Positions 1 to 64,000 of a stretch of 64,000 bases of DNA are shown piece by piece. Both the position numbers and the translations under genes were made by a program. The stretch's first letter is position 1. Every line of letters starts with the position of its first letter. This DNA comes from Ruegeria arenilitoris (GTDB lineage Bacteria; Pseudomonadota; Alphaproteobacteria; Rhodobacterales; Rhodobacteraceae), in the NCBI RefSeq assembly GCF_013032855.1, contig NZ_WQDA01000001.1, forward strand, positions 627,501 through 691,500, read 5' to 3'. Under the pieces are notes generated by a model. The model worked only from the letters and a program-made list of their open reading frames with translations, made no database searches and was not told the origin of the DNA.

Positions 1-2
1 AT

Positions 3-692
3 CTGCGGTTTGGGCGGCACGACCGCTGGTTGGTGGCTTTTCGCTGCGTGGCGGAATTGTCGGCGACGTTCTTCTTCCTCACGGCTTTGATGCACATGCC
101 GCTGGCCAATGTGACCGCGGTTCTGCAAGCCCTGCCGCTGACCGTAACCCTGGGTGCGGCCCTGTTCTTTTCGGAACAGATCGGGTGGCGGCGGATCATG
201 GCCATTGCATTGGGGTTTGCAGGCATGTTGCTGATCGTGCGACCGGGTCCGGACGGATTCAGCATCTATGCCATGTATGCCTTGATTGCCGTCATCTGCG
301 TGACGGCTCGGGATTTGATCACCCGCCGAATGTCGCCCGAGGTGCCGTCGATGGTCGTCACATTGGCAACCTCATTGACGATTACCACCGGTGCGGCAAT
401 TGCCTCGGTCTTCCAGGGTTGGGTGCCGATGACGGCCGGGTCGGGGATGTTGATTGCCTCGGCAGCAGTTTTCGTCCTGCTGGGGTATCTCTTCAGCGTC
501 ATGGTGATGCGCGTTGGCGAGGTCAGCTTTGTCGCGCCGTTCCGATACTCGAGCCTGATCTGGGCCTTGGGTCTGGGATGGGCAGTATTCGGAGATTGGC
601 CCGACCGGATCACCATGCTGGGTGCCGCACTCGTGGTCAGCGCGGGCCTGTTCACCCTCTTTCGCGAACGGGCACTTCAGGCGTCCGAATAG
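3..692 (+). CDS. DMT superfamily (EamA) transporter, 5' partial
   Basis: The reading frame is open from the window edge, so the true start lies upstream; a TTG at position 30 is only an internal in-frame codon. The visible ~229 residues form about seven hydrophobic helices typical of the second part of EamA/DMT small-molecule exporters, with short charged loops and a C-terminal tail ending in Arg/Glu-rich residues. Such proteins export amino acids, nucleosides or drugs across the inner membrane; the substrate cannot be told. The end overlaps the convergent glycosyltransferase gene by 16 bp. Confidence 0.8.
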   Translation: MRFGRHDRWLVAFRCVAELSATFFFLTALMHMPLANVTAVLQALPLTVTLGAALFFSEQIGWRRIMAIALGFAGMLLIVRPGPDGFSIYAMYALIAVICVTARDLITRRMSPEVPSMVVTLATSLTITTGAAIASVFQGWVPMTAGSGMLIASAAVFVLLGYLFSVMVMRVGEVSFVAPFRYSSLIWALGLGWAVFGDWPDRITMLGAALVVSAGLFTLFRERALQASE

Positions 693-1483
693 GCGCGTCG
701 GACCACCGTCTGATCGATTGCAAACCGAGTTTCGAACTGCTTTGCCAGAGCGGGGGTCAACGGTTCAAGCTTGGCCTTGCTTGTGCGGGTGTTGGGTGAG
801 TCGTTGAACCCGTTGAGCGTGCGCACCCACATCGGCGGTTCGTTCTGGCTGATGACTGGCATGAAGTGGCCGATCTTGTGGTGGGCAAAGTTCATGATCG
901 TCAGCTCGCACCCGCCGCGCACATACATCCCAAAACCAACACCCAGCAGGGACCGGTGAACCGGCTTGGCCTGGATTCCGCTGGCGTCGAACCGGGCAAG
1001 AAAGCCGTGATTGAAATCAATGGCAACCATCTTGTTGCGCCGTACCAGCCCTTCGGCGTCCTGAACCCCGCGGCGCAGCAATTCGACGAAATCCACCGCA
1101 ATCGCATCGTCGTCATCATGACGGAATTGCAGGCATGGCAGGTCAGGGTTCATGCGTGCCCGGTTCAGGACGTCCTTCATCACAGAGCGATGCCGGCCGG
1201 GTTCCTGCGAGACGATTTGCACTTGTTTCATGCCCGAAGTCAGGTCGTTCAGACGATCACGGGCGACCCTAGGCAGGCAGGTCCCCGTCACGATCAGAAA
1301 CTGAAACCGCGGATCCGTCTGGGCGCGTAGGGCGGGCAGGGCGCAGGTCTCGAACAGGCGGAACCGCTCGTCCAGACGCCGGGGGTCATACAGATAGCGC
1401 CGGCGCGCTTCGACCGACTCGTGCATGGTCTGGAACCCGCCGATGGCCGGGTAGGAGAAACGGCACAGACCAATGACTTGCAT
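677..1483 (-). CDS. Putative rhamnosyltransferase-family glycosyltransferase
   Basis: About 268 residues starting at the ATG at 1483, which has a GGAAG motif six bases upstream; a longer in-frame extension to 1543 lacks a ribosome site. The N-terminus (MQVIGLCRFSYPAIGGFQ), the block around DERFRLFETCALPALRAQTD, and the later RHDDDDAI segment (an Asp-rich DXD-like metal/nucleotide-sugar site) match the putative rhamnosyltransferase family common in Roseobacter genomes. It is probably a cytoplasmic or membrane-peripheral enzyme of surface polysaccharide synthesis, but acceptor and donor are unknown. It is convergent with the DMT transporter, and no other polysaccharide genes are visible nearby. 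Confidence 0.7.
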   Translation of the reverse strand: MQVIGLCRFSYPAIGGFQTMHESVEARRRYLYDPRRLDERFRLFETCALPALRAQTDPRFQFLIVTGTCLPRVARDRLNDLTSGMKQVQIVSQEPGRHRSVMKDVLNRARMNPDLPCLQFRHDDDDAIAVDFVELLRRGVQDAEGLVRRNKMVAIDFNHGFLARFDASGIQAKPVHRSLLGVGFGMYVRGGCELTIMNFAHHKIGHFMPVISQNEPPMWVRTLNGFNDSPNTRTSKAKLEPLTPALAKQFETRFAIDQTVVRRAYSDA

Positions 1484-1857
1484 CTTCACTTCCGGTAGGA
1501 ATACACCAGTGCGGACTATGCCCCGAGGGATGTGACACCGCAACCGATGTCGCTTTCGCTGCGACGCACGGCTGCAAGGCGGGCGGGCATCTGCCGGGGC
1601 TGTTGACAGTCGGGCCGACTCCCCCTATACGCCCGTCATCTCGGTACCGGGGGCCGCCCCAAAACCGATTTCAGTATTGAACTGGTCAAGGCCCGGACAA
1701 TTTTGCAGTTCGCGCCCTCTGATAACCAACCGCGACGTTCACCTCGGAATGGGAACGCTCGCGGGTTTTGCGCTTGTGGACGCATTGGCGCAGCGAAGTT
1801 AGCCGCACGCAACGCGCGTGCATGTCATGTGTGTTGCAAAACGGGGAAGAAACCGGA
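1484..1857. other. Gene-free leader region upstream of rpsL
   Basis: 374 bp between the minus-strand glycosyltransferase start and rpsL. It holds the candidate rpsL promoter (1603-1631) and a leader of roughly 220 nt. I see no credible small gene. Open frames here simply extend rpsL upstream without a ribosome-binding site. Confidence 0.6.
1603..1631 (+). promoter_or_regulatory. Candidate promoter of the str operon
   Basis: A perfect TTGACA -35 box at 1603-1608 is followed after 17 bp by TATACG at 1626-1631, as expected for a strong housekeeping sigma-70 promoter driving ribosomal protein genes. The start codon of rpsL is about 220 bp downstream. Confidence 0.55.
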
Positions 1858-2229
1858 ATGCCAACTATTCAACAGCTGATCCGCAAACCGCGGCAGCCCA
1901 AAGTAAAACGCTCGAAGTCCATGCACCTGGAGCAGTGCCCGCAGAAGCGCGGCGTCTGCACCCGCGTGTATACCACCACGCCGAAGAAGCCGAACTCGGC
2001 TATGCGTAAGGTTGCCAAGGTGCGCCTGACCAACGGTTACGAAGTCATTTCGTACATCCCGGGTGAAAGCCACAACCTGCAAGAGCACTCGGTTGTTCTG
2101 ATCCGTGGCGGCCGTGTGAAAGACCTTCCGGGTGTCCGCTACCACATCCTGCGTGGTGTTCTGGATACCCAGGGCGTCAAAGACCGTAAGCAACGTCGTT
2201 CGAAATACGGCGCGAAGCGTCCCAAGTAA
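1858..2229 (+). CDS. rpsL: 30S ribosomal protein S12
   Basis: 123 residues beginning [12 protein letters not shown], the canonical S12 start, with the typical [27 protein letters not shown] and KYGAKRPK blocks. S12 lines the decoding centre of the small subunit and is the classical streptomycin-resistance locus; the Lys residues of the PKKPNS and GRVKDLPG loops are wild type. The ATG at 1858 was chosen because the in-frame extension back to 1768 is not conserved. It is the first gene of rpsL-rpsG-fusA-tuf, with rpsG starting 15 bp after its stop. Confidence 0.98.
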
Positions 2230-2715
<486 letters not shown>

Positions 2716-2733
2716 TCCCAGAGGCTTATCCAA

Positions 2734-4851
2734 ATGGCACGCGAATATCCGCTCGAACTATACCGTAACTTCGGTATCATGGCGCACATCGATGCAGGCA
2801 AGACCACCTGCTCGGAGCGTATCCTGTATTACACCGGCAAATCCCACAACATCGGTGAGGTGCACGATGGTGCAGCCACCATGGACTGGATGGAGCAGGA
2901 GCAGGAACGCGGCATCACCATCACTTCGGCTGCGACCACCACCTTCTGGGAGCGCACCGAGGACGGTCAGACCGCCGATACCCCCAAGCACCGCCTGAAC
3001 ATCATCGACACCCCCGGCCACGTTGACTTCACCATCGAAGTCGAGCGTTCGCTGGCGGTTCTCGACGGTGCCGTCTGCGTTCTGGACGCAAACGCCGGTG
3101 TTGAACCCCAGACCGAAACCGTGTGGCGTCAGGCTGACCGCTACAAAGTTCCGCGCATGGTCTTCGTCAACAAGATGGACAAGATCGGCGCCGACTTCTT
3201 CAACTGCGTTCGCATGATCGAAGACCGCACCGGCGCGCGCGCCGTCCCTGTCGGTATCCCGATCGGTGCAGAGAACGAGCTGGAAGGCCTGATCGACCTG
3301 GTCACCATGGAAGAATGGCTGTGGCAGGGCGAAGACCTGGGCGCAAGCTGGGTCAAAGCTCCGATCCGCGACAGCCTGAAGGACATGGCTGAAGAATGGC
3401 GCGGCAAGATGATCGAAGCGGCCGTCGAAGAAGACGACGACGCGATGATGGAATACCTGGAAGGCAACGAGCCCGACATTCCGACCCTGCGCAAACTGCT
3501 GCGCAAGGGCACCCTGGCGCTGCACTTCGTGCCGGTTCTGGGTGGTTCGGCGTTCAAGAACAAAGGTGTTCAGCCGCTGCTCAACGCCGTGATCGACTAT
3601 CTGCCCAGCCCGCTGGACGTTGTCGACTACATGGGCTTCAAACCCGGTGACGAGGAAGAAGTCCGCAACATCGCGCGTCGCGCTGACGATGACATGGCCT
3701 TCTCGGGCCTGGCGTTCAAAATCATGAACGACCCCTTCGTTGGCTCGCTGACCTTCACCCGGATCTACTCGGGCGTTCTGAACAAGGGCGACTCGATCCT
3801 GAACTCGACCAAAGGCAAAAAAGAGCGCATCGGTCGTATGATGATGATGCACTCGAACAACCGGGAAGAGATCGAAGAAGCGTTCGCAGGCGACATCATC
3901 GCTCTGGCGGGTCTGAAAGACACCACCACCGGTGACACCCTGTGCGATCCGAAGGATCCCGTGGTTCTGGAAACCATGACCTTCCCCGATCCGGTGATCG
4001 AGATCGCGGTCGAGCCCAAAACCAAGGGCGACCAGGAAAAGATGTCCCAGGGTCTGGCCCGTCTGGCCGCCGAAGACCCGTCCTTCCGCGTGGAAACCGA
4101 CCTGGAATCGGGTCAGACCATCATGAAGGGCATGGGCGAACTTCACCTGGACATCCTGGTCGACCGTCTGAAGCGCGAGTTCAAGGTCGAAGCCAACATC
4201 GGTGCGCCGCAGGTGGCCTATCGTGAGACCATCTCGATGCCGATCGAACATACCTACACCCACAAGAAACAGTCGGGTGGTTCGGGTCAGTTCGCTGAGG
4301 TCAAGCTCGAGATCACTCCCACCGAACCGGGCGAAGGTTATTCGTTCGAAAGCCGCATCGTTGGTGGTGCCGTTCCGAAGGAATACATCCCGGGTGTCGA
4401 AAAAGGCATCCAGTCCGTCATGGACAGCGGCCCGCTGGCCGGCTTCCCCGTGATCGACTTCAAGGTTGCCCTGCTGGACGGTAAATTCCACGACGTCGAC
4501 TCGAGCGTTCTGGCGTTCGAAATCGCGTCGCGGATGTGCATGCGCGAAGGTCTGAAAAAGGCCGGCGCGAAACTGCTGGAGCCGATCATGAAGGTCGAAG
4601 TGATCACCCCGGAAGAGTACACCGGCGGTATCATCGGCGACCTGACTTCGCGTCGGGGCCAGGTGTCTGGACAAGAGCCGCGCGGCAACGCGATTGCAAT
4701 CGACGCATTCGTGCCGCTGGCCAACATGTTCGGCTACATCAACACTCTGCGTTCGATGTCGTCGGGCCGCGCCCAGTTCACCATGCAGTTCGACCACTAT
4801 GATCCGGTTCCGCAGAACATCGCGGAAGAGATCCAGGCAAAATACGCATAA
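2734..4851 (+). CDS. fusA: Elongation factor G
   Basis: 705 residues, full length for EF-G, the GTPase that drives ribosomal translocation. The G domain shows the P-loop AHIDAGKTT (near residues 17-25), DTPGHVDF and NKMD motifs; domains II-V follow, with the domain IV region [14 protein letters not shown] and the C-terminal [17 protein letters not shown]. Translation starts at ATG 2734, 18 bp after rpsG. Codon use is strongly biased to C/G-ending codons, as expected for a highly expressed gene. Confidence 0.98.
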
Positions 4852-4862
4852 CCGAAAAATAG

Positions 4863-4887
4863 AGGGAGCCTGCTGCCCGGGCTCCCT
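4863..4887 (+). other. fusA-tuf intergenic hairpin
   Basis: AGGGAGCC at 4863-4870 is the exact reverse complement of GGCTCCCT at 4880-4887, giving an 8-bp stem with a 9-nt loop. No T-run follows, so it looks like an mRNA-stabilising or processing stem between two very highly expressed genes rather than a complete terminator. Confidence 0.6.
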
Positions 4888-4911
4888 TCATTTCCGAAAA
4901 AGGAGGCCATC

Positions 4912-6087
4912 ATGGCAAAGGAAAAGTTTGAGCGTACAAAACCGCACGTCAACATTGGCACGATTGGCCACGTTGACCACGGCAAGACGACGCTGACCGC
5001 AGCAATCACCAAGTATTTCGGCGACTTCAAGGCGTATGACCAGATTGACGGTGCGCCGGAAGAGAAAGCGCGCGGCATCACCATCTCGACCGCCCACGTG
5101 GAATACGAGACCGACAACCGCCACTATGCGCATGTCGACTGCCCCGGCCACGCTGACTATGTGAAGAACATGATCACCGGTGCGGCGCAGATGGACGGCG
5201 CGATCCTGGTTGTGAACGCAGCTGACGGCCCGATGCCGCAGACCCGCGAGCACATCCTGCTGGGCCGCCAGGTTGGCATCCCGAAGATGGTCGTGTTCCT
5301 GAACAAGGTTGACCAGGTTGACGACGAAGAGCTGCTGGAACTGGTTGAGATGGAAGTTCGCGAACTGCTGTCCAGCTACGACTACCCCGGCGACGACATT
5401 CCGATCATCGCAGGTTCGGCTCTGGCCGCGATGGAAGGCAACAACCCGGAAATCGGCGAGAACAAGATCCGCGAACTGATGGCGGCCGTTGACGAGTACA
5501 TCGACACCCCCGAGCGCGCTGTTGACCAGCCGTTCCTGATGCCGATCGAAGACGTGTTCTCGATCTCGGGCCGCGGTACCGTTGTGACCGGTCGTGTCGA
5601 GCGTGGTGTGATCAACGTTGGCGACGAGATCGAAATCGTCGGCATCCGCGACACGCAGAAGACCACCTGCACCGGTGTCGAGATGTTCCGCAAGCTGCTG
5701 GACCGCGGTGAAGCCGGCGACAACATCGGCGCCCTGCTGCGTGGTGTTGACCGTGACGGCGTCGAGCGTGGCCAGGTTCTGTGTAAGCCGGGCTCGGTGA
5801 CTCCGCACACCAAGTTCGAAGCCGAAGCCTACATCCTGACCAAGGAAGAAGGCGGCCGTCACACTCCGTTCTTCGCGAACTACCGTCCGCAGTTCTACTT
5901 CCGTACGACTGACGTGACCGGCACAGTGACCCTGGCCGAAGGCACCGAGATGGTCATGCCCGGCGACAACGTGTCGTTCGGCGTTGAGCTGATCGCCCCG
6001 ATCGCCATGGAAAACGGTCTGCGCTTCGCCATCCGCGAAGGCGGCCGCACCGTCGGCGCAGGCGTCGTGTCCAAAATCATCGAGTAA
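4912..6087 (+). CDS. tuf: Elongation factor Tu
   Basis: 391 residues ([27 protein letters not shown]), the usual alphaproteobacterial EF-Tu length. EF-Tu delivers aminoacyl-tRNA to the ribosome. GTPase motifs [16 protein letters not shown] and NKVDQVDD are intact, and the beta-barrel domains II and III follow, ending [14 protein letters not shown]. An AAAAGGAGG ribosome site lies before the ATG. It ends the str operon and is followed by a good intrinsic terminator; the S10 operon that often follows tuf is not here. Confidence 0.98.
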
Positions 6088-6110
6088 GGCGCATCAGCGC
6101 ATACTGATGG

Positions 6111-6140
6111 AAAGGGCGTCCCTTGGGGCGCCCTTTTTCT
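6111..6140 (+). terminator. Rho-independent terminator of the str operon
   Basis: AAAGGGCG (6111-6118) plus CCC (6120-6122) pair with GGG (6126-6128) plus CGCCCTTT (6129-6136), an 11-bp stem with one bulged T and a 3-nt loop. The stem runs directly into a T-rich tail, 23 bp after the tuf stop codon. Confidence 0.85.
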
Positions 6141-6326
6141 TATTGAGAAGCCGATCAGACGGTTCCAAGTCTGCCTGCGGTTTCGATTTGATGGTGCCCC
6201 GACCCTCGGCTTGAGAAATCTTAACCTTCCGCCCATCTGCTTCAGAAGCTGAATGTCTACCTGATGTGCAACGCCGAAAGCGACCTGTGCACGCTCGGCA
6301 GAATGCCCGAACAGCAGGAGGACGCG

Positions 6327-6527
6327 ATGTTTGGCTTTGAGTTTCTGAATTACGGGGCGCAAATCCTTCACAACAAGGACCTGGAAGACATGCGCGACGC
6401 CATTCTCAGCGATGATGATCACGAAGTCGACTGCACCGTCAGCGATTTTTGCCGGGAACGCAGAAGGCTTGGGGGCAAGCAAACCGGCGCCCCGCGCCGT
6501 GACTTTGCCGGAAAGCAGGCGGGCTGA
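6327..6527 (+). CDS. Small hypothetical protein
   Basis: 66 residues beginning MFGFEFLNYGAQILHNKDL. The ATG at 6327 has a perfect AGGAGG seven bases upstream, which is the main reason to call it real; a longer frame from 6264 has no such site. The N-terminal ~40 residues are acidic and mildly amphipathic (EDMRDAILSDDDHEVDC, two Cys near residues 36 and 42), the tail is basic and Gly/Arg-rich. No membrane helix or known domain is evident. Its TGA abuts the stop of the convergent acyltransferase gene in the hexamer TGATCA. Confidence 0.5.
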   Translation: MFGFEFLNYGAQILHNKDLEDMRDAILSDDDHEVDCTVSDFCRERRRLGGKQTGAPRRDFAGKQAG

Positions 6528-7232
6528 TCAGAGCTTTGGTTCCCACGGGGCGCGACCGACCATACGATCCGCCTCGGCGGTGATGTCATTCATGTGCTTC
6601 TCGAGGCTTTGGCGCAGTTGCTCGATCTGTTCGTCCGAGGCCTTGCGGGGTACGGTCTCAGTCCATTCGCGGCACAGAAAGACGCCTTCGTTGCGCCAGG
6701 GGCGCGGCAGCAGCAGCCGGTCCCAGGTGCCCGCCTCACGGCCATGGCGGGCCGAATAGGTGATGCCAAAAACGCGTTTGCCCGAGCTGCGCGCCCAGAC
6801 CAGCGGGACGGTCGAGCACACCCGTTCCGGGCCGCGTGGACCGTCGGCAGCTATGCCGATCGAGATCCCCTGCTTGATCTTGCCCAGCACTTCACGCGAC
6901 AGGGCCACGTGACGCTTGTGGCTGGACATGGCGATGGTGTCCATGCCGAAGAGCTTCTGCACCCGGCCCACCATGCTGCCGGCGCGCGCGGCCGATGTGA
7001 TCGAGCAGATGCGCCCTTTTTCCAGCGGAAAGAAATAGGGCGATTGGGCCAGCCGCTGGTGCCACAGCACGACGATGAGCGGCTCGCCCTGTTCCGCGAG
7101 CTTGTCCAGTTCGTCATAGCCGATCCGCTGCCATTTGGTGTTGCGATGGACCATCCTGATGTAGCTGGCGATGCGGCGCGCGGCCCAGTTCAGGGTCGTC
7201 TCGCTGTCGGCAATCTTCTTGCGAAGGCTCAA
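6528..7232 (-). CDS. DUF374 / lysophospholipid acyltransferase-family protein
   Basis: 234 residues. The LWHQRL segment near residue 57 carries the acyltransferase catalytic His, and the later IAADGPRGP block (around residues 130-138) is the hallmark of DUF374 proteins, distant relatives of lysophospholipid and lipid A acyltransferases. It probably acts at the cytoplasmic face of the inner membrane on a lipid substrate; which one is unknown. The start is a TTG at 7232 with a GAGAGGA site about eight bases upstream. It lies between the str operon and tRNA-Trp, transcribed towards tuf. Confidence 0.75.
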   Translation of the reverse strand: MSLRKKIADSETTLNWAARRIASYIRMVHRNTKWQRIGYDELDKLAEQGEPLIVVLWHQRLAQSPYFFPLEKGRICSITSAARAGSMVGRVQKLFGMDTIAMSSHKRHVALSREVLGKIKQGISIGIAADGPRGPERVCSTVPLVWARSSGKRVFGITYSARHGREAGTWDRLLLPRPWRNEGVFLCREWTETVPRKASDEQIEQLRQSLEKHMNDITAEADRMVGRAPWEPKL

Positions 7233-7376
7233 GGGTAATTTCCTCTCGGTGGGCCGAACCTTGTCTTATAGAACTGCACGACGCACGCAACTTCTTTGTC
7301 GAATGCATATGTGTCCGAGAAACTGAAAAAGCCTCTTGAGTCCGTCGCGCCTCTGGCATATCTGATGGCGCACCAC

Positions 7377-7452
7377 AGGGGTATAGCTCAGTTGGTAGAG
7401 CGACGGTCTCCAAAACCGTAGGTCGCGGGTTCGAACCCTGCTGCCCCTGCCA
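7377..7452 (+). tRNA. tRNA-Trp (anticodon CCA)
   Basis: A 76-nt cloverleaf with acceptor strand AGGGGTA at 7377-7383 pairing with TGCCCCT near the 3' end, the invariant GGTTCGAACCC T-arm, and an encoded CCA at 7450-7452. The anticodon stem ACGGT/ACCGT encloses loop CTCCAAA (7408-7414), so the anticodon is CCA and reads UGG (Trp). In many proteobacteria tRNA-Trp precedes secE-nusG; here a cyclase gene follows instead. Confidence 0.95.
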
Positions 7453-7656
7453 TTCTCCAAGCAATTCAACAATTCTGCCTCCAAGGTCAACCGTGCTGTG
7501 CCAGTTTGGTTCGCCAAACCTCTTGACGTGCGGGTAAAGAACGAAAAGGCTGTTCAGTCAGTTGGATAATGAACAGGCCACGGTTTGCGACGCGCGATCT
7601 GCGCAGGGTGGACCGAGCCAAAACAAACCGGCGTTGGACAGGCCGTTGGGGGAGAA

Positions 7657-10600
7657 ATGACGGATATCGCCGCTTTTCTGGAGAAGTTGGGGCTGTCCAA
7701 ATACGCCCCCGCCTTCGCTGCGGCAGAAGTGGCCTTGTCCGACCTCGTTCATCTGTCCGAGCATGATCTGATCGATCTCGGGCTACCGCTGGGTCCGCGA
7801 CGTCGCCTGCTTGCCGCAACCGCGCGTTTTGCCCAGGACACGGCCGGTGACGCCGTGCACACCCGCCGACAGGGGAAAATCGTGGCCGAGCGCCGGCAAT
7901 TGACGGTCATGTTCGTCGACCTCGTCGGCTCAACGGCAATGTCCGAGCGCCTGGATCCGGAAGACCTGGGCGAGCTGGTGCGGCGATTCAAAGAGACTTG
8001 CACAACCGCCGTTTCGAAATTCGGTGGTCACATCGCCTGTTTCATGGGGGATGGTGCGATGATCTATTTCGGCTATCCGCACGCGCAGGAGGATGCGGCC
8101 TCGCGCGCGATCGAGGCCGGGTTGCAGATTTTGGACGAACTGCCCGCGATCGACCGAAAGGAAGAGCTGCAGGCGCGGATCGGAATCGCCACGGGACTTG
8201 TGGTGGTCGGCACCATCTATGGGGACGGGTTGCGGGAAAACGACGTGGTCATGGGGCGGACGCCGAATCTGGCCGCCCGCCTGCAGGGGCTGGCCGAACC
8301 AAATTCGCTGATCATCAGCCCCTCGACGCGCCGCCTGATCGGGGGCGCTTTTCGACTGAAGGATGCCGGAAGGCATGTTCTGAAGGGGTTTGCGGACGAG
8401 ATTCAGGCCTGGACCGTGGAGGGTGCCGCACGGATCGAACGGCGGTTCGAGATCAATCCCGAAGCGGGTTCCGGCCGCCTGATCGGGCGCGGCTCCGAGT
8501 TTCGCAAGCTGTGTGACAAGTGGAACGAAGCCAGTCACGGGGCGGGTCAATCCGTTCTGATCTCGGGTGAGGCGGGGATCGGTAAGTCCCGGCTGATCGA
8601 AGGGTTGGCGCACGAGTTGCAGGGTCAGGACATTCTGCGTCTGAATTTTCAATGCTCGCCGCTGCACTCAAGCAGTGCTCTGTATCCGATCGTGCAGCAA
8701 CTGGAACGTTCCGCCGGGTTCGCGCCGGCGGATACGGACGCCCAAAAGCTGGACAAGCTTCTGCCGCTGCTGCGGTACCTGACGTCCGAACAGCAGCGCC
8801 TGATTGCGGATTTGTTGAGCATCGATGCCGATGATGCATTAGGACCCTTGGACCTGCCGCCGCAGGTCAAGCTTGAAAAGACGCTGGAAGCCGTCACGCA
8901 GCAATTGGTGTCGATGGCGCGAAGCAAACCCGTTCTGTTGCTGTTCGAAGATGCGCATTGGGTGGACCCGACCACGCTTTCGCTGACGGATAGGGTCATC
9001 GGGCGGATTCGTGACCTGCCGGTTCTGATCGTAGTTACGGCCCGGCAGGGATTCGACCCCAGCTGGGGGCATCACCACAACACGTTGCACATCCCCCTGA
9101 CCCGATTGTCGAATGCCGAGGTGGCGGAAATCGTCACGGATGTTGCGGGGGGCAAACCTTTGCCGGGACCGGTCTGCGACCTGATTGCCGCCAAGACCGA
9201 CGGGATCCCGCTCTTTGTACAGGAGGTGACGCGTGGCCTTCTGGAATCCGACCAGTTGCGGCTGACCGAGGATGGCTATGTACTGCGCGGTCCGCTGCCG
9301 TCGCTGTCGGTGCCCAGCACGCTCAAGGATTCGCTGATGGAGCGTCTCGACCGCCTGGGTATGGCAAAGGACGTGGCGCAGACCGGTGCGGTGTTCGGGC
9401 GACGCTTTTCGGTGGCTCTGGTTGCGGCGGTTTCCATGCTGCCGGCGGCCTCGATGCAGGCCAGCCTGGAACAATTGGCCATGGCGGGCATCATCCAGCG
9501 GCCACCGGACGGGGCCGAGGACGAATACCTGTTTCGCCATGCTCTGATCCGGGACATGGCCTATGACAGCCTTCTGCGGTCCGAGCGGCAGGTCCTGCAC
9601 GACCAGGCCGCGGGTGTATTGCTGGACCAGCAACCCTATCTTGCACAGACCCAGCCCGAAGTTCTGGCCCAGCACTATACGCTGGCAAATCGACCCGAAG
9701 AGGCCGTTACCCATTGGCAAAACGCCGGTCAGAGAGCGATCGAGCGGTCGGCCCTCTCCGAAGCACTGACTCATTTGTCCAAAGCGCTTGGTCTTGTGTC
9801 AGAGCTGCCGAAATGCCACGACCGCGACTTGCGCGAGATTGATCTGCAAGTGCTTCGGGCGGGTGTACTGCGCTCGACTGACGGGATTGCGGGCGAAGCG
9901 ACAGGCGAAGCTTATGGCCGGCTGCGCGAGCTGTGCCGTCGGGCCCGCGAGACGGAACGCCTTTTCCCGGTTCTCAATGGGCTTTACGCGTTTCACCTTG
10001 TGCGGGCCGAGTACCGCCTGGCCGGTGAGGTGGCGGACCAGATCCTGGACCTGGCCGAAGTCAGCGGCCGGACCGAGCACCGGATGGTAGGGCACCGCGC
10101 CATGGGGGCCGTGCAACTGCACATCGGCAATCTGACCGATGCCAGAGCGCACCTTGAGCAGGCCTGGACCCTTTACGATTTCAAAACACATGGGAAGCTG
10201 GCCTATGTCTACGGCACCGACCATGCGGCAATCACAGCCGGTTTTCTGGGGGTCTGTTACAGCCTGGTGGGTGAGCCTGCCCGCGCGCGGAAGGTTCAGG
10301 CGCAGGCTCTGGACTGGGCCAATGAGTTGCAACACGCGCACAGCGTGGCCCAGGTCCTGACCTATATGTGCATGGTCCATCTGTTGCACCGCGATATCGA
10401 TGCCCTGATCGCGACCGTCGCACCGCTGGAGGAGATTTCTCGCGAGCACAGGTTGGCCTTCATGTCGATCACGGCCCGCATGTGGCTCAGTTGGGCGCGG
10501 GCGCACCGGACCCCGGACGCCGAGCACATCGCGGCCCTACGGCAGGCGTCGGATGACTGGTGGTCCAGTGGCGCCGGAAACTACAAAAGCTTCTTTCTGT

Positions 10601-10971
10601 CGCTGATCGCGGAACTTCTGGTGCGTGCCGGGGGGCTCAAGGCCGCCAAGCAGGCGCTGACGCAGGCCGAACTTTGGCGCAAAGACACCGACGAAGGCTG
10701 GGCCGATGCCGAGGTTTTCAGGGTCCGCTCGTTGCTTGACGATCATGAGCGGAAAGATCCCGAACCGATGCTCAAACAGGCGGTGTCCGAGGCGCGCAAA
10801 TGCGGGGCCAGCCTGTTCGAATTGCGCGCAGCCGTGGCGCTGACCCGCCGCGTATCCAAAACCGGGGGGCGGCCGGGGCCATTGCTGTCCGATGCTCTGG
10901 ATCGTTTCGATCCAAAGGCCGAGATCCCGGAATTGCTCGAAGCCCGGGCATTGCTTGAAACGATCTCTTGA
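7657..10971 (+). CDS. Class III adenylate/guanylate cyclase with SAM, AAA ATPase and TPR domains
   Basis: 1104 residues from ATG 7657, preceded by a GGGGGAG ribosome site. Domains in order: an N-terminal SAM domain (about 1-65); a class III nucleotide cyclase (about 80-265) with both metal-binding Asp (FVDLVGST Asp88 and MGDG Asp132) and the Asn/Arg pair of MGRTPNLAARL (Asn204, Arg208), so it should be active; an AAA/NB-ARC-like ATPase with Walker A GEAGIGKS (304-311) and Walker B LLLFEDAHW; and a long helical TPR-type C-terminus. No membrane helix, so cytoplasmic. It is a paralogue of the cyclase at 39711-43010 and lies 123 bp upstream of, and co-oriented with, the LodA-like operon. Confidence 0.92.
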   Translation: MTDIAAFLEKLGLSKYAPAFAAAEVALSDLVHLSEHDLIDLGLPLGPRRRLLAATARFAQDTAGDAVHTRRQGKIVAERRQLTVMFVDLVGSTAMSERLDPEDLGELVRRFKETCTTAVSKFGGHIACFMGDGAMIYFGYPHAQEDAASRAIEAGLQILDELPAIDRKEELQARIGIATGLVVVGTIYGDGLRENDVVMGRTPNLAARLQGLAEPNSLIISPSTRRLIGGAFRLKDAGRHVLKGFADEIQAWTVEGAARIERRFEINPEAGSGRLIGRGSEFRKLCDKWNEASHGAGQSVLISGEAGIGKSRLIEGLAHELQGQDILRLNFQCSPLHSSSALYPIVQQLERSAGFAPADTDAQKLDKLLPLLRYLTSEQQRLIADLLSIDADDALGPLDLPPQVKLEKTLEAVTQQLVSMARSKPVLLLFEDAHWVDPTTLSLTDRVIGRIRDLPVLIVVTARQGFDPSWGHHHNTLHIPLTRLSNAEVAEIVTDVAGGKPLPGPVCDLIAAKTDGIPLFVQEVTRGLLESDQLRLTEDGYVLRGPLPSLSVPSTLKDSLMERLDRLGMAKDVAQTGAVFGRRFSVALVAAVSMLPAASMQASLEQLAMAGIIQRPPDGAEDEYLFRHALIRDMAYDSLLRSERQVLHDQAAGVLLDQQPYLAQTQPEVLAQHYTLANRPEEAVTHWQNAGQRAIERSALSEALTHLSKALGLVSELPKCHDRDLREIDLQVLRAGVLRSTDGIAGEATGEAYGRLRELCRRARETERLFPVLNGLYAFHLVRAEYRLAGEVADQILDLAEVSGRTEHRMVGHRAMGAVQLHIGNLTDARAHLEQAWTLYDFKTHGKLAYVYGTDHAAITAGFLGVCYSLVGEPARARKVQAQALDWANELQHAHSVAQVLTYMCMVHLLHRDIDALIATVAPLEEISREHRLAFMSITARMWLSWARAHRTPDAEHIAALRQASDDWWSSGAGNYKSFFLSLIAELLVRAGGLKAAKQALTQAELWRKDTDEGWADAEVFRVRSLLDDHERKDPEPMLKQAVSEARKCGASLFELRAAVALTRRVSKTGGRPGPLLSDALDRFDPKAEIPELLEARALLETIS

Positions 10972-11094
10972 CCGGTACGGAAGCTTTCTGCCAGCTTGGG
11001 ACGGGCAGAAATGGGTTGATGGAAAGACCGTGATACGTGCGCGCAGTGTTTTTTCCCTGCGCGTTCTGCATGTTATGCCAAGGGAGCGTCCGTC

Positions 11095-12654
11095 ATGCGC
11101 AAGATAAGCAAGACCATTCTGGCCAAGGATCGCGTCGCCTCCAGCCGAACGGACCTGTCGCTGCAGCGCTATCATCCGATTACGCCCGAGCAGATACGGG
11201 AGTTTGAAAAAGGCCTGGTTGGATCGGTCGTTTTGCCGACGGATCCGAACTACAACACGGATCGTCAGCTCTGGAACCCGGCCTTTCAGGACTACCCGGA
11301 AATCATTGTCTATTGCGAAACCATTCAGGACGTGCGGGCCAGTCTGGCCTTCGCGCGGGCCCATGATCTGTGGGTGGTCAGCCGATCGGGCCGGCACAGT
11401 ACGGCCGGGTACTCGGTCAACAATGCGATGGTGCTGGATACCAGCAGGATGTGTTACGTGACGGTCGATCCAGATACCCCGATGGCCTATGTCGGCCCCG
11501 GTACCCCGTTCAAGGTCCTGAACTCGGTGCTGGATTCCTATCATCTGCACGTGCCGGGTGGCGCGTGTCAGGATGTCTGCGTGGCCGGATTCATGATGGG
11601 CGGAGGATACGGGTTCACGTCGCGCCTGTTCGGAATGGCCTGCGATAATGTCCTGGGCGTGACGGTGATGCTGTGGGATGGCAGTATCGTAATCGCGGAT
11701 GACACGACCAACGCCGATCTTTTCTGGGCGATCCGGGGAGGCACCGGCAACAACTTAGGGGTGCTTCTGGAAATCCGGTTCAAGCTGCACAACCTGTACG
11801 GAGTTTGGGGCGTTCATATCAAATGGCCGCTGGACAGGGCTGCCAAGGCTTTGGAGTTTCTGCAGGCCAACTACATGAAGGACGGTCTCTCGGACAAATT
11901 TGGGGCCTACATCTTTCTGGCTTATCAAGGAGACCAGAAGGTTCTCTTGGTCTCGGCCCTATATCACGGGCCCGAAGACGAAGGGCGCCGGGTCATTCAG
12001 CCGCTGTTGGACGAACCCATTGGCGGCCACATGGAAAACAGCAAGACAGGGACCTACCAGCAGATCAATTCCTGGCTGTATGACGAGAAATACGACATCC
12101 CGGTGGTCCCGGATCAAGCCCGCGAAGACAAGCAGGGCGGGTACATCGCCCGCCAACTGTCGCAAGATGAATGGCAAAGGGTCGTCGATTATCTGGACAG
12201 CACGCCAAACGACTACGGGGCCGTGGCGATCGAGCCGTATGGCGGGGCGATCAACCGAATGCCGGTTGGCAAACAGGGAAACGCCTTCATTCACCGCGAC
12301 GTGTCGATGAATTTCTACGTTGACGTGTTCTGGTTGTCCGAGGATGAGAAAGACGTCGTGGTCCCATGGCTGGATGGGTTCATGCAGATGATGACGGACG
12401 AGGGCTTCTTCATCGATCGCTGTTATCAGAATTATCCGCGGCGCACTCAGTTGAACTATCGTTGGCTCTATTGGGGCGACAACTTCAACTCACTTCTGTT
12501 CGTGAAGCAGAAATTCGACCCCCATAACTTCTTTCACTACCAGCAGAGCATCTCTCCGGTTCCGGACGACGCGCCGCCGGACATCATTCGGGACAAGTCG
12601 ACACCCTTCTTCTCGGACCCGACGATCACCTATCAAAGCTATTCGTATCCCTGA
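11095..12654 (+). CDS. Berberine-bridge-type FAD-linked oxidase (PCMH fold)
   Basis: 519 residues; ATG 11095 with AGGGAG eight bases upstream. The N-terminal half is a PCMH-type FAD-binding domain: SRSGRHSTAGYS carries His101, the usual 8-alpha-histidyl FAD attachment residue, and PGGACQDVCVAGFMMGGG carries Cys158 at the place where bicovalent members bind the 6-position. The C-terminal half ends in a BBE segment (NYPRRTQLNYRWLYWGDNF, then the KQKFDPHNFFHYQQSI block). Such enzymes oxidise alcohols, amines or aldehydes with O2. No signal peptide is evident. It opens a five-gene operon with LodA-like and cofactor-maturation genes; the substrate is unknown. Confidence 0.85.
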   Translation: MRKISKTILAKDRVASSRTDLSLQRYHPITPEQIREFEKGLVGSVVLPTDPNYNTDRQLWNPAFQDYPEIIVYCETIQDVRASLAFARAHDLWVVSRSGRHSTAGYSVNNAMVLDTSRMCYVTVDPDTPMAYVGPGTPFKVLNSVLDSYHLHVPGGACQDVCVAGFMMGGGYGFTSRLFGMACDNVLGVTVMLWDGSIVIADDTTNADLFWAIRGGTGNNLGVLLEIRFKLHNLYGVWGVHIKWPLDRAAKALEFLQANYMKDGLSDKFGAYIFLAYQGDQKVLLVSALYHGPEDEGRRVIQPLLDEPIGGHMENSKTGTYQQINSWLYDEKYDIPVVPDQAREDKQGGYIARQLSQDEWQRVVDYLDSTPNDYGAVAIEPYGGAINRMPVGKQGNAFIHRDVSMNFYVDVFWLSEDEKDVVVPWLDGFMQMMTDEGFFIDRCYQNYPRRTQLNYRWLYWGDNFNSLLFVKQKFDPHNFFHYQQSISPVPDDAPPDIIRDKSTPFFSDPTITYQSYSYP

Positions 12655-12698
12655 AAACGGGTTGCGGACCGGCATGGCCAAACTGGAGAGGGCCCGGC

Positions 12699-14399
12699 AT
12701 GGACACGATACAGGAAATCTTCTTTCTGCCGCCGATGGCCGTTGCCAGGCTTGGTCCGGGGGAGACCCCTTTGGAAAGCTACGAATGGCAGCAGGATCTG
12801 GACGCGCATGGCAACAACAAGACGGTCATACGCTCGAACGTGACTTTGCAGGAAAACGAGGATGGGAGTGTCTCGGCCTACCTGCCGGACCCGCGGAAGA
12901 TTCGATTTCGGGATGAAGGCACCGGCGCCCTGCGCCCGGTTGCGCCGTTCTTTGAACTGTGGGCGCGGATGTTCGATGCCGAAACCGGCGAGGCCTATGA
13001 AACTCCTGTGACTCTGAACCTTCTTGAAGGGCAGGGGCTGTCGCTGAAGAACATCCGCTACACGGTCGCTGTAGGTAATCAGAAAGCCGCCCGCCGCACC
13101 GGAGATGCAGCCTGCGGGTTTCGTACACGGGTCGAGATCGCGGCCGAGGATTTTACTCCCAAACTCTTGCTGGCCTTCAGTCCGCACACGTCGGAACAGC
13201 AACCGCTGGTCTATGAACACAACCCGATCCCGCTGGGCTCGGTGCGGGTTGTCCGCCCGGTCCAAGGGACGGACGAGCCGGTGCCCGGCGAGATGGTGGA
13301 CCGCAGTCTTCTACGTTTGCGGTTCACTCCGCCCAAGGGCGAGGTCTACGGCCCGCCCGACGCCGCCTTCGGTCCCGCAACCCTTGCTGTTCCGGGATAC
13401 AAGAATGACCCGCCCAAATCGGAATATGGCCGGATTCATGAGATCGTGCCGGCCCAGAACCGCATCCTGAACCCGGACACGCCGTGGTCGAAGTGGATCA
13501 TGATGTCGGGGTTGTCTGACGATCCCGAACCGCATGACAGTTATGATGGTGCACGGGTCGGCAACGATCAGTCCTGGGGGGTGGTTGACGACACGTGTGA
13601 TGGAACGCTCGAGGCCACGCTGGCCGTTCGCGGTCAGCGTTTGGTCGCCCGGGCGCGCATCTTCACCGGACCGCCGGATTTCGCACCGGATTGCCGGCCT
13701 TTCTACAGCCTCGAAGACGATCTGGCGGATCGCGACATGTCGTTGATCTCGGTCACCGCCGAAAACTACGTTGATGCAAAAACCGAAGTGGTCGACATCT
13801 TCCGAAGGGCGTTCGAGACCAACAGCCTGATCAATCTGGATGACATCCGGGCACAGGGCCTCAAGGACAATGCCTCTCTTCAGGCGCAGACCAATATCGC
13901 ACCTACACCGGGCCTGCCGTCCACCGATGCTGCATCGATGACGGAAAAGGACGCGGTGCCGCCCGACAAGATCGACGAGTTGATCCGCCCACAGCCGATT
14001 TCGGTCTTTTCGAACTCGGTCCCGAATGAACAGCTGCCCTATACGGTCGCCACCAAGTTTGTGCACGAGCAGTTGATCGATGAGGAAAACCTTTTGGATT
14101 TTCTGCGCCGCAGGCCTGATTTCGTTCGGCGATTGATGCGCCCACCCTTTGGCGTTCTGGCCCAGTTCGAAGAGGACCCGAACCCTGACCAGACACCCGA
14201 TCCCGCCTTCCGCGACCCGCGGATCGTGCGCGACATGATGCACGACGCTCGCATGCCGCCCTACATGCGGGATTCAAACTATTTTCCGCTCTCGTTGTCA
14301 CGGCGGCAGTACCATCTGGTGATGTCTTTCATCGATTACCTCGAGGCGCACCCGCCCGCGCCCGAAACCGAACCGGTAGGAGAGCCTCGGGATGTCTGA
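12699..14399 (+). CDS. LodA N-domain-like protein of the putative quinoprotein operon
   Basis: 566 residues, no signal peptide or membrane helix. The start (IQEIFFLPPMAVARLG) resembles the N-terminal segment of LodA/GoxA amino acid oxidases (IxPxIGxARxG), and the C-terminus (YFPLSLSRRQYHLVMSFIDYLEA) resembles the LodA region LTRRQYxxLxxWA. The middle is rich in beta-strand-like sequence with no recognised catalytic motif and only a few Cys. It overlaps the next gene by 8 bp, so the two may be subunits of one complex, as if a LodA polypeptide had been split and rearranged. The family assignment rests on remembered motif similarity and is tentative. Confidence 0.5.
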   Translation: MDTIQEIFFLPPMAVARLGPGETPLESYEWQQDLDAHGNNKTVIRSNVTLQENEDGSVSAYLPDPRKIRFRDEGTGALRPVAPFFELWARMFDAETGEAYETPVTLNLLEGQGLSLKNIRYTVAVGNQKAARRTGDAACGFRTRVEIAAEDFTPKLLLAFSPHTSEQQPLVYEHNPIPLGSVRVVRPVQGTDEPVPGEMVDRSLLRLRFTPPKGEVYGPPDAAFGPATLAVPGYKNDPPKSEYGRIHEIVPAQNRILNPDTPWSKWIMMSGLSDDPEPHDSYDGARVGNDQSWGVVDDTCDGTLEATLAVRGQRLVARARIFTGPPDFAPDCRPFYSLEDDLADRDMSLISVTAENYVDAKTEVVDIFRRAFETNSLINLDDIRAQGLKDNASLQAQTNIAPTPGLPSTDAASMTEKDAVPPDKIDELIRPQPISVFSNSVPNEQLPYTVATKFVHEQLIDEENLLDFLRRRPDFVRRLMRPPFGVLAQFEEDPNPDQTPDPAFRDPRIVRDMMHDARMPPYMRDSNYFPLSLSRRQYHLVMSFIDYLEAHPPAPETEPVGEPRDV

Positions 14400-16149
14400 C
14401 AAACCAGCGCCGATCCGCATCAAACCCCGCAACCTGACGGCCCGTGCGGCCTACAAGGTGCCCGGAAACCCTGACAACACCCGGCTGGACGGGTCGGTCG
14501 GAAATTGTTTCCCGGGGCTGGAAATGGACGTGCGCGACCTCGATCGCCGGTTCTTTCCGGGATTGGTTTTCAATGCCGTACGTGTCCCGCTGAACCCGGT
14601 TCCGGAAGCACCCGAAAACGCGCAAGGGTTTCATCTGGTCTATGTCGACTATTTCTATGACCCGATGTTGCCCGATGACAGTTCGACACCTTGGGTGCAG
14701 GATTTGCTGGACGCCTATCGTGGCGAAATCGGCGCCGAGCTGTCCAGCGGCCGGTGGTTTCTGGCCTGGGTCGAACAAGGCGGTCGACGTATCTCGTTCC
14801 GCGACGACACGGGCAAACCCTACGACGGCATGCTGGTCTGGCGGTTCATCCGCAGCCTTGAATGCGGCGACGACCATCCGGTGACCATCGCACTGGAGCG
14901 GCGCAATCACGACGGTGTCGTCGACGCACCGCCGGTCGTCCTGCATGGATACCGCCGGCAGTACCGCACCGAAGCCGGCGTGTTCGATACGGCCTACGAC
15001 CCCGGAGAGCTGACCCAAAGCCTGTGCAATCCCTGGTCGCATGACTTTCGGGATTGCGGCTGCCACTACTGGCCATCAAACCACCCGGATGTGGTCACTG
15101 CCGAAGTACCGCATGACACCCGCCTGCCGACTGGTGCGCCCGACGATCCGGTTGTGGCCGAAACCTATCTGGATTGGCTGCGCTCGGACAAATCGCCCTC
15201 GGGCAATGTGGCGGCGTTGAATACCGTCGAACAGAACCGCCCGTTTCAGATCGACCATTACGAGGTCAACCAGATGTGGAGCGACCTGCCGATCGTAGTC
15301 GAGGGACGCGAGACCGGCGAAGTCTATGAGGCCGACACGGACCTGCCCGGTGTCGAACCGTATGAAAGCGTAGCGGCGATGGTCAAAGACCTGCAGACCC
15401 GTCTGGCGCCGATGGAGATGACGCTCAGCCTGCAATACCTCTATGCCTATTTTTCGCTGGCCGATCCCGAAACCGTCGGTTCCGAGCGCTGGCCAACGCT
15501 GAAGGATGATCTGATCTTTGCGCGGCGCGCCCTGCTTGAAGTTGCGATCGGCGAGATGACCCACATGCGCTGGGCAAACCAGTTGCTGTGGTCGTTGCAG
15601 GGCGAGGATTACGAACCGGTGCTGACGCCCGCGCTTGCCCTGCCCATCGGACCCAAGCGGATCATCCCACGGTCGTTGCGCCCTTTGACGCCTGAGGCCA
15701 TCGACGACTTCATCGAGATCGAACGCCCCGACGGGTTCATCGACCGTGCTTATGCCCAGTGCGTGGCGACACTGGAACACAAGGCGTTCACCGATCGGCG
15801 TCTGTATGCTTTGGCCGTGCGGATCGACACCGACGGCGACGAACATTTTCTGCGGTTCCGCCAGATGAAGGACGTTCTGGCCAAATACCAAACGGGCCGC
15901 GGCACACCTGCCTATCTGCGCCCGATCCAAGTGGGCTCGGAAACGCAGGCGAAAGAGGCACTGGATCTGTTCCGCCGCATCACCGATGGGCTGGAACAGG
16001 CCTATCAAAACGAGGCTCAGAACCGATTCACCGAAGCGCAGGAGTATATCCAGCAGGTGCGCGACACGATGAAAAGCTTCCGGGTCGCCGGTGAAGCCTT
16101 GGCGGAAAAGGGTATCGGTATCCCGTTCTGGCCCGAGGTCGAGACATGA
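14392..16149 (+). CDS. LodA C-domain-like / VioB-type ferritin-like fusion protein
   Basis: 585 residues. The first ~240 residues resemble the catalytic C-terminal part of LodA: GNCFPGLEMDVRDLDRRFFPGL (Cys39) and LTQSLCNPWSHDFRDCGCHY followed by WPSNHPDVV, where Trp227 sits where LodA has the quinone Trp (FWPARVPN) and Cys212, Cys222 and Cys224 are close by. Residues ~322-500 form a VioB-like ferritin-type four-helix bundle with carboxylate/His ligands (Glu342; LLEVAIGEMTHM with Glu383, Glu388, His391; DGDEHF with Glu484, His485). No signal peptide. It overlaps the genes on both sides (8 bp and ATGA). It could be a metal- and quinone-containing oxidase; this is inference. Confidence 0.6.
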   Translation: MSDKPAPIRIKPRNLTARAAYKVPGNPDNTRLDGSVGNCFPGLEMDVRDLDRRFFPGLVFNAVRVPLNPVPEAPENAQGFHLVYVDYFYDPMLPDDSSTPWVQDLLDAYRGEIGAELSSGRWFLAWVEQGGRRISFRDDTGKPYDGMLVWRFIRSLECGDDHPVTIALERRNHDGVVDAPPVVLHGYRRQYRTEAGVFDTAYDPGELTQSLCNPWSHDFRDCGCHYWPSNHPDVVTAEVPHDTRLPTGAPDDPVVAETYLDWLRSDKSPSGNVAALNTVEQNRPFQIDHYEVNQMWSDLPIVVEGRETGEVYEADTDLPGVEPYESVAAMVKDLQTRLAPMEMTLSLQYLYAYFSLADPETVGSERWPTLKDDLIFARRALLEVAIGEMTHMRWANQLLWSLQGEDYEPVLTPALALPIGPKRIIPRSLRPLTPEAIDDFIEIERPDGFIDRAYAQCVATLEHKAFTDRRLYALAVRIDTDGDEHFLRFRQMKDVLAKYQTGRGTPAYLRPIQVGSETQAKEALDLFRRITDGLEQAYQNEAQNRFTEAQEYIQQVRDTMKSFRVAGEALAEKGIGIPFWPEVET

Positions 16150-17453
16150 CCCACCCATCTGCCGAGGTGCATTTTTTCGAAACGACCTTGGGCGAGCACA
16201 TGCTGGCCGTAGATGGCTCGCGCGTGTTCGACGTGCCCGACGGAACGGCGGATCACTTCGCCCGTATGACCGCCGAAGGACAGCGAGGGTTTCTGTCGAA
16301 GATGGGTCTTGATGGTGTGCCGTTCATTGACGACGCGCCGCCGCGCCGCATGCCGGTCAGGTCTTTGTCGCTGGCGGTCGCGCAGAAATGCAACTTGGCG
16401 TGCACATATTGCTATGCCTCGCAGGGCAGCTTTGGTGGTCCTGCCCGCAGTATGGAATGGGAGGTCGCGAAAGCCTCGGTCGATCGGCTGATCATGGACG
16501 CGGAACCCCGCTCCCGGATCAATCTTGCCTTCCTGGGAGGCGAGCCGTTGATCAATCGCGACCTGATCCGAAAAACGACGATTTATGCTGCCGAACACGC
16601 GCAACGCAACAACGTGGATGTGGGCTTTTCGATCACGACGAACGGCACGTTGCTGCGCCCGGAGGACGCTGAGTTTTTCGAAGACCACGCCTTTGCCGTC
16701 ACCATCAGTCTGGATGGTGTTGGCAAGGCACATGACCGGCTGCGCCCCAACCGGGGTGGGCGCGGCAGCTACGACATCATTCTGCGCAAGGTGCAGCCGT
16801 TGCTGGACAAACAACATCACATGCAGGTGGGCGCTCGGGTCACCGTGACACCGCGCAACCTCGAGCTGCCTGAGACCCTGAACCATTTCATAGGCATGGG
16901 TTTCCACTCGGTCGGGTTCTCACCCATGCTGGCTTCGCCAACCGGGCGCGAAGAAATGAGCAGCAAGGACATGGCCGAAATGCTTTCGCAGATGATCCGT
17001 TGCGGACGCGTTTTCGAAGACGCAGTGCTGCAGGGCCGCCGCTTTCCCTTCTCGAACATGGCCGCCGCAATGCACGAGATCCACCGTGGCACGCACCGGC
17101 CCTACGCTTGCGGAGCCGGTGGCGGATATTTCGGGGTTTCGGCGGATGGCGATCTGTTCGCCTGCCACCGCTTTGTCGAGGATGACGTGGCCGCGATGGG
17201 CAACGTCCATGACGGCCCGGATGCGCGGCGAGAAGCCTGGCTGGCCGAGCGCCACGTGCACAACCAATCGCCGTGCAACATCTGTTGGGCACGGTACATG
17301 TGCGGTGGCGGTTGCCATCACGAGGTCATTCATCGTGGCCGCCCGGCGTGTGATTATATCCGCGGTTGGCTGGATTATTGCCTGCAGGCCTATGTCCGGC
17401 TGTCGGCTGCCCGCCCGAATTTCTTCGGCGACGCTGCCCGCCGTTCGGCCTGA
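16146..17453 (+). CDS. Radical SAM/SPASM protein, QhpD-like thioether maturase
   Basis: 435 residues with the radical SAM cluster motif CNLACTYC (Cys82, Cys86, Cys89), the GGEP motif (FLGGEPLIN), and a SPASM domain with Cys322, Cys340, Cys377, Cys380, Cys386, Cys390, Cys402 and Cys412 able to hold two auxiliary [4Fe-4S] clusters. The ~70-residue N-terminal extension resembles that of QhpD, which forms intra-protein Cys-to-Asp/Glu thioether bonds in quinohemoprotein amine dehydrogenase. Its likely job here is to crosslink one of the upstream LodA-like proteins. It starts within the previous stop codon (ATGA), so it is translationally coupled. Confidence 0.8.
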   Translation: MTHPSAEVHFFETTLGEHMLAVDGSRVFDVPDGTADHFARMTAEGQRGFLSKMGLDGVPFIDDAPPRRMPVRSLSLAVAQKCNLACTYCYASQGSFGGPARSMEWEVAKASVDRLIMDAEPRSRINLAFLGGEPLINRDLIRKTTIYAAEHAQRNNVDVGFSITTNGTLLRPEDAEFFEDHAFAVTISLDGVGKAHDRLRPNRGGRGSYDIILRKVQPLLDKQHHMQVGARVTVTPRNLELPETLNHFIGMGFHSVGFSPMLASPTGREEMSSKDMAEMLSQMIRCGRVFEDAVLQGRRFPFSNMAAAMHEIHRGTHRPYACGAGGGYFGVSADGDLFACHRFVEDDVAAMGNVHDGPDARREAWLAERHVHNQSPCNICWARYMCGGGCHHEVIHRGRPACDYIRGWLDYCLQAYVRLSAARPNFFGDAARRSA

Positions 17454-17464
17454 GGGCGCAGCGG

Positions 17465-18904
17465 ATGGCTGCCGAGATTGAAGCCGAGATCTGCGTGATC
17501 GGCGGTGGTCCGGCCGGGGCCGTGACGGCGATGCGGCTGGCACAGCTGGGGCGACGAGTCTGTCTGCTGGAACGCGCCACCTTTCCACGCCCACACATCG
17601 GTGAGTCACTGCCTGCCTCCATCTGGCCCATTCTGCGGTTTCTGGGTGTGGGCGATGCTATGAAAGCTGCGGGATTCCTGCAATCGTCGGGTTCCCTCCT
17701 TATGTGGGGCGGGGCGTTTGAAAGGCGGGGTGAGCCAGTTGACGATCCGGGCCTTCTGGTGGAACGCGGCCGGTTCGATGCCATCCTGCTGGACGCTGCA
17801 CGCCAGTCGGGTGTTCGTGTGTTGCAACCCGCACGCGCCTATCGACCACGGCGCACCGGGGCCGGTTGGGAGGTTCCGATCCTGACGGCGCAGGGAAAAA
17901 GCCGACTGCGCGCTGACCTCTTGGTGGATGCGGCGGGCAAGCATGCGGGACTGGGTCGGAGGTTCCGCCCGGCCTCAGCGCCATTGACGGCGCTCTATGC
18001 CTATTGGCAAGCCCCACCGGGTTTTGGCACGCAGGCCCGCGTGGAGGCTGGTGATGCCCATTGGTATTGGGGCGCAGCACAGCCGGACGGTACGGTCAAC
18101 GCTTGCGTTTTTGTCGACCCGTCGGATTGCACTGGTTTGTTGCCGGCAGCCCGGCGTGATCTGTATCTGAACCTTCTGGCACGATCGACTCTTCTGGCCG
18201 GTTGTCTGGAGCAGGCGCGGATGGGCCCGGTGCGCCGGTGTGATGCCAGCAGCCAATGTGAATTGACACCGCCCGCCGATGATCTGCTGCGTGTGGGCGA
18301 AGCGAGTTTCTCGGTCGATGCGCTGTCATCGCAAGGGGTGCATCTGGCTATGGCGCAGGCCATGCAGGCCGCAGTGGTTGCAAACACGATTCTGACCCGG
18401 CCCGGCGACACCAACATTGCGCTGGGATTCTATTCGGAACGACAGCGCGAACGCGTCGAAACTCACGCCGAATTGGCGGCGGCATTCTATGCACGTCACC
18501 ACGAGGTCACCTCTGGGCCGTTCTGGAGCCAGCGCGCACAGCCGCTGGACTGGCTTCGCCGCCCGCCTGCGGACCTGCAGAATGCCGAGCTGTCCACCGG
18601 CGAGGTGCTTCGCCGGTCGCCGGAGGCGAAGCTGGTACAGGGCGGTGTTCAAGGCGACGCATATGTTCTGCAGTCTGAGATTCTGACCCACCCCAATTTG
18701 CCGCGCCCGGTCCACTCGCTGGCAGGGGCCGAACTGGCGCCGTTGATATCCGATCTGCGCGACCCACTCTCTGTGCCCGATATTCTGCAGCGATGGTCGA
18801 GCCGCATCGGACCCACCTCGGCGGCACATGTCCTGCGGTGGCTGTGGCACACCAAAATCCTTGTGCCGGCCGGTGAACTGGGGCGCAATCGCGGTTCCCC
18901 TTGA
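17465..18904 (+). CDS. FAD-dependent monooxygenase, LodB/QhpG-like (tryptophan-halogenase fold)
   Basis: 479 residues from ATG 17465 (GAGGG nine bases upstream); an in-frame extension to 17366 lies inside the radical SAM gene and is not used. The dinucleotide fold ICVIGGGPAGAVTAMRLA opens the protein and is followed by LLERATFPRPHIGESLP, the GESLP signature of the halogenase/LodB/QhpG group. LodB and QhpG hydroxylate the Trp that becomes a tryptophylquinone. The last ~60 residues (from RPVHSLAGAELAP) look like a small helical, winged-helix-like domain. Operon context with a LodA-like protein and a QhpD-like enzyme supports a maturation role. Confidence 0.75.
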   Translation: MAAEIEAEICVIGGGPAGAVTAMRLAQLGRRVCLLERATFPRPHIGESLPASIWPILRFLGVGDAMKAAGFLQSSGSLLMWGGAFERRGEPVDDPGLLVERGRFDAILLDAARQSGVRVLQPARAYRPRRTGAGWEVPILTAQGKSRLRADLLVDAAGKHAGLGRRFRPASAPLTALYAYWQAPPGFGTQARVEAGDAHWYWGAAQPDGTVNACVFVDPSDCTGLLPAARRDLYLNLLARSTLLAGCLEQARMGPVRRCDASSQCELTPPADDLLRVGEASFSVDALSSQGVHLAMAQAMQAAVVANTILTRPGDTNIALGFYSERQRERVETHAELAAAFYARHHEVTSGPFWSQRAQPLDWLRRPPADLQNAELSTGEVLRRSPEAKLVQGGVQGDAYVLQSEILTHPNLPRPVHSLAGAELAPLISDLRDPLSVPDILQRWSSRIGPTSAAHVLRWLWHTKILVPAGELGRNRGSP

Positions 18905-18955
18905 CTGGCGAATGGCCTAATGTCCCGCTAGGATAAAACAGCCGAAAGAGGTCAC

Positions 18956-20095
18956 ATGTCGCGCTTTGATGGGTATTTCCTGCGGCAGCTATTGGTTCTT
19001 TTCGGCTTTTTCACGCTTGTTCTGGTGGGCGTGTTCTGGATCACCCGCTCGGTCAGCCTGTTCGAACACGTCATCAGCGGCGGCCAGTCAGCTATGGTGT
19101 TTCTGGAGTTCACGGCGCTGACCCTGCCGACGCTTGTCCGAACGGTCATGCCGATGGCGGTCTTTGCCGCCGCAGTCTATGCCACCAACCGGCTGAGCCG
19201 GGAAAGCGAGCTGACCGTGATGCTGGCCACCGGGTCCAGCCCATGGCGGCTGGGCCGGGCGGTGTTGCTGTTTGGTCTGGTGGCGGGGCTGATGATGGCG
19301 ATCGTCAGCGTCATTCTGCGGCCCGCATCCGTAGAACAGCTGGAATTGCGCCAGGCCGAGGTGGCAGGTGACATCACCGCTCAGTTGCTCAACGAGGGGG
19401 AGTTCATGCACCCGGCTCGGGGCGTGACCGTCTATATCGGTCGGATTGATCTGGATGGCACATTGCACGAGGTGTTCGTGTCCGACCGTCGCGATCAGGA
19501 AAACCCCGCCACATACTCCAGCACGTCCGCCTATCTGGTGAACAACGGATCCGGCGTTCATCTGGTGATGGTGGATGGGGTTGCACTGCGGCTGAACAAG
19601 GAAGGCAAGACCCTGTCGTCGACCCTTTTCGACGATGCATCATACGACATTTCAGAGCTGTCCCGAAACACTGACAATGGACGCCGCAGTCTTGAGGCGA
19701 TTCCGACGATCGAGTTGTTGGGCGATCTTGACGCTGTCGCCGCGGCGGATGGCTACCCGTTGGGGGAATTGGTGGAAGAGCTGCACCAACGGTTCTCATG
19801 GATCGCGATCTGCATCACGGTGGCGCTGGTTGGGTATTCGACGCTGATGCTGGGCAGTTTTTCCCGGTTCGGCCTTTGGCCACAGATATTCGCAGCATTC
19901 ACGATTCTTGTCTTGTTGGAAGGCGTACGTGGGTTCGTATCTCCGGTGGTGATCAAGGATGCGAAGCTTTGGCCGCTGCTCTATGGTCCGGCCGTTGTCG
20001 GGTTCGCAATATCGGCCGTGTTCCTCGCTTTCGCCGGAAGACCGATCATTCGCCGGCGGGTGAGAACTGCCGCACCCGCGCCATCCCCGGCCTGA
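18956..20095 (+). CDS. lptF: LPS export permease LptF-like protein
   Basis: 379 residues with the LptF/LptG architecture: N-terminal helix (FLRQLLVLFGFFTLVLVGVF), two more helices near residues 45-120, a periplasmic beta-jellyroll region (about 130-260), and three C-terminal helices ending with a basic tail. LptF and LptG form the inner-membrane pore of the LptB2FG ABC transporter that extracts LPS. The gene stands alone here, without lptG, and its stop lies 2 bp from the stop of the convergent LysR gene. It may be the single lptF separated from lptG, or a second copy. Confidence 0.75.
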   Translation: MSRFDGYFLRQLLVLFGFFTLVLVGVFWITRSVSLFEHVISGGQSAMVFLEFTALTLPTLVRTVMPMAVFAAAVYATNRLSRESELTVMLATGSSPWRLGRAVLLFGLVAGLMMAIVSVILRPASVEQLELRQAEVAGDITAQLLNEGEFMHPARGVTVYIGRIDLDGTLHEVFVSDRRDQENPATYSSTSAYLVNNGSGVHLVMVDGVALRLNKEGKTLSSTLFDDASYDISELSRNTDNGRRSLEAIPTIELLGDLDAVAAADGYPLGELVEELHQRFSWIAICITVALVGYSTLMLGSFSRFGLWPQIFAAFTILVLLEGVRGFVSPVVIKDAKLWPLLYGPAVVGFAISAVFLAFAGRPIIRRRVRTAAPAPSPA

Positions 20096-20097
20096 GG

Positions 20098-20940
20098 TCA
20101 GCCCCGCAGCTCTGACAGGCACTGGTATAATTCATCCAACAGTTTTGCGTGGTCATCCTCGGCGCGCGAGACCAGGTGGACCGGTAGAATTAGTGGTGCC
20201 GCTTCCTCGACTTTGCGCAGCGCGCCACTTTCAAGGTGCGGGGCGACGACGCTGAGCGGGAAAAAACCGCGCCCACCGCGTTGCAGGATATAGCGCAGTG
20301 CCATCATGCAATTGCCCAGAAACACGGTTTGCCCAGCAGACAGCCGGGCAAGACCGCGTATATGTTCCTGATAGCCTTCACCAAGTTCGAGATTGATGAA
20401 AACAGGATCGGTACCGGACTCAGCCAGATGGGGCGTCTCGACAAGGATCAAGTGCTCGGGCGGCAATTCCTGGCACGAAATCCCGGACCGCGATGGCCTC
20501 TCATGTGTCAAAGCCACGTCCAGAACGTGCGAAGCAACGGCCTCGGCCATGTTCAGCGTGTGGTCATAGTTGAGCGTCAACAGAAGTTTGCCAAACCTCT
20601 GCTCGAACCGGACGGCCAGATCGACCAGAAGCGGGTCCCAGATGCTGAGCTGAGCGCCCAAGCGAAGGGCCACACGACCCTGACTTTGGGCCGGCAGGTC
20701 CTGCGAGGCGAAGGACCAAAGCGACAGCATCTGTTCGGCATAGGGTTTGAACTGTGCCCCGAAGTCGGTGAGGCTGGTACCGCCGGCACCACGTGAAAAC
20801 AGGGCTTTGCCCGTGGCGGCCTCAAGCTGGCGGATCCGTGCACTGACAGCCGTCTGTGTCACGTTCATCCGTCGGGCCGCAGCATGGAACCCACCGGTTT
20901 CCGCCACGCATAAAAACGTTTCGAGCTCACGCATCTGCAT
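20098..20940 (-). CDS. LysR-family transcriptional regulator
   Basis: 280 residues. An N-terminal winged helix-turn-helix (MQMRELETFLCVAETGGFHA, then NVTQTAVSARIRQLEAATGK) is followed by a periplasmic-binding-protein-like effector domain. LysR proteins usually control a divergent neighbour and themselves; the divergent gene here encodes the HD-domain protein at 21039, and the shared gap carries TTGAT/ATCAA inverted repeats. The ATG at 20934 is an alternative start. The effector is unknown. Confidence 0.85.
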   Translation of the reverse strand: MQMRELETFLCVAETGGFHAAARRMNVTQTAVSARIRQLEAATGKALFSRGAGGTSLTDFGAQFKPYAEQMLSLWSFASQDLPAQSQGRVALRLGAQLSIWDPLLVDLAVRFEQRFGKLLLTLNYDHTLNMAEAVASHVLDVALTHERPSRSGISCQELPPEHLILVETPHLAESGTDPVFINLELGEGYQEHIRGLARLSAGQTVFLGNCMMALRYILQRGGRGFFPLSVVAPHLESGALRKVEEAAPLILPVHLVSRAEDDHAKLLDELYQCLSELRG

Positions 20941-20953
20941 GTGAAAGTATTTT

Positions 20954-20975
20954 TTGATCGACGTGATAAAATCAA
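20954..20975. promoter_or_regulatory. Candidate LysR operator
   Basis: TTGAT (20954-20958) and ATCAA (20971-20975) form an inverted repeat with a 12-bp spacer. Nested in it is the perfect palindrome TGATAAAATCA (20964-20974). It lies 14 bp upstream of the LysR start and about 65 bp before the divergent HD gene, a usual place for a LysR site. Confidence 0.4.
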
Positions 20976-21038
20976 TTCATTTTTTCTATTGGTTGGTCGC
21001 GACTAGTCTGGCTGTGACCCGCAGACAAAGGACCCGCC

Positions 21039-21629
21039 ATGCTGGACAAAAGCCACAAACCCACCTGGACCAGTTTCGAAGAGGCCACCAAGGCCGATTG
21101 GGACGCCGTCATGGAATATGAAGAGGCGTACAACGCGGCTTTGCCCGACCGGATTCTGGACGCGATCCGGTCCTTGGACGAGGAATGGACACCCTATCCG
21201 GTCAACCGGTATCAGCACAGCCTGCAGGCCGCGACGCGGGCCTACGAGGATGGCGCGGATGAGGAACTGGTCGTGGCTGCTCTGATCCATGACACCGGGG
21301 ACATCCTGTCACCCTACAACCACGGCGAGCTGTCAGCGGCGATGATGAAGCCCTATGTCAGCGAACGCACCCATTGGATTTTGAAACATCACTGTGTGTT
21401 CCAGGGCTATTACTACAATCACCATCTGGGCGGAGACCGCAATGCGCGCGACAAGTATCGCGACAGCCCTTACTGGGAGGACTGCCGCTATTTCTGCCAC
21501 GAATACGATCAGAAGGCGTTCGACCCGGACTATCCGACCAGGCCACTGGAGTTCTTCGAGCCCATGCTGCGCCGCGTGTTGAACAAGGGCGAGGGGCACA
21601 TGGAACTCAACGAAACCGCCGAGGACTAG
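21039..21629 (+). CDS. HD-domain protein resembling PhnZ/MIOX-type di-iron oxygenases
   Basis: 196 residues. Metal-ligand candidates follow the HD pattern: His60 (RYQHSLQAA), His84-Asp85 (ALIHDTGD), His95 (NHGEL) and His112/His117 (THWILKHH), with further Asp residues downstream. The spacing and the small all-helical size fit the mixed-valent di-iron oxygenase branch (PhnZ cleaves 2-amino-1-hydroxyethylphosphonate, MIOX cleaves inositol) better than nucleotide phosphohydrolases. It is cytosolic and probably under control of the divergent LysR protein. No phosphonate or inositol genes are nearby, so the substrate is open. Its TAG overlaps the convergent agmatinase-like stop in CTAG. Confidence 0.65.
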   Translation: MLDKSHKPTWTSFEEATKADWDAVMEYEEAYNAALPDRILDAIRSLDEEWTPYPVNRYQHSLQAATRAYEDGADEELVVAALIHDTGDILSPYNHGELSAAMMKPYVSERTHWILKHHCVFQGYYYNHHLGGDRNARDKYRDSPYWEDCRYFCHEYDQKAFDPDYPTRPLEFFEPMLRRVLNKGEGHMELNETAED

Positions 21630-22468
21630 CAGGAGGCCATCAGGCGATAGACGATCTGTGCCGTAGTGAAATCCCACGCCGCGTTGCCGTCCGGGGCCAG
21701 TTCGACCACGTCGAAGCCCACGCAGCGGCGGCCTTTCAAGGCGTGTTCGACCAGATGCAGCGCCTGATAGTATCCCAGCCCGCCCGGAACCGGCGTGCCG
21801 GTTGCGGGCATCAATGACGGGTCCAGCCCGTCGACGTCAAAGCTGACATAGACCAGTTCGGGAAAGTCCTCGGGCAGGTCGACGGCATGAATGTTGCCGG
21901 TGACCAGCTCTTCGGCATCCACATGGAAGACACGGTTCCTCAGACGGCTTTTGGCTTCTTCGGTCGAGAAGGCGCGTACGCCGAATTGCGCCAGACGGAC
22001 GCCTTCCTCGGCCAGCAGATGCATGACCGAGGCGTGGCTGTGTTTCTCGCCCTGATAGGCGTTGCGCAGATCGGCATGGGCGTCGATCTGCACGATGCCG
22101 AGGGGCTGACCCAATGCGCGGGCCACGCCCATCACCGCGCCATAGCTCAGCGAGTGTTCACCGCCCAGCGTGACCGGCACCTTGCCGGCGCGGATCGCGG
22201 CCTCGGTGCGCTGGGCCAGACGCTCCATGACGTCCGGCAGCGGGCCGGTGCAATCCAGCGAAGGTTCGGTGAAGATGCCATCGACACAGGGTTCGGAATG
22301 TCCAGTGATGCGTTCGAGTTCATTGCTGGCTGCGATGATCGCGGCGGGGCCGCCTGCAGCGCCCGAACCGTAGGAGACCGTCCGTTCCAACGGCACCGGG
22401 ATGACACGGAACCGGGCGTCTTCGCTGCGTTCGGCCTCGGTCAGTTCGCTGTCGAGGAAAATGCTCAT
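21626..22468 (-). CDS. speB: Agmatinase/arginase-family ureohydrolase
   Basis: 280 residues with the binuclear Mn motifs of ureohydrolases: GGEHSLSYG, DAHADLRNAY and SFDVDGLDPSLMPATGTPVPGG, plus a late Glu. Agmatinase hydrolyses agmatine to putrescine and urea. It is the last gene of speA - carboxynorspermidine synthase - nspC - ureohydrolase, and its ATG overlaps the nspC stop (ATGA). Placed directly downstream of arginine decarboxylase genes, agmatine is the most likely substrate. A second family member is encoded at 33532-34497. Confidence 0.85.
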   Translation of the reverse strand: MSIFLDSELTEAERSEDARFRVIPVPLERTVSYGSGAAGGPAAIIAASNELERITGHSEPCVDGIFTEPSLDCTGPLPDVMERLAQRTEAAIRAGKVPVTLGGEHSLSYGAVMGVARALGQPLGIVQIDAHADLRNAYQGEKHSHASVMHLLAEEGVRLAQFGVRAFSTEEAKSRLRNRVFHVDAEELVTGNIHAVDLPEDFPELVYVSFDVDGLDPSLMPATGTPVPGGLGYYQALHLVEHALKGRRCVGFDVVELAPDGNAAWDFTTAQIVYRLMASC

Positions 22469-23634
22469 GAAAGCCTCTCTTTGAAGTCGTCGTAGCCGAA
22501 TTCCCTGATGATCTTCAGGTCATCGGTTTCGCTGTTCCACAGGGCGATGGTGGGCAGAGGCACACCGTTGAACGTGTTGGTCTTGACCATCGAGTAATGC
22601 GCCTGATCGAGGAAGGCAAAGCGCTGCCCGATCTGCAGCGGCTCGGCCCAAGTGTAGTCGCCGATCACGTCGCCCGCGAGGCACGAGGGGCCGCCCAGGC
22701 GATAGGTATGGCCGGTTTCGGCTTCGTCCATCAGGGCGGGGCGATAGGGGGCCTCGATCACGTCGGGCATGTGGCAGGTGGCCGAGACGTCGGTGATTGC
22801 CAGGTCCACGCCGTTGTGCGGCAGGTCGAGGATTTCACCCACCAGGATGCCCGCATCCAGCGCCACCGCCTCGCCGGGTTCCAGATAGACCTCGACGCCG
22901 TATTTGGCGCGGATGTGTTTGATGAACTCCACCAGCCCGTCGCGGTCATAGTCGTTGCGGGTGATGTGGTGGCCGCCGCCGAAATTCAGCCATTTCAGGC
23001 TGTTCAGGAATGGCGCGAGCTTCGGTTCGATCGCCGCCCATGTGCGCGCCAGCGGCTCGAACCCCTGTTCGCAGAGCGTGTGCATGTGCAGGCCATCCAC
23101 GCCCTCCAGCGCCTTGGCGTCTAGTTGGCTGACCGGGGTGCCGAGGCGCGAGCACGGGGCGCAGGGGTCGTATTTCGCAACCTCGCCTTCGGAATGTTCG
23201 GGGTTGATGCGCAGCCCGACCTGCCGCCCGGCGGCCTGTGCCTTGGCCAAAAAGCGGTCTTTCTGCGCGGGGCTGTTGAAGATGATGTGATCTGAGAGCG
23301 CAAGGATTTCGTCGATGTCGGTTTCCTTGTAGCCCGCGCAGAAGGTCGCGACCTCGCCGCCATATTCCTCGCGGCCCAGCCGGGCCTCGTAGATGCCGCT
23401 GGCGCAGGTGCCGCCGATATACTGGCGCACCAGCGGGGCCAGAGCGAACATGGAGAAGGCCTTGAGCGCGGACAGAATATGTGCGCCGGACCGCTCGCCG
23501 ATATCGGCCAGAACCGCAAGGTTTCGCTCCACTGCCTTTTCGTCGACGACGAAGCAAGGCGTAGGAACGCGATTGAGGTCGAAGGTGCGGAAGGCACCGG
23601 CGTCTCCGGCCTGTGTCTGCATCAGTTGGGTCAT
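22465..23634 (-). CDS. nspC: Carboxynorspermidine/carboxyspermidine decarboxylase
   Basis: 389 residues starting at ATG 23634 (GGAG about nine bases upstream); the longer in-frame extension is not used. A fold-III PLP-dependent decarboxylase: the PLP lysine lies in ILSALKAF near residue 47, NFGGGHHITRND and EPGEAV bind phosphate and substrate, and the C-terminal TDVSATCHMPDVIEAPYRP holds the active-site Cys. It decarboxylates carboxy(nor)spermidine to (nor)spermidine, the last step of the alternative polyamine route. It is co-transcribed with the dehydrogenase upstream. Confidence 0.92.
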   Translation of the reverse strand: MTQLMQTQAGDAGAFRTFDLNRVPTPCFVVDEKAVERNLAVLADIGERSGAHILSALKAFSMFALAPLVRQYIGGTCASGIYEARLGREEYGGEVATFCAGYKETDIDEILALSDHIIFNSPAQKDRFLAKAQAAGRQVGLRINPEHSEGEVAKYDPCAPCSRLGTPVSQLDAKALEGVDGLHMHTLCEQGFEPLARTWAAIEPKLAPFLNSLKWLNFGGGHHITRNDYDRDGLVEFIKHIRAKYGVEVYLEPGEAVALDAGILVGEILDLPHNGVDLAITDVSATCHMPDVIEAPYRPALMDEAETGHTYRLGGPSCLAGDVIGDYTWAEPLQIGQRFAFLDQAHYSMVKTNTFNGVPLPTIALWNSETDDLKIIREFGYDDFKERLS

Positions 23635-23764
23635 GTCCGGCGTCTCCGATTGGTGGATAAGCCGGGGGTGCGACTTGTCGCCATTGTCGCTCGGACCAAT
23701 GGCGACCCCCCGGGATATTTTGGGCCAGATGAAGCAGGGCGGTCGCGCGGACCGCCCCGAGGGT

Positions 23765-24976
23765 TCAGAACTCGACCGGGCCGTCGAGTTCGTGGACCTG
23801 CCAAGGCAGGCCATGCTTGTTCAGCATGTCCATGAAATCATCCGGGTCGAGCTGCTCCATGTTCCAAACGCCCGGCTCGCGCCAGTTGCCTTTCAGCACT
23901 TGCGCCGCGCCGATCATGGCGGGGACGCCGGTGGTGTAGCTGACGGCCTGGCTGCCGACCTCGCGGTAGCATTCCTCGTGGTCGCAGATGTTGTAGATGT
24001 AGTAGGTCTTTTCGCCCGAGCCGCCCTTGGCCTGGCCGGTGGCGATGTCGCCGATGCAGGCCTTGCCCTTGGTTTCGGCGCCCAGATCGCCGGGATCGGG
24101 CAGCAGGGTCTTCAGGAACTGGATCGGAATGATCTCGACCCCGTTGTGCACCACCGGGTCGATCCGGGTCATGCCGACATTCTGCAGCACCTTGGCATGG
24201 GTGATGTAGGCATCGCCGAAGGTCATCCAGAAACGGGCGCGCTCGATCTCGGGGAAGTGGGTCGAGAGTGACTCCAGTTCCTCGTGATACATGAGGTACA
24301 TGTTCTTCGGCCCGATGCCGGGGAAGTCGAACTCGACCTTGTGGGTCATGGCCGGCGTCACTTTCCACTCGCCGCCTTCCCAGTGGCGGGCGTCGGCCAG
24401 TACTTCGCGCAGGTTGATCTCGGGGTTGAAGTTGGTGGCGAATTCCTGATCGTTCTGGCCGCCATTGGCGTCCAGAACGTCGATCTGGCGGATCGAGTCC
24501 AGCTTGTGTTTCTTGAGCCACTTGGCAAAGACGCTGGTCACGCCGGGATCGAAGCCCGAGCCGAGGATCGCGGTCAGGCCGGCCTGCTTGAACTTGTCCT
24601 GATAGGCCCACTGCCAGTGGTATTCGAACTTGGCCTCGTCCTCGGGCTCATAGTTGGCGGTGTCGAGATAGTGGCACCCGGCCTCGAGGCAGGCATCCAT
24701 CAGCACAAGGTCCTGATAGGGCAAGGCCAGGTTCACCAGAAGCTCGGCCCCGGTGTCCTTGATCAGCTTGACGGTGTCGGCGACCTTGTAGGCGTCAAGC
24801 TCGGCAGTTTTGATGTCGACGCCGGTGCGTTCCTTGACCGATTTGGCGATGGCATCGCATTTCGCCTTGGTGCGGCTGGCCAGCGTGATCTCGGTGAAGA
24901 TGTCGGAATTCATCGCCATCTTGTGCACGGCGGCGTGGCTGACGCCACCCGCGCCAACAACCAGTGTCTTGCCCAT
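23765..24976 (-). CDS. Carboxynorspermidine synthase (saccharopine dehydrogenase family)
   Basis: 403 residues with N-terminal Rossmann motif LVVGAGGVSHAAVHKMA and saccharopine-dehydrogenase features (NLALPYQDLVLMDACLEAG, LGSGFDPGVTSVFA). It condenses aspartate semialdehyde with putrescine (or diaminopropane) and reduces the imine with NADPH to carboxyspermidine (or carboxynorspermidine), feeding NspC. AAGGAG precedes the ATG. The gene lies 23 bp after speA and about 130 bp before nspC, all on one strand. With agmatine-derived putrescine the product would be carboxyspermidine. Confidence 0.9.
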   Translation of the reverse strand: MGKTLVVGAGGVSHAAVHKMAMNSDIFTEITLASRTKAKCDAIAKSVKERTGVDIKTAELDAYKVADTVKLIKDTGAELLVNLALPYQDLVLMDACLEAGCHYLDTANYEPEDEAKFEYHWQWAYQDKFKQAGLTAILGSGFDPGVTSVFAKWLKKHKLDSIRQIDVLDANGGQNDQEFATNFNPEINLREVLADARHWEGGEWKVTPAMTHKVEFDFPGIGPKNMYLMYHEELESLSTHFPEIERARFWMTFGDAYITHAKVLQNVGMTRIDPVVHNGVEIIPIQFLKTLLPDPGDLGAETKGKACIGDIATGQAKGGSGEKTYYIYNICDHEECYREVGSQAVSYTTGVPAMIGAAQVLKGNWREPGVWNMEQLDPDDFMDMLNKHGLPWQVHELDGPVEF

Positions 24977-24999
24977 GGGAAATTCTCCTTTCGCCGGGG

Positions 25000-26889
<1,890 letters not shown>

Positions 26890-26958
26890 TCAAGTCAGTC
26901 CTTGCGTTGCAGGCGTGGAAATTTCGCCCGCCAATACGGCAGCCGTTCGATTCTTCCA

Positions 26959-26987
26959 AGTGTAATCTGTATCGGAGGTTAGCCCAA
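26959..26987 (-). promoter_or_regulatory. Candidate speA promoter
   Basis: On the minus strand TTGGGC (26987-26982) is followed after 17 bp by TACACT (26964-26959), about 70 bp upstream of the speA TTG. The -35 box starts just after the stop of the DUF1513 gene. Confidence 0.4.
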
Positions 26988-26988
26988 T

Positions 26989-28077
26989 TCAGATCGCAGG
27001 GCGAATGGGAACCAGATGGTTGTCCCAACGGACCCGAGGATGGGGCGATACCGCCGGGTTTGACCCAACCAGATGCCCCACATCGCCATGCCCGGTGGTA
27101 AAGACAAAGCCGGATGGCCCGGGGCCCAACCCGCACACGTCGCCGAGCGAATGGGCGCTGACAAAACGAGCTGCCTCGGCATCAAAGACGTGCAGCGCGT
27201 TGCCGCGTGGGCAGGTGATGGCGACCTGACGCCCCTCGGCGGAAAAGGCGACACTGCCTGCATAGCCGGCCAGCGTCGCCTGAATGTCATCCGGCGCGGA
27301 CAGAAGGTGGTAACGGCCGCCCCGCCGATTCAGCCCCAGCAGGGCCGGCTTGTGGGACAGGTCGCCCTGCCACTGCATCGCGAAGGCCAGCAGGCCATCC
27401 GCACGAACGGCCAGATGCCGGATCGAGTTTTTGTGCAGCGCCGCGGGCAGCTCGACCTGTTCCAGAACCGATCCGTCGAGGCTGACATAGGTCAGGTTCG
27501 GGCGCATGGTCGGCAGGTTCAACTTGCTGCGCCCGGTATCCGGGTGGGTTTCGATGCCGCCGTTGGCGATGGCAAGAGATTTGCCGTCGGGCATCAACAC
27601 TACGTCATGGGGGCCGACCCCCGCCGAAGAAAACTCGCCCATTCGGGCATAGCCCTCGGCCGCGTCCCAGACGCCGATGACCCCGGTGCCAGCCTCATAG
27701 TCGTTTTCGGTGGTGAACAACCGGCGGCCGTCGGGCGAAAATGCGCCGTGGCCATAGAAATGACGCCCGGCCGGCGCCTCGAGCCGGGTCATCTGGTCCC
27801 CGGTCGCGCAATCGATCACAAGCGCAAATCGCCCCGGACGGCGCGCGAATGCAACGGCCCGCGCCAGATGGGGATGGGCGGCGGCGGCATGCCCGCGGCC
27901 GGGCAGGGGGACCGAGAACCGAAACTCTCCTGAACCGGTCAGCCCGACCAGGCGGTACGACCCATCGTCGAACAGCGCAGCCGACAGGAAATCGGGCGAA
28001 CCGACCTCAGCCCAGCCCGGCAGGGGGGCAAGAGTGGCCGCTGCCAAACCGGCCAGGAACCCTCGGCGGCTGGTCAT
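26989..28077 (-). CDS. DUF1513 Tat-exported beta-propeller protein
   Basis: 362 residues with a twin-arginine signal (MTSRRGFLAGLAAATLAPLPGWA, cleavage after the WA near residue 23). The rest reads as a beta-propeller (repeated blocks such as PDGRRLFTTENDYEAGTGVIGVWD and GVGPHDVVLMPDGKSLAIANGG). DUF1513 proteins are regularly encoded with imelysins and di-heme DUF1111 proteins in iron-uptake loci, but their biochemistry is not established. It is the last gene of this iron cluster, 3 bp after the second imelysin gene. Confidence 0.85.
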   Translation of the reverse strand: MTSRRGFLAGLAAATLAPLPGWAEVGSPDFLSAALFDDGSYRLVGLTGSGEFRFSVPLPGRGHAAAAHPHLARAVAFARRPGRFALVIDCATGDQMTRLEAPAGRHFYGHGAFSPDGRRLFTTENDYEAGTGVIGVWDAAEGYARMGEFSSAGVGPHDVVLMPDGKSLAIANGGIETHPDTGRSKLNLPTMRPNLTYVSLDGSVLEQVELPAALHKNSIRHLAVRADGLLAFAMQWQGDLSHKPALLGLNRRGGRYHLLSAPDDIQATLAGYAGSVAFSAEGRQVAITCPRGNALHVFDAEAARFVSAHSLGDVCGLGPGPSGFVFTTGHGDVGHLVGSNPAVSPHPRVRWDNHLVPIRPAI

Positions 28078-28080
28078 CGG

Positions 28081-29091
28081 TCAGTCTCCGTCCAATGAAT
28101 TGAACCCGGCGCTTATGCCCAGGGTCGGACCCAACTGCGCGGCGGCCAAGCTGCGGATGTCGTTGATCGACTGCTGCAGCGCCTCGATCCGCAGCCGCCC
28201 CTGGGGCTCGGCCACGCCGGCCAGTGCGGGATCGTCCAGCGCCTGCGCCCGGGCGATGCTGCGGGCAAAGGCGTCGTCCAGCGCGGCGGCAATCTGTGGG
28301 TGATCGGCCGCCAGCCGCGCCGCCAGGTCGCGCAGCGCCACCAGCGACAGTTCCACGTGCCGCAGCGACCGCAGCGACCGGCGGGCCTCGGCCCGGTTGG
28401 GGCGGGGGCGGTCGAAACTGGCCATCGGGCGGCCCAGACGCGTATCGGCTGTGAATTCGAGCCCAGTGGTCAGGGCCTTGTAGAGCTCCTGCAGGGCTTC
28501 GTCGGAGGACCGATAGGGTCTGTCCGGCCCGGGTTGGGTCATGGTGCGGGCATAGCCGTGCCAGTCCCGGTCGATGGCCCGGGCGGTGCGGTGGATGTCG
28601 GCGGCGATGGCGCGGATTAACCCGCAGCGATAGGCCGCATCGCCCTGATCGGCAAAGGCCGGGTCGTATAGCATCCTCTCGAGCGCGAGGAAGCCGCGCC
28701 CCGCGATCGAGGTTTCGGCAAAGGCATCGGGGTCGGCAATGGCCGGGTCTTCGGCCGCGATCATCGCCGACAGCGCCTTGGGCGTGAACCCTTTGCTGTC
28801 GGGCCAGAAGGCCAGGGCAAAGGCACGGTCTCCGACCTCGGTCGGGCCGAACCGCAGGTGGCTGGCGGATATCCAGGCGTCGAAGGCGGCGTGATAGGCC
28901 GCGCGCAGATCGGCGGACCCCGGCGCGCAGTCGGCTCGTGCGGCAGCATCCAGCGTGGCGGTCAATTCGACAAGTTGCTCGAAACGCGGCAGGATATGGG
29001 CCTGGGTCACGTCGGTCAGGATCGCATCGCGGCTTTGTGCCACCGCGCAGAGCGGGATCAATGCGGAAAGGATCACGGCAATCAGGCGCAT
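28081..29091 (-). CDS. Imelysin-family protein (second copy)
   Basis: 336 residues with a Sec signal peptide (MRLIAVILSALIPLCAVAQS). The helical body matches the imelysin/M75-like family found with DUF1111 and DUF1513 proteins; LRFGPTEVGDRAFALAFWPDSKG and the repeated helical segments are typical. In the first imelysin (31445-32716) a GxHxxE metal motif is clear; here that region reads GRGFLALERMLY, so the His is replaced and metal binding may differ. Periplasmic. It lies 3 bp after the di-heme gene. Confidence 0.82.
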   Translation of the reverse strand: MRLIAVILSALIPLCAVAQSRDAILTDVTQAHILPRFEQLVELTATLDAAARADCAPGSADLRAAYHAAFDAWISASHLRFGPTEVGDRAFALAFWPDSKGFTPKALSAMIAAEDPAIADPDAFAETSIAGRGFLALERMLYDPAFADQGDAAYRCGLIRAIAADIHRTARAIDRDWHGYARTMTQPGPDRPYRSSDEALQELYKALTTGLEFTADTRLGRPMASFDRPRPNRAEARRSLRSLRHVELSLVALRDLAARLAADHPQIAAALDDAFARSIARAQALDDPALAGVAEPQGRLRIEALQQSINDIRSLAAAQLGPTLGISAGFNSLDGD

Positions 29092-29094
29092 GGG

Positions 29095-30630
29095 TCAGAG
29101 ACTCTCCAGGAACCGGATCAACGCATCGCGGTCGGGTTTGGGCATGGAAACGACTGCATCGCGCGCGGCCTGGGCCTCGCCGCCGTGCCACAGGACCGCT
29201 TCGAGAAGCGAGCGCGCCCGGCCATCATGCAGGAACTGGGTATGCCCCGAGACCCGTTCGGTCAGGCCGATGCCCCACAGTGGCGCGGTACGCCATTCGC
29301 GGCCCGTGGCGCGGGCCTCGGGGCGGTTGTCGGCCAGTCCCTCGCCCATGTCGTGCAGCAGCAGGTCCGTGTAGGGCCAGATCAGCTGGAAACTGTGCTC
29401 GGGCCGGTCGGGCAGACGGTGGGTGACGAAAGCAGGCGTGTGACAGGACGCGCAGCCAATGGTGTGGAAAACCTCTTTCCCGCGCAGAACTTGCGGGTCA
29501 TCCACATCGCGGCGGGCGGGAACGCCCAGGTTGCGGCTGTAGAAGGCCACCAGATCCATGCCCTGCTGGTCGATCTCGAAGCCGCGCTCGTCGCCGTCAC
29601 CATGCGGGGCGGTCTGGCAATCGGCCTGGGCCGGGGTGCAGTCGCCAAATGGCGCGGGGTAGAGCGGGCTGGAAATGCCGATATCGCCGGCGAAGGCCGC
29701 GGCCGACTGCTCCATGATCGTCGGCATGCCCGCCTTCAGCCCGAACCGGCCCAGCATGGGTTCGCCGAATTCCGTCGACCACACGATGTTGGGCCGCCCC
29801 GAGATCCCGTCCCCATCGGCGTCGTCGGGGTCGGCCTTGGCCAGGATGTCCTCGGCCGGGATCGCCTCGAGCAGGCCCAGACCGATCATCTGCGGCGCCA
29901 CGCGTGGGCTGAGCATCGCGTCCGGGTGCAACGGCCCATAGCCCAGATCGGCCGCTCTGTAGGTGGGCTTGCGCAGCGACACGGCTTCGCCGTCGGACAG
30001 TTCCACCGGGATTTCCTCGTAGGTGATGTCCAGCCGGTATTCGGCCTGGTGGCCGGGCAGGGCGAAATCCTGCATCTGGCCGCCATAGGTGGGTTCGGGC
30101 AGGGTGGCGAGATACCCCGCGATCTCCTCCGGCGCGTCCGCGGGCGTTCCGGGGATGGAAACGCGCAGGAACATCGAAATGGCGTTGTCTTCGGGTCCGG
30201 CCGGGGTGTGGCCACGCCCGTCCTTGATGTGACAGCGTTGGCACGACCGGGCGTTGAACAGCGGCCCTAGCCCATCCGAGGCCAGAGTCGAGGACGGAGA
30301 CGACACCCAGACCTTCTTGAACAGCCCGTTGCCGACCTTGAAATCCAGCTCCTGCTCAAAGCTCAGGTTGGCCGAGGGTTGCGAGAACGCATCCGCATCG
30401 GTCCGGGCGCGCACCGTCGCGGCGCCTGCCGGCAGGTCCTCATAGCGCTGGGGCTGCGTGAAATCCGACGGCGCTGCGGTGACTGTGGCGATCCGTGCCC
30501 GTTCAGCGTCGGTTCGGGGGAGGGGGTTCAAATGACTGTCCCGCAGATCCTGAGACAGGGAAGGGGTGGCCGCAAAAACGGCCACCACGAAGAGGCCCGT
30601 CTTATTCGGCCTCGTCCATTTTCGATGCAT
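29095..30630 (-). CDS. Di-heme c-type oxidoreductase (DUF1111 family)
   Basis: About 511 residues from ATG 30630, giving a Sec signal peptide (basic [10 protein letters not shown], hydrophobic core, cut near SLSQ). An upstream in-frame ATG at 30642 is an alternative, as neither has a good ribosome site. Two CXXCH heme sites: CQRCH (Cys130-His134) and CASCH near residue 400, in a peroxidase/MauG-related fold. It should be periplasmic and may oxidise or reduce iron for the adjacent imelysins. It overlaps the end of bfr by 29 bp, so translation is probably coupled. Confidence 0.82.
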
Positions 30631-31087
30631 TGAGTTGCGCATAATTTGCTTCGCCGAGTCTTTCGTACAGATCGAGCTGGGTTTCGAGGAAATCGATATG
30701 GCCTTCTTCATCGGCCATCAGTTGTTCGAACAGCGCCATCGACACGAAGTCGCCGGCCTGTTGGCAGTATTCGCGCGCTTCCTTGTACAGGGCCCGGGCG
30801 TCGATCTCGGCCGCTAGGTCGCATTCCAGCGTTTCCTTGGGCGTCTGGCCGATGCGCAGCGGGTCGAGCTTTTGCAGGTTGGGGTGGCCGCCGAGGAAGA
30901 TGATCCGCTCGATCAGCTTGTCCGCGTGCTGCATCTCTTCGATGCTTTCCTCGCGACTTTTCTTGGCCATGTGGCCCAGGCCCCAGTCCTCCTGCAGGCG
31001 GTAATGCAGCCAGTACTGGCTGACTGCGGTCAATTCATGCCGCAGGGACTTGTTTAAGTATTCGATGACTTTGGGGTCGCCCTTCAT
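30602..31087 (-). CDS. bfr: Bacterioferritin
   Basis: 161 residues from ATG 31087 (AGGAG eight bases upstream). Ferroxidase ligands are all present (Glu18, Glu51, His54, and the later Glu/His pair of [12 protein letters not shown]), and Met52 is the heme axial ligand, so this is a heme bacterioferritin. It stores iron as a mineral in a 24-mer. The start lies 53 bp inside the bfd gene and the end runs into the di-heme gene, making a tightly overlapped bfd-bfr-DUF1111 unit. Confidence 0.95.
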
Positions 31088-31328
31088 CTGCAATCTCCTG
31101 TGTATCATCCACGCGCAGGGCGCGGAGTTGCATGGGTACTTCGAGGTTATCGGTTGCGCGCATCGTGTCCAGAAACAGCGGCATACACCCGCCACAATCC
31201 GCCGATTTTCCCAAAGCATGGTAAATCTTGCCCGGCGTGATGATGGTTTGAGGATCTGCCGCGCGCATCCAGTCGATTGCCGCGCGGATCTCGTGATCCG
31301 TGATGTTGGTGCAGTGGCAGACGATCAT
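31035..31328 (-). CDS. bfd: Bacterioferritin-associated ferredoxin
   Basis: 97 residues, longer than the usual ~65. The N-terminal Bfd domain binds a [2Fe-2S] cluster through Cys4, Cys6, Cys45 and Cys48 (MIVCHC and ADCGGC). Bfd reduces the Bfr core through heme to release Fe(II). The ~40-residue C-terminal extension (from about [10 protein letters not shown]) is encoded largely by sequence that also contains the bfr ribosome site and first 17 codons in another frame, a 53-bp overlap. A candidate iron-responsive palindrome lies 23 bp upstream. Confidence 0.9.
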
Positions 31329-31350
31329 GGCGACTCGGCCTTTCGTAATT

Positions 31351-31367
31351 CCTAGTCAAATAGTAGG
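31351..31367. promoter_or_regulatory. Imperfect palindrome upstream of bfd
   Basis: CCTA at 31351-31354 mirrors TAGG at 31364-31367, with matching inner T/A positions, in an AT-rich stretch just upstream of bfd. It may be an iron-regulator site (Irr, RirA or Fur), but it does not clearly fit a known consensus. Confidence 0.25.
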
Positions 31368-31444
31368 GTATTTGCTTCGGGTCCAGACACAGCTTGTCGC
31401 AGGGTCGGGCGCAAGCGGTCGCTGCGCCCGGCTGCTTTGGTTCA

Positions 31445-32716
31445 TCAGTGGAAAACGGCGTCGGGGTTGTCGAGGCTGTCGGACCCTTCGAATGCGACAT
31501 TGCCCAAGCCCAGCACGGACACGATACGTTCGATCGTCTTGGTCTGATCGATCAGACCTTCGACACCGCCCATGATCAGCGTTTCGCCACCGACGTTCCC
31601 GCGCTCGAGCATCTGATCGTAGGCTAATCCGGCCTCGGCTGCGGTTTTGATCTGGCCTAGCGCGTACATTGTGTTGGCCAGCTTTGTCTTCATCTCGGTG
31701 TCCAAAGCCGGGTCCGAGGCCGCAACCAAATCCGACAGGGACGGACCCGAAACCGGAGTGCCGTCAATCCGGACATACCGACCCAGATAGACGTTCTGAA
31801 TCCCCAACCCGTCATAGTAGTGGCTGTTGTGCGTGTTGTCCGAGAAACAGTCATGCTCTTCTTCCGGGTCGTTCAGCATCAGTCCAAGGCGCATGCGCTC
31901 ACCGGCCTGTTCGCCATAGGACAGGGATCCCATGCCCGTCAGAATTGCACTGATGCCCGAGTCGGCGTCGTTGGTCAGGGCCGCCCGCGCGGCACCGTCG
32001 TCCTGCCATTGCGCGGCCATCCACTCCAGATCCGAGACCAGCAGGTCGGTCGCCGCCACCAGATACTGGGCCCGGCGATCGCAGTTGCCGCCGGTGCAGG
32101 ACTCGTCCTGCGCATAGTCGGTCCACGGACGGTTGCCGGCGCCCTCGCCGTGACCGTTCAGATCCTGGCCCCACAGCAGGAACTCGATGGCGTGATAACC
32201 CGTTGCCACATTGGCCTCGATTCCGTCGGCCTCGTGCAGGGTCTCAGACAGCAGCTCGGGCGTGATCTCGGTGGCGTCGACCGGCTGGCCAGACAGCTCA
32301 AAGCTGGGCGAGGCAATCACGTTCAGAACCGCAAGCTCGTTTTCGTCCGTCGCGCCGCCATAGGCCGCATCCACATAGTCGATCAGACCCTCGTCCAGAG
32401 GCCACGCGTTCACCTTGCCTTCCCATTCGTCGACGATGGGATTGCCGAAGCGATAGACCTCGGTCTGTTGATACGGAACGCGCGCGGCAACCCAGGCCTG
32501 GCGTGCGGCGGTCAGGTTTTCAGCAGAAGGCTGGTCAACCAGCGCGGCAACGGCGGCCTGCAACTTGCGGGCAGCACGCAGGCTGTCGTCATATTTTGCT
32601 TCGGCAATGTCAGCATAGGTGTCCAGAATGTCGACCTTTGCGGGCGCGTCGCCGGCGGCTGCCGCCGTTGCCATCAGCAAAGCTGCCAGGCTGGTCGTCG
32701 AAAATACGCGGGTCAT
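31445..32716 (-). CDS. Imelysin-family periplasmic iron-regulated protein (IrpA-like)
   Basis: 423 residues with a Sec signal peptide (MTRVFSTTSLAALLMATAAAAG). The GxHxxE motif of imelysins is present as GYHAIEFLLWG, and family blocks VYRFGNPIVDEWEGKVNAWP, DCFSDNTHNSHYYD and GQDLNGHGEG match IrpA/insulin-cleaving membrane protease relatives, which bind iron rather than act as proteases. Periplasmic. It is the first gene of the iron cluster. The gap to bfd is 116 bp, so bfd may have its own promoter. Confidence 0.88.
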   Translation of the reverse strand: MTRVFSTTSLAALLMATAAAAGDAPAKVDILDTYADIAEAKYDDSLRAARKLQAAVAALVDQPSAENLTAARQAWVAARVPYQQTEVYRFGNPIVDEWEGKVNAWPLDEGLIDYVDAAYGGATDENELAVLNVIASPSFELSGQPVDATEITPELLSETLHEADGIEANVATGYHAIEFLLWGQDLNGHGEGAGNRPWTDYAQDESCTGGNCDRRAQYLVAATDLLVSDLEWMAAQWQDDGAARAALTNDADSGISAILTGMGSLSYGEQAGERMRLGLMLNDPEEEHDCFSDNTHNSHYYDGLGIQNVYLGRYVRIDGTPVSGPSLSDLVAASDPALDTEMKTKLANTMYALGQIKTAAEAGLAYDQMLERGNVGGETLIMGGVEGLIDQTKTIERIVSVLGLGNVAFEGSDSLDNPDAVFH

Positions 32717-33000
32717 GAAGTTCAGGCCTTCCTGTCGAAATGAATGGGCAAGAGCACCCGGTGCGGGTGCTGAGATGAATATTAACTGAGTGAAATTGTA
32801 AGTTATGTCAACCCGAGTCTTTAAGTCGGGAATAAATTGGGAAACACGCCGCTGTTTTGGCCAAATGCGGGTTGGCTGGATGGGTTCTCTGAATCTGTCT
32901 AGCCATTTCCGGCGGGGTCAGACGGCGTTGCGCGCCGTTGCCTGCGGATGGCGCGAAGATACAATGATGGTGTGATTCTTGAGTTGGTGGTGGTTGCGTG

Positions 33001-33519
33001 ATGAGATCCCTGGCGTTTGCCCTTTGCGTGTTTCCCCTTGCGTTGGACGCGCAGCAGGAAGTGGCGCCAAAACCCGCAGCACTGAAGATCGCCTTTTTGG
33101 ATTCGGGGTACACGCTGTCCCTGTCTGTTCCTGCGTCAGAAATCGTTGGCTTTGAGCTTCCCGCTTCGAGCGCAGAGGAAAAGGCGAAGGTCGCGGTCGC
33201 CATTTCGGACCTGTCACAGCCCATGACCCTGTTCGCGGTCACGGCCGAGGCGGGTTGTGCCACGGCCACGGCGAACGTGGCGCTGGTCGGCGGCGAAGCC
33301 GGTTCGGCCTTGGGGTCTGACGATCACCGGCCCGAATTTCAGGCCGAATATACGGTCAGGTGCAGCAACCTTCAGGCGCTTGGTGAAATGAGATTTGATT
33401 ACTTCGACCGGTTTTCGCAGGCTGAACGTGTGGACGTGCGGGTTCAATCCTCGGGCGGTAGTCACGCCGTCGCGGTTACACGCGAGACCCCGTTGGTTGA
33501 TCTCTCCGAGTTGATGTGA
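33001..33519 (+). CDS. DUF2796 / ZrgA-like zinc-uptake-associated protein lacking the His-rich segment
   Basis: 172 residues from ATG 33001 (a GTG directly before it is an alternative). A short signal peptide (MRSLAFALCVFPLALDAQ) precedes a domain with the ZrgA pattern LSLSVPASEIVGFELPASSAEEKAKV, then a Cys pair (AGCATA and RCSN) and RFDYFDRF. ZrgA-family proteins usually carry His-rich metal-binding stretches (HxHG repeats); here almost all His are gone. The role is probably periplasmic, but zinc binding is doubtful. It diverges from the iron cluster across a 284-bp gap. Confidence 0.65.
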   Translation: MRSLAFALCVFPLALDAQQEVAPKPAALKIAFLDSGYTLSLSVPASEIVGFELPASSAEEKAKVAVAISDLSQPMTLFAVTAEAGCATATANVALVGGEAGSALGSDDHRPEFQAEYTVRCSNLQALGEMRFDYFDRFSQAERVDVRVQSSGGSHAVAVTRETPLVDLSELM

Positions 33520-33531
33520 CCGGGGTTTCTT

Positions 33532-34497
33532 TCATTCCTTGTGGTGAAAGATGAAGCCGATGAAGTTCAGCAACAGCTGCGCGGCAAGGATCTGCGTGCT
33601 TTCGGTCGGGTCATAGGCCGGGGCAACTTCGACAAGGTCGATGCCGGCAACCTGCCCTTTCCGGGCAAGGCCCTGCAGGATTTCCAGAACGTCGTAGTAC
33701 AAAAAACCGCCGTGGCTTGGTGTTCCGGTGCCCGGTGCAATGGATGGGCAAAACGCGTCAATGTCGATGGTCACGTAGTATCGGACGCCCGAGGGGATGC
33801 GGTCCAACACTCCTTCGGTCCCCAGCTTGCGGACCTGCCGTACCGACAAGATGTCGGAGCCGCGCGCGCGTGCATCTTCGTAACCTTCTTTCGCCGTCGA
33901 TGAGACGTTGCGGATGCCCAGCTGGGTCATACCCGAGACATAGTCCTTCTCGATCGCCCGCCGCATCGGGTTTCCATGGCCCGCCGTAACGCCATGACGC
34001 TCGTCCACGAAATCCAGATGTGCGTCGATCTGGACCACGTGAATGGGACCGTTTCGGGCGCAGTCCTGATCAAAGGCGTTGATGCAGGGAATGTTGATGG
34101 AATGGTCACCACCGATCGTCACGGGCAGAGCGCCGGCCTCAAGGATCTTGCGCACCCCGTATTCGATATTCGCGTGGCTGGCTTCGGTTTTGGTGTGGAT
34201 GATGTCGGCATCCCCCAGATCGACGATGCGCACCTCTTCGCCCAAATAGGTGGCATCGTCCTCGTGATCATAAGCACCTGCATGACCAAAGCTGAACAGA
34301 GTCGATGCCTCGCGCACCGCACGCGGGCCGAACCGGGCTCCGGACCGGTATTGGCAGCCGAAGTCGAACGGGGCGCCCAGGATGGCGACATCGGCATCGA
34401 TCTGGTCCCAGTCCTGCACATATGGCTTCTTGCCGAATGTGGCGATGCCGACGAACGGCAGATTCAGGCGGCCGGATTCATATCCATGTTTTGACAT
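33532..34497 (-). CDS. Agmatinase-family ureohydrolase (second paralogue)
   Basis: 321 residues from ATG 34497, with GGAG seven to ten bases upstream; the frame stays open to 34725 but has no ribosome site and no family match there. Mn-binding motifs are GGDHSINIP, DAHLDFVDE and TIDIDAFCPSIAPGTGTP. The length and the SGARFGPRAVREAS segment fit the agmatinase/guanidinobutyrase/proclavaminate-hydrolase branch, distinct from the shorter enzyme at 21626. Substrate could be agmatine, 4-guanidinobutyrate or guanidinopropionate. It stands alone, convergent with the ZrgA-like gene. Confidence 0.82.
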   Translation of the reverse strand: MSKHGYESGRLNLPFVGIATFGKKPYVQDWDQIDADVAILGAPFDFGCQYRSGARFGPRAVREASTLFSFGHAGAYDHEDDATYLGEEVRIVDLGDADIIHTKTEASHANIEYGVRKILEAGALPVTIGGDHSINIPCINAFDQDCARNGPIHVVQIDAHLDFVDERHGVTAGHGNPMRRAIEKDYVSGMTQLGIRNVSSTAKEGYEDARARGSDILSVRQVRKLGTEGVLDRIPSGVRYYVTIDIDAFCPSIAPGTGTPSHGGFLYYDVLEILQGLARKGQVAGIDLVEVAPAYDPTESTQILAAQLLLNFIGFIFHHKE

Positions 34498-34847
34498 TGG
34501 GGGCTCCGTTGCTTTGAACCGGCCGCGGGTCTGGCGGGTTGCTTGCACGTTGGCGTCTATCACCCGATCAATCAAGGCCGCTCTGCCCCAGCGGTGCATC
34601 AGATTGCGAAGCTGGGTAAACCCCACAATCCCAGTGATTTTTCTGCCAATCTGTACTAAGAATTCAGGTATCGCTCGTATTGCCTGCGCAAATTGAGGGG
34701 TGGAGCCAGCATTGAATGGCGCCACGCGTCGGGCGGTCTGCCGTTTGTCCGGCGGGGGAGACTACAAAGTACAAATGCTGATTTCAGGAAAGTGACCACG
34801 AAATACGAAACCATTGCGCCACTGACTTTTTGGGGGAGGAACTGGCC
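34498..34847. other. Gene-free region upstream of the multidomain protein
   Basis: 350 bp between two divergent starts. The half next to the ureohydrolase stays open in its frame but has no start signals. The other half ends in a purine-rich ribosome site (GGGGGAGGA at 34832-34840). I could not identify a convincing promoter, terminator or small gene. Confidence 0.5.
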
Positions 34848-37800
34848 GTGTCCACACAGACGATTTCCAATTCAAAACCGATTGAAGCCACATCTGCCGA
34901 TTGGGAGAAGATATTCGCCGTCCTGCCCGGCGAAAAGGTGCGGCAGAGCGCCGAGCGGCTCAGGCAGCATTTCGATCTGTTCGAAGTTCTAGAGGACACG
35001 GTACTACCGCCGCGCGGGATGTATGTGGTTTTGGACGGCATCGTGAAGCTGCGCCAGAACGACGTTGATCTGGCGACCGCCGATACCGGGGACTATTTCT
35101 ACGAAGAGCATCTGGAGATCCGCGACATACCGGTCAGCCTGCAGGCCGTGGCCTTGCCCGGCACTCGGCTGGCCTTTCTGGCCAGTAACGAGTGGCTGGA
35201 TATTCCCGCGGAAATTCGACGCGAATGCTACGCCACGCTGTTCGGCGATCTGGTCAGCGTGCATCTTCAGAATTTCCAGCAGCCGATCAACTGCTGCAGC
35301 GTGACCGCGGCCGCGCTGAGCATGTCGGCGCTGGGCTTCAGCTGCGAGGTGAACGACATCTTCCGCGTCTGCGAACTGCCCACCAGCTTTGTCGTCAATG
35401 ACGGCATCTCGCTGGGTGAACTGTTCGACGTGGCGTGCACCTATATCCATTCGCAGGGTCTGCGCGACCTTGTGCAGGTCCAGGCCTACTTCATGGACGA
35501 GGCGACGACCTCGGTGCCGCTGCTGCTTGAGGCGATTGACGAATCCAATCGACTGGGCGGAGACAACGATATCCTGGTGGCGAATTTTCAAGTTGGGGTC
35601 GCGCATGGCAAGCCCACCATGCCCGGCGGCCATTTCGCGGTGATCGCCAAGTGCAACCCCAGCACCGGGTTGGTGCACATGATGGATGTGCATCCCGAAA
35701 AATACGGCAAGCTGTGGGTCACCACGATCGACCGCCTGTACGCGGCCATGTCCGACCGCGACGGCACTTCGATGCGCGCGCGCGGGCTGCTGCGGTTCTC
35801 GGCGCGCGAAGCGGTCAAGACCACGCTGCAGACCTTCCGGCAGGACTGCAACTATGTGGACAGCACCAGGTATCTGGCCCGCGATCCCAAGAAGCGCCGC
35901 AACCTGTTCCGGCGGGCCAGCCCGAACATGAACAGCCTGGGCGTTCTGGCCGAAAGCCTGCAGATTTTGGGCGATGTCCAGGTCACCGAAGACAAGCTGC
36001 TGATCGCGACCCAGACCTCGTACACCGAGGCGCTGAGCCGCGTTTCGACCGCCAAGAAGATGAGCGAGATGGCCCAGCGGTATCTGGCCGGCACCTCCGA
36101 AGTGCATATCGGCAGCACTTTCCGCAGCTATGCGGAACGACCCGGCAAGGACAAAAGGTCGCCGCAAGACTGGTTCCGGGATCAGCTGCGCAGTCTGAAC
36201 GAACATGAGGGGCGCCACCTTATGATCAATATCGACTTCAACCGCGTGTTGGGGTTCGAGGTGATCCGGCCGCCCGAAAACGTGTTCCGCGAGACGGCGC
36301 TGCTGGAAGAGTTCTGGTGCCTGTGCGTGGCCTATGACGAGAAGGCCGACCTTGTCACCGTCGTAGATATGAGCCCGGCGACTTCGCAGGTCTGGCAGGC
36401 GCCGCGCGGGCAAATCTTTCGCGGGCTACGCGACCTGAAAAGCCCGGCCATGCTGGTGATCGAGGAGACCCAGCCCCCGGAAGACCCCAGCGACGTGGCT
36501 CGGATCGTCCGGGAAAACCCGCTGGTTCTGTTCTACGAGGATGAGGACCCGTGGTCGAACATGCTGAAGAACATTCTGGCCAATATCGGCGCGACCGGTC
36601 TGAAATTGGTCGATGTCGCTGGACACGGGGCCAACGCTATGAAAATGCGCCGGCAACTGGTGGCGGAAAGCGGCAAGGAAAAGGTGCCTTATCTCTTCTT
36701 CCATGGGAAATGCCTGGGCAAGCGCAGCGATATCGTTGACATGATCCTGGATGGCGGCCTGCAGGAAGACATGAAGAAAGCCGGTCTGCCTGTCTTGCTG
36801 CGCCACGAGTCGCCGAGCCTCGACAAAAACATCTTCGGGTATCCCAAGGGCGGGTTGACAGCCCCGCCAAACGGTCGCCGGAACGTTCTGCTGTGCGCCT
36901 GCGGCTCGTCGGCTGCGGACAAGGTGCCTCAGTTGGTCGCCCGGATCACCGAGGCTGGTCACAACGTGAAACTGATCCCTTCGGTTTCGGCCGAAAAGTT
37001 CTTTCGCGATATTGGGACCGACAAGGCCAGCGAAGCCGGCAAGGCAAAAAAGACCGGGAAGAAAAGCAAGACAGTCGACGACTACATCACCCACAATGAC
37101 TACTACCGCGACGATGACGAGTGGAACTTTCGCTATACCGAGTTCGGAATGCCCTTGCGCGCCTCGCATCTTGCGCTGTGCGACTGGGCCGATTGCGTCA
37201 TTGTCGCGCCGGTCACCTGCAACACGATGGGCAAGATCGCCAATGGCATTGCCGACAACCTGCTGACCTCAGTCTTTGTGGCCTGGCAGTACCGCAACAA
37301 GCCGGCGATCCTTTGCCCGGCTTGCAACACCAACATGTGGAACAACGTCACCACCCAGAACAATGTCGAAAAGCTGCGGGATCTGGGGATTGATCTTGTG
37401 GGTCCCCGCAAAGGGCGCCTTTCGAACGGAATGATGGGCATCGGCATGATGGCCACGCCCGACCAGATCATGGAGGTGTTGGAAGAAGCCTTCGAAGAGC
37501 TGGAAAACCACGAACACAATATCTGCAAATGGGCGCAGGATGCTGCGGCCTCGGATGACTTCGCCCAATGGGAGCCGGTGTTTCAGGCCATAGATGAGGG
37601 GGTCGCCGGTATCGACATTGTCGATGACCATAATGGTGACACGCTGCTGCACTATGCGGCGGGCGGCGAGGGCGAGCTGACCGAGAACGGGCAAGATCTG
37701 GGAAAACCGGACATCGAGGCTGCCAAAGCCCTCATCGCAAGAGGTATCAACGTGAACGCGGTCAATGACCACGGATTTACCAGCCTGCATGTCGCCGCGA

Positions 37801-38516
37801 TGAACAACTCGGCCGAGATGGTAGAAACACTGCTGGCGGCGGAGAGCATCGATGCAAGCCCTCTGATCCACTTCCTGCAGGATCGGGTGCGGTCCAGGGG
37901 CATCAGGGTGTCGGACGAGATCCGCGCGATGCTGGACGAATGGGCCAACACGCACGCCCTGTCAGAACCGGAAGAGGTGGAAGACGAAGACGACCTGATC
38001 GATGAACGCGAAAAGACCTATCTGTATTTTACCTACGGATCGCTCAAAAAAGGATTTCCCAACCACGACGCTCATGCGGACGTTCTGGATGATTTCGTTG
38101 GACAGGCGGTCACTCGGCAGCCCATGCCCCTGATCGTTCCGAAAGAGCCGTTTTGCGACAACCCGAACTGTGCCTATCTGCACCGCATGGCCACACTGGT
38201 GGATCGCAAGGGCACTGGCCGTCCAATCAAGGGCGAGGTCTACCGGGTCACCTCGGGCGGGTTGAAGGAACTCGACAAGCTCGAGGGTTTTCACGGACCG
38301 GGCGCGGCTGACAATGTCTATGTCCGCAAGCGGATCAATGTCCTGATGGATGGCGTGAAAAAACCGGCCTACGTCTACGTCATCGCCAATCCGGAAAAAT
38401 ACCTTGCCGAACTGGAAAGCGGTGCGTCCGAGTTGGTCGACGAATACTCGATCGACATGGCCACCGGAACGCTCAAGCCCGGGTATGAGGCGGCCGCTAG
38501 CCGTCCTGATGCGTGA
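34848..38516 (+). CDS. Multidomain protein: cNMP-fold, phytochelatin synthase, glutaredoxin-fold, PPCDC/HAL3-like, ankyrin, GGACT-like
   Basis: 1222 residues from GTG 34848, seven bases after GGGGGAGGA. Domains: cyclic-nucleotide-binding fold (~18-128) with an atypical phosphate cassette; phytochelatin-synthase-like peptidase (~140-318) with candidate triad Cys149/150 (NCCSVTA), His262 (GGHFAV), Asp280 (MMDVHPEKYG); a second, degenerate copy (~365-540) with VVDMSP but no His; glutaredoxin fold (~557-650) lacking the CxxC; HFCD flavoprotein of eukaryotic PPCDC/HAL3 type (~678-885) with His774, APVTCNT and PACNTNMW; two ankyrin repeats (~929-999); and an AIG2/GGACT cyclotransferase domain (~1057-1205) with YGSLKKG and Glu1130 in PIKGEVY. 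No membrane helix. Most parts act on gamma-glutamyl-cysteine chemistry; the whole is unrecognised. Confidence 0.85.
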   Translation: MSTQTISNSKPIEATSADWEKIFAVLPGEKVRQSAERLRQHFDLFEVLEDTVLPPRGMYVVLDGIVKLRQNDVDLATADTGDYFYEEHLEIRDIPVSLQAVALPGTRLAFLASNEWLDIPAEIRRECYATLFGDLVSVHLQNFQQPINCCSVTAAALSMSALGFSCEVNDIFRVCELPTSFVVNDGISLGELFDVACTYIHSQGLRDLVQVQAYFMDEATTSVPLLLEAIDESNRLGGDNDILVANFQVGVAHGKPTMPGGHFAVIAKCNPSTGLVHMMDVHPEKYGKLWVTTIDRLYAAMSDRDGTSMRARGLLRFSAREAVKTTLQTFRQDCNYVDSTRYLARDPKKRRNLFRRASPNMNSLGVLAESLQILGDVQVTEDKLLIATQTSYTEALSRVSTAKKMSEMAQRYLAGTSEVHIGSTFRSYAERPGKDKRSPQDWFRDQLRSLNEHEGRHLMINIDFNRVLGFEVIRPPENVFRETALLEEFWCLCVAYDEKADLVTVVDMSPATSQVWQAPRGQIFRGLRDLKSPAMLVIEETQPPEDPSDVARIVRENPLVLFYEDEDPWSNMLKNILANIGATGLKLVDVAGHGANAMKMRRQLVAESGKEKVPYLFFHGKCLGKRSDIVDMILDGGLQEDMKKAGLPVLLRHESPSLDKNIFGYPKGGLTAPPNGRRNVLLCACGSSAADKVPQLVARITEAGHNVKLIPSVSAEKFFRDIGTDKASEAGKAKKTGKKSKTVDDYITHNDYYRDDDEWNFRYTEFGMPLRASHLALCDWADCVIVAPVTCNTMGKIANGIADNLLTSVFVAWQYRNKPAILCPACNTNMWNNVTTQNNVEKLRDLGIDLVGPRKGRLSNGMMGIGMMATPDQIMEVLEEAFEELENHEHNICKWAQDAAASDDFAQWEPVFQAIDEGVAGIDIVDDHNGDTLLHYAAGGEGELTENGQDLGKPDIEAAKALIARGINVNAVNDHGFTSLHVAAMNNSAEMVETLLAAESIDASPLIHFLQDRVRSRGIRVSDEIRAMLDEWANTHALSEPEEVEDEDDLIDEREKTYLYFTYGSLKKGFPNHDAHADVLDDFVGQAVTRQPMPLIVPKEPFCDNPNCAYLHRMATLVDRKGTGRPIKGEVYRVTSGGLKELDKLEGFHGPGAADNVYVRKRINVLMDGVKKPAYVYVIANPEKYLAELESGASELVDEYSIDMATGTLKPGYEAAASRPDA

Positions 38517-39714
38517 TCGCCTCGGGCGCATCCGTTGACGGAGGTGACTTGAGGCTGAGGTTGTAGGCGGTGATCGCGATCATGCAGCTCAGGACAAAAG
38601 GCCAGAACGCGGCCTTTGGAATCAGGTTGTCATGATAGTGGATCAAGCGGAGTGACGGCGCGGACTCGGAGACGAACAGATAGGTGTTCACCGAGACCAC
38701 AAGCAGCATGAAGTACATCAGGAAAAAGAAGGACTCCATGTAGATCACTGGTGACCCGGCAAAACCCTCGCGCAATTGCACATGGGCCAGCAGGATCACG
38801 AAGAAAAGGACCGAGCAGGTGCCGATCACGCTTGAGGTGCTGAAATCGTGCCGTTCGACCAGGTTCGGCTTCCGCGTCACCGTCATTACGGCGCCGAACA
38901 GAAGCATCGTGACTACGATCAATGGGATCATGTGCACCACGAAGGCGTTCGCAAAATTGCGTTTTATGACAAAGTTGTAGTGCAGCTCGGGCAGTCTGGT
39001 CTGAAACTCGTTCTGGTTGATGCCCAGCGTCGTGTCCAAATCAGACAGCTTGTAGTCAAAATAGGTATTTTCGCGTTCCCAGGTGCCCATGACGATGCGG
39101 TTGTCGATCCCGAAGATGTCCTTTGGCCCAGTCGCGGGATAGGCGTCGAAGTCGGGAACCAAGGCGACGTTCACGTCAAACCGGCCCGGCCAGAACCGCA
39201 CCCAGACGGTTTTGTGGTCGAAAGGATAGCTGGTGTAGTCGAAGGACTGGCGCAGGGTCTGCTCAAAGTACCAGCCGATCACTTCACCACCGGGTTCTGG
39301 CATCCGGTAGGCTTCTTCGATAAGGCCGCTCCCGACATCCACGGACTCGGGCAGAAGGAACCCGGCCTGACCGGGTTCGGGTTTGATCGCGTCATGGACG
39401 CCGGTTTGATAGTGTTGCCAGACATAGCCCGTGACGTGGATATCGCTTGCATCGACGAAACTGAAGGATTTGAGGAATATTCCCGTCCTGACCCGATAAT
39501 CCGGCGCGTTCTCCAGCGACTCCAGATAGGAATCGACCGAGGCCTGATCCGGCAATTGGGTCGGGTCCTGCTCGAAATGGTTCAGCGATGCCCAAAGGTA
39601 GAACAATACGGCCGTCAGTATCAGCGACACGAGGCCTGACAGGCCCCAGACCTTTTTCTCGACCGTCATTCCGCGCCCTGTTTCTTCGTGTTGTTCTATC
39701 GTCATGCGGTTCAT
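38497..39714 (-). CDS. Pentameric ligand-gated ion channel (Cys-loop receptor) homologue
   Basis: 405 residues. An N-terminal helix (about 22-45) acts as signal or anchor. The extracellular region (~50-260) contains YTSYPFDHKTVWVRF, matching the YPFDxQ loop of pLGICs, without the eukaryotic disulfide. Then FVIKRNFANAFVVHMIPLIV opens TM1, followed by TM2 (SSVIGTCSVLFFVILLAHV), TM3 and a C-terminal TM4 (AAFWPFVLSCMIAITAYNL), the pLGIC four-helix layout. Its ATG overlaps the cyclase stop (ATGA), so it is co-translated with the cyclase. The end overlaps the convergent multidomain gene by 20 bp. Ligand and ion are unknown. Confidence 0.7.
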   Translation of the reverse strand: MNRMTIEQHEETGRGMTVEKKVWGLSGLVSLILTAVLFYLWASLNHFEQDPTQLPDQASVDSYLESLENAPDYRVRTGIFLKSFSFVDASDIHVTGYVWQHYQTGVHDAIKPEPGQAGFLLPESVDVGSGLIEEAYRMPEPGGEVIGWYFEQTLRQSFDYTSYPFDHKTVWVRFWPGRFDVNVALVPDFDAYPATGPKDIFGIDNRIVMGTWERENTYFDYKLSDLDTTLGINQNEFQTRLPELHYNFVIKRNFANAFVVHMIPLIVVTMLLFGAVMTVTRKPNLVERHDFSTSSVIGTCSVLFFVILLAHVQLREGFAGSPVIYMESFFFLMYFMLLVVSVNTYLFVSESAPSLRLIHYHDNLIPKAAFWPFVLSCMIAITAYNLSLKSPPSTDAPEAITHQDG

Positions 39715-42700
39715 GCCGTCGGTTGACCGGCCATCCCGGCCACCGGAAAATCCAGATGCCCCATCAACGACCGCACCACGCCCAGATCGTCGAACTGTGA
39801 TCGAAGTTCTGGAAACTCGGCGTGGTCAGACAGGGCGAGGCCCTGTTGCCCGGTCGCAGCCAGAAGGCGCGTGTGACGGATGGACAGATCGGCCATCGGC
39901 AGCGGTTCTGGGGCGGTGAACTCGGACAAGGCGTCGGCAAAGCGGATCGCGCGGTCCCAATCCTGGCGGGCCAGCATCACGGCGCATGCATCTGCGTAGA
40001 AATGCAAGTGGCTATGCCCAACGCAGCCTTCACCCAGTATCCTGACGCCCTGATCCAACAAATCATCCTGGGCATCCGGATCGTCCAAAGCCAAGGCCAA
40101 TGCCGACAGTGCCTTGGGGCCGACAAAGTTGCGGCCATGTTCCAACGCGATTTCCACGGCGCGGAGCCCCACCTGTTCAGCCTCGTGCCTTTGCCCGGCA
40201 TACACCTGCGCCCGGGCCAGATGTTCCAGCGCCTGAGCCTCGAGTCGCTTGGCACCGACGCGCTGGGCGATATCGGCGGATCGGATGAAGGCCTGCAGCG
40301 CGCCGTCCATGTCATCCTGAAAGGTGCACGCGACGCCCAAGCAGGTCTGCGCGACACATTCCGGTACGAATGCAAAGTACTTCTGCGAGATTTCGATGGC
40401 TTCCTGCGCGTCGGCCCGACCTTGCTCCACGTCACCTGAGTAACTGCGGGCGACACTGAGATTGTGAAGGTTGGCGGCCAGGTCCCGGACCAGTCCTTTG
40501 TCCCGCGCTCTTTCGACGGCCTGAGTGTAGAACCCTGCGGCGGTGCGCATGGCGGCATTCATGAAATTCGCATCGCCAAAGCCGCTGAGGGCGCCGACCT
40601 CCAGCCGGACGGATTCCAGTTTGCGCGCCAGCGTCAGTGCTTTTTCGTTGCTTTGCAGAGCATCCGCGACCCGTCCCAATGGGAAATAGATGTTTCCGCG
40701 AACATAGCTGATCTGGGCCAGATCCCGTTCCGATCCGATACGTTCAGCGGCGGCCTCGGCGATGTTGAGGCTGTGCAGCGCATCCTGGTACAGGCTGGCC
40801 TGGCGTGCGGCTTGTGCAAGACCGATATGAACGCGGCAAATCTGCGCGTCAGTCTCGGCCAAGGCAGCGGCTTCGTTGAACTCGCTCAGGGCCTCGTCCG
40901 ACAGGCCCTGAAGTCGATGGGTTTCCGCGCGGGCACACATCAGGTCAAACCGGATACCCGGCGGCGCCGAAAGCTCGAGCGCGCGTTCGATCAGCGGGCT
41001 GGCCTCGTCAAACTGGAAGGCCTGGATCAGGTTTTCGGCGGCCTCCAGATAGGCTTCGGCTGCGTTTGAGGCGTCGGCACGGTCCAGGTGTTGGGCGCGC
41101 AAGGTGGCGTCCTTGCCCTCGTACCAGCTTGCTGCCTGCCGGTGCAGTCGGGCGCGCTCGGACTTGACCAGTGTCGCATAGGATCCGTCGCGGATCAGAG
41201 CATGCGCAAACATCAGATCTGCCCCGGCCTCGCGGATCAGGGCCGAGCGGATCAGGTCGGACGTGTCCAGATGGCCTTCACCCAGCAGATAGTTCAGAAC
41301 TTCGGGCGAGAACCGCTGCCCCAGAACCGATGCTGCCTGAATCGCCGTTCTGCTTCGACGATCCAACCCGTCCAGACGGGATTGCACGATGCCTTGGATG
41401 CTGCCGGGGACGGTGTCGCGGGTCAGGCCGTCGATATTGCGCAGCAGTTGCTCGAGAAACAGCGGATTGCCTCCGGCGCGTTGCACGCAGGTTTCCAACA
41501 GCTCGGGGTCGATGGCGGTGAATTCTTCGACCAGTTTCCGCGCCTGTTCGTCGCCCATCGGCGAAAGCTCAAGCTTGGACACCAGCGCACCGTCCGTTCC
41601 CATCTGCCATTCCCGATCGATCGGGTCGCCTTCGACCCGGCTGGTCATCATCAGAACGCAAGGCAGGTCCCGCGTCGCGGCAGCCATGTAAGAACACATG
41701 GTCAGAATGTCCGGTGGCGCCCAATGTATGTCCTCGACCTGGAGCAGAAGGGGGGCCTCGCGGCTGCGGGCCTGCAGCAGTTCGTCGATGACCTGTCGCC
41801 GACCCCGCATGCGTGCGGCGTTGTCCATCGCGGCATAGACTTCGGCCAATCCGGGATCCTGTTCAAGTTCGAGCAAAGCGTTCAGATGGGCTGAACTGGC
41901 AGGGTTGATCCACCCCCGGTTGATCGCGTCATGAGCGGCCGCGGTGCTGGCATCGGAGTCGTCGATCGGGTCGAGCCCCAGAAGGCTGCGGGCGATGGAC
42001 TGGATGGCCGAATGTCCCTCGCGTGTGCCGAAATCCATCACCACGCCCCCGTGGATCGAATAGGAGCGGTTTGCGGCCAGCTCGGCCACCTGTTCCGAAA
42101 AGTGGGTCTTGCCGATACCGGGTTCGCCAAGAATGATGTGAACCTCACCCTTTCCATGGCGCTGGCACCGGTCGAATGTTGCCGAGAACAACGACATCTC
42201 GCGTTCCCGCCCGATGAATTTGTGGCGCCGCGTGCGGATGTTCCGGGCCAGGCGGTCCAGACGCCAGATTTCGACATCCTTATTCAGGCCTTTAATCGCT
42301 TTGGTGCCGATCGCCTCGCCCACGAACAGAGGGCCAAGCGCGCGCTGAATATCATCCGACACCAACGTTTGACCCGGCGCAGATATGTCGGTCAGGCGGG
42401 ACGCAAGATTCACGCCGTCCCCGGTCACGGTGTATTCGGTATGGGCCTCGCTTCCGGTGGTGCTGGCGATGACCTGCCCTGAGGCGATGCCGATATGGCA
42501 GGACAGGGGCGGGTCAAGTGTGGGCAGCGCGGCGTGAATCTCCAACGCAGCCCGGGCCGCCCGTTCGGTGTCGTTGGTGTGCGAGATCGGCGCCCCGAAC
42601 ACCGCCATGACAGCGTCTCCGATATGCTTGTCGATCCGGCCTCCAAATTTCTCGACGGCGCGGTCGACCTTGCCAAAGAACGCATTCAGCAGCGCGTGCA

Positions 42701-43010
42701 TGTCTTCGGCGTCGTGTTCGCTGGACAATTTGGTAAAGCCGGTCAGGTCCGCGAACAGAACCGTGACCTGCCGTTTTGCCGGCTCCAGTTCGACCTCGGG
42801 TTCAAATGCGCCGACGTTGTCCGGGACGTCCAGCTCGGATATCGCGCGCAGCAACCGGCGACGGTCGCCGACGGCGGTCACTCCGATCTCGCGCAAATCC
42901 TCGCCCGTAAGTTCCGGAAGAATTGCAAAGTCGATTTTGTTTTCCGCGAACGCTTGGGTGTAATCGGACAACCCAAGGGCGCTCAGCCATTCCCGTAGGT
43001 CGCCAGACAT
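39711..43010 (-). CDS. Class III adenylate/guanylate cyclase with SAM, AAA ATPase and TPR domains (second paralogue)
   Basis: 1099 residues. SAM domain (1-60); class III cyclase (~80-225) with metal Asp88 (LFADLTGFT) and Asp132 (IGDAVMAVFG) and transition-state residues Asn201 and Arg205 (GVNLASRL), so catalysis is plausible; AAA ATPase with Walker A GEPGIGKT (295-302) and the LLLQVEDIHW Walker B; then long TPR helices. Same architecture as the protein at 7657-10971, with both catalytic Asp at the same residue numbers. Cytoplasmic. It is first of a two-gene unit with the channel homologue and is divergent from napF. Confidence 0.92.
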   Translation of the reverse strand: MSGDLREWLSALGLSDYTQAFAENKIDFAILPELTGEDLREIGVTAVGDRRRLLRAISELDVPDNVGAFEPEVELEPAKRQVTVLFADLTGFTKLSSEHDAEDMHALLNAFFGKVDRAVEKFGGRIDKHIGDAVMAVFGAPISHTNDTERAARAALEIHAALPTLDPPLSCHIGIASGQVIASTTGSEAHTEYTVTGDGVNLASRLTDISAPGQTLVSDDIQRALGPLFVGEAIGTKAIKGLNKDVEIWRLDRLARNIRTRRHKFIGREREMSLFSATFDRCQRHGKGEVHIILGEPGIGKTHFSEQVAELAANRSYSIHGGVVMDFGTREGHSAIQSIARSLLGLDPIDDSDASTAAAHDAINRGWINPASSAHLNALLELEQDPGLAEVYAAMDNAARMRGRRQVIDELLQARSREAPLLLQVEDIHWAPPDILTMCSYMAAATRDLPCVLMMTSRVEGDPIDREWQMGTDGALVSKLELSPMGDEQARKLVEEFTAIDPELLETCVQRAGGNPLFLEQLLRNIDGLTRDTVPGSIQGIVQSRLDGLDRRSRTAIQAASVLGQRFSPEVLNYLLGEGHLDTSDLIRSALIREAGADLMFAHALIRDGSYATLVKSERARLHRQAASWYEGKDATLRAQHLDRADASNAAEAYLEAAENLIQAFQFDEASPLIERALELSAPPGIRFDLMCARAETHRLQGLSDEALSEFNEAAALAETDAQICRVHIGLAQAARQASLYQDALHSLNIAEAAAERIGSERDLAQISYVRGNIYFPLGRVADALQSNEKALTLARKLESVRLEVGALSGFGDANFMNAAMRTAAGFYTQAVERARDKGLVRDLAANLHNLSVARSYSGDVEQGRADAQEAIEISQKYFAFVPECVAQTCLGVACTFQDDMDGALQAFIRSADIAQRVGAKRLEAQALEHLARAQVYAGQRHEAEQVGLRAVEIALEHGRNFVGPKALSALALALDDPDAQDDLLDQGVRILGEGCVGHSHLHFYADACAVMLARQDWDRAIRFADALSEFTAPEPLPMADLSIRHTRLLAATGQQGLALSDHAEFPELRSQFDDLGVVRSLMGHLDFPVAGMAGQPTA

Positions 43011-43199
43011 TGGTGCCCTCAGAAGTATCCACCCGCAGGCAGCCTAGTACAGACCACCGGGTCGAGTCTGCATTTTTTATAGTAATATTCGATTATGACT
43101 GCGCAATCCGCCGTTTCCGGGTTTTCGGATCAGCTTTGTGTCGCGCCTTTCCAGAGTTGTGTTTCAGGAAGGATTCGTTTGCTCAATCCATGAACAAAT

Positions 43200-43213
43200 C
43201 TGATCAAGATCAA
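43200..43213. promoter_or_regulatory. FNR/FnrL box upstream of napF
   Basis: CTGATCAAGATCAA matches the FNR consensus TTGAT-N4-ATCAA at nine of ten defined positions. It lies 79 bp upstream of the napF ATG. A class II promoter would put the -10 near GCTATC at 43234-43239. This predicts oxygen-responsive induction of nap. Confidence 0.7.
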
Positions 43214-43291
43214 GTCAGAGTTGACTCGTATCCGCTATCCACGCAGCATGAACGGAGTACCACAAATGTTTCTAGAACAGGTGGGCGGCAC

Positions 43292-43804
43292 ATGTCTGCA
43301 GTAGCCAGCAGGCGCGCGTTCCTGACGGGACGCCTGCCTCGCGAAGACGACAGCGTGAAGCGGCCGCCAGGAGCGGCGCGCGAAAACTTCCACGATCTCT
43401 GCACTCGATGCGGCGACTGTGTCTCGGTTTGTCCCGAGGAAGTTCTGGCTATGGACGACGCGGGCTTGCCGGTGTTTCAGCCGCAGCAGGGTGGCTGCAC
43501 CTTTTGCGGAGACTGCGCCGACGCGTGCAAGACCGACGCATTGAGCCTGGACCGGTTCGCCGAGTGGCCGTGGCGCGCGAAAGTGTCCGACACCTGCCTT
43601 TCGGCAAATGGTGTCAGTTGCCGGGTGTGCCAAGACAGCTGCGATCAAGGGGCCATCCGATTCCGCCTGAAAACCGGAGGCCGTGCCGAAGTGAACCTGG
43701 ACTTGGCATCATGTGTCGGTTGCGGAGCCTGTTCGGCCGCATGCCCGACCGGTGCCGTTTCCCTTGAGAGATACCAGCCCGCCACAGTGGAGGTGCATGA
43801 ATGA
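43292..43804 (+). CDS. napF: Ferredoxin-type protein NapF
   Basis: 170 residues starting MSAVASRRAFLTGR. Four-cysteine clusters for [4Fe-4S] centres are CTRCGDCVSVCP, CTFCGDCADAC and CVGCGACSAACP; a further Cys group (CRVCQDSC) lies before the last. NapF is a cytoplasmic iron-sulfur protein thought to help insert or reduce the clusters of NapA before export. The ATG at 43292 was chosen from the family start; the frame is open further upstream into the promoter region. It opens the nap operon and overlaps napD (ATGA). Confidence 0.92.
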   Translation: MSAVASRRAFLTGRLPREDDSVKRPPGAARENFHDLCTRCGDCVSVCPEEVLAMDDAGLPVFQPQQGGCTFCGDCADACKTDALSLDRFAEWPWRAKVSDTCLSANGVSCRVCQDSCDQGAIRFRLKTGGRAEVNLDLASCVGCGACSAACPTGAVSLERYQPATVEVHE

Positions 43805-44094
43805 ATATCTGTGGATGCCTCGTGCATGTCGCGCCGGACCAGACCTCGGCAGCACGGTCGGCGATGACTGCGTTTGACGGGGTCGAGGTCCATGCCGAAT
43901 CCGACGACAGCCGGTTCGTTGTCGTTGTCGAGGACACGCCGACACGGTTGGCGTCCGAGATCATCATGGACCTGCACCAGATCCCCGGGGTCGTCTCGCT
44001 GACCCTGACCTATCACCATTTCGAAGATCTCGCGGAGACCCGTCCGCGTCCTGAAACTCCCAGCCAAGATTCCAGCCGGAGGCCCTTGTCATGA
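43801..44094 (+). CDS. napD: NapA chaperone NapD
   Basis: 97 residues with the NapD ferredoxin-like fold start [11 protein letters not shown], the HAES segment, and the conserved [15 protein letters not shown]. NapD binds the Tat signal peptide of NapA and holds it until the molybdenum cofactor is loaded. The gene overlaps both neighbours by 4 bp (napF and napA), consistent with coupled translation. Confidence 0.93.
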
Positions 44095-46583
44095 CCATTT
44101 CCGAATCTCGCCGTACGTTTCTGAAAGCAACCGCCGCCGCCGCGACCGCGTCCGCGGCCGGTATCCCGCTGGCGACGGGCCAAGCTGCCGCCCAAGTCGC
44201 CAATGCCGACATCCGATGGGACAAGGCACCTTGCCGGTTCTGCGGCACGGGCTGCTCGGTTCTGGTGGGCACCAAGAACGACCGCGTGGTTGCCACGCAA
44301 GGCGACCCGGACGCTCCGGTGAACCGGGGGCTGAACTGCATCAAGGGCTACTTCCTTTCGAAGATCATGTACGGCAAGGACCGTCTGACCACCCCGCTGT
44401 TGCGCAAATCGAACGGCGTCTATGACAAGAACGGTGACTTTGAGCCCGTCAGCTGGGACGAAGCCTTCGACGTGATGGCCGAGAAGTGGAAAGAGGCGCT
44501 GGCCAAGAAAGGCCCGACCAGCGTGGGCATGTTCGGCTCGGGACAGTGGACCGTGTGGGAGGGCTATGCCGCGGCCAAGTTGATGAAGGCCGGGTTCCGC
44601 ACGAACAACATCGACCCGAACGCGCGGCACTGCATGGCCTCGGCCGTGGTGGGCTTCATGCGGACCTTCGGCATTGATGAGCCGATGGGCTGCTATGACG
44701 ACCTCGAGCATGCCGACACCTTCGTGCTGTGGGGCTCGAACATGGCCGAGATGCACCCGATCCTGTGGTCGCGCTTGACCGATACGCGCCTGACCAAGCC
44801 GGGCGCGCAGGTGCATGTGCTGTCGACCTTCGAGCACCGCTCGTTCGAACTGGCCGACAACGGCATCATCTTCAAGCCGCAGACCGATCTGGCCATCCTG
44901 AACTACATCGCGAACCACATCATCCAGACCGGCGCGGTGAACGAGGAGTTCGTCAAGAACCACGTCAACATCACCAAGACCGCTACCGACATCGGTTACG
45001 GCCTGCGCGAGACCAACCCGCTGCAACAGGCCGCGGCGAACCCGGACTCGGGCAAGCTGGAGCCGATCTCGTTCGAGGAATACGCCGCCTCGGTCGCCGA
45101 CTACACGCTGGAATACGTCTCTGAACTGTCGGGCGTACCGGCGAACCAGCTTGAGCAGCTGGCCAAGGAATATGCCGACCCGAACCGCAAGGTCATGAGC
45201 CTTTGGACCATGGGCTTCAACCAGCACACCCGCGGGTCCTGGGTGAACTCGTTGATGTACAACGTGCACTTGCTGGTGGGCAAAATCTCCGAGCCCGGCA
45301 ACTCACCGTTCTCGCTGACCGGTCAGCCTTCGGCCTGTGGCACCGCGCGCGAGGTTGGCACTTTTGCCCACCGCCTGCCCGCCGACATGGTGGTGACCAA
45401 TGATGAACACCGCAAGATCACCGAGACCAAGTGGAACATTCCCGAAGGCACCATTCCGCCCAAACCGGGCTTCCACGCGGTTCTGCAGAACCGCAAGCTG
45501 AAGGATGGTGATCTGAACGTCTATTGGGTGCAGTGCAACAACAACATGCAGGCCGCCCCCAATATCAACGAAGAAGGCTATCCCGGCTATCGCAACCCCG
45601 AAAACTTCATCGTCGTATCGGATCCGTACCCAACGGTCACTGCCGTTGCGGCCGACCTGATCCTGCCGACCGCCATGTGGGTCGAGAAAGAAGGGGCTTA
45701 TGGCAACGCCGAACGCCGCACCCAGTTCTGGCGTCAGCAGGTCAAGGCCCCGGGCGAGGCCAAGTCGGACCTGTGGCAGCTGATGGAGTTCTCGAAACGC
45801 TTCACCGTCGAGGAGGTTTGGGACGAAGAGTTGCTGGCCAAGATGCCCGAGCATCGTGGCAAGACCCTGTTCGACGTACTGTATGCCAACGGCAAGATCG
45901 ACCAGTATCCGCTGTCGGAAACCGCCGAAGGGTTCCACAACGACGAATCCGAGCATTTCGGCTTCTACGTCCAAAAGGGCCTGTTCGAGGAATATGCCAG
46001 CTTTGGCCGCGGCCACGGGCACGATCTGGCACCGTTCGAAACCTATCACCAGGCCCGCGGTTTGCGCTGGCCGGTCGTGGACGGGAAAGAGACGCTCTAT
46101 CGCTTCCGCGAGGGCTACGATTCCTATGTGCCTGAGGGTGCTGGCGTCAAATTCTATGGCCACAAGGACGGAAAGGCCAAGATCATCTTTGCGCCCTACG
46201 AACCGGCAGCAGAGGAGCCGGACGAAGAGTTCGATCTTTGGCTGTGCACCGGCCGGGTGCTGGAGCACTGGCATTCCGGGTCGATGACCCGCCGCGTGCC
46301 CGAGCTGCACCGCGCCTTCCCCGCCGCCGTGGTGTTCATGCACCCCGAGGACGCCAAGGAACGCGGCGTGCGCCGCGGGCAGGAGATCGTGCTGTCCACC
46401 CGCCGCGGCGAGGTGATCAGCCGTGTCGAGACCCGTGGCCGCAACAAGGTGCCGCGTGGCCTCGTGTTCATGCCGTGGTTCGACGAGGGCCAACTGACCA
46501 ACAAGCTGACGCTGGATGCGACCTGTCCGCTGTCGAAAGAGACGGACTTCAAGAAATGCGCCTGCAAGGTCGAGCGGGCGTAA
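44091..46583 (+). CDS. napA: Periplasmic nitrate reductase catalytic subunit
   Basis: 830 residues, full length. A twin-arginine signal ([13 protein letters not shown]) is followed by the [4Fe-4S] ligands Cys48, Cys51, Cys55 and Cys83 and the Mo-ligand Cys181 ([12 protein letters not shown]) of the bis-MGD cofactor. NapA reduces nitrate to nitrite in the periplasm with electrons from NapB. C-terminal MGD-binding blocks ([29 protein letters not shown]) are intact. It is the third gene of napFDAGHBC. Confidence 0.97.
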
Positions 46584-46610
46584 GGGCAGGGATCGCAAAG
46601 GTCGCGTGTA

Positions 46611-47429
46611 ATGTCTCTGGTCGGCAAACCTCTTTCGCCGCAACGGCGCCGGTTCCTGCAGGACTCGGCGCGCGCGGCGGGTGGCTGTCTGGTCGCCGGG
46701 TCGGTGCTGGCCTATCTGGCCCGCGACGCCCGCGCCCTGCCGGCCGAGGCCTTGCGACCGCCGGGGGCATTGCCCGAAGATGGCTTTCTGGGGGCCTGCA
46801 TCCGCTGCGGGCTGTGCGTCCGCGGTTGCCCCTATGACACGCTGAAGCTGGCCGAGTTGGGCGTCGATGCGGTGGCGACCGGTACGCCGTATTTCATCGC
46901 CCGCGACGTGCCCTGCGAGATGTGCGAAGACATCCCCTGTGTTGCGGCCTGCCCGACTGGGGCGCTGGACAAGGGGTTGCAGGATATCGACGGCGCCAAG
47001 ATGGGTGTTGCGGTTCTGGTCGATCAGGAGAACTGCCTGAACTTCCTGGGGCTGCGCTGCGACGTGTGCTATCGCGTGTGCCCCGTGATCGACGAGGCGA
47101 TCACGCTGGAGTTGTCGCACAACGACCGGTCCGGCCACCACGCGATCTTTGCGCCGACGGTTCATGCCGACCGCTGCACCGGCTGTGGCGTCTGCGAGAA
47201 AAGCTGCGTTCTGCCCGAGGCGGCGATCAAGGTTTTGCCCGCACGGCTGGCGCGCGGCAGTTCGGCCGAGCATTACCGCAAGGGATGGGAAGAAAAGGCC
47301 GAAAAGGGCGGGCCGCTGGTCGAAGGCATCATCGACCTGCCCGATCGCCTGCCCGGACCGGGCGCGGACAACCTTGCCGCGCCGGGCGGGTACGAACCGG
47401 GCTACAACCTTCCGGGGGCAGGCCAATGA
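46611..47429 (+). CDS. napG: Iron-sulfur quinol dehydrogenase subunit NapG
   Basis: 272 residues with a twin-arginine signal ([17 protein letters not shown]) and four [4Fe-4S] motifs, e.g. [35 protein letters not shown] and [14 protein letters not shown]. Together with membrane-bound NapH it forms a non-heme quinol dehydrogenase route feeding NapC or NapB. It overlaps napH by 4 bp. Both the NapGH and the NapC routes are present in this operon. Confidence 0.94.
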
Positions 47430-48343
47430 CGGCGCGGACACATATGCCCGTCGGGCACGAGGCCCGCGAGGTCAAGGGATGGGTCGGCGCCCATCGGTTC
47501 CTGCTGCTGCGGCGGTTCAGTCAGGTGTTCTTTCTGGCGCTGTTCCTGTTGGGACCGTGGTTCGGCATCTGGATCGTCAAGGGCACGCTGGCCGGATCGT
47601 TGACGCTGGACGTGCTGCCGCTGACCGATCCGTTCATCCTGCTGCAGGGGCTGGTGGCCGGCCACTGGCCGGAAATGACCGCGCTGATCGGCGGGCTGAT
47701 CGTTCTGGTGGCCTATGCGCTGATCGGAGGGCGGGTCTATTGCTCGTGGGTGTGCCCGATCAACCCGGTCACGGATGCCGCGCATTGGCTGCACCGTCGG
47801 CTGGACCTGTCCAAAGGCTGGCAGCCCAAACGCAGCACCCGATTGTGGATATTGGCGACCGTTCTGATCGTGTCCGCCCTGACCGGCGTGATTGCGTGGG
47901 AACTGGTGAATCCGATCACGATGCTGCACCGCGGGCTGGTCTTTGGCATGGGTTTTGTCTGGGCGATGGTCGTAGCGATCTTTGTCTTTGACCTGTTCGT
48001 GGCCCGGCATGGATGGTGCGGCCATATCTGCCCGGTCGGGGCCTTCTACGGCTTGATCGGCGCCAAAAGCCTGCTGCGGGTCAGCGCGACCAATCGCGCC
48101 GCCTGTGACGACTGCATGGATTGCTATGCGGTTTGTCCGGAAAACCAGGTGATCTCGCCCGCACTGAAGGGCAAGCCGGGATCCAGCCCGCTGATCCTGT
48201 CGCCCGATTGCACAACATGCGGCCGTTGCATCGATGTGTGCTCGGTCGATGTCTTCAAACTTACCCACCGGTTCGATGACGCCGTCGTCGCGCCACCCGA
48301 TCCAGCCGCCGCGCCAGAACCGCGCGCCGCCAGACCTGCTTAA
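47426..48343 (+). CDS. napH: Quinol dehydrogenase membrane component NapH
   Basis: 305 residues from ATG 47426 inside the napG stop. Four membrane helices are seen, with the cytoplasmic [12 protein letters not shown] motif after the second and [10 protein letters not shown] after the fourth. The C-terminal part holds two [4Fe-4S] sites, [13 protein letters not shown] and [12 protein letters not shown]. NapH oxidises ubiquinol together with NapG. A longer in-frame reading to 46922 lies inside napG and is not used. Confidence 0.94.
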
Positions 48344-48355
48344 GGGAGTGCCAAG

Positions 48356-48793
48356 ATGAAAAAATCAATAGCGACAGGCGCAATAGCCCTGATCCCTGTT
48401 CTTCTTGTGACCGGGCTTGCCTTTGCGCAATCCGCGTCCGTGACCACGTTGCGAGGCGTGGATATCGATGATCCGGCCATCCTAGATGATGTGCACCGCA
48501 ACATCGAAGGGCGCATGCAGCGCAACTATCGCCAGCAGCCGCCGCTGATTCCGCACAAGATCGACCAGTACCAGATCGACATCCGCACCAATCAGTGCCT
48601 GTCCTGCCACGACTGGACCAAGGCCGGTGAGCGCAACGCGCCGACCCTGTCGATGACCCACTATCTGGATCGCGAAGGCAACGAGCTCGATCAGATCGCG
48701 GGCACCCGGTATTTCTGCAACCAGTGCCATGTGCCGCAGGCGGATGCGCCGGCCCTGGTCGACAACCTGTTCCAGCCCTCGGCCGGAAACTGA
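48356..48793 (+). CDS. napB: Di-heme cytochrome c subunit NapB
   Basis: 145 residues with a Sec signal peptide (MKKSIATGAIALIPVLLVTGLAFAQ) and two heme c sites, CLSCH (81-85) and CNQCH (121-125). Distal His ligands include HKIDQYQI and the MTHYLD region. NapB passes electrons from NapC or NapGH to NapA in the periplasm. It starts 12 bp after napH. Confidence 0.95.
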   Translation: MKKSIATGAIALIPVLLVTGLAFAQSASVTTLRGVDIDDPAILDDVHRNIEGRMQRNYRQQPPLIPHKIDQYQIDIRTNQCLSCHDWTKAGERNAPTLSMTHYLDREGNELDQIAGTRYFCNQCHVPQADAPALVDNLFQPSAGN

Positions 48794-48823
48794 TCCAGCT
48801 TTGGACTGAAAGGAGCACCAAAT

Positions 48824-49519
48824 ATGGCAGACTCTCCTGAAAAGCGCGGCTTGATCGGCCGCATCTGGGCGTGGATCTGGACTCCGGCCGCCGCGTTCAG
48901 CGCAGGCTTTCTGGTTCTGGCGGGCTTTCTGGCCGGCATCCTGTTCTGGGGTGGGTTCCACTGGACCCTTGAGATGACGAATACCGAAGAATTCTGCGTC
49001 TCGTGCCACACGATGGAAACCAACCTTGGCGAATACCGGGAAACGATCCACTACAACAACCATTCCGGCGTACGGGCCATCTGTTCCGATTGCCACGTGC
49101 CCAAGGAATGGAGCTTCAAGATCGAAGCCAAGATCATGGCGGTGAAAGACGTCTATCACGAGCTGGTCGGCACCATCAGCACGCCCGAGAAATACGAGGA
49201 TCACCGCCTGAAGATGGCCTCGGCCGTGTGGAAAAAGATGAAGGCGTCGGACAGCCGCGAATGCCGCAACTGCCACAATTTCGAATACATGGACTTCACC
49301 ATTCAGGAAACGCGCGCCGCCAACGAACATCAGCGTGCGATCGACGAGAACATGACCTGCATCGACTGCCACCAGGGCATCGCGCACAGCCTGCCGCCGG
49401 GCTATCTGGAGGAGTATCAGAAAGTGGTCGCCTCGCTGGATCCGGTGACCGGCACTGAAATTGCGCAGAGTACCGGCGCGGCCGAGATCCGATCATTCCT
49501 GAACAGCGCATCCGACTAG
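48824..49519 (+). CDS. napC: Tetraheme quinol dehydrogenase NapC
   Basis: 231 residues: an N-terminal membrane anchor (about 20-46) and four CXXCH sites, CVSCH (58-62), CSDCH (87-91), CRNCH (147-151) and CIDCH (179-183), the NapC/NirT layout. It oxidises membrane quinol and hands electrons to NapB. An AAAGGAG site lies before the ATG. Last of the recognised nap genes; a small membrane protein follows after 12 bp. Confidence 0.95.
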   Translation: MADSPEKRGLIGRIWAWIWTPAAAFSAGFLVLAGFLAGILFWGGFHWTLEMTNTEEFCVSCHTMETNLGEYRETIHYNNHSGVRAICSDCHVPKEWSFKIEAKIMAVKDVYHELVGTISTPEKYEDHRLKMASAVWKKMKASDSRECRNCHNFEYMDFTIQETRAANEHQRAIDENMTCIDCHQGIAHSLPPGYLEEYQKVVASLDPVTGTEIAQSTGAAEIRSFLNSASD

Positions 49520-49531
49520 GAGTGGCACGAC

Positions 49532-49789
49532 ATGCTTGAGATTCTTGGAACAATCGGCGGCAACATCCTGAGCCTGCCCGGCATTCTGGGCCTTGCGGTG
49601 GGCATGATGACCCGCCAACTGTGGTTGGCCGCGACGATGGGCGCGGTGATCGGCATACTGGAAACCCTGGCTTTCGCGCATTGGACCTTTGCCAAGGTCG
49701 AGCCCATGGAGCTGATCATCGGCGTTCTGGTCGGTGTTTGCGCCAGCAGCATTGGTTGTCTGATCCGCCAGAAAGGGGCGACCGTCTAG
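49532..49789 (+). CDS. Small membrane protein at the end of the nap operon
   Basis: 85 residues, nearly all hydrophobic, with three likely helices (LSLPGILGLAVGMM, LWLAATMGAVIGILETLAF, MELIIGVLVGVCASSIGCLI) and a short charged linker. AGGAG precedes the ATG by about eleven bases and the gene begins 12 bp after napC, so it should be co-expressed with nap. It does not resemble NapE. I do not recognise the family; a role in membrane assembly of Nap is only a guess from position. Confidence 0.65.
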   Translation: MLEILGTIGGNILSLPGILGLAVGMMTRQLWLAATMGAVIGILETLAFAHWTFAKVEPMELIIGVLVGVCASSIGCLIRQKGATV

Positions 49790-49801
49790 GCGACAGTCGC
49801 C
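49789..49801. terminator. Small hairpin between convergent genes after nap
   Basis: GGCGA at 49789-49793 and TCGCC at 49797-49801 form a short 5-bp stem with loop CAG right after the small membrane gene and just before the convergent YqjE-like stop. It is weak and lacks a T-run. Confidence 0.25.
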
Positions 49802-49803
49802 GC

Positions 49804-50274
49804 TTACTCTTTGCGGTTCTTCAGGTGTTTCAGAACGGCGCTTGCGATCATGGTCACCAACCCGGGGGCAAGCGTTCCCAGAGGGTCGCGTGAGACGGTT
49901 CTAAGGTCGCGGACCGTCTCGCGAGCCTCTGACATCATGTCCTGAACCTCGGCCTCGATATCGCCGATCGCCATGTCGCGCAGTTCTGCTACTGGCGCAG
50001 TGTCGGCCTCGGCGCTGACCGAGTTGGCGATAGCCGCGAGTATCAGCGCCACGATCAGGTTGATCAGGGCGATGACCAGTGCAGCCAACGGCTTGGACAT
50101 CACTGACGCCAGAGCAAGATAGCCCGCGACATTCAGCATGATGATGGCCAACCCGCCCGCCAATCCGGCTGCGGCGAAAAAGCCTGCGCGTTTGGCCAAG
50201 ACGGTCATGTTCCGCTGAGCGATCAGCCGTTCGGTACGCAGGATGATGGAAATGTTTCGGGAAATGCGGCTCAT
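49804..50274 (-). CDS. YqjE/holin-like membrane protein
   Basis: 156 residues. Two hydrophobic helices (GFFAAAGLAGGLAIIMLNVAGYLALAS and PLAALVIALINLIVALILAAIA) near residues 30-85 are followed by an acidic helical tail with a final hydrophobic stretch. It fits the phage-holin-superfamily/DUF1469 (YqjE) group. AGGAG precedes the ATG. It lies 11 bp after the YqjD-like gene, in the same order as yqjD-yqjE of enterobacteria. Confidence 0.65.
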   Translation of the reverse strand: MSRISRNISIILRTERLIAQRNMTVLAKRAGFFAAAGLAGGLAIIMLNVAGYLALASVMSKPLAALVIALINLIVALILAAIANSVSAEADTAPVAELRDMAIGDIEAEVQDMMSEARETVRDLRTVSRDPLGTLAPGLVTMIASAVLKHLKNRKE

Positions 50275-50285
50275 CTGACTGTCTC

Positions 50286-50561
50286 CTACCTGGACCGACC
50301 GATCACGTAGCCCAGAGCGAAAACGCCCAGGGCGAACAGGATGGCTTTCTTGTGTGGCATGGCATCCAGCTCGGCCAGCGCGGTTTCGATCTCACCGGAC
50401 CAGTCTTCGAACTCGGCCGACAACTTATCGGGAATGTCCTGGACGGCCTCTTTCACCTTTTCGCCCGCCTTGCGCGCGCCCGACTTTTTGTCCTCGGCCT
50501 GCTCTTCAAGCTGTCGCTTCAACTCAGCAACCTGCTGTTCAAGTTCCGCTTTGGTAACCAT
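50286..50561 (-). CDS. YqjD/ElaB-like membrane-anchored coiled-coil protein
   Basis: 91 residues: a charged N-terminal coiled coil (LEQQVAELKRQLEEQAEDKK), a Lys/Glu-rich middle, and a single C-terminal membrane helix (KKAILFALGVFALGYVIGRSR), the layout of YqjD/ElaB proteins. Those are stationary-phase inner-membrane proteins, some of which bind ribosomes. AAGGA lies nine bases before the ATG. Middle gene of AI-2E - YqjD-like - YqjE-like. Confidence 0.7.
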   Translation of the reverse strand: MVTKAELEQQVAELKRQLEEQAEDKKSGARKAGEKVKEAVQDIPDKLSAEFEDWSGEIETALAELDAMPHKKAILFALGVFALGYVIGRSR

Positions 50562-50633
50562 CGGCTTTGTCCTTTCGTGAAGCGGCCAGTCGCGCGGGCG
50601 ATGGGCCGATAATCCGGTTTGTCGGCACCGAGA

Positions 50634-51716
50634 TCAGTCTTTGGGACCCACACGGCCATCGCCCGACATCAGTATGGCGATGGGGCGCGTGGCCGGAATG
50701 TGGGTCAGAATGATCATGATGCAGACAGTGATCGGCACGCTCATCAGCGCACCGGGAATGCCCCAGATCGCGGTCCAGAATGTCAGGGCCAGTATGACCA
50801 TGAGAGGGGACAAGTTCAGGCTTTTGCCCAGCAAGGTCGGCTCAAGAATATTTCCGACCGAGAATTGCACGGCCCCGCATCCCAACAGCACCATCAGGAA
50901 CGGGCTTAGTTCCTCGAACTGGACAAGAGCGACCAGAGAGGGCAGGGCGACACCGATGATCGAGCCGACCGTGGGGATGAAATTCAACAGAAAGGCCAGA
51001 ACCGCCCAGGTCTCGGCGAAATCCAACCCAACCGCCCACATGACAAGAAAGCTGCCGAACCCGGTTAGCGCGCTGACGAAAGTCTTGATCCCGACATAGC
51101 GCTGGATGCTGGCGGACGTGCTGTGCAGCACGTTGCGAACTTTGTTGGCAAGCCTTGGATCCGAGATCGCGAGGTCAATCTTGGTCTGCATCGGCAGGCG
51201 TTCAACCAGCATGAACGGCACGTAGAGCAGCACAAGGAAGAAGGCGCTGAGGAAGGCGCCAGCGGATCCGATGATGCTGCCGGCAAAACCCGACAGGTTG
51301 ATCTGGCTCAGCGCCTTCTGGGCCGCGGCATAGTTCTCGTTGCCGACGAGGGCGACAAGTTTTGCCAGGATACCGGACAGGCGCTCTTCGTATTTCGGGA
51401 AAGCCTCGGACACCAGACCGGCCTGGCTGGACAGGATCGACAGGATGATCAGCAATCCAAACAGGATCAGGCACAAGGCCCCAAGATGCGCCATCCATTT
51501 CGGTACGGAATGGCCCAGAATGACGATCCGGTGGATCCGGTCAGATGTTGCAGTAAGCAGCACAAACAACAGTATGGCGAAAGAAAGCGGTATCAGAACC
51601 GAGGACGCCAGCACCAATGACGCGATGGTCAGAAACAGCAGAACAACCAGCTGATACCAGAAGGTCAGCCCAGGCTTGCCCACGCGCTGGTTGTCGGCCT
51701 TGGGTTGAGTTGCCAT
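50634..51716 (-). CDS. AI-2E family transporter
   Basis: 360 residues from ATG 51716 with AGGAG upstream; an in-frame extension to 51902 is rejected. About eight membrane helices: an N-terminal hairpin (QLVVLLFLTIASLVLASSVLIPLSFAILLF), a central amphipathic region, and the conserved block of GVALPSLVALVQF, SVGNILEPTLLGKSLNLSPLMV and LTFWTAIWGIPGALMSVPI typical of the family. Some members export autoinducer-2, others exchange Na+/H+. It heads a likely stress-related membrane operon. Confidence 0.88.
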   Translation of the reverse strand: MATQPKADNQRVGKPGLTFWYQLVVLLFLTIASLVLASSVLIPLSFAILLFVLLTATSDRIHRIVILGHSVPKWMAHLGALCLILFGLLIILSILSSQAGLVSEAFPKYEERLSGILAKLVALVGNENYAAAQKALSQINLSGFAGSIIGSAGAFLSAFFLVLLYVPFMLVERLPMQTKIDLAISDPRLANKVRNVLHSTSASIQRYVGIKTFVSALTGFGSFLVMWAVGLDFAETWAVLAFLLNFIPTVGSIIGVALPSLVALVQFEELSPFLMVLLGCGAVQFSVGNILEPTLLGKSLNLSPLMVILALTFWTAIWGIPGALMSVPITVCIMIILTHIPATRPIAILMSGDGRVGPKD

Positions 51717-51889
51717 GCACGTCTCCTGCGGGCTCAGCACCATTGCGGCCCGCCACCGTTGGTCGGTTCCGCCATTAGGCACAGATATTCGGCTGTTCTC
51801 AAACAAAATTCTCGAAAGAGTTGATTTCTGGACAGGTTGCAAACGGGTCTCTACGCTCGGCCTTGGATCAAATCCAAGGACCAAAGCCC

Positions 51890-53383
51890 ATGCGCCGCAC
51901 ATCGACCAATTCGCTGCTTGTCATCGCGCTTGCGATCAGCGCAGGCATTGCGATTTGGGGTCTTGTCGACCCGGCGGGGCTGGGCCGGTTGGCGTCTGCC
52001 GCGGTTGCGACGCAGTTCGAAAGCCGGGGCTGGTTCATCATGCTCGAAGCCAGCGGCCTGTTGTTCGTTGCGCTGTTTCTGGCCTTTTCGCGCTTTGGGA
52101 GCATCCGGTTGGGGCCGGATGGTGCCGAGCCCGAGTTTTCGACTCCCGCATGGATCGCCATGCTGTTTGCGGCCGGGATGGGGGTTGGGCTGCTGTTTTA
52201 TGGTGCAGCCGAGCCGCTGACCCATTTCGAAGAGCTCAGAAAATACGAGCCAGATCCGAGGGCCGCCGGAAACGCTCTGTTCGTAACCTACCTGAACTGG
52301 GGCTTTCATGCCTGGGCAATCTACGGGGTGGTCGGTCTGATCATTGCCTATTTCGCCTTCCGCCGTGGGGGCACTCTGCTGCTGAGCGCGCCGTTGAACG
52401 ACGCTCTGGGGTCGGCCCCGTGGGTTCGGACGATGGGCTGGGGCTTTGACCTTCTGTCAATCGTTGCCATTGCCGTGGGTTTGGCTGGCTCGCTGGCCAT
52501 GGGGGTGTTTCAGGTGCAAACCGGGTTGGCCGGATTGCTTGGCGTGGCGGATTCGGCGGCTCTGACGCTTCCGGTCTTTTTCGCCATGTGTGTGGCCTTT
52601 GTCATCCCTCTGCGCCGGGATCTGGGGGACGGCATGGCCAAGCTGTCCAATGCTGCGATGCTGATTGCCGTGGCAATGATGATCTATCTGTTGATCCTTG
52701 GTCCCACCTCATACCTGATGAACGGTATCGTGAGCGGCTTCGGACGATACGTGTTCCACGTTCTGCCCGCAGGGTTTGCCACGGCCGAGTTCTTTGGTGA
52801 CGACCTCGTCAACTGGTTCCAGGATTGGACTCTGAACTACATGATCTGGTGGCTGGCCTGGTCGCCGTTCGTCGGTATCTTCATCGCCCGGATTTCCCGG
52901 GGCCGAACGATCCGGGCGTTTCTTCTGGGTGTGATCGTCGCGCCAACCTTGTTCTCGATCCTTTGGTTTGGCGTGTTTGGCGGGCTTGGGTTTTTCGACG
53001 CGCTGCGGCAGCAAGGTTCCTTGTCCGTGGTCAATCAGCAGAATCTTGACGCGACCACATTCGCGTTGCTTCAGCGGTTTCCACTGTCCGGACTGACGCA
53101 GACAGCGACCATCGTCGCCGCGTTTCTGTTTGTGGTCACCAGCGTTGTCAGCGCCGGATTTACCCTCGCGATGATCGGAACCGGTGGTGATGAAAACCCG
53201 TCTCCCCGGATCCGCACGGTGTGGGGGGCAATTCTGGGTGCGCTTGGGCTTGCCATGGTCTTTGTCGGGGATATCGGGCTGGTGCGATCTGTGATCGCAA
53301 TTTCGGCGATCGCCTTTGTTTTCATAGTTCCGGTTCTGGTGGTCTGTCTGTTCCGGGTGCTGGCGCGGGAGGAAGGGCCATGA
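51890..53383 (+). CDS. BCCT-family transporter
   Basis: 497 residues with twelve membrane helices. Signature features are the GMGVGLLFYGAAEP segment of TM3 and the Trp-rich block MIWWLAWSPFVGIFIARISRGRTIRAF around TM8, which in BCCT carriers form the trimethylammonium-binding box and the signature. Likely substrates are betaine, choline, carnitine or DMSP, important osmolytes and nutrients for marine Roseobacters. Lacks the long C-terminal osmosensory tail of BetP. Its stop overlaps a 30-codon gene (ATGA). The chosen ATG (51890) follows AAGGA. Confidence 0.88.
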   Translation: MRRTSTNSLLVIALAISAGIAIWGLVDPAGLGRLASAAVATQFESRGWFIMLEASGLLFVALFLAFSRFGSIRLGPDGAEPEFSTPAWIAMLFAAGMGVGLLFYGAAEPLTHFEELRKYEPDPRAAGNALFVTYLNWGFHAWAIYGVVGLIIAYFAFRRGGTLLLSAPLNDALGSAPWVRTMGWGFDLLSIVAIAVGLAGSLAMGVFQVQTGLAGLLGVADSAALTLPVFFAMCVAFVIPLRRDLGDGMAKLSNAAMLIAVAMMIYLLILGPTSYLMNGIVSGFGRYVFHVLPAGFATAEFFGDDLVNWFQDWTLNYMIWWLAWSPFVGIFIARISRGRTIRAFLLGVIVAPTLFSILWFGVFGGLGFFDALRQQGSLSVVNQQNLDATTFALLQRFPLSGLTQTATIVAAFLFVVTSVVSAGFTLAMIGTGGDENPSPRIRTVWGAILGALGLAMVFVGDIGLVRSVIAISAIAFVFIVPVLVVCLFRVLAREEGP

Positions 53384-53472
53384 CAGGCGAGTTTCTGGAT
53401 ACCGTTCTGAACGTTACCGTCTTTCTTTACCTGGGCATTCTGATCTGGCTGTGCCTGCGCCCGGATCCCTGA
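53380..53472 (+). CDS. 30-residue single-helix membrane microprotein coupled to the BCCT gene
   Basis: Starts in the BCCT stop (ATGA) with a strong GGAGGAAG eight bases upstream. The peptide begins MTGEFLDTVLNVTVFLYLGI and ends CLRPDP; residues ~8-25 are one hydrophobic helix. Because start, ribosome site and stop coupling are all good, this is probably a real small subunit or regulator of the transporter. It resembles no family I can name. Confidence 0.55.
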   Translation: MTGEFLDTVLNVTVFLYLGILIWLCLRPDP

Positions 53473-53791
53473 GGCCCGTTCGCCGAGAAAGGGGAAGTCG
53501 CCATCCGTCAAACCTGATGGGCGCAACCCAAAGAACGCGCGCGCTTTCCTTGCAGGTTGAATTTCAGCCATGCCCCATGTTGCGGTCGTCATGCAATGAG
53601 ACTCCCGCCTTGATCTCGGAGATATAGGGCAGCATGCGCAAGAGTTGGCAAACTACAGCGAACTACGTCTTCAGCGCGCAAACAGCCTATTGGCAGAGTA
53701 CTGGCTGATCCGCTGCCGATCAAAGAAGCCTGGTGGGGCCGAACGTTCCGCCCTATTTGTCTCGTATGAATTTGCGCGGCGGATTCCGGTG

Positions 53792-53819
53792 TTGACATTT
53801 TCTGATCTCGGTTAATAAT
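53792..53819 (+). promoter_or_regulatory. Candidate xylB promoter
   Basis: TTGACA at 53792-53797, a 16-bp spacer and AATAAT at 53814-53819 (five of six -10 bases). The repeat thought to bind the ROK regulator begins inside the -10 box, a good position for repression. Confidence 0.55.
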
Positions 53820-53835
53820 TTTACCAACTAAAATA
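53818..53835. promoter_or_regulatory. Operator-like repeat upstream of xylB
   Basis: ATTTTACCAACTAAAATA contains the inverted repeat ATTTTA-N5-TAAAAT. It is identical at 15 of 18 positions to the site at 60348-60365 in front of xylF. It overlaps the -10 box of the xylB promoter, so binding of the ROK protein should repress. Confidence 0.6.
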
Positions 53836-53856
53836 ATATGGGTGAGGGCGCGTCTC

Positions 53857-55311
53857 GTGTATCTGGGTTTGGATCTGGGAACTTCGGGTCTCAGGGGAAT
53901 TCTTGTGGACGAAGCCGGGCAGGTTCTGGCCGAGGCTGAGGCTGAGATCGCCACGTCGAACCCGCAACCGGGATGGTCCGAACAAGCCCCGCAGGACTGG
54001 ATCGACGCCTGCGCGACCGTCATGGGCCGGCTGCGTGAGACGAACGGCGATGCACTGGCGCAACTGCGGGCGATCGGACTGAGTGGCCACATGCACGGCG
54101 CAACGCTGTTGGATCGGGACGGCACCGTCCTGCGGCCGTGCATTCTGTGGAATGACACCAGATCGGCGCAAGAGGCCAAAGAGTTGGACCAGACCCCCGG
54201 GATGCGCGAGATCACGGGCAATATCGTGTTCCCCGGGTTCACCGCGCCCAAGCTGGAATGGGTCCGTGCCCATGAACCCGACCTGTTCGCCCGAACGGCC
54301 ATGGTGTTGTTGCCGAAGGATTATCTGCGGTTCTGGCTGACCGGAGAATATGTCAGTGACATGTCCGACAGCGCGGGAACGTCCTGGCTGGATGTCGGCG
54401 CGCGAGACTGGTCGGACAGGGCGCTGGAGTTGGGTCACATGAGGCCCGATCAGATGCCGCGACTGGTCGAGGGCACTGACCATGGTGGCGAACTGCGGGA
54501 TGAACTGCTTCGGGAATGGGGGCTGTCCGGCCCGGTTGTGGTCGCTGGCAGTGCTGGCGACAACGCCGCGGCCGCTTGCGGTATCGGCAGCATCGACGAG
54601 GGGTCCGGGTTTCTGTCTCTTGGCACCTCGGGTGTGCTGCTGATGGCTCGGAACAGCTATGCACCGGCACCCGAGACGGCGGTTCATTGCTTTTGCCACG
54701 CGGTGCCTCGGCGATGGATTCAGATGGGCGTCATCCTGTCGGCGACCAACAGCCTGAACTGGCTGTCACGCAATCTGGGCCAACCGGTCGAGGCGCTGGC
54801 CGGGGCGCTGCCCGACCAGCCAAACGGGCCGTCGTCGTTGACCTTTCTGCCCTACCTGTCCGGCGAGCGGACGCCGCATAATGACAGCACCATCCGAGGA
54901 GCTTTTCTGGGCCTAGACATCGCTTCGGAGCCGACGGATCTGGTGCAGGCAGTGATGGAGGGTGTCGGTTTTGCAATGCGCGATTGCCTTGAGGCCCTGA
55001 GGAGCACCGGTACCGAACCGGCGCAGTTGATTGCCGTAGGTGGCGGTGCGCGGTCCCGCTACTGGCTTCAGACCATCGCCACCACGCTGAATGTGCCGCT
55101 GGCCCTGCCCAAGGGAAGCGCGTTCGGGGCTGCGACTGGTGCCGCGCGGCTGGCCATGTGCGCAGCCGGAGACGCAACACCCGAACAGATCATGACCCCG
55201 CCAGAGATCGACGCCATCATCGAACCGCAGAGTGATTTGACCGAAGCCTATGACAGCGCCTACAGACGATACAGAGCGTACTACAAGGCGTTGGCGCCAT
55301 TGGCTGGATGA
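53857..55311 (+). CDS. xylB: Xylulokinase
   Basis: 484 residues from GTG 53857, seven bases after GAGGG; a GTG at 53842 is in frame but has no ribosome site. FGGY-kinase features: LGLDLGTSGLRGILVD phosphate-1 loop, SGHMHGATLLD, PCILWNDTR, the catalytic Asp in AGSAGDNAAAACG, and the C-terminal VGGGARSRYWLQ adenosine motif. It phosphorylates D-xylulose. First gene of xylB-galM-peroxidase. Its stop overlaps the mutarotase start. Confidence 0.92.
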   Translation: MYLGLDLGTSGLRGILVDEAGQVLAEAEAEIATSNPQPGWSEQAPQDWIDACATVMGRLRETNGDALAQLRAIGLSGHMHGATLLDRDGTVLRPCILWNDTRSAQEAKELDQTPGMREITGNIVFPGFTAPKLEWVRAHEPDLFARTAMVLLPKDYLRFWLTGEYVSDMSDSAGTSWLDVGARDWSDRALELGHMRPDQMPRLVEGTDHGGELRDELLREWGLSGPVVVAGSAGDNAAAACGIGSIDEGSGFLSLGTSGVLLMARNSYAPAPETAVHCFCHAVPRRWIQMGVILSATNSLNWLSRNLGQPVEALAGALPDQPNGPSSLTFLPYLSGERTPHNDSTIRGAFLGLDIASEPTDLVQAVMEGVGFAMRDCLEALRSTGTEPAQLIAVGGGARSRYWLQTIATTLNVPLALPKGSAFGAATGAARLAMCAAGDATPEQIMTPPEIDAIIEPQSDLTEAYDSAYRRYRAYYKALAPLAG

Positions 55312-56264
55312 TGAACAAAAGTCGCATTGATTGCACTGATATCCCGGTTGTCGCCCTGCAAGACGGGGACATGCGGGTGTCGTTGTTGGGCTATGGGGCG
55401 ATCACGCAAGGGTGGTGGTACAAGGGCCAACCGCTGATCCTTGGCTATGACGACTCGACCGAATACCTGAACGATCCGTTCTATCTCGGCGCGCTCGTCG
55501 GGCGGGTCGCCAACCGGATCGGCGGCGCAGGGTTCGATCTGGACGGCACCCATCATGCGCTGATTGCGAACGAAGGGTCGAATACGCTGCATGGGGGGCC
55601 AGAAGGGCTCTCGCGCCAGTTCTGGCGGGTCGAGCAGCTTTCGCCGTGCGAGGCGGTGCTGGTCCATGTCTCGCCCCACGGCGCGGGCGGATTTCCGGGG
55701 GCTGTGCGCTTCGAGGTCAGGGTCCGGTTGGATTTCCCTTGCCTGACATATTCGATCTCGGCCTGGCCGGACAGGCCGGCCCCGATCAGCATTGCGCAAC
55801 ACAACTATTACACGTTGGGGTCGGCTCGAGGCATCTCGGAGCACCGATTGCAGTTGGCGTCAGATCGTCACTTGGAACTGAACGATCAGGAGATACCGTC
55901 TGGCGGGATCGTCGACTCTGCATCGGTCGGGCTGGATTTCGCGGCCCCCGAACCGATCGGACAGGCCGCCACGGACCTCGATCACTTCTTCCTGTTCGGC
56001 ACCGGCGGCATGGTGGCCCAACCGGTTGCCACCCTTGCGGCGCCGTCGGGATTGACGATGACGGTCCATTCAGATCAGCCCGGGGCGCAGGTCTACTCTG
56101 CCGCCCATTTGTCTGCGCCATTTGCACCGCATGCCGGGCTCTGTATCGAACCATCGGGCTATCCGAATGCGCCGAACGTCCCCGCGTTTCCATCGATCGT
56201 ATGTACGCCCGAAAAACCGTATCACCAGACGCTGATGCTTGAGATATCCGAGGCAGGGGCATGA
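55308..56264 (+). CDS. Aldose 1-epimerase (galactose mutarotase family)
   Basis: 318 residues in the galactose-mutarotase fold. Residues expected for catalysis are seen: GRVANRIGGAGF and the substrate-binding NTLHGGPEGLSRQ, the catalytic His in AQHNYYTLG, and the catalytic Glu near the C-terminus in AGLCIEPSGYPNAP. It interconverts anomers of the sugar, here most likely xylose, before isomerisation. ATGA-type overlaps link it to xylB and to the next gene. Confidence 0.88.
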   Translation: MMNKSRIDCTDIPVVALQDGDMRVSLLGYGAITQGWWYKGQPLILGYDDSTEYLNDPFYLGALVGRVANRIGGAGFDLDGTHHALIANEGSNTLHGGPEGLSRQFWRVEQLSPCEAVLVHVSPHGAGGFPGAVRFEVRVRLDFPCLTYSISAWPDRPAPISIAQHNYYTLGSARGISEHRLQLASDRHLELNDQEIPSGGIVDSASVGLDFAAPEPIGQAATDLDHFFLFGTGGMVAQPVATLAAPSGLTMTVHSDQPGAQVYSAAHLSAPFAPHAGLCIEPSGYPNAPNVPAFPSIVCTPEKPYHQTLMLEISEAGA

Positions 56265-57562
56265 GCGTGATCCGTTCCTTATCGGCCTTGGCTGTTTTCG
56301 CCAGCTTTGCCACCGGGACAGCGGCCCAGAACCTTGGCCCGGCTCCCGAGTTCATCGAGCCCGACCTTGCGATCGTGGAACTGGGGCAAATGCTGTTCTA
56401 CGACCCGATCCTGTCGGGAAACGAAAACATCAGTTGCGCCACCTGCCACCACCCAAGGTTCGGGACCTCGGACGGGATGTCGCTGGGCATCGGAGAAGGC
56501 GGGATTGGGCTGGGCAGCGCCCGCGGGCTTGGGTCTGACAACCTGCCCGAACAGCGCATCCCGCGCAATTCCCCGGCCCTCTGGAACCTTGGCGCGACCG
56601 AGTTCACGACGTTTTTTCACGACGGCAGGCTCGAGGATGCTCCTGAGCAACCTTTCGGCATCAGAACACCGTTGGGGCAGCATATGCGGCCGGGGTTCCG
56701 CTCGGCATTGGCGGCTCAGGCCATGTTCCCGGTTCTGTCGCCGGATGAGATGGCCGGACATTATTCGGAAAACCCGATCAGCAAGGCGGTGCGGCTGGGC
56801 CTTCTGACGCAACAGGGTGGTGCATGGGACCTGATCGCCGGGCGGGTGGCTTTGGTTCCGGAATATCAAAGGATGTTCCGCGACGTGACCCCCGAAAAGG
56901 AGGTCTCGTTCGTAGCCATCGCCAACGCGATTGCCGACTTCATCGCCTTTGAATGGCGTGCCGACAACAGTCCCTTTGATCGCGCGATGCGCGGAGAGGA
57001 ACCTCTGCCGCCCGACGCGGCGCGCGGCATGCAGCTGTTTTACGGCAAGGCCGGTTGCGGATCGTGCCATTCGGGGTGGTTTCAGACTGACCACGGGTTT
57101 CATGCGATCGCGATGCCGCAGATCGGCCCGGGAAAGGCTGCTCGTTTTGAAAACCACGTCCGGGATGATGGTCGACTGCGCGTAACCGGTGCAACCGAAG
57201 ATGCGTTTGCGTTCCGGACGCCGTCGCTGCGCAATGTGACGCTGACTGCGCCCTATGGTCACGATGGCGCCTATGCTCGGCTCGAGGACGTGGTACGGCA
57301 CCACCTTGACCCCGAAGGCGCGTTGCGGCGCTACTCGATCGAAATGGCAGATCTGCCTGTCTTTCCCGGAGCCGATGATCAACGGCCGCTACAGGATCCG
57401 GCCTTGGTCGATGCCATCGCCGCGGCCAACGAACTGCAACCGATTGCCCTGTCAGATGCAGAGATTGACGACATCCTGAGCTTTCTGGCTGCACTGGAGG
57501 ATCCCGCCGAACGGCTGGGTGTACCAGAGCGGGTGCCCAGTGGGCTGCCAGTCGACAAGTGA
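56261..57562 (+). CDS. Di-heme cytochrome c peroxidase / MauG-family protein
   Basis: 433 residues with a Sec signal peptide (MSVIRSLSALAVFASFATGTAAQ) and two heme c sites, CATCH (59-63) and CGSCH (266-270). The fold markers RNSPALWNLG, FHDGRLEDAPEQP, FRTPSLRNVTLTAPYGHDGAY and IDDILSFLAALEDP fit the bacterial peroxidase/MauG family. Periplasmic. Its place in a xylose operon, coupled to the mutarotase by ATGA, is unusual; it may oxidise a sugar-linked substrate or modify a partner protein, possibly the CRTAC1 protein encoded next on the other strand. Confidence 0.85.
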   Translation: MSVIRSLSALAVFASFATGTAAQNLGPAPEFIEPDLAIVELGQMLFYDPILSGNENISCATCHHPRFGTSDGMSLGIGEGGIGLGSARGLGSDNLPEQRIPRNSPALWNLGATEFTTFFHDGRLEDAPEQPFGIRTPLGQHMRPGFRSALAAQAMFPVLSPDEMAGHYSENPISKAVRLGLLTQQGGAWDLIAGRVALVPEYQRMFRDVTPEKEVSFVAIANAIADFIAFEWRADNSPFDRAMRGEEPLPPDAARGMQLFYGKAGCGSCHSGWFQTDHGFHAIAMPQIGPGKAARFENHVRDDGRLRVTGATEDAFAFRTPSLRNVTLTAPYGHDGAYARLEDVVRHHLDPEGALRRYSIEMADLPVFPGADDQRPLQDPALVDAIAAANELQPIALSDAEIDDILSFLAALEDPAERLGVPERVPSGLPVDK

Positions 57563-59074
57563 TCAGCGCCGCAGTCGGATGATCCGGTTGGTGTCGTATG
57601 TCTCCCAGTCCGAGCGGTCTCCGCCGGGCCAGACGACACGAATGTCCACGGTCCTGGCGTCGCCCAGACCGAAATGATGCGGCCCTGCCATCCCGCTGGC
57701 ATGGCCTCCGCCGATCGTGATCTCGCGGGTCTGAAATCCGGCAGCGGTCCGGACTTCGACAAAGGCGCCGATGGCCTGAGAATTGATGTCATGCTGGCCC
57801 AGATTCACCATGACCCAGTTCCCTGTTGCGGGCTGGTTCTGATAGATTTCGGCGGGTGATCCGCGATTGACCACAACCAAGTCCAACCAGCCGTCATTGT
57901 TCAGATCATGCAGCGCGGCGCCACGAGATTTTGCCATCGATGCCACACCGGCCCCAGCCGCGGATTCGAAAAACTGACCGGATTCCAGCTGCAGCAACAG
58001 GCTGTTGGGATCGTCCTGAGCCGCATCCGGCATCTGCTCGACATTGCCCTTCGCGACGAAAATGTCGTCACGCCCATCGTTGTTCACATCCGCGAATTGC
58101 GCGTGCCAACCGGTCGATGGTCGCCCGTCCGCGCCGATGTGCGGCCGATGTGCGGTCGTGCCCTTGTCATAGGTCGCATCACGCCATGTGGGACCGCCGG
58201 CTTCGGGGTCGAAAATCTGGAATTTCTGATCTCCCATCGAGGTCAGGTAGACATCGGGATAGCCATCCCCCGTCAGATCGCGCGACGCGATGCCCATGCC
58301 CCAGATCGAGTAGGGCAACCAACCTTCTGCCTGATCATACAGGCGCGGAGTTTCTTCCATCGCCCACATCTGTTCCTGTCCGCCACGGACATAGTAGTGC
58401 CGATCGTTGCTGATCCGCAGATCCGCGCGCCCGGTCCGGCCCCAATCCGAGAACAAAGCCGACAGCGCACAGTACCCAGGTTCCAGCCGAACGGGCGGGC
58501 CATAGGTTTCACCAAGGGGGCGGTACAGCAGAGTGGGGCCGCAGGCCTCGAATGGGCCATTCGGATTGTCGCGGTCCACATAGGTTCCGAAGGCGAGAGT
58601 GGGCAGTGTCTGTCCGGGTTCCCACGTGGCCGTGAAGGCCGTGGTCCAGTGGTCATCGGGCACAAACCCAAGCCCTGCGAATGGGCTGAACTGGCAATCG
58701 GGCCCACCTTTGAGCAACAGATCCGCCCCAACGCGCAGAACCACAAGGTCCAGGATGGCGTCGCCGTCGATGTCCATCGGGTAGGCGCCGGTCACACCTG
58801 TCAGGGACAGCGGCTCTGGCGTGCTTGCCTGAAAGGAGATTTGCGCCTGAGAGGTGTTTCGGAACAGCTGCGATGGGTTCGCCCCACCAGCAAGGAAGAG
58901 TTCCGGCAAGCCGTCCCCGCTGCAGTCGAAAACCGCGACGCCACCACCCACGAAATGCTCCCAGCCGCCGTCGTAGACATGAGAGGGAATGTCGATCGGT
59001 TGATACCGGGGGATGGCAGGATCGGCACTGGCGGTCGTGGCGAGGGCCGCCACCAGGGCGAGTTCAGCTCGCAT
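57563..59074 (-). CDS. CRTAC1-type FG-GAP/VCBS repeat protein
   Basis: 503 residues with a short signal peptide (MRAELALVAALATTASA). At least five FG-GAP/VCBS calcium-binding loops are visible, e.g. FDCSGDGLPELFLAGG, DIDGDAILDLVVL, DLTGDGYPDVYLT, DVNNDGRDDIFVAKG and DLNNDGWLDLVVV, forming an integrin-like beta-propeller, followed by a C-terminal ASPIC/UnbV-like domain. Exported. It overlaps the end of the ROK regulator gene by 11 bp and shares the TGATCA stop hexamer with the peroxidase gene, so it is tightly built into the xylose locus. Function unknown. Confidence 0.8.
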   Translation of the reverse strand: MRAELALVAALATTASADPAIPRYQPIDIPSHVYDGGWEHFVGGGVAVFDCSGDGLPELFLAGGANPSQLFRNTSQAQISFQASTPEPLSLTGVTGAYPMDIDGDAILDLVVLRVGADLLLKGGPDCQFSPFAGLGFVPDDHWTTAFTATWEPGQTLPTLAFGTYVDRDNPNGPFEACGPTLLYRPLGETYGPPVRLEPGYCALSALFSDWGRTGRADLRISNDRHYYVRGGQEQMWAMEETPRLYDQAEGWLPYSIWGMGIASRDLTGDGYPDVYLTSMGDQKFQIFDPEAGGPTWRDATYDKGTTAHRPHIGADGRPSTGWHAQFADVNNDGRDDIFVAKGNVEQMPDAAQDDPNSLLLQLESGQFFESAAGAGVASMAKSRGAALHDLNNDGWLDLVVVNRGSPAEIYQNQPATGNWVMVNLGQHDINSQAIGAFVEVRTAAGFQTREITIGGGHASGMAGPHHFGLGDARTVDIRVVWPGGDRSDWETYDTNRIIRLRR

Positions 59075-60281
59075 GGGCTGCGATCTCCTGCACCTTCAGG
59101 ATGGACACTTGCTCGATCCCGTAGGCCGCCGCGCCCTTGGCCCACATGAGGTCGCCCCAATGATGCACCTTGATCTCGGGCAGGGCGGTGTCGACATTCA
59201 CCACTCCGTTTCGAATGCGCGCCATCACGTCGTCCGAACACAGGTGCTCAAAGCTGACCTGGGCTCCGGACAGAATGATGCAATCGGGGGCAAAAAGATT
59301 GATGAGGTTTGACAGGCCCAAGCCGAACATCTGGCCCGCGCGAGCCAGAACGGAAATCGCCCGTTGGTCTCCGGCGTGCGCGCGGTCGTGAATGTCGGAT
59401 ACGGTTTCCAACGCGCTGCTTTGCCCGGCGACCGTCATTTCTCGGATCAATGCATAGTCGCCGACATAGGCCTCGAGGCATCCCCGTTGCCCGCATTGGC
59501 ACAGCGCCCCGTCCAACTGGACCTTGGCATGCCCGAATTCGGCCCCGCAGCCATGGTTGCCCCGGAACAGCTTACCGTCCAGAACGATGCCCAGTCCGAC
59601 ACCGTGTTCGATCGTGACGACAAGAAAGTTCGACAGGCCCTTGCCCAGCCCGAACAGCTGTTCGGCCTTGGCCACCAGGTTTGCGTCGTTTTCGATAAAG
59701 GCCGGGCAGGGCAGACCTTCATCGAGAAACGCGGCGAAGTTCACATTGCGCTCGGTGATCGAAGATGACCAGTGCACGAAATTCCTCTCGGCATCGACCA
59801 AACCGGCGATGCCAATGGAAACACCTGAAAGCCCGTCGATCGTGCGGTCGATCTTTGCGCAGGTCTCCTCAAGCGCAAGGCGCACGGTGCGGACGAAATC
59901 GCGCGGTGACATCCTGGCATCTTGCAGGGCGTACATGTGCGAGGTGACTTCGTTGCCTTCGAAATCGACCAGGATGACCGAGATGACCTGGCGCGCGACC
60001 TTGAGGCCCGCCACAAGATAGGAGGGCCCGTCCAGTTGCAGAAGAACCGGCGGCCGCCCGCGTTTGGCCGATTTGGAGTGGGCCTCGCCTTCGGTCTCTC
60101 GGACCAGGCCGGCGGAAATCAGGTCAGCGGTTGCGGCGGTTACGGTGGCCGGGCTGGTCTGCAGGGCCGATGCGATGTCGATCCGCGAAATCGACCCCTT
60201 GGTCCGGATATGTTCCAACACCCGCAGGCGCGTGGCATTCCGTTGGTCCAGCGAGTTTTGAGAAGCCTTGCTTTTCAGCAT
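59064..60281 (-). CDS. xylR: ROK-family transcriptional regulator (XylR-like)
   Basis: 405 residues. An N-terminal winged helix (VLEHIRTKGSISRIDIASAL, then SPATVTAATADLISAG) precedes a ROK sugar-binding domain with the zinc motif CQCGQRGCLEAY and the GIAGLVDAERN segment. ROK regulators of this type repress xylose genes and release DNA on binding xylose. Two matching inverted repeats occur in front of xylB and xylF, the latter in its own divergent promoter region. Assignment to xylose follows from the surrounding genes. Confidence 0.88.
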   Translation of the reverse strand: MLKSKASQNSLDQRNATRLRVLEHIRTKGSISRIDIASALQTSPATVTAATADLISAGLVRETEGEAHSKSAKRGRPPVLLQLDGPSYLVAGLKVARQVISVILVDFEGNEVTSHMYALQDARMSPRDFVRTVRLALEETCAKIDRTIDGLSGVSIGIAGLVDAERNFVHWSSSITERNVNFAAFLDEGLPCPAFIENDANLVAKAEQLFGLGKGLSNFLVVTIEHGVGLGIVLDGKLFRGNHGCGAEFGHAKVQLDGALCQCGQRGCLEAYVGDYALIREMTVAGQSSALETVSDIHDRAHAGDQRAISVLARAGQMFGLGLSNLINLFAPDCIILSGAQVSFEHLCSDDVMARIRNGVVNVDTALPEIKVHHWGDLMWAKGAAAYGIEQVSILKVQEIAAHAS

Positions 60282-60347
60282 CTTGTCTCCGCGAATCTTC
60301 TTTAGGCCTCAATCTATTGGGATTTGGGACCCACGAACAGAGTAAAT

Positions 60348-60365
60348 ATTTTACCCGCTGAAATA
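60348..60365. promoter_or_regulatory. Operator-like repeat upstream of xylF
   Basis: ATTTTACCCGCTGAAATA, 15 of 18 positions identical to the site before xylB, with arms ATTTTA and TGAAAT. It lies 67 bp upstream of the xylF ATG and 67 bp upstream of the divergent ROK gene, so one bound dimer could control both. Confidence 0.6.
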
Positions 60366-60432
60366 AATATGATACGCAGAAATACGAGGGCCGCGAATCA
60401 TGACGCGATGGCCCCATCAACGGGAGGAAATC

Positions 60433-61452
60433 ATGAAACGAATTCTCAGCTTTTCAGCTGCTGTTGCCATGGTTGGCTCGGCTGTCTTTGCCGAGCCGGT
60501 TGTCGGCGTAAGCTGGTCCAACTTTCAGGAAGAGCGCTGGAAGACGGACGAAGCGGCAATCAAGTCTGCGCTTGAGGCTGGTGGCGCCGAATATATCTCG
60601 GCGGACGCCCAGTCGTCCTCGGCCAAGCAGCTGTCCGACATCGAAAGCCTGATCGCACAGGGTGTGGACGCTCTGATCATTCTGGCGCAGGACGCGCAGG
60701 CCATCGGTCCGGCCGTACAGGCCGCCGCGGATGAGGGCATTCCCGTCATCGCCTACGACCGCCTGATCGAGGACGACCGCGCCTTCTACCTGACCTTCGA
60801 CAATGTCGAAGTGGGACGCATGCAGGCGCGCGCCGTGTACGAGGCAATGCCGAAGGGCAACTACGTCATGATCAAGGGTTCGCCTACGGATCCGAACGCG
60901 GACTTCCTGCGCGGTGGTCAGCAGGAAGTCCTTCAGGCGGCGCTGGACAGCGGTGACATCGTGATCGTCGGTGAAGCCTATACCGATGGCTGGTTGCCCG
61001 CCAATGCGCAGCGGAACATGGAACAGATCCTGACCGCCAATGAAAACAAGGTCGATGCGGTTGTCGCCTCGAATGACGGGACCGCAGGTGGTGTTGTCGC
61101 GGCGCTGACCGCGCAGGGCATGGAAGGTATCCCAGTGTCGGGTCAGGATGGCGATCACGCCGCGCTGAACCGCGTGGCCTTGGGTACGCAGACCGTTTCC
61201 GTCTGGAAGGACGCCCGCGAACTGGGCAAGGCAGCCGGCGAGATTGCCGTTGCACTCAGCAGTGGCACCGACCCGTCGGAAATCGACGGAGTGGTCAGCT
61301 GGACCTCCCCGGGTGGAACGACGATGAATTCCGTCTTCCTCGCTCCGGTTCCGATTACCAAGGACAATCTGTCGGTTGTTGTGGATGCCGGATGGATCGC
61401 GCTGGAAGATCTGTGCCAAGGCGTCGAGAACGGCCCCGCACCCTGCAACTAA
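60433..61452 (+). CDS. xylF: D-xylose ABC transporter substrate-binding protein
   Basis: 339 residues from ATG 60433, preceded by GGGAGGAAAT. Sec signal peptide (MKRILSFSAAVAMVGSAVFA) then a type I periplasmic sugar-binding fold: VVGVSWSNFQEERWKTDEAA, VDALIILAQDAQAIGPAVQ, VIAYDRLIEDD, VASNDGTAGGVVAAL and VSGQDGDHAALNR, all typical of XylF. It captures xylose in the periplasm for XylHG. A strong stem-loop follows the stop, as is common after highly expressed binding-protein genes. Confidence 0.94.
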   Translation: MKRILSFSAAVAMVGSAVFAEPVVGVSWSNFQEERWKTDEAAIKSALEAGGAEYISADAQSSSAKQLSDIESLIAQGVDALIILAQDAQAIGPAVQAAADEGIPVIAYDRLIEDDRAFYLTFDNVEVGRMQARAVYEAMPKGNYVMIKGSPTDPNADFLRGGQQEVLQAALDSGDIVIVGEAYTDGWLPANAQRNMEQILTANENKVDAVVASNDGTAGGVVAALTAQGMEGIPVSGQDGDHAALNRVALGTQTVSVWKDARELGKAAGEIAVALSSGTDPSEIDGVVSWTSPGGTTMNSVFLAPVPITKDNLSVVVDAGWIALEDLCQGVENGPAPCN

Positions 61453-61460
61453 ACTTCAAA

Positions 61461-61490
61461 GTCCCCGGCCTGCATGGGCGGGCCGGGGAC
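61461..61490 (+). other. xylF-xylH intergenic stem-loop
   Basis: GTCCCCGGCC (61461-61470) is the exact reverse complement of GGCCGGGGAC (61481-61490): a 10-bp GC-rich stem with a 10-nt loop and no following T-run. Such structures after binding-protein genes protect the upstream mRNA end and lower expression of the permease genes. Confidence 0.75.
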
Positions 61491-61515
61491 GATTGCTGAA
61501 TTTGAAAGATCGGAA

Positions 61516-62814
61516 ATGACCGAAACTTCGTCTCAGCCGATACCTCAGAAAACCAAGCCAAGCCTGTTCCAACAGCTGGAACTGGACATGCGGCTTTTGG
61601 GTATGATCGGCGCATTCGTGATCCTGTGCATCGGGTTCAATATCGTCACTGACGGACGGTTCCTGACGCCCCGCAACCTCTTCAACCTGTCGATCCAATC
61701 GGTTTCGGTGGCGATCATGGCCTGCGGTATGGTGTTCATCATCGTAACCCGTCACATCGACCTGTCCGTTGGCGCTTTGCTGGCGACCACCTCGGCGGTG
61801 ATGGCCATGACGCAGACCGAGTTGTTGCCGCGCGTGTTGGGGATGGGTCTGGACCATCCCGCCACCTGGATCATCACCATTCTGGTCGGTCTTGCCATCG
61901 GAACGCTGATCGGAGCGTTTCATGGCTGGATGGTCGGCTACCTGACCATTCCGGCGTTCATCGTGACTTTGGGTGGCTTTCTGGTCTGGCGCAACGTCGC
62001 CTGGTATCTGACAAGCGGGCAGACAATCGGGCCGCTGGACAGCAATTTCCTGATGTTCGGGGGAACGAACGGAACCTTGGGAACAACGGCAAGCTGGCTG
62101 TTCGGGTTGTTTGCGGCGGCCATTGCGATCTGGGCGCTGTGGGGCAGCCGCCGGGCCAAGGCGGCGCATGGCTTCCCGGTCAAACCCGTCTGGGCCGAGG
62201 CAACGCTCGCCGGGATCATTGCCGCAAGCATTCTGGGATATGTGTACATCCTGAACAGCTATGCCATTCCGACGCGCCGGTTGCAGCGTATGTTCGAAGC
62301 CCGCGGCGAGACGATGCCCGAGGGCCTGATCGTCGGATACGGCATCCCGATCTCGGTCCTGATCCTGATCATTGTCGCCGTGACCCTGACGGTTGTGGCC
62401 CGCAAAACCCGTTTTGGGCGCTATATCTTCGCGACCGGCGGCAACCCGGATGCCGCCGAGCTGTCGGGTATCAATACCCGCCTGCTGACCGTCAAGATCT
62501 TTGCGCTGATGGGTTTCCTGTGCGCGGTTTCGGCAGTGGTCGCCTCGGCGCGGCTGGCCAACCATTCCAATGACATCGGAACACTGGACGAACTGCGAGT
62601 GATTGCGGCTGCGGTCATTGGCGGAACCGCCCTGTCTGGCGGCATCGGCACCATCTATGGCGCGATCCTTGGTGCGCTGATCATGCAGGCGCTGCAATCG
62701 GGCATGGCCATGGTCGGCGTGGATGCGCCGTTCCAGAACATCGTCGTCGGCAGCGTGCTGGTTCTGGCCGTCTATATCGACATCGTCTATCGCAAGCGAT
62801 TGGGTGGAAAATGA
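61516..62814 (+). CDS. xylH: Xylose ABC transporter permease
   Basis: 432 residues from ATG 61516, with about twelve membrane helices in the BPD-transp-2 fold. The EAA-like region [25 protein letters not shown] and [21 protein letters not shown] match XylH. The size (larger than ribose permeases) fits the xylose type. It forms the inner-membrane channel with XylG. It overlaps xylG by 4 bp. Confidence 0.93.
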
Positions 62815-63617
62815 CGCAAGCGCAGGAAACTCAGAAAACGCCGCCGGCATCCGGTCGCGGATCCGGGCAACCACCTCTGGTCGAGATGCGAGACATTTCG
62901 ATCTCGTTCGGCGGGATCAAGGCCGTCGACCAGGTCTCGGTCGACCTGTATCCCGGCGAGGTGGTGGGATTGCTGGGGCACAACGGGGCTGGCAAATCGA
63001 CGCTGATCAAGGTCCTGTCCGGAGCCTATCAGATGGACCACGGGCAGATCCTGATCGATGGCAAACCGGTCGAGATCAACAACCCGCGCGACGCGCGGTC
63101 CAACAATATCGAGACAATCTACCAGACCTTGGCCTTGGCCGACAATCTGGACGCCACCTCGAACCTGTTCCTGGGACGCGAAATGACTACTCCTTTCGGT
63201 CTGGTCAACGACGCGGCAATGGAGGCCGAATGCCGTAAAATCATGGCGCAGCTGAACCCCAATTTTCAGAAGTTCAACGATCCGGTTTCGGCTCTGTCAG
63301 GTGGCCAGAGACAGTCGGTGGCCATCGCGCGGGCTGTCTATTTCAACGCCCGCATCCTGATCATGGACGAACCGACCGCCGCCTTGGGCCCGCACGAGAC
63401 GCAGATGGTGGCCGATCTGATTCACCAGCTCAAGGCGCAGGGGATCGGAATTTTCCTGATCGACCACGACGTCCATGCGGTCATGGATTTGTGTGATCGG
63501 GCCTCAGTCATGAAGAACGGCAAGCTGGTCGGCACGGTCGATATCGCGGACGTGACCGACGACGATCTGCTGTCGATGATCATTCTGGGCAAGCAGCCCG
63601 GGCAAAACTCGGAATAG
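62811..63617 (+). CDS. xylG: Xylose ABC transporter ATP-binding protein, single-cassette form
   Basis: 268 residues with Walker [10 protein letters not shown], signature [17 protein letters not shown], Walker [13 protein letters not shown] and the switch His ([12 protein letters not shown]). E. coli XylG carries two cassettes (~510 residues); this protein has only one, as in FrcA-type proteins of alphaproteobacteria, so it should act as a homodimer. The stop is close to xylA. Confidence 0.92.
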
Positions 63618-63626
63618 GGGGCAGGT

Positions 63627-64000
63627 ATGACAAGCGGTTTCTTCGAGGGTATCGAAAAGGTCCGGTACGAAGGCGTAGACAGTCGGAACCCGCTGGTGTT
63701 CCGTCACTATGACCCGGACGAAGTGGTTTTGGGCAAGCGCATGGAGGACCATCTGCGCTTTGCCGTCGCCTGGTGGCACTCTTTCGCATGGGAGGGCGGA
63801 GACCCGTTCGGTGGTCCGACCCTTGTCCGCCCGTGGCACCCGCAAGACGACATGGGACGCGCCCGGATGAAGGCCGATGTCGCCTTTGAGATGTTTGAAA
63901 TACTGGGACAGCCCTATTTCTGCTGGCACGACGCGGATATTCGCCCCGAACAGAGCAACTTTGCCGAAAACCTGCGCACGCTCGAGGAAATCACCGACTA
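63627..64000 (+). CDS. xylA: Xylose isomerase, 3' partial
   Basis: The first ~124 residues are present; the gene runs off the window. [28 protein letters not shown] and the [18 protein letters not shown] block match xylose isomerase, and [11 protein letters not shown] holds the catalytic ring-opening His. It converts D-xylose to D-xylulose for XylB. The ATG at 63627 is close to a GGGGGCAGG site. It ends the visible xylFHGA unit. Confidence 0.95.

What the first reader, a model, noticed from the sequence alone, without database searches (positions are those of the whole stretch)
34848..38516. 1222-residue fusion of phytochelatin synthase, glutaredoxin fold, PPCDC/HAL3-like decarboxylase, ankyrin and GGACT-like domains
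Seen: in one continuous frame there is a cNMP-like fold, a phytochelatin-synthase module with a Cys-His-Asp set whose His-to-Asp spacing (18 residues) equals that of plant PCS, a glutaredoxin fold, an HFCD flavoprotein closer in motif to human PPCDC and plant HAL3 than to bacterial CoaBC, ankyrin repeats and an AIG2/GGACT domain. Known: each domain family separately acts on glutathione, gamma-glutamyl or cysteine compounds. I know of no characterised protein with this domain order.
Basis: partly seen in the sequence, partly recalled or inferred. Interest (0 to 1): 0.92.

Follow-up and report, generated by a model that had tools for sequence, protein, structure and literature searches.

The report
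Seven-module glutathione enzyme in signalling cassette
A marine bacterium encodes one very long protein that strings together enzymes that could take glutathione apart step by step, usually sitting beside a neurotransmitter-receptor-like channel and a second-messenger enzyme; the arrangement seems to be undescribed and points to an unknown sulfur-metabolism or stress-signalling system.

Summary
One uninterrupted frame (GTG 34848, stop 38516, 1222 aa) carries a CNB (cNMP-type) fold, a phytochelatin-synthase (PCS) module with intact Cys150-His262-Asp280, a glutaredoxin-like module, an HFCD flavoprotein, ankyrin repeats and a GGACT domain. It is no frame error: 67 of 70 listed relatives carry the PCS, HFCD and GGACT domains together.

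(1) A seventh module: a second PCS/papain-like fold that has lost the catalytic Cys and His. (2) The glutaredoxin-like module has no active-site Cys, and the CNB lacks the phosphate-binding Arg, in 45 of 45 aligned rows. (3) The HFCD is a distinct subfamily: PPCDC's oxidative residues are kept, its reductive Cys is Asn, and two new motif Cys are invariant. (4) The gene is one third of a cassette: of 54 genomes of the genus, the same 31 carry the fusion, a pLGIC-type membrane protein and a STAND adenylyl cyclase side by side; the other 23 lack all three at the thresholds used, save one 42%-identical cyclase.

Best mechanism (inferred): PCS, HFCD and GGACT act in that order on glutathione, giving glycine, CO2, 5-oxoproline and a C2 aminothiol. 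None of the papers listed by my searches describes it.

The parts
34848..38516 (+). fusion protein, 1222 aa, GTG start; Shine-Dalgarno-like GGGGGAGGA at 34832-34840
34884..35255 (+). CNB (cNMP-type) fold, residues 13-136; phosphate-cassette Arg position is Val96, 0 of 45 rows Arg; Glu87 in 41 of 45
35265..35813 (+). catalytic phytochelatin-synthase module, residues 140-322; Cys150, His262, Asp280 in 45 of 45 rows
35880..36482 (+). second, degenerate PCS/papain-like module, residues 345-545 (Cys to Asn362, His to Phe489, Asp507 kept)
36495..36782 (+). pseudo-glutaredoxin, residues 550-645; CPxC position is D567-P-W-S570, cis-Pro614 position kept in 45 of 45
36825..37517 (+). HFCD flavoprotein, residues 660-890; His774, Asn827, Met830 kept; Cys791, Cys826, Asn860 invariant and family-specific
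37605..37850 (+). ankyrin repeats, residues 920-1001
38025..38408 (+). gamma-glutamylamine cyclotransferase (GGACT) domain, residues 1060-1187; YGSLK 1063-1067, Glu1146 = human Glu82; C1103-x4-C1108-x3-H1112, the two Cys in an 11-residue insert relative to human GGACT
38497..39714 (-). pLGIC-type membrane protein, convergent with the fusion (3' ends overlap by 20 bases); one N-terminal hydrophobic segment, ~206-residue outer region, about four C-terminal hydrophobic segments
39711..43010 (-). SAM - class III adenylyl cyclase - AAA (STAND) - TPR protein, overlaps the membrane-protein gene by 4 bases

Best explanation
A real seven-module protein with three catalytic modules (PCS, HFCD, GGACT) and four accessory ones (CNB, degenerate PCS, cysteine-less glutaredoxin-like, ankyrin). 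The catalytic modules stand in the order of a plausible assembly line on glutathione: (1) PCS hydrolyses GSH to gamma-Glu-Cys + glycine, as the free-standing bacterial homologue NsPCS/Alr0975 does; (2) the HFCD module, with FMN, oxidatively decarboxylates the now-exposed C-terminal Cys of gamma-Glu-Cys; (3) GGACT, a family named for gamma-glutamylamine substrates, releases 5-oxoproline and a C2 aminothiol (aminoethenethiol, or cysteamine if the new Cys791/Cys826 pair supplies the reduction that AtHAL3a does with Cys175). The pseudo-PCS and pseudo-glutaredoxin would bind glutathione or regulate. In roseobacters the protein is the metabolic arm of a three-gene cassette with a pLGIC-type channel and a STAND adenylyl cyclase. 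Shown here: modules, residues, gene linkage and co-occurrence. Inferred: every reaction, the substrate, the order of action and the regulation.
Against: No activity, substrate or cofactor is shown. The reductive Cys of PPCDC is Asn in 45 of 45 and PxMN is PxCN, so the HFCD chemistry may differ. The canonical cNMP-binding Arg is absent in 45 of 45, which weakens direct gating by cAMP. Six SAR116/Rhodospirillaceae-type loci and L060 have no cyclase or channel gene on the DNA held; for L060 and L054 several kb on both sides are held, so the cassette is not universal. No CDO_I thiol dioxygenase found in the genome, so a cysteamine-to-hypotaurine sink is unproven. The full-length model has pTM 0.49, so module arrangement is unknown. 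The pseudo-PCS is not always less conserved than GGACT. The word 'glutamylcysteamine' occurs in none of the papers searched: the proposed intermediate has no known biology there.
Confidence: 0.4

Rival explanations
1. Redox rather than decarboxylation: the HFCD module has become a cysteine-lined flavin thiol-disulfide (or metal) centre, so the protein senses or reduces glutathione-type disulfides or metals, with PCS and GGACT trimming glutathione.
For: Cys685, Cys791, Cys826 in 45 of 45 rows, Cys778 and Cys783 in 44, Cys823 in 43, Cys683 in 41; Cys791 and Cys826 are absent from all 35, and Asn860 from all 34 that align there, of the canonical HFCD rows P0193-P0227; a pseudo-glutaredoxin lies next door.
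Against: All three residues of the oxidative decarboxylation step are kept in 45 of 45; I saw no precedent.
Confidence: 0.22
2. Metal- or electrophile-stress enzyme: the PCS module makes gamma-Glu-Cys or phytochelatins, the degenerate second PCS module is its regulator (as a C-terminal domain is in plants), and the rest recycles products.
For: Intact PCS triad; plant PCS has a C-terminal domain involved in metal responsiveness (passages of PMC7586750); a ZrgA-family zinc-uptake gene lies at 33052-33516.
Against: Of 41 loci only L022 has a ZrgA relative nearby (43%); among the recurrent flanking clusters whose sequences I printed none looked like metal resistance by eye; it does not explain HFCD or GGACT.
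Confidence: 0.17
3. Second-messenger-activated effector of a defence-like (Pycsar- or CBASS-like) system that depletes glutathione when the STAND cyclase is triggered.
For: STAND ATPase-cyclase beside a CNB-fold enzyme; PADLOC PycC models match the cyclase domain (best 4.1e-19); patchy, all-or-none distribution.
Against: PycC hits cover only the class III catalytic core; Lys128 is kept in 32 of 33, which I recall as adenylate-specifying; the CNB phosphate Arg is absent in 45 of 45; the padloc hit on the fusion is ankyrin only (4.6e-4); recurrent flanking clusters look like ordinary metabolism and transport by eye, but were not scanned for defence genes.
Confidence: 0.1
4. The protein is a largely non-catalytic scaffold or regulator, like the Hal3-type regulatory flavoproteins.
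For: Three of the modules look degenerate (CNB, second PCS, glutaredoxin-like); ankyrin repeats; Hal3 precedent (PMC9604783, passages and abstract start).
Against: Catalytic residues are invariant in PCS, HFCD (oxidative set) and GGACT, and PCS and HFCD are the most conserved modules against 6 of 7 relatives.
Confidence: 0.06
5. Frame error or chimeric assembly joining separate genes.
For: None found.
Against: 67 of 70 listed homologues share the fusion; 31 of 54 genus genomes carry it near full length, the latest-starting match beginning at residue 35.
Confidence: 0.01

Closest known systems
Alr0975 / NsPCS, the primitive single-domain phytochelatin synthase of Nostoc
   Different: Free-standing; here one of seven modules, followed by a degenerate second copy.
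AtHAL3a / human PPCDC / EpiD-type HFCD flavoproteins
   Same: Fold and oxidative-decarboxylation residues His90, N142, M145 (H774, N827, M830).
   Different: Cys175 replaced by Asn860; PxMN is PxCN (Cys826); SANT-type motif is [TS]CN[TS] (Cys791); several further conserved Cys; fused.
Human/mouse gamma-glutamylamine cyclotransferase (GGACT, 3jub/3jud/1vkb)
   Same: Y-G-[ST]-L-K, P-N-H and catalytic Glu82 = Glu1146; Foldseek 8.7e-8 to 1vkb.
   Different: An 11-residue insert with two Cys (C1103, C1108, 43 of 43 rows that reach it); fused to HFCD-Ank.
Pro-loop receptors (pLGIC; GLIC)
   Same: The L044 partner protein matches 4x5t (proton-gated channel/GLRA1 chimera) at E 0.0055, its only PDB match at E up to 10; Pro-loop Pro164/Asp166, pre-M1 Arg252 and M1 Pro264 in 14 of 14 rows, 12 distinct sequences.
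   Different: No Pfam match for the window copy at E up to 10 and no PDB match of the alignment at 0.1; linked to a cyclase and a thiol-acting fusion; one copy carries a Cache/PDC sensor.
Pycsar (PycC cyclase + CNB effector)
   Same: A class III cyclase beside a CNB-fold protein.
   Different: STAND-type cyclase with adenylate-type Lys; CNB lacks the phosphate Arg; the neighbour is a metabolic fusion.

Membership tests
phytochelatin synthase (PF05023) | Cys-His-Asp catalytic triad | tested here: met
   C150, H262, D280 in 45 of 45 rows
phytochelatin synthase (PF05023) | PCS fold and profile score over cut-off | tested here: met
phytochelatin synthase (PF05023) | gamma-Glu-Cys hydrolase or transpeptidase activity | not testable with these tools
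   needs enzymology
phytochelatin synthase, second module (345-545) | catalytic Cys and His | tested here: not met
   Asn362 45 of 45; Phe489 43 of 45, Tyr 2; the Cys equivalence rests on the hhalign alignment and model, the His equivalence on my ungapped register back from Asp507, where hhalign has a gap
HFCD / PPCDC | fold and profile over Pfam cut-off | tested here: met
   93.4 vs 22.7 bits; 1mvn Foldseek 7.7e-13
HFCD / PPCDC | oxidative-step residues His90, N142, M145 | tested here: met
   H774, N827, M830 45 of 45; roles from PMC9604783 passages
PPCDC | reductive Cys175 | tested here: not met
   Asn860 45 of 45
PPCDC / CoaBC | PxMNxxMW motif | tested here: not met
   PACNxxMW; Cys826 45 of 45; NCBIfam coaBC 118.2 vs 219.7 bits
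GGACT (PF06094) | YGxLK motif and catalytic Glu82 equivalent | tested here: met
   Y1063-K1067 and E1146 in 43 of 43 rows that reach it, 2 rows truncated
glutaredoxin (PF00462) | CPxC or CxxS active-site Cys | tested here: not met
   D567-P-W-S570 in the window; position 567 D42 G2 A1, position 570 S45, no Cys; register judged by eye from the recalled CPYC motif
glutaredoxin (PF00462) | thioredoxin-like fold with cis-Pro | tested here: inconclusive
   Pro614 45 of 45; profile scores below curated cut-offs; not fold-searched alone
cyclic-nucleotide-binding domain (PF00027) | CNB fold | tested here: met
cyclic-nucleotide-binding domain (PF00027) | phosphate-binding-cassette Arg | tested here: not met
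   position 96: V33 I4 T3 M2 L2 D1 of 45, no Arg; equivalence judged by eye against the recalled CRP cassette
pLGIC / Pro-loop receptor (gene 38497-39714) | Pro-loop Pro and Asp, pre-M1 Arg, M1 Pro | tested here: met
   P164, D166, R252, P264 in 14 of 14 rows, 12 distinct; features from PMC4795631 passages; positions assigned by me
pLGIC / Pro-loop receptor (gene 38497-39714) | sequence-profile match | tested here: inconclusive
   L044 copy vs 4x5t E 0.0055; A4 profile no PDB match at 0.1; no pLGIC Pfam family among matches of the 14 members at E up to 10
class III adenylyl cyclase (gene 39711-43010) | two metal Asp, Asn and Arg, substrate Lys | tested here: met
   D88, D132, N201, R205 33 of 33; K128 32 of 33, Arg 1 (split L050 copy not in the set); role assignment recalled
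Pycsar | cyclic-nucleotide-binding effector with intact CNB cassette | tested here: not met
   no cassette Arg; PycC similarity confined to the cyclase core

The most novel reading that the evidence does not exclude
A signal-controlled assembly line in which one polypeptide converts glutathione to a C2 aminothiol (cysteamine or aminoethenethiol) plus 5-oxoproline, glycine and CO2, wired to a neurotransmitter-receptor-type channel and a STAND adenylyl cyclase: a new route of thiol metabolism and, as far as I know, the first bacterial pLGIC with a dedicated enzymatic output. A Grx-HFCD-Ank-GGACT version of the same enzyme may exist in microbial eukaryotes.
Probability: 0.25. Interest if true: 0.93.

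Novelty: categorically new. Interest (0 to 1): 0.8.

Why it matters
If right, it opens three questions at once: a glutathione-to-aminothiol pathway not going through coenzyme A; a new HFCD subfamily with a cysteine-lined flavin site; and the physiological role of a bacterial pLGIC, here given a genetically linked second-messenger enzyme and metabolic output. The all-or-none cassette in Ruegeria-type bacteria (31 of 54 genomes), with carriers among named cultured strains (record titles), makes each question directly testable by deletion and metabolomics. The component families are known; it is the system that I call new.

Tried and rejected

Literature: searches listed no paper on the fusion or the cassette. 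I saw the listings only: 3 of 3, 0, 9 of 9, 12 of 20, 8 of 10, 8 of 117, 3 of 3 and 10 of 1,506 papers, so searches are weak evidence; subscription papers are mostly not held.

Limits: alignment A1 uses 44 of the 69 non-self hits, chosen to thin near-duplicates; A4 uses 13 loci plus the window out of 41 cluster-1 references (L001 is the window itself), 12 distinct sequences. The ORF caller hid the fusion of L040 and the channel genes of L040 and L043 behind antisense ORFs; (tblastn) supersedes it for counts. In some searches absence means no match at E 1e-40 (fusion), 1e-10 (membrane protein) or 1e-100 (cyclase, 14 candidates scored per genome at most). Class sample: 1 of 385 genomes, the window's own. 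The tree is a quick one and warns of long branches (L060, L058).
Full report
WHAT IS THERE. The frame 34848-38516 (+) is open and continuous, 1222 aa. A strong Shine-Dalgarno-like GGGGGAGGA at 34832-34840 supports GTG 34848 over the upstream TTG. Pfam places PCS at 148-313, HFCD at 679-877, ankyrin repeats at 920-1001 and GGACT at 1060-1187, all above curated cut-offs; glutaredoxin and cNMP are sub-threshold, with a glutaredoxin profile at 1.7e-5 in NCBIfam, also below its own cut-off.

IT IS NOT AN ARTEFACT. A search of about 5.8 billion proteins (the 7993 candidates sharing most words were scored) listed 70 relatives, the window's own copy included. 67 of them list PF05023, PF02441 and PF06094 together; the other three lack one (P0070 is labelled partial by its source, P0068 and P0069 are shorter). 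Named genome records with near full-length matches include Ruegeria, Seohaeicola, Roseivivax and Roseibacterium, and MAGs labelled Roseovarius, Rhodospirillaceae, Aestuariirhabdus and Halieaceae; a SAR116 record (L053) holds residues 242-1214 up to its contig end. Against seven relatives, at 29-99% module identity, dN is below dS in every module where dS could be computed (against L044 dS was saturated in six of seven modules). Nearest by tree are R. intermedia and 'Silicibacter' lacuscaerulensis at about 92%, so the window is from a Ruegeria-type roseobacter (inference).

WHICH MODULES LOOK ALIVE. Counts on 45 rows: PCS C150/H262/D280 45/45. HFCD H774, N792, N827, M830, W831 45/45. GGACT YGSLK and E1146 43/43 (two rows truncated). 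The glutaredoxin CPxC position is D567-P-W-S570, with no Cys at either end in any row; Pro614 45/45. The CNB phosphate-cassette Arg position is V/I/T/M/L/D, never Arg; Glu87 41/45. Module identity to L040 runs PCS 0.88, HFCD 0.72, GGACT 0.65, Ank 0.61, pseudo-PCS 0.59, pseudo-Grx 0.58, CNB 0.46. PCS and HFCD are the top two against 6 of 7 relatives (L022 has the pseudo-PCS second); GGACT is third against four, ties for third against L034 and falls behind the pseudo-PCS against L023. So the modules with intact catalytic residues tend to be the most conserved, PCS and HFCD clearly, GGACT less so.

A DISTINCT HFCD SUBFAMILY. In AtHAL3a, His90, N142 and M145 serve the oxidative decarboxylation and Cys175 the subsequent reduction (passages of PMC9604783). 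Here the first three are kept and Cys175 is Asn860 in 45 of 45. Cys791 (in place of Ala in SANT) and Cys826 (in place of Met in PxMN) are also invariant. Of 35 canonical HFCD relatives (P0193-P0227) none has Cys791 or Cys826, and none of the 34 that align there has Asn860. All three are found in the fused relatives aligned there (P0070-P0074, P0076-P0082, P0048, P0064, P0069) and in the short or fragmentary P0190-P0192; P0075 has Met at 826, and P0085 and P0228 do not align at the sites. P0073, P0074 and P0191 come from a eukaryotic-transcriptome source. A second family-specific element is C1103-x4-C1108-x3-H1112 in GGACT (each 43 of 43): the two Cys lie in an 11-residue insert relative to human GGACT, the His aligns with a human His.

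THE CASSETTE. Downstream and convergent lie a membrane protein (38497-39714) and a SAM-cyclase-AAA-TPR protein (39711-43010), which overlap each other by 4 bases. In 54 genomes of the genus the fusion occurs in 31, the membrane protein in the same 31, and the cyclase beside them in the same 31, plus one 42%-identical cyclase in G160, which has neither other gene, and lower-identity extra paralogues in four carriers. In 120 family genomes fusion and membrane protein occur in the same 3. Among 41 fetched loci the membrane protein is found in 32 and a homologue of the whole cyclase protein in 33 (in L050 as two ORFs). L044 (Aestuariirhabdus MAG) keeps all three but reordered and co-directional; L058 keeps a cyclase just upstream of the fusion. 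Neither partner is found in six SAR116/Rhodospirillaceae-type loci (L047, L048, L053-L056) or L060, some on short contigs but L054 and L060 with several kb on both sides. Flanking genes differ between groups of carriers, so the cassette sits in several chromosomal contexts. L061 (record title: uncultured cyanobacterium MAG, unverified) carries a split version: OsmC, FIST, a GAF-class III cyclase, an unknown ORF, then Grx-HFCD-Ank (488 aa; the Grx part by alignment, not by Pfam) and GGACT (162 aa) as overlapping ORFs. This is a different kind of cyclase gene beside the same module set.

THE PARTNERS. The cyclase keeps D88, D132, N201, R205 in 33 of 33 rows and K128 in 32 of 33, and so is predicted active; Lys at that position is recalled as adenylate-type. 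The membrane protein has one N-terminal and about four C-terminal hydrophobic segments around an outer region of some 206 residues. Its L044 homologue, which adds a Cache/PDC-type sensor, matches 4x5t (proton-gated channel/GLRA1 chimera) at E 0.0055, the only PDB match at E up to 10. The features that define Pro-loop receptors (Pro-loop Pro and Asp, pre-M1 Arg, M1 Pro; passages of PMC4795631) are kept in 14 of 14 rows, 12 distinct. Against this, the A4 profile finds no PDB entry at E 0.1 and no pLGIC Pfam family appears among matches at E up to 10. I call it pLGIC-type, probably a true member.

HOW IT MOST LIKELY WORKS. NsPCS/Alr0975 converts GSH to gamma-Glu-Cys + Gly (passages of PMC12065762). 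gamma-Glu-Cys exposes a C-terminal cysteine carboxylate of the kind HFCD enzymes decarboxylate in PPC or peptides (EpiD, entry title). The product would be a gamma-glutamylamine, the substrate class that gives GGACT its name (PDB titles; substrate range otherwise recalled). The N-to-C order of the three intact modules is the order of this pathway. The genome has glutathione synthetase and a separate CoaBC-sized HFCD ORF, so the HFCD module is probably free for such a role. Whether the product is the enethiol (no Cys175) or cysteamine (reduction by the new cysteines) is open. How the channel, the cyclase and the CNB module control the enzyme is open too; the missing cassette Arg argues against simple cAMP gating. 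All catalytic steps are inferred.

COMPARISON AND NOVELTY. Each catalytic module belongs to a known family (membership table). The seven-module order, the HFCD subfamily and the three-gene cassette appear in none of the papers listed; I saw listings and abstract openings only, and searches showed 8 of 117 and 10 of 1,506 papers. Passages were read of PMC7586750, PMC12065762, PMC4795631, PMC9604783 and PMC7794376 (the last for HFCD background).

Noticed in passing
28081-32716 (-): Iron-uptake-like block: two imelysin-domain (Peptidase_M75) proteins, a di-haem oxidoreductase (DHOR), and by eye a bacterioferritin and its ferredoxin partner (the last two not scanned); of 41 loci only L021 and L022 share the imelysins and DHOR.
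   Followed up: partly
33052-33516 (+) and 33532-34725 (-): ZrgA-family zinc-uptake protein (Pfam; below the NCBIfam cut-off), and an arginase-family ureohydrolase over the NCBIfam agmatinase cut-off (182.5 vs 174.3 bits), divergent from the fusion.
   Followed up: partly
42923-46580 (+): NapF- and NapA-type genes of a periplasmic nitrate reductase start right after the cyclase gene.
   Followed up: no
P0073, P0074, P0191 (eukprot source), P0076: Eukaryotic-transcriptome entries (and one JGI protein) with HFCD-Ank(-GGACT) and the same Cys/Asn signature; the P0074 N-terminus looks EF-hand-like by eye, though Pfam did not report it. Possible microbial-eukaryote branch, or contamination.
   Followed up: partly
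L061:4024-9937: Operon-like run OsmC - FIST - GAF/class III cyclase - unknown 195 aa ORF - Grx-HFCD-Ank - GGACT, a split version of the fusion next to another cyclase type.
   Followed up: partly
L050:6100-9520: The cyclase homologue appears as two ORFs (369 and 776 aa), perhaps a frameshift in this MAG.
   Followed up: no
L054:15309-16368, also L048: A small cupin-like ORF (by eye; no Pfam match) and a TauD/TfdA dioxygenase ORF about 7 kb downstream of the fusion; both sequence clusters recur in L048. Possibly thiol or taurine related, possibly chance.
   Followed up: partly
G000:C5:291927-298873: Glutathione synthetase and the separate CoaBC-sized HFCD ORF of this genome lie within 7 kb of each other.
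   Followed up: no
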